Assembly: GCA_009930115.1 (NCBI GenBank)
Contig: RZYY01000018.1
Location: forward strand, 1-33,220
Reading direction: 5' to 3'
Origin: Sphingobacteriia bacterium
GTDB lineage: Bacteria; Bacteroidota; Bacteroidia; Bacteroidales; 4484-276
DNA length: 33,220 bases
The notes below the pieces were generated by a model. The model ran no database searches and was not told the origin of the DNA. It saw only the letters and a list, made by a program, of their open reading frames with translations. Of this stretch, positions 1 through 33,220 are shown piece after piece. The translations under genes were made by a program, and so were the position numbers. Positions within the stretch are counted from its first letter, which is position 1, and each line of letters opens with the position of its first letter.

Positions 1-171
1 ACTTACAGCAGATTTTTACCACTGTAAAATAAGTGAAGTTTTCGGTTTTACACCTGATTTATTTATAGGAATTTTTTGACAAATTTATTACTCTTTTCAA
101 TACTGTCTTTTCTCTGCAAATTGAGTAAAATGCTTACTTTTACACCGTTTTTTAACTAATGAATTTGTTTC

Positions 172-1545
172 ATGAAGGTAGTTCAGCGAGTTGAAGATGC
201 TATAAATCCATCCGTAATAAAAAAAGGCAGTATTATTTATACCGCTGGAAACGCTGCAACACCGCAGGTTTTGCTCCGGCATATTGCTGCTGACACGGAG
301 ATTACCGACGTGCAAATGTTGAGTGTTTTGCTTTTAGGGAATCTTGGAGATTTGTTTAGTCCCGAAACATGCAAACGCATTACTCATCGCGTGATTTTCA
401 ATGGTCCACATTCGCGGGAGGCCATGAATACAGGAATGGCAACCTATCAATTAATGCACCTGTCCGATATTCCACGTCAGATGCGTGAATACGTGAAACC
501 AAATGTTGTTTTTTTAACTGTTGCCGGTCCTGACAACGGAGGCAATTTCAGCTATGGAACAACAGTAGAGGGTTGCAAAGGTGCCATTGATTCAGTTACA
601 GATAACGGTGGAATGGTGATTGTTGAACGTAATGCCAAAATGCCGTTTATTATGGGAACAACTATTCACCAGTCGGAAATTGATTTTCTTATTGATACTG
701 ATTATCACCTGCCGATAAGTCCGGTGCAGGAACCTGATGAACGTGCCCGCAGAATCGGACAAATGATTGCTGAATTGTTTATTACCAATGGTTGTACTTT
801 GCAGTATGGTATCGGCGAAGTTCCGGAAGCAGTTACCGATGCAATTATCGACAAAGGAGTGAAAGACCTTGGTATTCATACAGAATTATTCGCTGATGCA
901 ATGCGGCGATTGGTCGAAAAAGGTATTGTTACTAACCGATACCTTCCGTTCAATTTTTCAACTGCAAGTATCTTTCTGGCCAATGATAAATTTGGTTACG
1001 ACTGGATGAATTTCAATAGTTCCATACAAAGCAGACCCTGCGATTTTACAAACTCCATCCCGGTAATCGCAAGTCTGCCAAAAATGCTGGCAATAAACAG
1101 CGCAATAGGTGTTGATCTTCACAGCAATGTTTGGGCTGATTCGCTCAATGCAACAAAAATATACAGTGGTTTAGGCGGGCAGGCAGATTTTCTCAGGGGT
1201 TCTTATCTTTCAAAAGGTGGTTTCCCCATCATTGCCATGAAATCAACTACTTCCAAAGGGGAATCCAAAATTATGTTCAAATGCCCGGAAGGCATAACTA
1301 CTTCTGCTATTTCTGCTGATCCGGTGATTATTGTAACCGAGCAGGGGGTTTTTAATCCTCGTGGCTTAAATATCGCCGAGCATGCTGTTGGAATTGCTCA
1401 TCTTGCCGAACCTGTCTTTCGCGAAAAATTGCTGAAGTATATTTACGAAAGCAAGGAATACCACAAGCCCCCTGAAGCTCTGCGCAATCGTACACCAAAA
1501 GGTTTTACACCCTATGAATCCATTAAGTCCGAAAACTTCTTTTAA
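172..1545 (+). CDS. Acetyl-CoA hydrolase/CoA-transferase family protein (4-hydroxybutyrate/butyrate:acetate CoA-transferase-like)
   Basis: This 457-aa cytosolic protein matches the acetyl-CoA hydrolase/transferase family, which moves CoA between short-chain acyl-CoAs and acetate through a glutamyl-CoA thioester. The family signature GIHTE lies at residues 234-238, so E238 is the expected catalytic glutamate. The second hallmark, GLGGQADF at 333-340, forms the CoA/oxyanion pocket. The length is normal for the family and both halves are present. The ATG at 172 gives the natural N-terminus, and no usable upstream start is visible. The gene stands alone, 45 bp before the next lipoprotein gene on the same strand. 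Such enzymes usually serve fermentative acetate, butyrate or 4-hydroxybutyrate metabolism, but the substrate cannot be read from the sequence. A pure hydrolase is the main alternative. Confidence 0.9.
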   Translation: MKVVQRVEDAINPSVIKKGSIIYTAGNAATPQVLLRHIAADTEITDVQMLSVLLLGNLGDLFSPETCKRITHRVIFNGPHSREAMNTGMATYQLMHLSDIPRQMREYVKPNVVFLTVAGPDNGGNFSYGTTVEGCKGAIDSVTDNGGMVIVERNAKMPFIMGTTIHQSEIDFLIDTDYHLPISPVQEPDERARRIGQMIAELFITNGCTLQYGIGEVPEAVTDAIIDKGVKDLGIHTELFADAMRRLVEKGIVTNRYLPFNFSTASIFLANDKFGYDWMNFNSSIQSRPCDFTNSIPVIASLPKMLAINSAIGVDLHSNVWADSLNATKIYSGLGGQADFLRGSYLSKGGFPIIAMKSTTSKGESKIMFKCPEGITTSAISADPVIIVTEQGVFNPRGLNIAEHAVGIAHLAEPVFREKLLKYIYESKEYHKPPEALRNRTPKGFTPYESIKSENFF

Positions 1546-1590
1546 AAGTCGTTTCTTCATGTATCTATCAAATAACCAAAATTTTTGAAA

Positions 1591-3285
1591 ATGAAAAAAA
1601 TTACATTGTTCTCAATTTTAACTGCAAGTGCTATGATCTTCTTTTCCTGTGCAGGTCCACAATCAAATACTGACCCGGAATCACAGCGCGCCGGCATAAT
1701 TCCACAGGGTGTTGAATTTGAAGCTTTGCCTGACATTGATATGAAAGCAAAACTTGCCGGTTTTGCCGAATTTGAGCTTACTTCAGACCTAAGTCATCTT
1801 ACAGCCGACGAATTGGAAATTCTGCCTCTATTATTCAAGGCTGCCAACATTATGGACGATCTATACTGGAAACAGGCAATCGGCAATCGTGATGATTTCC
1901 TGAGTCGCATCAAAGATGAAGATACCCGCACATTTGCCAGAATCCACTATGGCCCGTGGGATCGGCTGTCCAACAACGAATCTTTTTTGACGAATATCAG
2001 TACAAAACCAGCCGGAGCCAATTTTTATCCTGAAGATATGACCAAAGAAGAATTTGAAGCCCTGGACAATCCATATAAAACAAGTCAGTACACCCTGCTT
2101 CGAAGAGACGATTCTGGGAATCTGAAGGTGATTTGGTACCACGAAGCTTATGACAAGCAAATTAAGGAAGCAGCTGACCTGATCAGAAAGGCTGCTGACA
2201 TTTCAAAAAACGAAGGACTGAAAAATTATCTGCATCTCCGTGCCCAAGCTCTTCTCAATGATGATTATCAGCCAAGTGACATGGCATGGATGGATATGAA
2301 AGATTCTAATGTGGATTTTGTTGTCGGGCCAATCGAGAATTATGAAGATCAGCTGTTTGGCTACAAAGCTGCTTACGAATCGTTTATTCTTATTAAAGAC
2401 CCGGAATGGAGCAATCGCCTCCAACGTTTTGCCGGCTTGCTACCCAATCTGCAGACACTTATCCCAACCAATGAAAAATACCTTAAAGATGTGCCCGGTT
2501 CTGATTCCGATCTGAATGTTTACGACGCCATTTATTATGCCGGTGATTGTAATGCAGGCAGCAAAACCATTGCCATAAACCTTCCCAACGACCCGGAAGT
2601 ACACGTTGCAAAAGGAACGCGCAAGCTTCAGCTTAAAAATTCAATGAAAGCTAAATTCGACAAAATTGTGGTCCCTATTGCCGAAAAATTGATTGACCCT
2701 GAACAGCAAAAGCACATTACTTTTGATGCTTTTTTTGCAAATACTATGTTTCATGAGGTGGCACATGGTATGGGTGTTAAAAATACGGTCAGCGGAAAAG
2801 GAAGCGTTCGCGAAGCACTGAAAGAAACTTATACCTCAATTGAAGAAGGAAAAGCCGACATCATGGGTCTGTGGTTGGTTACAAAGCTCAGAGAAATGGG
2901 AGAAATCACTGACGGTGAACTGATGGATAACTTCGTGACTTTTTTCGCCGGAGTATTCCGTTCCAGCCGATTTGGTACTGCCAGCGCTCACGGCAAAGCG
3001 AATATGATGCGCTTCAACTTTTTTGAAGATTACGGCGCTTTTACTCGCAATGGTGATGGCTATTATTCCATTGATCTGGAAAAAATGGCAGAGGCTATGA
3101 ATGCTTTGGTAGATAAAATCATGACAATTCAGGGTGAGGGTGATTATGAAGCTGCAAAAGCCTGGATTGAAGCCGATGGCAATTTACGTGAAACTCTCCG
3201 TACCGATCTCGCCCGTCTTAATGAAGGTGGAATTCCTGTAGATATCCTTTTTAAACAGGGACCTGAGCTGGTTGGTCTGAAGTAG
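1591..3285 (+). CDS. M49-like (dipeptidyl-peptidase III-type) zinc peptidase, lipoprotein
   Basis: I chose the ATG at 1591 over an in-frame TTG at 1585 because it starts a clean lipoprotein signal: MKK, a hydrophobic stretch, then FFSC with the lipid Cys at residue 20. The protein is 564 aa. A zinc-binding HEVAH lies at residues 388-392 and EEGKAD at about 419-423, which resembles the HExx(x)H plus EExxAD/E pair of peptidase family M49. The usual M49 motif has six residues (HExxxH). Here it has five, as I recall for the Caldithrix-type DPP III. The length also suits that short branch. Likely role: an envelope-anchored exopeptidase releasing dipeptides. Its 3' end is only 13 bp from the convergent gene. 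A non-peptidase zinc hydrolase cannot be excluded. Confidence 0.75.
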   Translation: MKKITLFSILTASAMIFFSCAGPQSNTDPESQRAGIIPQGVEFEALPDIDMKAKLAGFAEFELTSDLSHLTADELEILPLLFKAANIMDDLYWKQAIGNRDDFLSRIKDEDTRTFARIHYGPWDRLSNNESFLTNISTKPAGANFYPEDMTKEEFEALDNPYKTSQYTLLRRDDSGNLKVIWYHEAYDKQIKEAADLIRKAADISKNEGLKNYLHLRAQALLNDDYQPSDMAWMDMKDSNVDFVVGPIENYEDQLFGYKAAYESFILIKDPEWSNRLQRFAGLLPNLQTLIPTNEKYLKDVPGSDSDLNVYDAIYYAGDCNAGSKTIAINLPNDPEVHVAKGTRKLQLKNSMKAKFDKIVVPIAEKLIDPEQQKHITFDAFFANTMFHEVAHGMGVKNTVSGKGSVREALKETYTSIEEGKADIMGLWLVTKLREMGEITDGELMDNFVTFFAGVFRSSRFGTASAHGKANMMRFNFFEDYGAFTRNGDGYYSIDLEKMAEAMNALVDKIMTIQGEGDYEAAKAWIEADGNLRETLRTDLARLNEGGIPVDILFKQGPELVGLK

Positions 3286-3298
3286 TCGCAGCGTGATT

Positions 3299-4420
3299 TT
3301 ATGGTTTGAAGTCGCAGGACATTGTCATCAGTTGTTTTCCTTCAAGGGTAACTATGTGAGGCACCATACTGGCAACAAGACAGGAATGAACCGGAACAAC
3401 ACCGATAAAAGTACCCGGTATGAAATAATGGAAATATTCAGGCTCAGTTCGAATGATGCCATGTTCCTGCGAGAGTGAACAGACATAAGTATCAGGGATC
3501 GGTTCAGACCAGCCGTTTTCATTTAGCAAAACCACTTCCCCAAACGACATTTTGTTGTTTTTACTATTTACATATTCTTTTGAAAGGTGAACTGCACCAC
3601 CATAGAACACTACTTCCAGCCTTTCAGGATGGAGAGCAACAACCGGGCAAGCCATAACTACCGCAATTTGATTAAAGGTGCATACACCCATTTTATGCTG
3701 CATCAGGTCGTAAAAAACAAAATTGCCGGGACGGATTTCATCAACACCATCAAGGTTTTCGGTTAACGACAATGCAGGAGTATCGCCAATAGAAAGGATT
3801 GGATTTATACCGTTTTTGGCGAGAAAGGTTTTTAGCTTGCGTAGCATGGCAAGGCTTTGGTTGTGAATGTCAAGTATTGCAAGGCTGCTGTTTTGATGAT
3901 AGGTGTGACCATTGTGTGCAATAAGACCTTTAAACTGAAGATTTTTCTTGCTGTCAATAAAACTGATAAGGTCAAGAATCTGAAAGTGATGGCTTACATC
4001 AATTCCGGTACGATGATAGCCTGCATCTATTTTAACAAAAATACCGACGGGATGTTGCAGGGTATGCGTCAGTTTCTTAACGACATCCGTACTTTCTACA
4101 AGCAGATTTAGTGTAATGGTTGATGCTAAAACACTGATTTCTTTCAACTCTGCCAGGTTCACCGGAAAAGCGATGGTTATGTCATTCCAGCCGTGTATAG
4201 CAAAATATTCAGCCATTCTTACCGAAGATACTGTTATCCTGTCGGTTCCGAATTCTCTGAACCAGTCGGCTATATCAGCTGATTGATGGGTTTTAAAATG
4301 TGGTCTGAAAATAACATTATGCCTGGCTGCCTTTTCGGCCATCATGCGGATGTTATCCAGACACTTTCTGCGGTCAAGCAGGAGAGTGGGTCGTTTGAAT
4401 TGAATCTTGGCGGGGGTCAT
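3299..4420 (-). CDS. D-threonine aldolase / D-serine dehydratase-like PLP enzyme (DSD1 family)
   Basis: This 373-aa protein has an alanine-racemase-type N-terminal barrel and the C-terminal metal domain of the D-threonine aldolase/D-serine dehydratase family. The PLP-binding lysine is expected at K43 in RPHFKTH, near the N-terminus as in this family. The C-terminal PVHSC puts H345 and C347 where the His-x-Cys zinc ligands of eukaryotic-type D-serine dehydratase sit. It would act in the cytosol on a D-beta-hydroxy amino acid, either by retro-aldol cleavage to glycine or by dehydration. The ATG at 4420 lies 40 bp downstream of the Mut7-C gene on the same strand, so the two may share a transcript, though they have no obvious joint function. 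The exact substrate is undetermined. Confidence 0.87.
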   Translation of the reverse strand: MTPAKIQFKRPTLLLDRRKCLDNIRMMAEKAARHNVIFRPHFKTHQSADIADWFREFGTDRITVSSVRMAEYFAIHGWNDITIAFPVNLAELKEISVLASTITLNLLVESTDVVKKLTHTLQHPVGIFVKIDAGYHRTGIDVSHHFQILDLISFIDSKKNLQFKGLIAHNGHTYHQNSSLAILDIHNQSLAMLRKLKTFLAKNGINPILSIGDTPALSLTENLDGVDEIRPGNFVFYDLMQHKMGVCTFNQIAVVMACPVVALHPERLEVVFYGGAVHLSKEYVNSKNNKMSFGEVVLLNENGWSEPIPDTYVCSLSQEHGIIRTEPEYFHYFIPGTFIGVVPVHSCLVASMVPHIVTLEGKQLMTMSCDFKP

Positions 4421-4460
4421 GGATTATGTATTGGGAAAGGTCTTGTTTTAATTTCAGCTA

Positions 4461-5255
4461 CTATTTTTTAATTTGCTTGTTGAAAGGGCTTAACCTATTG
4501 GTTTTTTTTCCGGATATTACGTTTTCAACGAATTCCTGCATATTTTCAAAATGTGATCCTTCCCAGTATATCTTTCCACAGGTCTGACACTGGTAAAAAT
4601 TATTGAAAAAGGCTTTTGTGTTCTCCCGCAACAAATGTTCAATATCTTTTTTTTCGACCGGATTGATTAGTCCATTACAAACGATACAGCGGTAAAACGG
4701 GCGCAACTGATCGTTCAGGTCGAAGCGTTGAATTACTTCCCAGAGCTGTTTTTTTGAATCCTGTGATCTGACCCAGTAACCATGTAAAACTTTGCCGTTT
4801 TTCAGGATTCCAATGTCACGGGTGAGAATAACCCTGTTTTCGGTAGTGGAAATACGAACAATTTCATCATCTCCCAAATTATTGCGATAATAAGTGTCGA
4901 AACCAAGCATGCGCAGGTATTTGCATAACTTTCCCAGATGCACGTCAAGTACAAATTTAATTTCACGCAGTGGTTTTGCCCGAAGTCGGGTAACTCCTGA
5001 TATATCAATGCTTTCGAAAACAGGATAAACCGATATGTAATCTCCGTTTTTTAGGGTATAGGTGAAGCCCTGTGAGTTTCCGTTAACCAAAATCAAATCA
5101 ACTTCAGCATGAGGTATACCAAGTGCTTCTATGGCGTCTTTAACAGATTGGTTATATTTGAAAGCATAAGGGAAACACTTTTTTTGTTTTTCTTTCGGTA
5201 AAAAATCATTCAGTTCTTCATAAAAACGAAATTTTGCTATGCGTTCAGGTGCCAT
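4461..5255 (-). CDS. Mut7-C RNase-domain protein with ubiquitin-like N-terminus and zinc ribbon
   Basis: The N-terminal ~90 residues look like the ubiquitin/ThiS-like domain found fused to Mut7-C proteins, with a DLILVNG strand and a GDYISVYP turn. The Mut7-C PIN-like nuclease domain follows, starting at KFVLDVHLGKL (D104) and continuing through LTRD (D147), both expected acidic metal ligands. A zinc ribbon closes the protein with two CxxC pairs (C190/C193 and C223/C226). Numbering is from the ATG at 5255 (264 aa). The frame is open to a TTG at 5276, which would add seven residues, but the ATG seems more likely. Family members are predicted ribonucleases or toxin-like RNA-processing enzymes, and the biological target is unknown. 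It precedes the PLP enzyme gene with a 40-bp gap. Confidence 0.85.
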   Translation of the reverse strand: MAPERIAKFRFYEELNDFLPKEKQKKCFPYAFKYNQSVKDAIEALGIPHAEVDLILVNGNSQGFTYTLKNGDYISVYPVFESIDISGVTRLRAKPLREIKFVLDVHLGKLCKYLRMLGFDTYYRNNLGDDEIVRISTTENRVILTRDIGILKNGKVLHGYWVRSQDSKKQLWEVIQRFDLNDQLRPFYRCIVCNGLINPVEKKDIEHLLRENTKAFFNNFYQCQTCGKIYWEGSHFENMQEFVENVISGKKTNRLSPFNKQIKK

Positions 5256-5338
5256 ATCAGAAACAAATTTTTCCAAAATTATTTATTTTTTTTGTATGGA
5301 CAAAACAATTGTCAGCTGTTCAGACTAGTTGAAAATGC

Positions 5339-5346
5339 TAAATTTG
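5339..5346 (+). promoter_or_regulatory. Candidate Bacteroidota -7 box (TAAATTTG)
   Basis: TAAATTTG matches the TAnnTTTG -7 consensus of the Bacteroidota primary sigma factor and lies 22 bp before the symporter ATG. I could not find a well-spaced -33 TTTG, so the call rests on one half of the promoter and on its position in the divergent gap. Confidence 0.35.
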
Positions 5347-5368
5347 CCCACACAAAACAAATCTTTTT

Positions 5369-6817
5369 ATGAATACTGACACTGCTCAACTGCTCATTGT
5401 AATGATATCCTATCTTGTGCTGCTGATTTTATGGGGTGTTTATCAGGGGCGTAAGGTGAAGTCAACCAGTGATTATGCCATTGCCGGCCGTAGTCTTCCG
5501 GGATGGGTTGCTGCATTATCCGAACGTGCAACAGGGGAATCATCCTGGGCATTGCTGGGTTTGCCTGGTGCTGCTTATGCTACGGGATTACTGGAAATTT
5601 GGACAGCACTGGGCTGCGTTGTAGGAATCATAACAGCTTGGGCTCTGTTGGCCTGGAGACTGAGAGATGAAGCAGAAAAATTTAGTGCGGATACTTACAC
5701 GGATTATCTCGCAAAAAAGCACAGTGAAACCGGAAAATGGATCAGAATTGTCGGGAGTTTTACAATTGTATTCTTCTTTTTCTTTTATATTGGAGCACAG
5801 TTTCTTGGTGGAGGAAAAACCCTGCATACCATGTTTGGAATTGATCCGAAACTTGGAATGTTTCTTACAGCGCTGATTATTGTGCCTTATACTATTTATG
5901 GTGGATTCAGAAGTGTTGTCTATACTGATGTCGTTCAGGCAATCATTATGATTACCACTCTGATTGTTGGTCCTATTGCCGGATTGATTTATCTTTCCAA
6001 TCATCCGGAATTGTTTGCCCAATCCATGATTACGGCCATTGAAAAAGCTGGTCCCGGGTATGTTTCTTTGTCTGGTTCGTTCAGTGGTTTTATGGCAGGT
6101 GTTGCAATTGTGGGAGGCTTTTCCTGGTTTTTTGGCTATTTGGGAGGACAGCCGCAATTGAGCATGCGTTTTATGGCAATAAAAAATAAAAAGCAGGCTA
6201 AACAGGCTCGCAATATTGGAATCGGATGGACGGTGATTGCGTACATCGGAGCACTGATGATTGGTTGGATTGGTCTGGCTATTTTTGGCCCAACTGGTTT
6301 GAGTGACCAGGAATATGTCATGCCTGCCGTGTTGCTCACAATCTTTCCGCCATGGGTTGCTGCTTTATTGATGACCGGAGCTATTGCAGCAATGATCTCA
6401 ACTGCTGATTCACTGCTTATTCTCTCAGCAACGGAGCTTTCGGAAAATTTGCTAAAACCCGTTTTGAAATCCAAATCCTCAACGGATAGCCTTTTGAGAT
6501 CGCGGATTATAACTGCTGCACTGGCTTTAATCGCACTTCTGCTTGCTTATATTTCTCCTGCTAATCTGATTTTTACTCTGGTCAGTTATGTTTGGGCAGG
6601 AATTGGAGGTACTTTTTCCGTTGTAATTTTACTTTCACTCTTCTGGAGGAAATATCACGGCAGGGCGGTTATATCAACAATTGTTGTCGGAATGTCGTTC
6701 ACCATAATTTGGATCAGCACTGGTATGGACAAGTTAATTACCGCCCGACTGATAACCTTTTTTATTGCTCTGGTTACGGGAATTGTTACAGCGTTGCTCT
6801 TTAAAAGAAAGAAATAA
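5369..6817 (+). CDS. Sodium:solute symporter, PutP (proline)-like
   Basis: This 482-aa integral membrane protein has the hydrophobic profile of about 13 helices typical of the SSS family. It follows E. coli PutP closely: an LLGLPGA segment after TM2 start, YTDVVQA with D187, GQPQLSMRFMA around 260-270, and ISTADSLL at 343-350. S344/T345 match the PutP Na2-site Ser340/Thr341. The PutP Asp55 position is not conserved: the segment reads ATGESSW at 54-60, so Gly replaces Asp with Glu next to it. It should import a small solute, perhaps proline, with Na+. The gene stands alone, diverging from the Mut7-C gene, and ends 6 bp from the convergent dipeptidase gene. The substrate assignment is by similarity only. 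Confidence 0.85.
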   Translation: MNTDTAQLLIVMISYLVLLILWGVYQGRKVKSTSDYAIAGRSLPGWVAALSERATGESSWALLGLPGAAYATGLLEIWTALGCVVGIITAWALLAWRLRDEAEKFSADTYTDYLAKKHSETGKWIRIVGSFTIVFFFFFYIGAQFLGGGKTLHTMFGIDPKLGMFLTALIIVPYTIYGGFRSVVYTDVVQAIIMITTLIVGPIAGLIYLSNHPELFAQSMITAIEKAGPGYVSLSGSFSGFMAGVAIVGGFSWFFGYLGGQPQLSMRFMAIKNKKQAKQARNIGIGWTVIAYIGALMIGWIGLAIFGPTGLSDQEYVMPAVLLTIFPPWVAALLMTGAIAAMISTADSLLILSATELSENLLKPVLKSKSSTDSLLRSRIITAALALIALLLAYISPANLIFTLVSYVWAGIGGTFSVVILLSLFWRKYHGRAVISTIVVGMSFTIIWISTGMDKLITARLITFFIALVTGIVTALLFKRKK

Positions 6818-6823
6818 ATGTTC

Positions 6824-7531
6824 CTATTTTCTAATTCCATCGAGCATTTCAAATGTGACATCCATCAGGTCAAAATCCTGCCAGTTTTTGTAGTCAAAGT
6901 GCCACCATTCGTTTGGAATAGTTGTAAACCCGTGCCTGGTCATTATTTCGATAAGTAACTGGCGGTTTTTGACAGCTTCCTCAGGCAAATCCATATAGTC
7001 AATAGCTGCTTTTTCGGTGAAATCATCAAAAGGTGTTGGCATTTCAAGTTCTTCACCATTTTCGAGATTTATCAGTGTTACATCTACTGCGCAGCCTCTG
7101 TTGTGTCGTGAACCACGCCAAGGAGCAGCTACAAAGTTTGTGTCGCCCTGCATAACTTCATAAAACCGGAGTGTTGCTGAATAAGGCCGGTAGGCATCAA
7201 ATACTTTTAAACCCAGCCCTTTTGTTTTCAGTTCCTGTTGTATGTCGGACAACGCTCTTGCAACCGGTTTTCTGGCAAATGCACGGGGAGAATCGTAAAC
7301 CACCTGGCCTGTAAAATTGTTGCTTGTAGCATATCGAATGTCCAAAACTACTCCGGGAACCCAATCATTTAAATCAACAAATTCATTGTCATTATTTTCA
7401 TTTAATGAATTTAGATATTCTTCAGAAGTGGAGAGGATTTTTAGTTTGTAAGGGTTGTTTTTTTCTGTTTGCCGGTTGCATGATATAATGGTAAGTAATA
7501 CTATGGCAACCGTGATGTTTAGTAATTTCAT
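6824..7531 (-). CDS. VanX/DdpX-type D-alanyl-D-alanine dipeptidase, lipoprotein
   Basis: I place the start at the ATG at 7531, which opens a lipoprotein signal (MKLLNI, hydrophobic core, IISC with C18). A TTG at 7558 would add nine polar residues and spoil it. The 235-aa protein belongs to peptidase family M15D. SRHNRGCAVD supplies zinc ligands H143 and D150, and NEWWHF supplies the catalytic E208 and zinc ligand H211. R115 in DAYRP matches the substrate-binding arginine of VanX. It would hydrolyse D-Ala-D-Ala. The lipoprotein signal points to periplasmic dipeptide recycling from peptidoglycan, not to the cytosolic vancomycin-resistance role. No vanH, vanA or vanRS genes are nearby, so a resistance function is not supported. 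Confidence 0.9.
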   Translation of the reverse strand: MKLLNITVAIVLLTIISCNRQTEKNNPYKLKILSTSEEYLNSLNENNDNEFVDLNDWVPGVVLDIRYATSNNFTGQVVYDSPRAFARKPVARALSDIQQELKTKGLGLKVFDAYRPYSATLRFYEVMQGDTNFVAAPWRGSRHNRGCAVDVTLINLENGEELEMPTPFDDFTEKAAIDYMDLPEEAVKNRQLLIEIMTRHGFTTIPNEWWHFDYKNWQDFDLMDVTFEMLDGIRK

Positions 7532-7560
7532 AATATGGATGTATTGATTGGTTTTCAATG

Positions 7561-7637
7561 AAAAGAGGCTGTCTTAAAAGTTTTGATGGATTTTCTGAAT
7601 TTTGAGAAATATCCGGATTTTTCAGACAGCCTCTTTT
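7561..7637. repeat. 77-bp element with 14-bp perfect terminal inverted repeats
   Basis: AAAAGAGGCTGTCT at 7561-7574 is repeated exactly in inverse orientation at 7624-7637. Reading inward from both ends, the match extends after one mismatch through AAAA, giving 18 of 19 bases. The interior is AT-rich and holds a second small palindrome around ATCCGGAT. The element fills the gap between the end of the AT-hook gene and the start of vanX. The GAGGCTGTCT ends resemble IS termini (IS1182-type, from memory), so a MITE-like or solo IS remnant is plausible. The A-run/T-run flanks would also let it act as a bidirectional terminator, although the 49-nt loop is long for that. Confidence 0.7.
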
Positions 7638-7660
7638 ATAAGCTATTCAGGTATTCTGTT

Positions 7661-8218
7661 TCAGGATTTAATATACTCAAATTGGTTGGATTCCGGGTTT
7701 TTGGCTCTGTTAAGTTTGCCATCCTTGGCCAGTTTTGCCAATGTGCCCGAAAGGTCAGTGCTTTTATACTGATGATTTAGTGCTGTCGAAAAATGAGCTA
7801 CAATATCACCAATGGTACGTTTCTGACTAAAAAAGTCAGAATCAAGTAATTGATTAAGGGCAGCACTTGGGCCGGGGCGTTCGGTGCTACGCTGACGCGG
7901 TGCTCTCTTTTTTATTTCTTTATCAGCCTTGGGAACTGCAGGCGTCTTGGGTGTTTTTGGTGCTTTAGGTGCCTTGATTTCTTTTACCGGTTCTTCGGTT
8001 TCTTCTTTTTTAATTTTTGGTGGTCTGCCCGGACGTCTTCTTTTTTCTGTTACTTCAACAGTTGGTTTTTCAGCAACTTTCTCCACACTTTTTTCCTGTT
8101 CCGCTTCTCCGAAAAGAACTTCGATAAGCTTTAACTGAACGGCTTCCGATTGAAACTTGTTTAGTGCTTCGGCAAGCTCGATCAATTGTGTTTTTAATTT
8201 ATCAAAATTTTTAATCAT
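7661..8218 (-). CDS. AT-hook protein with predicted C-terminal winged-helix-like domain, function unknown
   Basis: I do not recognise a named family for this 185-aa protein. Residues 1-45 form a likely amphipathic helix (LKTQLIELAEALNKF and following). A classic AT-hook core RRRPGRPPK lies at 60-68. Residues 69-115 are a low-complexity linker rich in Lys, Ala, Pro and Glu with KAPKTPKTP-like repeats and RAPRQR. Residues 116-185 are a compact mixed domain (TIGDIVAHFS, GTLAKLAKDGKL, QFEYIKS) that looks like a small winged-helix or HARE-type fold. The whole suggests a minor-groove-binding nucleoid or regulatory protein. The ATG at 8218 is the only sensible start. It diverges from the ECF sigma gene across a 200-bp gap. 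Confidence 0.7.
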   Translation of the reverse strand: MIKNFDKLKTQLIELAEALNKFQSEAVQLKLIEVLFGEAEQEKSVEKVAEKPTVEVTEKRRRPGRPPKIKKEETEEPVKEIKAPKAPKTPKTPAVPKADKEIKKRAPRQRSTERPGPSAALNQLLDSDFFSQKRTIGDIVAHFSTALNHQYKSTDLSGTLAKLAKDGKLNRAKNPESNQFEYIKS

Positions 8219-8301
8219 GATGTAAATTTATTAGTGAATAAATATTATTTTGTAAACCGTTAGCAAACTGAGAATTAAACTTATCAGGTAATGTGCGGTT
8301 G

Positions 8302-8309
8302 CAAATATA
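8302..8309 (-). promoter_or_regulatory. Candidate -7 box for the AT-hook gene (TATATTTG on the minus strand)
   Basis: The plus-strand CAAATATA reads TATATTTG on the minus strand and matches TAnnTTTG. It lies about 84 bp upstream of the AT-hook start. No convincing -33 TTTG is spaced with it. Confidence 0.3.
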
Positions 8310-8359
8310 TGTGAATTTTTATAACGTAGATAATTTAAAAGCATTTTTTTATCTGTTTT

Positions 8360-8385
8360 GTAACTTTTTTTTCGGTTTAAACGTT
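8360..8385 (+). promoter_or_regulatory. Candidate ECF-type promoter (GTAAC-N17-CGTT)
   Basis: GTAAC at 8360-8364, preceded by T, and CGTT at 8382-8385 are separated by 17 bases. This resembles ECF-sigma promoters with an AAC -35 element and a CGT -10 element. It lies 33 bp before the start of the ECF sigma gene, where an autoregulatory promoter would be expected. The match is short and could be chance. Confidence 0.35.
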
Positions 8386-8418
8386 TTATTCCTGAATGCA
8401 AATGAATAAGCTTATTGA

Positions 8419-8904
8419 ATGACTGTACAGGATTATAATCGTTGTGTGGACAATTTCTCAGATGGTATTTACAGGTTTATTCTGAAAAATACCCGCGATG
8501 AGGAATTATCCAAAGATGTCGTACAGGAAGCTTTTTATCGGTTATGGGAAAAACATGAGGGAGTAGAATTTGAAAAAGCCAGGTCCTATTTGTTTACTAC
8601 AGCTTATCATTTTATGATTGATGAATTTAGAAAAAATAAGTATAAAACTGATATGTCGGAATTTACATTCGACGCTCTAAAAAATGAAACACTTTTTACT
8701 GACCTGGCTGATGTGCTTGAGGAAGCAGTATCAAAATTACCTGAAATACAAAGAAGTGTTGTGCTTCTGCGGGATTATGAAGGCTATTCTTACAAGGAAA
8801 TTGGCGATATCACCGGTCTTAGTGAATCTCAGGTAAAGGTTTATATTTACAGAGCTCGCATGACACTGAAACAATACATAGGGAGTATGGATATAGTGAT
8901 TTAA
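8419..8904 (+). CDS. ECF-type RNA polymerase sigma factor
   Basis: This 161-aa protein has the two-domain layout of a group 4 sigma factor. Region 2 covers about residues 5-75 with DVVQEAFYRLWEKH, the DNA-melting/core-binding helix. Region 4 covers about 105-160 with LPEIQRSVVLLRDYEGYSYKEIGDITGLSESQVKVYIYRAR, whose second half is the -35 recognition helix-turn-helix (shown here as family pattern). There is no region 3 or long C-terminal extension. It is followed 10 bp later by a single-pass membrane protein that is the likely anti-sigma partner. The regulon is unknown. The upstream GTAAC-N17-CGTT motif suggests autoregulation. Confidence 0.93.
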   Translation: MTVQDYNRCVDNFSDGIYRFILKNTRDEELSKDVVQEAFYRLWEKHEGVEFEKARSYLFTTAYHFMIDEFRKNKYKTDMSEFTFDALKNETLFTDLADVLEEAVSKLPEIQRSVVLLRDYEGYSYKEIGDITGLSESQVKVYIYRARMTLKQYIGSMDIVI

Positions 8905-8914
8905 CCTGAAAATA

Positions 8915-10108
8915 ATGGAAATTAACAGAAATAATTACGGTGCTTATTTTCTCGATTACTGGGAATCGAATCTCAGTGATCGTGAACGCAGGCTATTGTC
9001 TGAATTTCTGAAACAAAATCCTGATCTTCAAAATGAATTCTTTGATTTTGGTGAAACTTCCACTGCAAAGATCAACAGGGATGAAACTTTTAAGTTTCCA
9101 AATAAAAGACAACTCAGACATTCTGATGTGATTGCAGTAGGTGAAATTAACAAATTCAATTGGGAACAATGGGTTATAGCCAGCCTTGAGCATGATCTGA
9201 CAGATAACCAGTTAATTATATTCGAAGAGTTTGTCAGAAGAAACCCTTCAATTACAAAAGAAATTGCATTATTTCGACATACTTTCCTGAATCGGGACAG
9301 TCAGGTCATTTTCGGACAAAAGGACCAACTAAAGAAAAAAGTTGTTTTGGCTTGGTGGGCATTACCGGCCGTGAGGTGGGGTGCCTCAGTGGCCGCAGTG
9401 TTTTTGGTGGCTTTTGGCCTGTTGTTCAAAACTGGTTTTTGGCCATATAATGCCGAAAAAGGCACCGGTAAATCTGAAAATGTAGTGTTGACTGATAGAT
9501 CAGATGAAAAAGATCCAATACAAACTGAAAATCTTAGCCCGGATGCAATTTCTGTCGTTCCTGTCGAAGTTCTGGAAATTGTCTCTTCTTTACAACCTGA
9601 GTCAGCGCCGGAATCCATACCCAAAAAAGAAAGTCCCTCCGAAAATTTTAAAAACAGTTTTTCAGATCAGCAGTATAAACCTGATATTTCATTATTAAAA
9701 ACGCATAATCAGGTTTTGTTTATTGAAAACAAATTCATTACTCAAAAAGAGCCGACCTTTCGTGATGAATTTTCATCAATTTTCGGATTTATGCTAATTC
9801 GCGATGGCCTTGTCTTTGAGCAGGAACAGTCAAAAAGTGCTGCCGGGCGCCTTTTGTCAGGCGCTTTAAAGCTGGTAACAGGAAACAGAATGCAACGGGA
9901 TGAAAAACCACTGTTACCTGCTTTTGACCTTTTAGCGGAGCAAGGAAAAGAATTTCTTTCAATGGCAAAGACATTTTTGCCGGTATATCAAACTACTGAA
10001 AGAGACGGGCGTAAAGAAACTGCTTTTGCACTTAGCGAGCGTTTTAATTTCAGATTGAGCCGAAGCAAAACTGATTCTGAAACTGATAAAGTAAGAAACT
10101 TGGATTAA
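8915..10108 (+). CDS. Presumed anti-sigma factor, single-pass membrane protein with duplicated N-terminal motif
   Basis: The role is inferred from position directly after the ECF sigma gene (10-bp gap) and from topology. Residues 1-150 are cytoplasmic and acidic, one transmembrane helix spans about 152-171 (WGASVAAVFLVAFGLLF), and residues 175-397 should be periplasmic. The N-terminal part contains two copies of a helical motif, at about 12-43 and 85-117. Both read W or L-E-x2-L-(S/T)-D, then a helix, then F-(L/V)-x2-NP-x-(L/I)-x2-E. This LExxLSxxE...NPxxxxE pattern is common in Bacteroidota anti-sigma-like proteins, but I see no zinc-binding HxxxCxxC. The long periplasmic part has no motif I recognise and may sense envelope state. 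It converges with the DUF4956 gene. Confidence 0.65.
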   Translation: MEINRNNYGAYFLDYWESNLSDRERRLLSEFLKQNPDLQNEFFDFGETSTAKINRDETFKFPNKRQLRHSDVIAVGEINKFNWEQWVIASLEHDLTDNQLIIFEEFVRRNPSITKEIALFRHTFLNRDSQVIFGQKDQLKKKVVLAWWALPAVRWGASVAAVFLVAFGLLFKTGFWPYNAEKGTGKSENVVLTDRSDEKDPIQTENLSPDAISVVPVEVLEIVSSLQPESAPESIPKKESPSENFKNSFSDQQYKPDISLLKTHNQVLFIENKFITQKEPTFRDEFSSIFGFMLIRDGLVFEQEQSKSAAGRLLSGALKLVTGNRMQRDEKPLLPAFDLLAEQGKEFLSMAKTFLPVYQTTERDGRKETAFALSERFNFRLSRSKTDSETDKVRNLD

Positions 10109-10144
10109 TTGAACAAAACCTATCGCGGGATTATTTTCGAATCA

Positions 10145-10834
10145 TTAATAAGTTGGCGGATTTACATCATCTTCATCAAAATACAGATTGATGTTCATGA
10201 TATTGCCTGACTGATTCAGATCGGATACCAGCTCGGAACTTTTCTTTTCATTTTTGAGTGAAACATGATAAAAAGCTTCCAGTGTGTTATCTGATCCCAC
10301 ATTTTTCAGGTTGACCAGTTTGATTCTTCTGCAATGTTTTTTCAGGAGTCTTTCGATATGGGATTCATTGTCTTCACTACTCATATAAGTGATTTGCAGG
10401 AGGAACTCCCGTTTTTTTGCTTTGCCGAAATTGGTGAGCGACAGTATGGCAATGGCAAGACTGATGAGCAGAGTGGCTGCGATGGCAACCGAGTAGAGTC
10501 CGACACCGGCAGCCATTCCGATACCAAGTGAAAAGAAGATAAAAACAATGTCCTGAACATCCCTGACTGCTGTACGGAATCTTATAATTGACATGGCGCC
10601 GACAAGTCCGAAAGCACGGGCCAGGTTGTTGCCTATAACCAAAATGACTACTGAAGTAATCATGGAGAGAATAACCAGAGAATTGACAAAAGTGACGGAG
10701 TAGCTTGGCCCTTTATACACATAGCGGTAGACCAGTGAAATGGCAATCCCGCAAAAGAAGGAAACCATCAGATTTCCAATTACAGTATAAACAGTTACGG
10801 GGAAAAGATCAAAATTTTGGAAATCCTCAAACAT
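10145..10834 (-). CDS. DUF4956 domain membrane protein
   Basis: The 229-aa protein has about four transmembrane helices between residues 15 and 135, followed by a soluble C-terminal domain (about 140-229) that looks like a small ACT/ferredoxin-like fold. The conserved core GAMSIIRFRTAVRD at about 78-91, followed by DIVFIFFSLGIGMAAG, is the signature of DUF4956 and recalls the MgtC transmembrane region. Its start overlaps the end of the VTC-domain gene by 8 bp, so the two are translationally coupled. DUF4956 genes are often found beside VTC-domain genes, which suggests a membrane partner of a polyphosphate-making enzyme, possibly for export or anchoring. That role is inference. Confidence 0.88.
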   Translation of the reverse strand: MFEDFQNFDLFPVTVYTVIGNLMVSFFCGIAISLVYRYVYKGPSYSVTFVNSLVILSMITSVVILVIGNNLARAFGLVGAMSIIRFRTAVRDVQDIVFIFFSLGIGMAAGVGLYSVAIAATLLISLAIAILSLTNFGKAKKREFLLQITYMSSEDNESHIERLLKKHCRRIKLVNLKNVGSDNTLEAFYHVSLKNEKKSSELVSDLNQSGNIMNINLYFDEDDVNPPTY

Positions 10835-11624
10835 TGCGCAGATAGTGTTTATTTGTAAAAATTCTGGAACGTGAATAAATTGATGGAAGCTTCTTTGGTT
10901 TTATAAAATTGTGGGTGTCCATTGAAATAACATACTTGGATGCTGATTGTCGCTTTACACCAAGTGCACTGATGATTGGTTTCATCCATGCAGGATAATG
11001 GTCGTTAAATTTAACTTCAAGAATGAAACTGTCTTTCAGGGCATAACGTACCTTGTTTTCCTGATAAAGTTCATCAACAGCAGGAAATGCAACGCTACGC
11101 AGGTTTTTATCAAAAGTTACTCTGATGGTTTCGTCGTGTAATCCTAAAAAAGCTTCTCTTTCATAGATGACAAGTACTACCGGCCTTAGCCGGTCTGCGT
11201 GGTAATGATAAAAAAAGCGTTTTAGGTTTTCTTCAGCCAAAGGGTATTTGGTTTTATCAGGAAGGTAATCACGAAACTGCCCGCCATTAAACATCCCAAG
11301 TGCTTTTTCATATTCTGATGGTGCCCTGTTTTTTAAAATGGGGTCTTCGTATTTTCGTTTTATCTCGAAAAAAACTTTGGAATGATTGTTTTCGGGAATA
11401 TTGTATCCGCGCAACCTGTATTTTTTGCGATGTTTTATTCCTTCAACCTTTTCAAAGTAACAGTTGTATTCAGGGGTGTCAAAATAAATACTGCGTACAG
11501 TATAGTGATGGTTTTCTATTTGCAGCGAAAACTTATCATACTTCACAAATGGCGCTATCATGCTTCGCAGCATGTTCATTTTACTGTTGGGAACAAAATA
11601 TTTATATTCGTAACGCAGTGCCAT
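10827..11624 (-). CDS. VTC-domain protein (putative polyphosphate polymerase)
   Basis: The 265-aa protein matches the tunnel-shaped VTC domain that makes polyphosphate from ATP in yeast Vtc4. The ordered basic and acidic residues expected in the tunnel are visible: YEYKYF (E6, K8), VRSIYFDT (R44), RKKYRLR (66-72), FFEIKRK (E87, K89), VIYEREAF (R155), IRVTFD (R168), LEVKF (E203, K205) and SASKY (K230). The mapping of each to a Vtc4 residue is my inference. There is no SPX domain and no membrane helix, so membrane attachment would come from the coupled DUF4956 protein. It lies 5 bp after the HlyD-like gene and overlaps the DUF4956 gene by 8 bp. A related CYTH-type triphosphate enzyme is the main alternative. 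Confidence 0.85.
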   Translation of the reverse strand: MALRYEYKYFVPNSKMNMLRSMIAPFVKYDKFSLQIENHHYTVRSIYFDTPEYNCYFEKVEGIKHRKKYRLRGYNIPENNHSKVFFEIKRKYEDPILKNRAPSEYEKALGMFNGGQFRDYLPDKTKYPLAEENLKRFFYHYHADRLRPVVLVIYEREAFLGLHDETIRVTFDKNLRSVAFPAVDELYQENKVRYALKDSFILEVKFNDHYPAWMKPIISALGVKRQSASKYVISMDTHNFIKPKKLPSIYSRSRIFTNKHYLRNV

Positions 11625-11629
11625 TGTGA

Positions 11630-12718
11630 TTATCTGAAATGTATGTCAATAGAACGTCTGATATATTCTTTTATGGTTACTCTGTCGCCTGATAAAACGC
11701 TTTGTACCGACATTCCCGGAGCAATTACCGGTGATTTGTTCTCAACCAATGCCTTGACAAAGACTACCTGGTAAACTATCATGTTTGCCAGGATATTGTC
11801 CACTTTGTCCGAAATATCAAATACTTCGGCTTTTAAGCGCTCATTGGAACCAGGTACTATGATTTCAACAGTCATATTATCCTGCAGATATGGTCTGTAT
11901 TGAACTTTCACCGGAATGTACAGAATGTAGCCGGCTGTATCAGTTACCGAAAGGTATTCGTACTGTTCGGGGAGATAATTATTAAAAACCAGTTTGCCGG
12001 AGATAGGTGAAGTAAGCAAATAACTGGTTTTGGTTTCTTTTAAAAACCTGATTTCATCTTCGTAAGCAAGAATTTGTTCCTCAATAAGTCTGATTTCTTC
12101 AGGTTTTTCTCCGGTAATAGCAATTTCATATTCACTTTTGGCAATGCCGATGTTTGTAGCAGCAGTAAGAAAGGCAGTTTCAGCAATCTCATATTCATTG
12201 GCAGTTATGACACTGTCTTCAAACAAAACTCTGGAACGTTCATAATTTTTACTTGCAAAGTCGTATTGCTGCTCGGCAAGGATCATTTTTTGACGAAGAT
12301 TTTCAACTATTTCGGCTTTTTCACCAGTCTGGCTGCTATTAAGCAATTGCTTATGGACTAAAATAAGATTTTCCAGCTGTTTTATTTTTTCTTCCATCAT
12401 TCTCGAATACAACCAGCCAACTGTATCTTCCTGATTTACAAATGCATTGTTTCTTACCCCTTTGGCCAGTTTGAGAGTGGCAATATCCCCACGATCAAAT
12501 CTGTAGCTGGTTGATTGTTCAACTGCTCCGGTTTCAAAATTCTCCAGTTCGCTGTAGAAATTACCCTCAAGATCAGTTCTTACACTCCACTTTTTCAGTG
12601 GTTGAATCCAAGAACTTGATCTGAAATTAAACTGGATTTTAAATGGAAAAAACAGAACGCTTCCAATCAAAATGAGAATAATCCACAACGCAATATACTT
12701 CCGAAAACCGTGTCTCAT
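11630..12718 (-). CDS. HlyD/RND-type membrane-fusion (adaptor) protein
   Basis: The 362-aa protein has an N-terminal membrane anchor at about 8-26 (ALWIILILIGSVLFFPF). A first half-lipoyl segment follows (DIATLKLAKG, FVNQEDTVG), then a long coiled-coil hairpin at about 108-235 with heptad-rich helices. The second half-lipoyl segment (LLTSPISGKLVFN) and a beta-barrel portion at about 265-345 come next. The order matches HlyD/AcrA-type adaptors that join inner-membrane transporters to outer-membrane channels. No ABC or RND pump or TolC gene follows. Instead it leads a three-gene operon with the VTC and DUF4956 genes (gap of 5 bp). It may recruit a pump encoded elsewhere, or have been adapted to work with these partners. 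Confidence 0.82.
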   Translation of the reverse strand: MRHGFRKYIALWIILILIGSVLFFPFKIQFNFRSSSWIQPLKKWSVRTDLEGNFYSELENFETGAVEQSTSYRFDRGDIATLKLAKGVRNNAFVNQEDTVGWLYSRMMEEKIKQLENLILVHKQLLNSSQTGEKAEIVENLRQKMILAEQQYDFASKNYERSRVLFEDSVITANEYEIAETAFLTAATNIGIAKSEYEIAITGEKPEEIRLIEEQILAYEDEIRFLKETKTSYLLTSPISGKLVFNNYLPEQYEYLSVTDTAGYILYIPVKVQYRPYLQDNMTVEIIVPGSNERLKAEVFDISDKVDNILANMIVYQVVFVKALVENKSPVIAPGMSVQSVLSGDRVTIKEYIRRSIDIHFR

Positions 12719-12819
12719 TAATGTTTTTATTTTGTGCTTAAACAGTTAAACAAGTTATAAATCAGTTAATTAAAATATTCATTAGCTATTTTTAGTACAT
12801 TACACAAACAAATCTTTTG

Positions 12820-12827
12820 CAAAAGTA
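12820..12827 (-). promoter_or_regulatory. Candidate -7 box for the HlyD-VTC-DUF4956 operon
   Basis: CAAAAGTA on the plus strand reads TACTTTTG on the minus strand, fitting TAnnTTTG. It lies about 100 bp before the operon start in the divergent gap. The matching -33 element is not clear. Confidence 0.3.
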
Positions 12828-12933
12828 ACCAAATTAATGTTTGTTAATTGTTTTGATAAATGACAATTGCGTTTGATTTTGCCAATTATTAATAAAATAA
12901 TCAAAAAAAATAACATAGGTAAAAATAATCAGT

Positions 12934-12941
12934 TACTTTTG
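12934..12941 (+). promoter_or_regulatory. Candidate -7 box for the RRM protein gene
   Basis: TACTTTTG matches TAnnTTTG and lies 40 bp before the ATG at 12982. It is the mirror of the same octamer facing the other way at 12820-12827. Upstream sequence is A-rich without a clear TTTG -33 element. Confidence 0.4.
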
Positions 12942-12981
12942 CCGACAATTGTTTTAGTTCTCATTACATATTAAATTTATT

Positions 12982-13338
12982 ATGAACATTTTCGTAGGAA
13001 GTTTGCCCTTTTCACTGGAAGAGAGCGAGCTGCAAGAGTTTTTTGAAGAGTATGGCGAAGTTACGTCAGCAAAAATTATTACTGACAGATTTTCTGGAAG
13101 AAGCAAAGGATTTGGTTTTGTTGAAATGCCAAATGACGAGGAAGCCAAAAAAGCTATCGAAGAATTGAACGGCGCAGAAGTTAATGGAAGAACGATCGTT
13201 GTTAACGAATCGGAAAAACGCGAAGGCGCCCCAAGACGTAACGCTCCCAGAGGTGGTGGAAATTTCAGAAGTGGTGGTGGATATAACAGAGGTGGTGGCG
13301 ACCGCAGAGGCGGTGGCGACAGACATTCCTCCTATTAA
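12982..13338 (+). CDS. RRM-type RNA-binding protein with Gly/Arg-rich tail
   Basis: The 118-aa protein holds one RNA-recognition motif (residues 1-79) with RNP2 as IFVGSL at 3-8 and RNP1 as KGFGFVEM at about 42-49. A tail of about 35 residues rich in Gly, Arg and Asn carries RGGG and RRGGG repeats. This is the small Rbp type common in Bacteroidota and cyanobacteria, which binds single-stranded RNA and acts post-transcriptionally, often in cold or stress responses. The ATG at 12982 starts the fold directly (MNIFVG). It is a single-gene unit with its own -7 box candidate and a strong terminator about 75 bp downstream. Confidence 0.95.
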   Translation: MNIFVGSLPFSLEESELQEFFEEYGEVTSAKIITDRFSGRSKGFGFVEMPNDEEAKKAIEELNGAEVNGRTIVVNESEKREGAPRRNAPRGGGNFRSGGGYNRGGGDRRGGGDRHSSY

Positions 13339-13385
13339 TAGCTGGAAATCAGGTACTGAAGTAACCCTTGTTTGAAAATTCTTGC

Positions 13386-13404
13386 TTACGGTAGTAAACC
13401 GTAA
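13386..13404. other. Small inverted repeat in the RRM gene 3' region
   Basis: TTACGGT at 13386-13392 pairs perfectly with ACCGTAA at 13398-13404 around a 5-base loop. It sits in the transcribed 3' leader just before the main terminator. It could be a weak second hairpin or an RNA-stability element. No T-tract follows. Confidence 0.4.
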
Positions 13405-13411
13405 ATGCTGT

Positions 13412-13453
13412 AAACCGGAACATGCTGACAAAAAGCGTGTTCCGGTTTTTTTT
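13412..13453 (+). terminator. Strong intrinsic terminator of the RRM gene
   Basis: The left arm (13412-13426, AAACCGGAACATGCT) pairs over 15 bases with the right arm (13434-13448), with one G-U wobble and a 7-base loop. A run of eight T residues spans 13446-13453. This is a textbook intrinsic terminator for the RRM gene. Confidence 0.9.
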
Positions 13454-13817
13454 AGTAAACGACCATTTAGTTTGAATTGGACATTGTCAAATAGAAAGCT
13501 TTTCCTTTGCCTGTTTCACTATCCTGCCAGATATTGTTAGGTTGTTTCCTGTTGATTGAAGATTTGTTTCTTATTACTTCGATTGAATATCCCTGACTCG
13601 TGATGGAAAAATTTTCTTTTAAAGACCAGTCAGACGGAAATCTTTTTGTTTATGCTGCCAACCAAATCATTTGCTTTATACAAGATTTTTGATGAAACTT
13701 TGTATCAACTGGTCTTTTGTTGACTGTGCTTTTGAAATTGTGCTGATTTCTTGAAGATAATTTCTGCCTTTATTGATGTTTATTTTTTAGAATTTTACTT
13801 CGGGTTTACTAAAAGAC
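13454..13817. other. Intergenic stretch without a recognisable gene
   Basis: Between the RRM terminator and the hybrid-kinase terminator I see no open frame with a credible product, no tRNA-like cloverleaf and no repeat. The sequence is AT-rich with scattered stops in all frames. It may be a decayed gene or plain spacer. Confidence 0.5.
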
Positions 13818-13850
13818 TCCGGAATGGTTTGCTTAAATAACCCTTCCGGA
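13818..13850 (-). terminator. Probable intrinsic terminator of the kinase operon ending at 13925
   Basis: TCCGGAA (13818-13824) pairs with TTCCGGA (13844-13850). After one mismatch the stem continues with GGTT/AACC. On the minus strand the stem is followed by GTCTTTTAG, a short T-run, about 75 bp past the stop of the 1019-aa kinase. Confidence 0.6.
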
Positions 13851-13924
13851 ATTATCTGTTAACTTTCAAAATAAAGTATAAGATGCTCAATGCAAAGAAA
13901 TTAAACATACGTAAGAAAAATCTG

Positions 13925-16900
13925 TCAGAACCAAAATCCGAACTGCCTGAGTTTTTCGAGCAATGATTTTTTGCTGATGGGTTTAGGAAGATAATCATCA
14001 CAACCAGCTTCTCTTGCACGGTATTCATCACCGCTAAGTGCAAAGGCAGTCTGGGCAATTACAGGCAAATCGGAACGCAATTTTTTTATTTGACGGGTGG
14101 CTTCAAATCCGTCCATTTCCGGCATTTTCAAATCCATCAGCACACAGTTGATGTCTGGATTTTGCTGACACATTTTCACGGCTTCTTTTCCGTTGGGAGC
14201 ATGTAAAAGTTTAACGGGAAGTTTACTGAATGCGACGTCAAAATATTTGAAACTTGTGAAATCATCCTCGGCGATAAGTAAAACCTGTTTTTTGTCAGTG
14301 GTTGATAGCGCAGCTTTTTCAGGTTTTTCAGCAGGTGATTTACGAAAATAGTTAACCGGCAATGTAAATGTAAAAGTTGTTTCTTTGTCAATGATGGATT
14401 CTGCATGTATTTTGCCGCCAAGCAGGTCGGCAATGCCTCTGACTATTGCAAGACCCAATCCGCTGCCTTCGTGCCCCCGGGTGTCTCTGTTGTCCTCCTG
14501 TGAAAAAGGTTTGAAAATTGTTTCAAGGTTTTCCTGCCGGATACCCTGACCAGTATCTTTTACAAAAAATTCAAATGTTTTACTGTGTTTTTTCATTCCA
14601 AGACTTATGGAGCCTTGGGAAGTAAACTTTGTGGCATTGTCGAGCAAATGCTGCAGCATCTTTCTAAGCAATTCTTCATCAGTGGTAAGTTGACCTTTGT
14701 CAGTATCATCAGGCAGGAGTAACGAAAATTTTAGTTTCTTTTGATTACAGACTTCAAGGTAGGTGTCATGGAGTTTTAAAAGCAAATTTTCGGGCTGAAA
14801 GGTTGCAGGATGCACTTCAAGGTTGCCTGAAGCTATCAGCGAAATATCCATGTAATCGGTTATAGTCTGAATCAGCCTGTTATTTGACTGTTTCAGCATT
14901 TTAAGATAGAGGTTTTTTTCATCCGGGGTAACAGTTTCTTCAGCTATCAGGTCAGCAAATCCGATTATTCCGTTCAGCGGCGTTCTGACTTCATGGGAAA
15001 TGTTATTCATAAAAGCTGTTTTGAGCCTGTCTGCGGCTTCTGCTTTATCTTTGGCTTCGAGTAGTTTAAGCTCTGCTTCTTTCTTGACCGTATAATCGGA
15101 AAAGATAGCTGCAAACTTTCCTTTTTCAGTTGAAAACGCATTGATTTCATAATATCTTCCGGTATTATGATTGTATCCGATGAAATGATTGGGTTTACCA
15201 GTGAGTGCAACCTCGCCATAGAAATCGAGCCAGTATTGTTCGATGTCGGGAAAGAAATCCTTAACACATTTACCGATAATTTCTTCCGATTTCAGGCCGG
15301 TATGATATTCGTGTGCCTGATTTACCGTTATAAATCGCCAGTTGATTGGCTTCCCGATTTCATCTGTAATGATTTCTCCCAATGAAAAGCCTTCAATCAT
15401 ATTGTTGAAAAGATTTTGGAACATACTTACACTTTCCTTTAATTTCTTTTCTGTTTTTTTGTATTCGGTTATGTCGGTCGAAATTCCGCAAAGTCCGATT
15501 TTATTGCCCAATTTGTCACAGAGCACCTGGGTTTTAACTTCAAGGGTGAGTTCTTCTCCTGCTGCATTGTAGTTAATCATTTCGCCCCGCCAGGAATCAT
15601 TTGTATTGGTTATTTCAATAATGTCATTTTGTGACACTCCGCGCGAAGTATCCTCGCCATAAATCACCACACTTTTGCCGAGAAGTTCTTCGCGGCTTTT
15701 TTTCATCATTTTTGCAACCGCATTGTTTACATAGGTGATGATTCCGTTTAGGTCGGTAACGGTAACCAGGTCTGCTATCTGGTCGAGGATAAGCGATTGG
15801 AAAAGCAGTTGCTCTTCATCTTTTTTCCGACGGGTAATATCGCGCAAAACAGCAATGATGGATGCGGCCTGACGTGAATCCTGATTCATGAGCGAAAGTG
15901 TAGCTTCCACCCAGATGTGCGCGTTGTTTTTATGCTTCATCTCCAGTTCAAGACTGAGTGTTTTGATAGCAGGCTCTTTATGTTCTGCAGGGCTGGTTGC
16001 AGAAAATGCTTTTATCTGTTCATAGGTATTTTCGTTAAAAACATACCGGAGGTCTTTGTCAAAACATTCTTCGGGTTTGTAGCCACTGAGCTTAAACATC
16101 GAAGGACTGATGTAGGAAAAGGTTAATTTCTCGTTTATGACGACTATGGTATCACCTGTGTTTTCAGCAATAAGACGGAATTTTTCTTCACTTTCGCGCA
16201 GTTTTATTTCGGCTTCTTTCTTAAAAGTAATTTCCTGCACTGTGCCAATCAGCGAAATCACTTTTCCGTTTTTGCGCTGAAATTCTTTTTCATTCCCTTT
16301 AAACCATCTCCAGTTACCATTTTTAGCCCTGAGACGATATTCAAATCCAAAAACAAATCCTGCTTCCCAGTCATTGATAGTTTTGTAAAAGGTTTCGAAC
16401 TGGATCAGATCATCCGGATGAATGATGTTTTTGAAGAAGTCTGCTGAATAATCGTTGAGTTCACCATCATCGTAACCAAGGATTTTGACTAAACTTCTGT
16501 TGATGTAAATATTTCTGTTCTCCTCAATCAAAAAAACATAAATGATATCCGGACTGTTTTCGGTGATAAGTCTGATCCAGTTTTCGCTTTCCTGCAATTT
16601 CTTTTTTGTTTCGAGACTTTCGGTAATATCAATGGTAACGCCAACCATGGCGATCAGTTTTCCTTTGCAGTCGAATACCGGTGAGGAAGAAACGCGCACC
16701 GGAAATGTTGACCCGTCTTTTCGGCGATTAATAAGATCTCCCTGCCAGCCGCCTTCGATCGTTTTTTCTGTAATTGTTTTAAGGTTTTCATGCCTGGTTT
16801 CTGTTGGTTTAACTATCGAAATATGTTTGCCTTTGAGCTCATCTTCTGTGTAACCATATGTTCGCAGAAATGCATCATTCACATAAATAATGTAATTGTC

Positions 16901-16984
16901 AATATCGGTAATGCTGATGCACTCGTTCACACATTTTAAGGTTTGTGCCAGCATGTTGATTTGATTATCTGTGCTACTTTTCAT
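13925..16984 (-). CDS. Hybrid sensor histidine kinase: five PAS domains, HisKA, HATPase_c, receiver
   Basis: The 1019-aa protein has no membrane helix or signal peptide, so it is cytoplasmic. PAS-type domains occupy about 8-125, 135-260, 265-390, 395-510 and 518-640, several ending in the usual DIT motif. The HisKA box is NNISHEVRTPLNG with phospho-acceptor H664. The HATPase domain shows LLDNATKF (N783), DTGQG (810-814) and GSGLGL. The C-terminal receiver has an EDD acidic pocket at 906-908, phospho-acceptor D951 in LMDLKMP and K1001. Nothing follows the receiver, so the phosphate must pass to an Hpt or regulator encoded elsewhere, or flow back. Its ATG overlaps the TGA of the TPR kinase (ATGA), which indicates translational coupling. 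Confidence 0.93.
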   Translation of the reverse strand: MKSSTDNQINMLAQTLKCVNECISITDIDNYIIYVNDAFLRTYGYTEDELKGKHISIVKPTETRHENLKTITEKTIEGGWQGDLINRRKDGSTFPVRVSSSPVFDCKGKLIAMVGVTIDITESLETKKKLQESENWIRLITENSPDIIYVFLIEENRNIYINRSLVKILGYDDGELNDYSADFFKNIIHPDDLIQFETFYKTINDWEAGFVFGFEYRLRAKNGNWRWFKGNEKEFQRKNGKVISLIGTVQEITFKKEAEIKLRESEEKFRLIAENTGDTIVVINEKLTFSYISPSMFKLSGYKPEECFDKDLRYVFNENTYEQIKAFSATSPAEHKEPAIKTLSLELEMKHKNNAHIWVEATLSLMNQDSRQAASIIAVLRDITRRKKDEEQLLFQSLILDQIADLVTVTDLNGIITYVNNAVAKMMKKSREELLGKSVVIYGEDTSRGVSQNDIIEITNTNDSWRGEMINYNAAGEELTLEVKTQVLCDKLGNKIGLCGISTDITEYKKTEKKLKESVSMFQNLFNNMIEGFSLGEIITDEIGKPINWRFITVNQAHEYHTGLKSEEIIGKCVKDFFPDIEQYWLDFYGEVALTGKPNHFIGYNHNTGRYYEINAFSTEKGKFAAIFSDYTVKKEAELKLLEAKDKAEAADRLKTAFMNNISHEVRTPLNGIIGFADLIAEETVTPDEKNLYLKMLKQSNNRLIQTITDYMDISLIASGNLEVHPATFQPENLLLKLHDTYLEVCNQKKLKFSLLLPDDTDKGQLTTDEELLRKMLQHLLDNATKFTSQGSISLGMKKHSKTFEFFVKDTGQGIRQENLETIFKPFSQEDNRDTRGHEGSGLGLAIVRGIADLLGGKIHAESIIDKETTFTFTLPVNYFRKSPAEKPEKAALSTTDKKQVLLIAEDDFTSFKYFDVAFSKLPVKLLHAPNGKEAVKMCQQNPDINCVLMDLKMPEMDGFEATRQIKKLRSDLPVIAQTAFALSGDEYRAREAGCDDYLPKPISKKSLLEKLRQFGFWF

Positions 16985-19014
16985 AGAGAATAGCTTTGTT
17001 TCTGTTTTAAAGATTCTTTTTCTGTATTTGCAGACAGTGTAAAGGTGAATGTGGTTCCGTGATCGGGTTCGCTTTCAACCTGAATGGAACCATGGTGTTT
17101 TTCAATAAATTCTTTGGTTAGAATGAGTCCAAGCCCGGTACCTTTTTCATTCATTGTTCCGGGTTGCGACTGGCTTTGACTAATGTTGAACAATCCCGAA
17201 AGCTGTTGCTTTGACATACCAACACCGTTATCACTTACTTTTACAGTAATCTGGTTATTCTCAGTAATTGCTGAGAGGATTACCCTGCCGCCTTTGCAGG
17301 TAAATTTGACGGCATTGGAAAGAAGATTTCGCAGAACAGTATGGATCATTGCCCTGTCAGCAAACACTTCAATATTTTCAGTAACATGATTTTCAATCGT
17401 AATTTCTTTTTGTATGGCTGAATGATTTGCCAGAGCAATGGTTTCAGCAGCAAGCTCTCCAAGTGAAAATGTTTCCGGTGAAAATTTGATTCTTCCTGTT
17501 TTCGAGCGGCTCCATTCAAGCAGATTGGTCAGGAGATTAAAAGCCTGATTAGATGATTTGTGGACCATGTCGGCATATTCTCCGAGTATGTCATAGTTTT
17601 TTTCTTTGATTTCTTCGATCAGCAATTCTGAAAATCCTATCATTGCTGTAAAAGGGCTTTTAAGATCATGGGCAATGATAGAGAAAAATTTGTCTTTTTC
17701 GGCATTTGTTAAGGCAAGTTCCTGGTTTTGGGCTGAAATAATGATATTTTGTTCATTAAGTTTCTTCAATAATTTGCGTTGTTTCCTGATTTGAGCGATC
17801 AATATTAGGCTGAAAAAAACAAGTAAAAAAATAATCAGAATGGAAACGGTTATTATCTGGTTGAAATGTTTTTTGCGTTGCTGCAGCAGTAGTTCGTTTT
17901 GGGTTGCTTTTTGTTCAACAAGAATTTTCCTGATTTTCAGCTCCATATCTGCATTGTACATTTTATGCATGGTTTCGGTGTATGCAAAGAGCGAATGATA
18001 AGCTTTTTCGTAATCGCCTTTTTCGGTGTAAAGTCCGTGCAACAGTTCATTAGCCATTCTGATATAGGTAATGACACTGTATTGTGAAGATAACTCAAGT
18101 GCTTTTTCTCCGTATTTGATAGCCTGGTCAATTTGGGATAATCTTCTGTAAAGCCAGCCAGTATTGATCAGGATCAAAGGCAGGTCGGGATGATAATTTT
18201 CTTCGCCGATAATTTGGATGAGTTCATGATAAATCCCGAGCGCCTCAGTCATTTCGTTGATAGTATGATAATAAGCAGCTTCGATGTTTTTACCCGAAAT
18301 TACAATGTCGCTGATATGATAAAGGGTGGCAATGCTGTCGGAAAGTCTCAGGGTAATATTTAGTGAATCCTCAGTGTTTTTTAGTACCGGATAGTTGGAG
18401 CGCAGAAAAGCAAGTGTGTCTGGTGTAATTTGTTCTTCATCAAAAATTTTGCGCAATACCGGGTTATTGACGAAAATCTCGAAATAAATGGCAGCAAGAC
18501 GGTTGTATCCGTAGGCAAGTCCTTTGTTATCGTTTTGATTGATTACGAGCGGCAATGCTTTGTACAAAACAGTGCAGGCAGTCGAATAGTTGCCTGTTGC
18601 TCTGTACGCTTCACCAAGTTCAAGATAACACCATGAAAGCTCCTTATCAAGATGTAAATCTGAAAATATGTCAGCAGCTTTATTCAGTTGTTCGATAGCA
18701 TGTACCGGGTCTCCCCATTTTTTCCAGGCGGTGGCATTCAATTGTAAAGCTTTCCCAAGCTGAGGTTTTTGGTTCAGCGAATCGGCCAGATTAATGGCTT
18801 CTTCCGAAAACTCCAATGACTCATGAGCATCCGGCACAATTTCGGCGAGTTCAATCAGCAATTCGAGCCTGGCTAAAGATGCTGGTGTCTGCTTTATCAA
18901 TTGTCTGAGGCTGTCGGTTTCTGTTTTGTTTTGTGATATTCCGTTGAGCCAGATGGCTATACAAAGAAAGTTAAGCATCAATTTTATCCAGATAATCGTT
19001 TTTATTGATTTCAT
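16981..19014 (-). CDS. TPR-containing membrane sensor histidine kinase
   Basis: The 677-aa protein begins with a signal peptide (about 1-27). A periplasmic region of roughly 355 residues built from TPR-like helical repeats follows (for example ELGEAYRATGNYSTACTVLYKAL and INTGWLYRRLSQIDQAIKYGEKAL). One transmembrane helix spans about 387-409, then a short coiled coil leads into HisKA, with H449 in FFSIIAHDLKSPF. The HATPase domain has LLSNAVKFT, DNGVG and GTGLGL. This periplasmic-TPR architecture is common in Bacteroidota. The ligand is unknown. It lacks a receiver domain, but its stop overlaps the start of the 1019-aa hybrid kinase, so the two are probably made together. It lies 10 bp after the nine-PAS kinase. 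Confidence 0.92.
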   Translation of the reverse strand: MKSIKTIIWIKLMLNFLCIAIWLNGISQNKTETDSLRQLIKQTPASLARLELLIELAEIVPDAHESLEFSEEAINLADSLNQKPQLGKALQLNATAWKKWGDPVHAIEQLNKAADIFSDLHLDKELSWCYLELGEAYRATGNYSTACTVLYKALPLVINQNDNKGLAYGYNRLAAIYFEIFVNNPVLRKIFDEEQITPDTLAFLRSNYPVLKNTEDSLNITLRLSDSIATLYHISDIVISGKNIEAAYYHTINEMTEALGIYHELIQIIGEENYHPDLPLILINTGWLYRRLSQIDQAIKYGEKALELSSQYSVITYIRMANELLHGLYTEKGDYEKAYHSLFAYTETMHKMYNADMELKIRKILVEQKATQNELLLQQRKKHFNQIITVSILIIFLLVFFSLILIAQIRKQRKLLKKLNEQNIIISAQNQELALTNAEKDKFFSIIAHDLKSPFTAMIGFSELLIEEIKEKNYDILGEYADMVHKSSNQAFNLLTNLLEWSRSKTGRIKFSPETFSLGELAAETIALANHSAIQKEITIENHVTENIEVFADRAMIHTVLRNLLSNAVKFTCKGGRVILSAITENNQITVKVSDNGVGMSKQQLSGLFNISQSQSQPGTMNEKGTGLGLILTKEFIEKHHGSIQVESEPDHGTTFTFTLSANTEKESLKQKQSYSL

Positions 19015-19024
19015 GCAGTAGAAA

Positions 19025-22000
19025 TTAAAATGATTTTGGTAGTGTAAAGAAGAATTTACTACCCTTTCCTAACGAACTTTCAACCCAGATTTGGCCACCA
19101 TGTTTTTCGACAAATTCCCGGCAAAGAATTAATCCAAGGCCAGTACCTTTTTCATGGTTTGTTCCCGGTGTTGAGAAATTGCTGTCGATGCGGAATAATT
19201 TCTTTAAGTCATCTCTTGCAATACCAATTCCTGTATCCTGAACAATGACTTTTACCATCTGATCATTTTCGGTGAGAGAAACGTTAATTTCTCCATTTTT
19301 AGATGTAAATTTTACCGCATTGGAGATCAAATTGCGCAATATCGTATTAGTCATTCCTTTGTCAGCATAAACGGTGGCAATAGCTGGTAAACTGTGAGAA
19401 ATGGCAATGGATTTTTGGCCGGCAGCAGGCCGGAGTAATTCTATATTTTCTTTGATCAGACTCACCAGTTCGATATAAGAAGGCTCAAAAATTATACGGC
19501 CTGTCTGCGATCTGGACCACTCGAGCAGGTTTGTAAGCAATTCCAGTGCATGGTTGGATGATCGCAGGATGACTTCAGCCATTTCGTCTATTCCATCGTA
19601 GTCTTTTTGCCGGATTTGTTCAACCATTAGTTCGCTGAAACCTATTATTGCACTGAAGGGGCTTCTGAGGTCATGGGCAATGATTGAAAAGAATTTATCC
19701 TTTGATGCATTGAGTTCCCTGAGATGTTTCTCGTTTTTTTGAAGGGTTTCTTCAGTATGCTTACGAAATGTTATGTCCTGCATAGCTGCAAAAACCTGAT
19801 AGGGATGTCCTTCACCAGGATGAAACTGCGGTATGGCGTCAATAATCAGCCAGTTGTAAGTATCTGTTTCGGGGATGTAAATTCCAATAATTTGATTTAA
19901 CTGGCTTTTCCCGCTTCTCAATGCGACCATTGACGGATGCTCCTCAGGCGGAATTATTTCATATTTTTCGTTAATTACTTTCCACCGTTTGTCGTAGGAG
20001 TCTTTGCCAAGAAGCTGGTTTCGTGTAAGCCCGAGAATTTTTAGTGCAGCATGATTTGCATCAACAATTTTTCCACCGGCATCCTGATAGAAAATACCCT
20101 GCGACAGATTTTCAAAAAGAGTCCGGTATTTGGCTTCATTTTCAATGATAAACTGTTCTGTTTGTTTTTTTAACGTAATATCTCTCACATAGACTGCAAC
20201 TTTCTCAGTTAGCTTGTTATTCAGAAATATTGGATAAATATGGAACTCGTTCCAGTATTTTTCTCTGAAATCTTCGCCTTTTACAGGTTTACCTGTTTTC
20301 AGCACTTTTTGAACCATATCCCTTCGGTTTTGTGCTGTTGTCGGGGGTAAAAGGTCAAAAACATTTTTTCCGATCAAGGCTGCTCTGGTCAATGCAAATC
20401 TTTTGGCATGAGCTTCGTTGCTGTCAATCACTATTCCATCCTTATCGAGCAAAAACACCAAATCGTTGGTTGATTCCATGATTGTTCGTGCATTGGCTTC
20501 TGATTCGGCAAGCTGGCGTTCGAAATCTTTTCTTTCGGTAATATTTCTTACTATGGTCAGTACTTCTTCATTGTTAACCGGAACCATTCTTGCTTCGTAA
20601 TCCTGTTGTCCTTTGCCGGGAATTGTTAATTGATATTCAAATTGTTGAATTTCACCTGTTTTCAGTGCACTTTGTGTTTTTTCTTCCACCATATCGGCAA
20701 AATCGGAGGGAGTAATGTCGCGGTTATTTTTGCCTATTATTTCCTCTTTTTGATAGAATAATTCTCCTTTTGCTGCTTTATAATCGAGATAAACCCCGTT
20801 TTTATCCATTTTGAATACCAAATCAGGAATGGCTTCGATCAGTGCGCGGGTTTGTGCCTGGCTTTTTTCAAGAGCTTCATGATTGAGCATTCGTTGAGTG
20901 ACGTCGCTCCATGAAGCAACAAACCCGTCGCCGAATTTTGATGCTTTGATATCAAAAGCCCTTTTTAATCTCTTGTTTCCATAAACATCATCATACCAAA
21001 GTGATTCTACCAGCAGTTTTTTATCATTTTCCACAACGTTTGTGTATTCGTCGAATAATCCGTTGCTTTTGTGAGAGGGTAAAGTTTCGAGGAGACTTTT
21101 GCCAATTTGTTCCTGTTTGGAAAGGTTATTCAGCTGACAGGCCATATCGTTTACATAGTCAATGGTAAAATCGACGATTTTGCCTTCATCATTTCTTACT
21201 GCAGTGTATATTCCGAACGCATCCATAAGTACTTCGAGAGAGGATTCGAACTTTTGCTCGTTCAACCTGAGTGCTGACTGTGCCTGCTTGAATTCGTCGA
21301 TATTCTGGAACGACCCCTGAACCTTGGTAACTCTGCCGTTTTCATCTCTGACTGCTTCACCGTTTACCTTCACCCATACCCGTTTCTTTTTTGCAGTGAT
21401 GATTTCAATTTCCTCGTTAAACGGAATACCATCAGCAACACAATAATTAAACAGACTTCTGATTCTCTGTTGCCATTCCGGTGCATAAAACCCAATGGCT
21501 TCTTCGATGGTTGGAGAATAACCTGCAGGCATTTCATGAATTGCTGCCACAACTTCTGACCAAATTATCCTGTCTTCACCAACATTGACCATCCACCCTC
21601 CGAATTTTGCAGTTTCGCCTGCAATCCTTAAAAGTGTCAGGTTGGATTTGAGCTCATTTTCGATTGTTTTTTTGAGTGTTATGTCATCAACCATCCCTTC
21701 GAAATAAAGAATATTTCCTTCATTATCCTTTACTGCACGTGCTTTTTCGTTGACAAAGATTTTATCCCCGTTTTTTTTGATCCACACTGATTCCAAACCA
21801 TTTACTTCCCCTGTTTCTTTTAGCTCATACAGAAAGATTTCCCTGGGATTTTCGGGATCAAATCCATGCAGTTTTAAATTGCGTTGAACAAGTTGTTCGG
21901 CATCAGTATAGCCGAGCATCCTGACCAGTGCAGGATTGGCCATGATAATCCGGCCGTCCGGCGTAGTGCGGTAGATGCCAATTGGAGCATTCTCGAAAAG

Positions 22001-23212
22001 ATTTCGAAAATCTTCCTCACTTTTTCTGATTTTTTCTTCGATAATTCTTTTGTCCGTAATGTCTTCTCCGGAACTCAATGTGCCTGCAAATGAACCATCT
22101 TCGTTGTAAAGTATAACATTATGCCAAAAAATCAGACGTTCCTGATGATTGCAGGTTAAAATCGTATTTTCATAAAACTCGGCAGACAACTTTTCTCCTT
22201 TTGACATCATTTCGAAGACAGCTTTTACTTTCTCCCTGTTTTCTTCAGGTAAGAAGTTGTCAAACCAGTTTTTGCCGATCAGTTCTTCTTCTGTATAGTC
22301 CAGTAGCTCACAGCATTTCTTATTGGCCATTGAAATACACCCAAAACGATCAATTCTGAGAAAAATAAAACCAGCGAGATTCAGGTATAACTTTGCCGTA
22401 TCGCGTTCCTTTTTTATTTCCTGTTCATTTTTGATGCGATTGCTTATATCTCTGGCAAGACCCAAAACGTAGAAATGGTTTTCAAATTCAATTTTTCCTA
22501 AGGTAATCTCGGCTGGATAAAAACTCCCGTCTTTTTTTCGGTGTCTGACTTCAATGGTTTTTTCGGAAAGATGTCTCAGTGTGTTCCAGATGTTTTTCTT
22601 GTCAAGCCTCTTGGATGCGTCAGGATCAATATCAAATACACTCATCTGAAGCAGCTCTTCGTGGGAATAGCCTGTCAGGACGGATGCTGCTCTGTTTACA
22701 TCAACCAGGTTTCCTTGCATATCATGTAAAAACATAGCCTGATGACTTTGCTCAACGATCGCCCTGAATTTTATTTCACTTGCCTGAAGCGATTTTTCCA
22801 CCAGCCGGTAACGGGTAATGTCACGTCCAGTTACAGCAACTCCGTAAATTTTTCCCGATTTTGTTACAATTGGTCTGAAATAGAACTCAATGATTGCATT
22901 GTGTTCTGAAGCAGATGTTTCGAGTTCGATGTTAAATTCTTCATGTGTTTGAAGAACACGGTCATAATAGTTTTTCCATTTTTTTTGATTTAAAACCGGA
23001 ATTTTTTGATGCATGATATTTTCGCCAACAGATAGTTTCAGGCCGTAATTTTTAGAAGTTAACAGGTCAAAGGCCTTGTTTTTCCAAACCAGTCTGTACT
23101 TTTCATCCACTGCCCACATCAAGTCTGTTGTCATTTCCAGCAACATTTCCTGAATCTCTGCCGATGACAAGTCTTCAACATCCGGCTTTTTGTCTTTATC
23201 ATGTGTTTTCAT
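19025..23212 (-). CDS. Cytoplasmic multi-PAS sensor histidine kinase (about nine PAS domains)
   Basis: The 1395-aa protein has no signal peptide or membrane helix. I count nine consecutive PAS-type units of 120-145 residues between 1 and about 1161. Most begin with a FR-x-(I/L)-x-E-type helix and end in DIT or DIS (for example GRDITRYR, GLARDIS, GEDITDKR, VDDITLKK, VRNITERK, VRDITLKK, MQDITFRK). The kinase core follows: H1180 in FFSIIAHDLRSPF, the N-box NLISNAVKF near 1298, DTGIG and GTGLGL. There is no receiver. I cannot assign heme, flavin or other cofactors to any PAS unit. The core is very like those of the 677-aa and 715-aa kinases, so these are probably paralogues. It lies 55 bp after the 7TM kinase gene. 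Confidence 0.93.
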   Translation of the reverse strand: MKTHDKDKKPDVEDLSSAEIQEMLLEMTTDLMWAVDEKYRLVWKNKAFDLLTSKNYGLKLSVGENIMHQKIPVLNQKKWKNYYDRVLQTHEEFNIELETSASEHNAIIEFYFRPIVTKSGKIYGVAVTGRDITRYRLVEKSLQASEIKFRAIVEQSHQAMFLHDMQGNLVDVNRAASVLTGYSHEELLQMSVFDIDPDASKRLDKKNIWNTLRHLSEKTIEVRHRKKDGSFYPAEITLGKIEFENHFYVLGLARDISNRIKNEQEIKKERDTAKLYLNLAGFIFLRIDRFGCISMANKKCCELLDYTEEELIGKNWFDNFLPEENREKVKAVFEMMSKGEKLSAEFYENTILTCNHQERLIFWHNVILYNEDGSFAGTLSSGEDITDKRIIEEKIRKSEEDFRNLFENAPIGIYRTTPDGRIIMANPALVRMLGYTDAEQLVQRNLKLHGFDPENPREIFLYELKETGEVNGLESVWIKKNGDKIFVNEKARAVKDNEGNILYFEGMVDDITLKKTIENELKSNLTLLRIAGETAKFGGWMVNVGEDRIIWSEVVAAIHEMPAGYSPTIEEAIGFYAPEWQQRIRSLFNYCVADGIPFNEEIEIITAKKKRVWVKVNGEAVRDENGRVTKVQGSFQNIDEFKQAQSALRLNEQKFESSLEVLMDAFGIYTAVRNDEGKIVDFTIDYVNDMACQLNNLSKQEQIGKSLLETLPSHKSNGLFDEYTNVVENDKKLLVESLWYDDVYGNKRLKRAFDIKASKFGDGFVASWSDVTQRMLNHEALEKSQAQTRALIEAIPDLVFKMDKNGVYLDYKAAKGELFYQKEEIIGKNNRDITPSDFADMVEEKTQSALKTGEIQQFEYQLTIPGKGQQDYEARMVPVNNEEVLTIVRNITERKDFERQLAESEANARTIMESTNDLVFLLDKDGIVIDSNEAHAKRFALTRAALIGKNVFDLLPPTTAQNRRDMVQKVLKTGKPVKGEDFREKYWNEFHIYPIFLNNKLTEKVAVYVRDITLKKQTEQFIIENEAKYRTLFENLSQGIFYQDAGGKIVDANHAALKILGLTRNQLLGKDSYDKRWKVINEKYEIIPPEEHPSMVALRSGKSQLNQIIGIYIPETDTYNWLIIDAIPQFHPGEGHPYQVFAAMQDITFRKHTEETLQKNEKHLRELNASKDKFFSIIAHDLRSPFSAIIGFSELMVEQIRQKDYDGIDEMAEVILRSSNHALELLTNLLEWSRSQTGRIIFEPSYIELVSLIKENIELLRPAAGQKSIAISHSLPAIATVYADKGMTNTILRNLISNAVKFTSKNGEINVSLTENDQMVKVIVQDTGIGIARDDLKKLFRIDSNFSTPGTNHEKGTGLGLILCREFVEKHGGQIWVESSLGKGSKFFFTLPKSF

Positions 23213-23267
23213 ATTGTGATTTTATTGGGTAATAATTTACTTGTTTCTTATACTTTTATGACCATGG

Positions 23268-25415
23268 CTAACTTGTTTCAAATTTATTATTTTTTTGGAC
23301 AGGTAAAGTAAAATAAAATGTGCTTCCAATACCCTGCTGACTTTTCACCCATATTTTCCCTCCGTGTTTTTCGACAAATTCACGACAGAGGATAAGTCCC
23401 AGTCCGGTGCTGGGTTCTCCTTCAGTTCCATAAGTACTGTAATCTTCGTTTATGCGAAAGAGTTTTTCAATGTCAGAAGATTTAATCCCGACGCCGGTAT
23501 CGGTTACCTGAACTTCAATCATACTGTCAGCATTGGCATTTGCCTCAATGGTTACCTTTCCTCCCCTGAAGGTGAATTTTATAGCATTTGAGATCAAATT
23601 CCGAAACACTGACTGAATCATTTTTTCATCTACCAGCACATGTATATCAGGGTGAACATTGTTGATAATCCTGATTTCCTTTTTTGCCGCATTTTCAGCA
23701 AGTGTTTCCACACTCTGAATAACAAGGCGGATCAACGGATAATTAAATTTCTCGATAAACAACTCTTTTCGTTGCAGCCTCGACCATTCGAGCAGATTTT
23801 CGAGCAGGCCAAACAAGAGAAGGGCTGACTTGCGTATATCCTGGGCATAGCTTCTCATTTCGTCTATCGTCAGTTCGAATGATTCGTCGGTCATGAGTTC
23901 GGTAAAACCGAGGAATGCATTGAAAGGACTGCGAAGATCATGGGCAATAATTGAAAAAAAGCGGTCTTTTTCAGCATTGGTTCTTTCCAGCTCCATGTTT
24001 TTTGTTCTGATTTTTTCTTCTGCTTCCAGACGATCTGTAATGTCTTCAACCACACCGATACCGCCGGTAACTTCCCCGGTATCGCTGACAATGGCCTCAA
24101 AAATCACTCTTACGGGTGTTGTTTTATCAGCAGTTACTGATTTGTAAATTCCTTCCATTCTTGCTTTATTGCCTTCAAGCGCTGTTTTCAGGATACTGAC
24201 AATACGCTGGTCGGGCAAATTCATCATATTTAACCCGATCAGTTTTTCCCTTGATGAACCGATTATACGTACCAGTTCATCATTGCAAATCGTGATAATA
24301 CCTTCTTTGTCAAAATAAATGACTCCCAGCGGGGCATTCTCAACAATCAGTCTGAATCTTTCTTCACTCTCTCTTCGCCGTTTTTCGGCAAGGCGTCTTT
24401 CAGTGATGTCGTGCACGATGAGCATTTTGCCAAGTTCGGTTCCATGGTAATCAATTAATTGTGATGAAGTTATGCTGAAGTTTCTTAGGTTATCATTTTG
24501 CAGAATCTGAAATTCAAATTGGTGATTCAGCGAATTGGTTTGGACGAAGTGAATTACATCAGGATAATGATGAAACAAAGCATCTAAATTTATTCCGACA
24601 TCTTTTGAAGTGATTCCGAACAGTTGTTTTGCAGCGTTATTAAGATCAACCAGACGATTTTGCAGGTCGAAAACCAACACCGAATCAGGCAATTTATCAA
24701 AAAGCAGATTTCGGGCCATGGGAGCCATGCTGAACAAATTATACTGCGACAAACCGATGTAAATCACAGCAGCCATCAATGCGCTGGAAAACGGAACAGG
24801 GTCAAGTCCCCAGGGGAAAACTTTCAGCAGATAGGCAAGATAGACCACAAAGGGGATTAACGTACAAAAGAGAATAATTCCCGACTGCAGTCGAAAAACC
24901 GGGGCCGACCTGAGCCACATCCTGAACAGAAGAATGAAACTTAAGAGAAAAACCAGAATGGTGTAAATTTGATGCATCCAGTACCATGTTCCGGGCGAAA
25001 AAGCAAAAGCATGAAAATAGCCATTGTGGTGAATCATAGAATCTGTGAGGAAAAAATGATGGTAATCATTGGTTATTACCATCAGCGTTGTAATCACCGG
25101 AACTATTAAAACAGCAATGCGGAAAGGGATACTGAGTTTGTGTTTTTGTCCCGAGTAACTGATTACAAAGAAGAAGTAAAATGCTGGTATGTAAGGTATT
25201 CCCAAATATTCAAGGCGGTAAAAAATCCAGATAAAAGAAAACTGGAAGGAAGCAACTTCAAGAGCGTAAAAAGCCGAGTAAACAGCTCCTGCAACAAGTG
25301 ATAGGATAAAATAACCGATTCCCGGTATCTTTCTATAACTCCACAGTGCAATGATCAGACTCGCCGTGATCAGTGTTGACATGAAAACTATAAAGGCAAA
25401 AAGATTTAGAGACAT
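23268..25415 (-). CDS. Membrane histidine kinase with N-terminal 7TM region and two PAS domains
   Basis: The 715-aa protein starts with about seven transmembrane helices in residues 1-222, matching the 'histidine kinase N-terminal 7TM' type. Two PAS domains (about 235-345 and 350-462) each end in a DIT motif (HDITER, EDITDR), followed by a short coiled coil. The kinase core has H492 in FFSIIAHDLRSPF, NLISNAIKF, DTGVG and STGLGL. It has no receiver domain. The GTEGEPSTGLGL stretch near 670-681 is identical to the one in the truncated kinase at the right edge of the window, which points to a close relation. The ligand is unknown. It lies 45 bp downstream of the 1541-aa hybrid kinase. Confidence 0.92.
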   Translation of the reverse strand: MSLNLFAFIVFMSTLITASLIIALWSYRKIPGIGYFILSLVAGAVYSAFYALEVASFQFSFIWIFYRLEYLGIPYIPAFYFFFVISYSGQKHKLSIPFRIAVLIVPVITTLMVITNDYHHFFLTDSMIHHNGYFHAFAFSPGTWYWMHQIYTILVFLLSFILLFRMWLRSAPVFRLQSGIILFCTLIPFVVYLAYLLKVFPWGLDPVPFSSALMAAVIYIGLSQYNLFSMAPMARNLLFDKLPDSVLVFDLQNRLVDLNNAAKQLFGITSKDVGINLDALFHHYPDVIHFVQTNSLNHQFEFQILQNDNLRNFSITSSQLIDYHGTELGKMLIVHDITERRLAEKRRRESEERFRLIVENAPLGVIYFDKEGIITICNDELVRIIGSSREKLIGLNMMNLPDQRIVSILKTALEGNKARMEGIYKSVTADKTTPVRVIFEAIVSDTGEVTGGIGVVEDITDRLEAEEKIRTKNMELERTNAEKDRFFSIIAHDLRSPFNAFLGFTELMTDESFELTIDEMRSYAQDIRKSALLLFGLLENLLEWSRLQRKELFIEKFNYPLIRLVIQSVETLAENAAKKEIRIINNVHPDIHVLVDEKMIQSVFRNLISNAIKFTFRGGKVTIEANANADSMIEVQVTDTGVGIKSSDIEKLFRINEDYSTYGTEGEPSTGLGLILCREFVEKHGGKIWVKSQQGIGSTFYFTLPVQKNNKFETS

Positions 25416-25460
25416 ATTTCAATATTTTGATCAGCTGCTTATTTTTTTCAAATTTAATTA

Positions 25461-28400
25461 TTAACTGATTTTAATGCCAGCTTTATTTAATTTGAGCCAA
25501 AGCAATTCTTTTTTTAGCGGTTTGGCAATATAATCATCACAACCGGCCTGAAGAATACGATGCTCGTCACCGGTAAGTGCATGGGCAGTAACAGCAATAA
25601 TGGGTAATGGTTTTCTGAAGGATTTGATCTGTTTTGTAGCTTCAATACCATCCATTAACGGCATTTTGATATCCATGAGTACTAATGAAATTTCCGGATG
25701 GGTCCGGCACAATTCTACTGCTTCTTGTCCGTTTCGTGCGCGCATCAGATTTACCGAAGCTTTGCGCAGCAGAATGTCGAGAAAAAAATAATTGGAATCA
25801 TCATCCTCTGCTATCAGCACTAATGGTTCATTTTCATTATTTACTTCCGCAAAATTTTCGTTTGTTTTAGTTTTTGATGAAAATGTTGAAGTTACAGGCA
25901 GGGTAAATCTGAATTCGGAGCCTTTTTCTTTCTCCGAAATTACACTGATATCCCCTCCGAGTAATTTCAGAATACCTTTTGTGATCGTCAGCCCCAGTCC
26001 GCTTCCTTCATAATTGCGGGTGCTGCTGTTTTCTTCCTGGTTGAATGCATCAAAAATACTTTTGAGGGCTTCTGAACTTATTCCAATCCCGGTATCTTTA
26101 ACAAAAAACTCAATATGATCGTTCTCAATCTCATAACCGGTTGATACTTCACCAGCTTTTGTGAATTTAACGGCATTTCCTAAAAGATGAAAAAGCACTT
26201 TTTTCAGCAATTCCCGGTCGGATAATAACTGAATGTGTTGTTCATGAATTGGGGAAAGATAGCTGAATCTGATTTTTTTGACACGACATTTTTGTTCTAT
26301 AGTGCTGCACACTTCATCGAAAAGCTGATTGAGGTCGAATGTTGCAATAACAGGGGTAAGGTTTCCCGAAGCAATGAGCGATGCGTCCATATAATCGTTG
26401 ATGGTGTTGATGAGCCTTTCGGTGCTCGATTGAAGAATTTCCATGTAGGAATCCTTTTCTTCTTCGCTAAGTCCCGGTTGAGAAATGAGTTGCCCAAAAC
26501 CGGTGATGCCATTGAGTGGTGTTCGGATTTCGTGGGAAATGTTATTCATAAAAGCAGTTTTAAGCCGGGCACCTGCTTCTGCCTGGTCTTTGGCAACAAT
26601 CAGGTCTGCAATCATTTTCTTCCGGTCAGTAATATCTTCCTTAACACCGACGAAATGAGTAATTATACCCTCATCGTTGATTAGAGGAGATATGCTGACA
26701 CTTTCCCAGTAAAGCTCTCCGTTTTTCTTTTTGTTTAGCAGTTCGCCTGACCAGTCTTTACCACTGGTTATTGTTTCCCAGAGTTTTTTGTAGAAAGCTT
26801 CATTTTGTTCTCCCGATTTTAAAATATTAGGATTATGGCCGATGGCTTCTTCAGCCGAAAAACCGGTAAGCTGGGTAAATTTGGGATTGACGAACTCAAT
26901 GTTTCCATGTGGATCTGTAATAATGATACTTGCCGGACTCTGAATGATTGCTTTGGATAATTTAAGGCTGTTGAGCTCGGCATTTTTTTGTTCGATATAG
27001 ATACTGAGCTGATTGGCTATGATCTCGAGCATTTCCTTACTTGCCTTGTCGTAGGCATTCGGATTGGAGTAACTTTGGATAATCATCACACCAATCGGTT
27101 TATTGTTAATAATAAGCGGTACGCCCAGCCAGCATTCTGCTCTTGACCCTCTTAAAACAATCTTGTTTTGTTCGGCCAGACTCAGAATGTCTTTTTTTTG
27201 AAGAAGAAGTCCGTGTTTTTTCCGTATTACCAAACCCGTCAGTGAATTTGTTGCAGGCCATGATGGCGGGGTTTTGGTTTTTTCATCTGCTTCAAATGGT
27301 GAAGTCAGTAAACCTGTTTTTTCGTCGTAAAGCGCAATGATGAAGTTGGTGGTGTCGAGCAGAGTACTCAGCTCGTTGCGAACTACCTCAAAAAGTTGAT
27401 AAAGGTTTTTGGCTTTTACCACTGCATCAGCTATATTATATTGCACCTTGTTGACTGTATCGGTGTGGATTCGACGCGTTATGTCTCTGTAATTGCCTAC
27501 AATAGCCCTCACTCCCGATTCATTAAGCATGTTGGTGAGCGTTGCTTCCAGCCAGACTGTTGAGCCGTTTTTGTGAAGAGCTCTTACATTGAATCTTTTG
27601 CTCCCGCCGATTTGCATTCTCAGTAATTCGGTCAGGAGTTTTTTAACCATGATGGTGTCTTCCGGATGAACCATGTGGTAAACATTGGTGCCGACAACTT
27701 CTTCCGGATCATAACCCAGAATTGGTGTAAGTCCGGGGCTTTTATAAAGGATTGTTCCATCAATGGCATACAAAGAAATGATGTCTCTGCTGTTTTGTAC
27801 CAGCGATCTGAATTTCGCTTCCTGAAGCTTCAGCTCCTGTTCGGCCATTTTTTGATTTGTTATGTCAAGATTGAGAATGATGGCGCCTGTGATGTTCCCA
27901 TGTTGGTCATTAATCGGAGATGCCGAAAAAATGATGATTCGCTTTTCGCCCTTAAAGGTTATAATTTCGAGAAGTTCATCAGCAATATTTACCCCCTCTT
28001 TCAAACAAGGGAGAATGCCCCAGTCGCGCAGGTTAACCTTTTCTCCTGAATGAATTCTGATTGCAGTAAAGGAACTAAAATCTTCATTATTTATCAGTTT
28101 TTCTATTCCCCATAAATCTTTTGCAACATCATTTACTTTTACTACCATGCCGGTTTTATCCAAAAACCATATCCCTACAGGAAGGGTTTCGAATATTTTT
28201 TCCACGGTTAGTTCGGTATTTTTGGAAATTTCAAGCAAACGTTTACTTTCGGAGATATCGGTAATAAATCCTTCGAGAAATTCAACCTTATCGTCGCTGT
28301 CGTAAACTCCCTGCCCGCGTTCCCAGACCCATCTGATTTCACCGTTTTTTGTCACAATTTCGTATTCCGCTTCGAAAAAATCTTTTCTGCTGGTAAAATC

Positions 28401-30086
28401 CTGCCATTTGTTCCATATTTCATTTCTGTATTCAGGCAGAATGATGCTGTTGAAAGTTAGCTTGTTATTGTCGATAAAATCCGCAGGATCATATCCGGTA
28501 AGTTTTTTGCACCCTTCACTCATGAAAAGCATGGTCCAGTCTTTATCCATTTTGCAGCGATAAACCATGCCCGGAAGGTTGGAAATGAGTGTACACAATT
28601 GGCGTTGACTCTCGCTGATCTGGGTTTGAATTTTTTTTCTTTCGCTGATGTCTCTTGAAATGGTTATTATCCCGAAAGGTTTGCCGGTTTTGTCGAGCAT
28701 AAATGAAATGGAAACTTCTGCCCAGAATGTTTTTCCGTTTTTGTGGAATTCTTCCAGCTCAAGTGTCAATACCTCCTCCGAAATGTCATCTCCCTGAATA
28801 AGCTGAGCCATCTTTTCGCGGTAATACTTCAGGATGATTTGTAATGAGCCGGGGGTAAATATTTGTTCGGGACTCTGCTCCATTGCTTCTTCAACAGTAA
28901 ATCCCCTAAGCTTTTTAATGGAGGGGCTTACGTAGGTTATTTTCAGGTTTAAATCCAGCACTGTGATAGTTTCGCCAGTGTATTCGGTAATCAGTCTGAA
29001 TTTTTCTTCGCTTTCTTTCAGACGCTTTTCGGTTTCGATTTTGAACAAACAAAAACCAAGATCATCAGCCAATTCGCCCAGTAGCGATTTTTCTTCGTTT
29101 AAATACATGTCCTCAGCCGGGGTTGAAACAACCAATACTCCGAAAACTTTGTCGAGATGACTGATTAAACTGCACATTTGTGAGTGCCCTTCAATTTTTT
29201 CTAATTCCGGACAACCGGTGGAAATTGATCTGGAAGTATCATTCAGTACAATTTGTTTTTGCTCCAGGGCTTGTTGCATGCATAGCGGAAACCTTCCTTC
29301 ATAAAGCTCATTTTTCAATTTTTCAAAATCATGAAATAATCCTGATGAAGTTATGTTCGATACTTTCTTCTGTTCGTCAAGTATAGCAATCCAGGCTGAA
29401 TGATACCCCATTGTTCCTGTAAGATTCTCACATGTTTTGCTAAGGATGACCTGCGGATCGTTTTCTTTAATAATGAGCCGGTTAATTTTTCTGATACCGT
29501 TTAAAAGATTTTTCAAATGCTCCTGCCGAGAACTGAATTTGTGCTTATCAATTACCTTCCAGACCGTATTCATGAGCAATTGTAAATTATGGATATCACT
29601 TTCGGCATAATCAGTCTCTTTGTTGGCAACAGCTATTACGCTTACTATTTTGTCATTGACGATTATCGGGCAGACCATCAGTTTTTTAATTTTTACGTGA
29701 CCGCCGGTGTAATCTTTTGTTTTGTTTTGTTTTGGCTTAAAATTATTTACGATTATGGCTTTTCGATCTTTAATGGCTTTCTTCCAAATACCTTTTTCAG
29801 ACAGCTCGTAACAAGCTTGCGAATCAGGTGTTTTGTACTCGTCAGTCAGATCTTTTGACCAGGAACTTAATGTAAATTGTTTTTGCTCTTCGGAATATCG
29901 AAAAATAGTTCCGATCTTACTTTTGGTTAATCCAAGTGCTTCTTGTAAGATAAAATCTGTCAGTTCTTTTAGGGAATTGCTTTGATGGTCCAAAATACGA
30001 ACCAGACTATTGATCTGGTATTCAATGTTTTCAATGTAATTTTGCTCATTGTGGCTGCTGTTCGGGTCGGATTTTTTAGATTTCAT
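25461..30086 (-). CDS. Hybrid sensor histidine kinase: GAF-GAF-4xPAS-GAF-PAS-HisKA-HATPase-receiver
   Basis: At 1541 aa this is the largest gene in the window, and it has no membrane segment. Domain order is GAF at about 25-190 and 200-360, four PAS units at about 366-885, a third GAF at about 890-1040 (ECWLGVPLIINNKPIGVM), and a fifth PAS at about 1045-1165. HisKA follows with H1185 in NNISHEIRTPLNG. The HATPase has LLGNAVKF, where Gly replaces the usual Ser or Asp before the N-box Asn, then DTGIG and GSGLGL. The C-terminal receiver has an EDDD pocket at 1427-1430, phospho-acceptor D1472 (LMDIKMP) and K1522. The core closely matches the 1019-aa hybrid. The 284-bp gap upstream separates it from the cobalamin cluster, so it may have its own promoter. 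Confidence 0.93.
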   Translation of the reverse strand: MKSKKSDPNSSHNEQNYIENIEYQINSLVRILDHQSNSLKELTDFILQEALGLTKSKIGTIFRYSEEQKQFTLSSWSKDLTDEYKTPDSQACYELSEKGIWKKAIKDRKAIIVNNFKPKQNKTKDYTGGHVKIKKLMVCPIIVNDKIVSVIAVANKETDYAESDIHNLQLLMNTVWKVIDKHKFSSRQEHLKNLLNGIRKINRLIIKENDPQVILSKTCENLTGTMGYHSAWIAILDEQKKVSNITSSGLFHDFEKLKNELYEGRFPLCMQQALEQKQIVLNDTSRSISTGCPELEKIEGHSQMCSLISHLDKVFGVLVVSTPAEDMYLNEEKSLLGELADDLGFCLFKIETEKRLKESEEKFRLITEYTGETITVLDLNLKITYVSPSIKKLRGFTVEEAMEQSPEQIFTPGSLQIILKYYREKMAQLIQGDDISEEVLTLELEEFHKNGKTFWAEVSISFMLDKTGKPFGIITISRDISERKKIQTQISESQRQLCTLISNLPGMVYRCKMDKDWTMLFMSEGCKKLTGYDPADFIDNNKLTFNSIILPEYRNEIWNKWQDFTSRKDFFEAEYEIVTKNGEIRWVWERGQGVYDSDDKVEFLEGFITDISESKRLLEISKNTELTVEKIFETLPVGIWFLDKTGMVVKVNDVAKDLWGIEKLINNEDFSSFTAIRIHSGEKVNLRDWGILPCLKEGVNIADELLEIITFKGEKRIIIFSASPINDQHGNITGAIILNLDITNQKMAEQELKLQEAKFRSLVQNSRDIISLYAIDGTILYKSPGLTPILGYDPEEVVGTNVYHMVHPEDTIMVKKLLTELLRMQIGGSKRFNVRALHKNGSTVWLEATLTNMLNESGVRAIVGNYRDITRRIHTDTVNKVQYNIADAVVKAKNLYQLFEVVRNELSTLLDTTNFIIALYDEKTGLLTSPFEADEKTKTPPSWPATNSLTGLVIRKKHGLLLQKKDILSLAEQNKIVLRGSRAECWLGVPLIINNKPIGVMIIQSYSNPNAYDKASKEMLEIIANQLSIYIEQKNAELNSLKLSKAIIQSPASIIITDPHGNIEFVNPKFTQLTGFSAEEAIGHNPNILKSGEQNEAFYKKLWETITSGKDWSGELLNKKKNGELYWESVSISPLINDEGIITHFVGVKEDITDRKKMIADLIVAKDQAEAGARLKTAFMNNISHEIRTPLNGITGFGQLISQPGLSEEEKDSYMEILQSSTERLINTINDYMDASLIASGNLTPVIATFDLNQLFDEVCSTIEQKCRVKKIRFSYLSPIHEQHIQLLSDRELLKKVLFHLLGNAVKFTKAGEVSTGYEIENDHIEFFVKDTGIGISSEALKSIFDAFNQEENSSTRNYEGSGLGLTITKGILKLLGGDISVISEKEKGSEFRFTLPVTSTFSSKTKTNENFAEVNNENEPLVLIAEDDDSNYFFLDILLRKASVNLMRARNGQEAVELCRTHPEISLVLMDIKMPLMDGIEATKQIKSFRKPLPIIAVTAHALTGDEHRILQAGCDDYIAKPLKKELLWLKLNKAGIKIS

Positions 30087-30370
30087 TTGTTTTTAAGTAT
30101 TTTTCGGCCTTACTGATATTTGTTTGCTTTTTAGACTCAACCAAAAGTTGTTTAAATTTTCATTGTTGAAAGGAATTTATAGGCTGTTTAAATCTCATTT
30201 TGTGTGAATTGAGTTGAAAATAAGGTTATTACGAGGTTTGTGTGTGTTTTGTCTTTTGTTTCCAAATATTGTAAATATGTTCATCTGTAATTGTTTTTGC
30301 TGAAAATCAGTTTTTGTAATTTATTGAGCAGGAATAATTTCATTTATCAAACGGAGTACTTGGATGATTC
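30087..30370. other. Gap between the 156-aa gene and the 1541-aa kinase gene
   Basis: This 284-bp AT-rich gap carries no credible small gene. It should hold the promoter of the downstream kinase array, but I found no TAnnTTTG box on the minus strand and no strong hairpin that would end the cobalamin operon. Confidence 0.4.
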
Positions 30371-30841
30371 TTAACCGGCAGGATTTCCCGTTGTGCCATC
30401 AAAATCGGCCTGACTGGTGAGTGAAACGAATGCCGGAATGTTCACAATCATCCAATTATAGAAAGGATATACCTCATTAAAACAATCCGCACTCAGATTA
30501 TTTTTGAGAATATCTGCCAGAGTATTGAACAATGCCGGCCAGTAAGTGAAGCTGAAGCCGTGACTGCGGTATGATCTGAAGACCCATGCTATAGTCTCAA
30601 CAAAAACTTCTGGTTCGTATCTGTGAAAAAGAGAGATCATAAATCGAAAGTGATTGCGGTGGTTATCAAACATCATATTGATGTTCCCTGAACCTATCAG
30701 TTGCTGAATGTCCTCACGATTTTCGAACCTCTTGTTCAGTTCAGCAATCAGAATATCAGCTTTGCGCGTAAATTCTTCCAGTGATTTTGATCCAGGTTGC
30801 ATTAGCACTGAAGCGGAGGAGATCAATTCTTCTTTTTTCAT
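30371..30841 (-). CDS. Uncharacterised all-helical 156-aa protein, last gene of the cobalamin/kinase cluster
   Basis: I do not recognise the family. The protein is predicted to be almost entirely helical, cytoplasmic, and rich in aromatic residues in its central and C-terminal part. Striking patches are NHRNHFRFMISLFHRYEP (about 60-77), VETIAWVFRSYRSHGF and SFTYWPALFNTLAD. The pattern of spaced His, Arg, Trp and Tyr recalls a globin-like or sensor-bundle fold, but that is a guess. There is no Hpt-type AHxLKG, no receiver pocket and no helix-turn-helix. It starts 36 bp after the stop of the 370-aa kinase on the same strand. A regulatory partner of the cobalamin protein or of the kinase is the most economical idea. 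Confidence 0.7.
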   Translation of the reverse strand: MKKEELISSASVLMQPGSKSLEEFTRKADILIAELNKRFENREDIQQLIGSGNINMMFDNHRNHFRFMISLFHRYEPEVFVETIAWVFRSYRSHGFSFTYWPALFNTLADILKNNLSADCFNEVYPFYNWMIVNIPAFVSLTSQADFDGTTGNPAG

Positions 30842-30877
30842 GAAAGCATCATTTATCGATGGATAATTAGTTATTGA

Positions 30878-31990
30878 TCAGTTGTTTTTTATTGGTAAGG
30901 TAAAATAAAATTTACTTCCTTTTCCCTGCTCGCTTTCAACCCATATTCTTCCCTGGTGGCCGATAATTATTCGCCTGACGATACTCAGTCCCAATCCGGT
31001 ACTTTTCTCACCGGAAGTAGCTTGTACACTTATTTTGGCAAAAGGAACGAATATTTTATCCAGTTCATTTTTTGGTATGCCCTGTCCCTGGTCCTGAACA
31101 CTTACAAGTATTTCATCCCCGGTGCTGAAAGCATATACGGTAATGGTGGTATTTTTATGAGAATATTTTATAGCATTGGATATCAGGTTGTTCATTACCT
31201 GCTCAATTTTTACAGGGTCTGCACTTATTGGTGGAACAGGCTGGGGGATATTGAGAATGATATCTATTTCTTTATTTGCAGCTATGATCGAATTCATTTT
31301 TATATTTTTTCGCAACAAATCCTCCATCTCCACTTTCACTAAATTCAAACCAATCTTGCCTGATTCGATTTTTACCACATCAAGCAGTTCCTCCAGCAAA
31401 TTAAGCATAAACTGACTTGAATTTCTGATCATTTCAAGAATTTGTTTTAGTTCTCCGTTGATTTCATCCTCTTTTGATTCGAGTACAAAATCGCTAAACA
31501 TTAGAATGGAAGCAATAGGGTTGCGCAAATCGTGAGCGGCTATTCCGAGAAACTGGTTTTTAAGCTTGTTGAGCTGGTCAAGCTGAATATTTTTCTTTTG
31601 TAATTCTCTGGTGAGATTATTCAGGTCATTGTTCAGGTTTATCATTGATTGACGCAATTCTTCCAGTTCAATATTATTGACCTCGCCGATAAGAATTATT
31701 CCTGTTTGGGTTGGGATGGAAGTAAAATAAAGTGTTTCGGGCAGATTCCGGTAAGTGTTGATATTCAGCATCTGTTTGGTTACACCTTTTGTAAGCATCT
31801 GGTTGATATCGAGTTGTGCATTGAAATCGGTAAAGAAATCTTTCAGGGAAGTACCTGATAGTTTTTTACCGGCCAGTTTTTCCGCGTATTTACATGCATG
31901 GGTAATAGTGCCGTTATGGTCAACCATCAATTTTATGATCGAAGATTCATTATCGAGATATTCAATCAATTTGTTAAGTTCAACATCCAT
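30878..31990 (-). CDS. Cytoplasmic PAS-like sensor histidine kinase next to the cobalamin-binding protein
   Basis: The 370-aa protein has no membrane segment. Residues 1-106 form a single PAS-like domain (IIKLMVDHNGTITHACKYAEKLAGKKL, ending in IILIGEVNNI). A coiled coil at about 107-145 follows, then HisKA with H153 in FLGIAAHDLRNPI. The HATPase domain has NLISNAIKYS, DQGQG and STGLGLSIV. The kinase core differs from the FFSIIAHDL type of the large kinases. The ATG at 31990 is 2 bp from the stop of the cobalamin protein gene, so the two are almost certainly co-translated and probably interact. The output regulator is not encoded in the window. Confidence 0.9.
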   Translation of the reverse strand: MDVELNKLIEYLDNESSIIKLMVDHNGTITHACKYAEKLAGKKLSGTSLKDFFTDFNAQLDINQMLTKGVTKQMLNINTYRNLPETLYFTSIPTQTGIILIGEVNNIELEELRQSMINLNNDLNNLTRELQKKNIQLDQLNKLKNQFLGIAAHDLRNPIASILMFSDFVLESKEDEINGELKQILEMIRNSSQFMLNLLEELLDVVKIESGKIGLNLVKVEMEDLLRKNIKMNSIIAANKEIDIILNIPQPVPPISADPVKIEQVMNNLISNAIKYSHKNTTITVYAFSTGDEILVSVQDQGQGIPKNELDKIFVPFAKISVQATSGEKSTGLGLSIVRRIIIGHQGRIWVESEQGKGSKFYFTLPIKNN

Positions 31991-31992
31991 AA

Positions 31993-32631
31993 TTAATTAT
32001 TTTTATTGATGTAATTCTTTAATGAATTGATACTGGGAATAAAATCAACGTTGTGGTACTGTTGTACGATGTCAATTCCCCCCCATCGGAAAGCTTGTCC
32101 CCCGACAATCACAGGTGTTTCCGGGAATTTTCCGTTTATTTTTTCCAATGTAATTTTTAGTTCAGGCAGGTTGTAATAAATGCTTAGCGAAAGGCCGATA
32201 GTATCGGGTTTATGGCTTTCGATGAAGCTAATCATTGCGTCAAAAGGAGTGTTGGCACCAACGAAATAGCCATCCCATCCATACATTTCGAAAATATCGG
32301 CGATCATTTTTGCGCCAACCTGATGATATTCGTTGGCTACACAGGCAATAACGGCTTTCTTTCCGATACGTTCAATGTTGAAAATTTTAGGTTGCAATCT
32401 TATCATCATGTTTTCGGTGAGGGCAGTTGCCATGTGTTCGGTGGCTACTGAAATCAGATTTTTTTCCCAATATTCACCTACTTTGTAAAGGGAGCGCTGA
32501 AACAATTCTGTATAAATGGTTTCGACCGGAATTTTGTTTTCCAGCAGACTGTCAACAATGTCAAAACAGTCTTTTCGACGGGCATGGATCAGGTGTTCGA
32601 AATATTCGTCAACAAGTTCATTTTTAATCAT
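31993..32631 (-). CDS. Cobalamin-binding protein, putative adenosylcobalamin light sensor (CarH-like sensory half, no DNA-binding domain)
   Basis: The 212-aa protein consists of a four-helix cap (about 1-85) and a Rossmann-type B12-binding domain (about 90-212), as in MetH, corrinoid proteins and CarH. The cap has W55 then nine residues then E65-H66, the W-x9-EH signature of CarH-type photoreceptors. The B12 domain has E101-Y-H103-Q-V-G106, that is ExHxxG, with H103 as the expected lower cobalt ligand. Ordinary corrinoid proteins have DxHxxG. SLS (148-150) and VGGQAF (176-181) complete the B12 fold. CarH's N-terminal MerR-type helix-turn-helix is absent. The start overlaps the stop of the edge kinase by ATGA, and its stop is 2 bp from the next kinase. 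Light response is inference; a corrinoid or B12-level sensor is the alternative. Confidence 0.88.
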   Translation of the reverse strand: MIKNELVDEYFEHLIHARRKDCFDIVDSLLENKIPVETIYTELFQRSLYKVGEYWEKNLISVATEHMATALTENMMIRLQPKIFNIERIGKKAVIACVANEYHQVGAKMIADIFEMYGWDGYFVGANTPFDAMISFIESHKPDTIGLSLSIYYNLPELKITLEKINGKFPETPVIVGGQAFRWGGIDIVQQYHNVDFIPSINSLKNYINKNN

Positions 32632-33220
32632 GATAAATTGGTATTAGGTTCAATGGTTCTGGGTTTTGAAGGAAGATATAAATTGAAGGATGATCCTATT
32701 CCTAATTCACTTTCTACCCATATTTTCCCGCCATGCTTTTCGGTAAATTCTTTGCAAAGGATTAACCCCAGTCCGGTGCTTGGTTCTCCTTCAGTGCCTG
32801 TTCTGCTGATGTTGACATCAACTTTAAAAAGATTTCCAATCGTTTCTTCACTCATTCCTATGCCGGTATCGCTCACAGTGATAATGGTGTTGTCGTTTTC
32901 ATCCTTATGTGCTGAAATAGTGATTGTTCCTCCTTTGGGGGTAAACTTTACTGCGTTGGAGGTCAGGTTGCGTAATATTGTATCAAGCATGTGCAGGTCG
33001 CCGTATATCTCAAAATCTTCCGGTATTTGGTGATTGATTTCTATGTCTTTTTTTATGGCGGCATTCTGGATTAATTCAAAACTGTCGTTGACAATTCTTG
33101 TAAGTGAAAGAAACTGTGGATTGAATTCTATGGTTCCGCGCTGGAATCTTGACCATTCAAGCAGGTTTTCGAGAAGACGATACAGGCTCGAAGCGGAATT
33201 GCGCATGGTCACAATAAAAC
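32628..33220 (-). CDS. Histidine kinase, C-terminal part only (5' end outside the window)
   Basis: The visible part holds the second HisKA helix (LLENLLEWSRFQRG) and a complete HATPase domain with NLTSNAVKFT, DTGIGMS and GTEGEPSTGLGL, ending in LYLPSKPRT and a short tail. The phospho-acceptor His and all sensor domains lie beyond the right edge. A GTG near 33212 is unlikely to be the true start because the frame stays open and coding to the end of the window. Its TGA overlaps the ATG of the cobalamin protein gene, so it belongs to the same operon. The core resembles that of the 715-aa 7TM kinase. Confidence 0.9.
   Translation of the reverse strand, partial: FIVTMRNSASSLYRLLENLLEWSRFQRGTIEFNPQFLSLTRIVNDSFELIQNAAIKKDIEINHQIPEDFEIYGDLHMLDTILRNLTSNAVKFTPKGGTITISAHKDENDNTIITVSDTGIGMSEETIGNLFKVDVNISRTGTEGEPSTGLGLILCKEFTEKHGGKIWVESELGIGSSFNLYLPSKPRTIEPNTNLS

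Follow-up and report, generated by a model that had tools for sequence, protein, structure and literature searches.

The 33,220-nucleotide stretch analysed here (the window) carries neighbouring genes for a short cobalamin (B12) protein, a histidine kinase and a predicted stand-alone photoglobin (PG). Because the same trio recurs in distant relatives, it probably specifies a light-controlled kinase built from separate parts. We regard a split photocobilin-histidine kinase, in which an adenosylcobalamin (AdoCbl) module and a photoglobin acting in trans would together steer the kinase, as the probable reading of this locus.

The B12 protein (212 aa, 31993..32631, minus strand) consists of a four-helix cap at residues 7–79 (Pfam PF02607, B12-binding_2, 44.2 bits for a cut-off of 23) and a B12-binding Rossmann fold at residues 92–182 (PF02310, B12-binding, 60.7 bits, cut-off 32.1). 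Pfam found no helix-turn-helix or MerR-type DNA-binding domain in this ORF, which sets it apart from CarH/LitR transcription factors and agrees with the original prediction of a CarH-like module lacking such a domain. Direct reading of the protein confirmed G52, W55, E65, H66, E101, H103 and G106, and found the ORF and its two motifs exactly where they had been predicted: W55-x9-E65-H66, the predicted upper-face (adenosyl) pocket, at 32434..32469 and E101-x-H103-x-x-G106 at 32314..32331, both on the minus strand. By sequence, the nearest solved chains are the photocobilins 8J2W/8J2X (E 8.6e-21) and 8J2Y, followed by the light-responsive CtMerR 8JBS; methionine synthase and corrinoid proteins are more distant (E about 3e-7). 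In the sequence alignment, W55, E65, H66 and H103 correspond to Trp61, Glu71, His72 and the lower axial ligand His108 of SasPcob (published numbering, which the alignment indicates to be the chain index plus 6).

A 44-row alignment of the module (the window protein, 41 homologues, SasPcob and CtMerR) shows the W, the EH, the E/DxH and the Pro of GxxxP wherever a row spans the position (the fragment L080 lacks the cap), so these motifs are not there by chance. Three of the four elements of the published photoreceptor signature (GxxW, EH, GxxH and GxxxP, PMC11796333) occur in the window protein as published; the fourth, GxxH, reads N100-E-Y-H103 (NEYH), with Asn in place of Gly. In CtMerR this Gly contributes a main-chain carbonyl only (PMC11796333). 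The position is Asn or Lys in most short, unfused family members, and a strict signature search may therefore miss this subfamily. An AF2 model of the module built from two sequences was of moderate confidence (mean pLDDT 73.9, pTM 0.60), and 8J2W was its top Foldseek match. VIA-align gave Z 19.7 for CtMerR (rmsd 3.2, 208 aligned), 19.2 for 8J2W, 18.1 for a MetH fragment, 16.6 for AerR (7TE2) and about 16 for CarH; these values do not separate the B12 families, and the residues do. Sequence comparison supports a predicted CarH-type AdoCbl pocket in a protein that lacks a DNA-binding domain and lies beside kinases. The pocket part of the original CarH-like assignment stands, but with 8J2W/8J2X as nearest solved structures the best frame for the module is the photocobilins rather than CarH or AerR. 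The host genome encodes a corrinoid adenosyltransferase. A CarH/LitR-like MerR-B12 protein in which every signature element is present (L002, G000:C145:9549-10037) is encoded there too, beside a sigma-factor-like gene.

The coordinates suggest that the B12 module, the kinases and the PG gene form one operon on the minus strand. The stop codon of an upstream histidine kinase (C-terminal part, 32628..33220) overlaps the B12 start codon by 4 bp; a 370-aa histidine kinase (30878..31990; N-terminal PAS-like module with a coiled-coil linker, then HisKA and HATPase_c by Pfam) begins 2 bp beyond the B12 gene, and the unannotated 156-aa PG gene (30371..30841) follows after a further 36 bp. B12 protein and PG are thus separate polypeptides with a kinase gene between them. 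The window is the whole of contig C242, so the upstream kinase, which is not conserved with the trio, is truncated by the contig end. Pfam searches of the operon genes bore out the predicted kinase neighbourhood; the original prediction mentioned neither the truncation nor the photoglobin gene. The host assembly is 97.6% complete and 8.9% contaminated.

What is the 156-aa protein? PG had no significant match in Pfam, NCBIfam or PDB sequences, and its identity came from fused proteins. In Azospirillum, Ilyobacter and several genomes, the B12 relatives have an additional domain N-terminal to the cap, and the gene that follows usually encodes a histidine kinase (a GGDEF protein in Ilyobacter). 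The Azospirillum version of this domain is similar to allophycocyanin (E 1e-5) and to the SasPcob globin domain (E 1.1e-4), which identifies it as a photoglobin. The window PG in turn aligns to the photoglobin domain of the fused Ilyobacter protein with 44.6 bits in phmmer and 78.8 bits with a five-member profile, and tblastn over all plasmid records gave this match an E of 4e-7. Comparison of the ten stand-alone PGs with seven fused photoglobins by hhalign covered 117 columns (P 1.1e-4, reversed control 0.06) at a moderate probability (57%); the stronger link is therefore the one through Ilyobacter. An AF2 model of PG from its sequence alone, also of moderate confidence (pLDDT 66.8), retrieved mostly globins in Foldseek, including allophycocyanins and smURFP, but none significantly (best E 0.44), and its structural alignment gave Z below 13 for a helical protein; we therefore take the structure searches as support only. 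As judged by homology, the 156-aa protein is a stand-alone photoglobin, whose counterpart in photocobilins is fused to B12.

The association of the three genes is conserved. Ten stand-alone PG genes were found: one in the window, four lying next to B12 matches (L049, L050, L051 and L053) and five (L097–L101) from a PG-profile search of 391 genomes that was blind to B12 and returned eight genomes, three of them already known. All eight PG genes from the profile search adjoin a short B12 gene. Over the whole set, a short B12 gene adjoins PG in 10/10 loci and a histidine kinase lies in the same operon in nine; at the tenth, L098, no kinase was seen and the contig ends there. Together with the N-terminal module that these kinases share with kinases beside fused photocobilins, this recurrence points to a split photocobilin-histidine kinase operon. 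The B12 module, a polypeptide of its own without a helix-turn-helix, is not isolated: it has a conserved PG partner in all ten loci and one conserved type of kinase. Two gene orders exist: (i) B12-kinase-PG in the window, L049, L100 and L101; and (ii) B12-PG-kinase in L050, L051, L053, L097 and L099. In the B12 tree the second group and L098 form a clade (support 0.92), and the window's own gene-order group is weakly supported (0.25).

Nearer to the host, a genome scan for near homologues of the B12 protein returned one truncated locus. In G009 (L011/L080), the only relative in the same family, a B12 gene broken by two in-frame stops is followed by a 111-aa kinase fragment; this points either to decay of the system or to a faulty assembly. 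Both genes were absent from the other family members searched, and viral contigs held no relatives of PG or of the split-type B12 proteins.

The partner kinases also connect the split and fused systems. Their N-terminal modules are homologous to those of kinases beside fused photocobilins over 128 columns (P 1.1e-7). When compared with ordinary PAS domains, those of the hybrid kinase in the window, the split-operon module reached P 5e-5 over only 40 columns and the fused-photocobilin module P 0.21. The module is thus PAS-like, and the match between split and fused systems is the longer and stronger one. That hybrid kinase (1541 aa, 25461..30086, minus strand; GAF, PAS, HisKA, HATPase_c and receiver) lies downstream of PG and is a candidate output, because a 2119-aa kinase-type gene comes after the B12-kinase-PG trio of L049 and the partner kinase of L053 itself carries a receiver. 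Seven histidine kinase genes, two of them with receiver domains, stand in a row on one strand at window positions 13925-33220, and this row contains no separate DNA-binding response regulator. Farther along the window, at 10145-11624, a gene for a DUF4956 membrane protein adjoins one for a VTC-domain protein.

Does PG bind a bilin? In SasPcob, Asp270 holds biliverdin and Trp296 touches both corrin and bilin (PMC10979010). Their counterparts in the window PG are Asn60 and Trp86, with a spacing of 26 residues in both proteins. The corrin-contact Trp is invariant in all 18 aligned globin sequences. The bilin-Asp position is Asn in the ten stand-alone PGs and in Ilyobacter and Asp in the seven other fused photoglobins; AbPcob, with His, is also an exception (PMC10979010). 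No PF01126 heme oxygenase was found in the host genome, nor in the split-type genomes G472, G657, G558 and G456. This absence is weak evidence, since most fused-type genomes lack PF01126 too, and heme oxygenase was dropped as a separator of Asp from Asn globins (only 2 of 26 genomes carry PF01126). Given the Asn instead of the bilin Asp and no PF01126 in the host, bilin binding by the stand-alone PG is doubtful. The next most likely reading, which we nevertheless consider unlikely, is that of a two-chromophore photocobilin in split form whose PG still binds a bilin despite the Asn and extends the response to red light: PG does belong to the photoglobin/phycobiliprotein family, and AbPcob retains partial biliverdin binding (occupancy about 20%) and a red-light response (PMC10979010), but the Asn is uniform among stand-alone PGs. 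Near L014/L082, a heme oxygenase gene (G339:C1:2476058-2476612) stands some 2 kb from a fused B12 gene and the kinase that goes with it, which is consistent with bilin use in that fused system.

How might the split photocobilin-histidine kinase work? We infer that the 212-aa protein would bind AdoCbl with His103 as lower ligand and with W55, E65 and H66 forming a pocket above the adenosyl group. The separate PG would dock in trans on the corrin edge through Trp86, replacing the fused globin domain of photocobilins, and the resulting complex of B12 module and globin would act on the N-terminal module of the kinase. Light, expected to be green, would break the Co-C bond and move the E65/H66 helix, and this movement would disturb the dimer of the B12 module and thereby switch autophosphorylation on or off, with the signal probably leaving through the downstream hybrid kinase. 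There is precedent for action in trans: SasPcob and AbPcob alter the activity of an isolated diguanylate cyclase in a light-dependent manner (PMC10979010). Points that weigh against this reading are the Asn in the GxxH element, the moderate confidence of the structure models, the contamination of the assembly, the broken same-family locus and the weak support for the window's gene-order group. More tentatively, PG could be a separate, bilin-free subunit that docks by its corrin-contact Trp and forms, with the B12 module, a detachable light-sensing input for a dedicated type of kinase.

Other ligand-based roles of the B12 module can be weighed against this light-driven mechanism. The module might report B12 supply or the state of the cobalamin to the kinase irrespective of light, much as proteins of the AerR type inform their partner. 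The fold of AerR, itself a stand-alone B12 module, is similar (Z 16.6), MAG-type assemblies say nothing about light exposure, and an unfused member of the same B12 family lies beside a corrinoid adenosyltransferase gene (L068). The W/EH adenosyl pocket, common to light-responsive CarH, CtMerR and photocobilins, is however kept throughout, and HaAI-2E, the single protein tested that lacks the signature, failed to bind AdoCbl (PMC11796333), so that we find a pure cobalamin or redox sensor improbable. A corrinoid protein of a methyltransferase system is very unlikely indeed. The fold is common to MetH and a monomethylamine corrinoid protein, and NCBIfam models of MtgC, MtbC and the pyl_corrinoid family do match weakly, but far under their cut-offs (34.2 bits against 370 for the best such model); the CarH model outscores every methyltransferase model, and no methyltransferase gene was present among the operon genes scanned. 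We rejected a methyltransferase subunit because photoreceptor structures come first both by sequence and in Foldseek, and model scores, nearest solved chains, the 44-row alignment and Foldseek all indicate that the close relatives are not of this kind.

The B12 family also occurs in other settings. L052 and about 15 similar loci (L054-L060, L062-L067, L069 and L076) encode short, unfused B12 proteins whose pocket residues are the same; the genes lie between an upstream gene for a PAP2-type membrane protein and a downstream alpha-amylase family gene and are accompanied by neither kinase nor photoglobin. In L072, L073, L074 and L075 the short B12 gene lies directly upstream of MlaE-type permease, ABC ATPase-like and MlaD-like genes, which suggests a link with lipid transport. 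At L068, a CobA/CobO/BtuR corrinoid adenosyltransferase gene (L068:7112-7642) is immediately followed by the gene for a short B12 protein of the window-module family, a neighbourhood consistent with AdoCbl as its ligand. The function of stand-alone photocobilins has been called less clear (PMC10979010). An operon that conserves a B12 module, a globin and one type of kinase makes the question of the partner directly testable, and with the globin as a protein of its own, experiments can include it or leave it out to learn what it does. As a small green-light switch that controls a kinase in trans, such a module would be useful in optogenetics.

It is already known that photocobilins couple to output enzymes and, from BBAG-2, that globin and B12 genes can be separate (PMC10151467). 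In the papers accessible to us, we did not find the combination of a conserved split trio, a single type of kinase and a globin without the bilin Asp; links between photoglobins and kinases may already stand in Schneider 2022 or Cheng 2016. In the BBAG-2 clusters (pre-2 PcyA clusters and Myxococcales), globin and B12 genes are separate neighbours, as in the window, but they are tied to bilin biosynthesis (heme oxygenase, pre-PcyA) and the globin has been shown to bind biliverdin; the accessible text describes no kinase partner, whereas the window operon has one. The Cys-containing RGMC motif given there for BBAG-2 is absent from the window PG, whose single Cys is C120. CarH/LitR proteins (5C8A-5C8F) share the W-x9-EH and ExH motifs, the cap and the B12 fold with the window module, but they carry a MerR DNA-binding domain that the module lacks. 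AerR (7TE2), likewise a stand-alone B12 module of similar fold that is thought to act on a partner, pairs with the transcription factor CrtJ and has no globin partner; it ranks below the photocobilins in sequence and fold searches, and the window neighbours scanned are kinases. The photocobilins SasPcob (8J2W/8J2X) and AbDPcob (8J2Y; PMC10979010) combine, like the window trio, a CarH-type AdoCbl pocket with a photoglobin domain, and they act on an output enzyme, also in trans, for which we propose the neighbouring histidine kinase as the window counterpart; their globin is fused to the B12 domain, whereas the window has a separate PG gene without the bilin Asp. Closest in layout are the fused photoglobin-B12 proteins with an adjacent kinase (L017 of Azospirillum thermophilum, L081, L084 and L086), which have the same sensory domains and a homologous N-terminal kinase module; there globin and B12 domain form one polypeptide and the globin retains the Asp, whereas in the window the two are split and the Asp is Asn.
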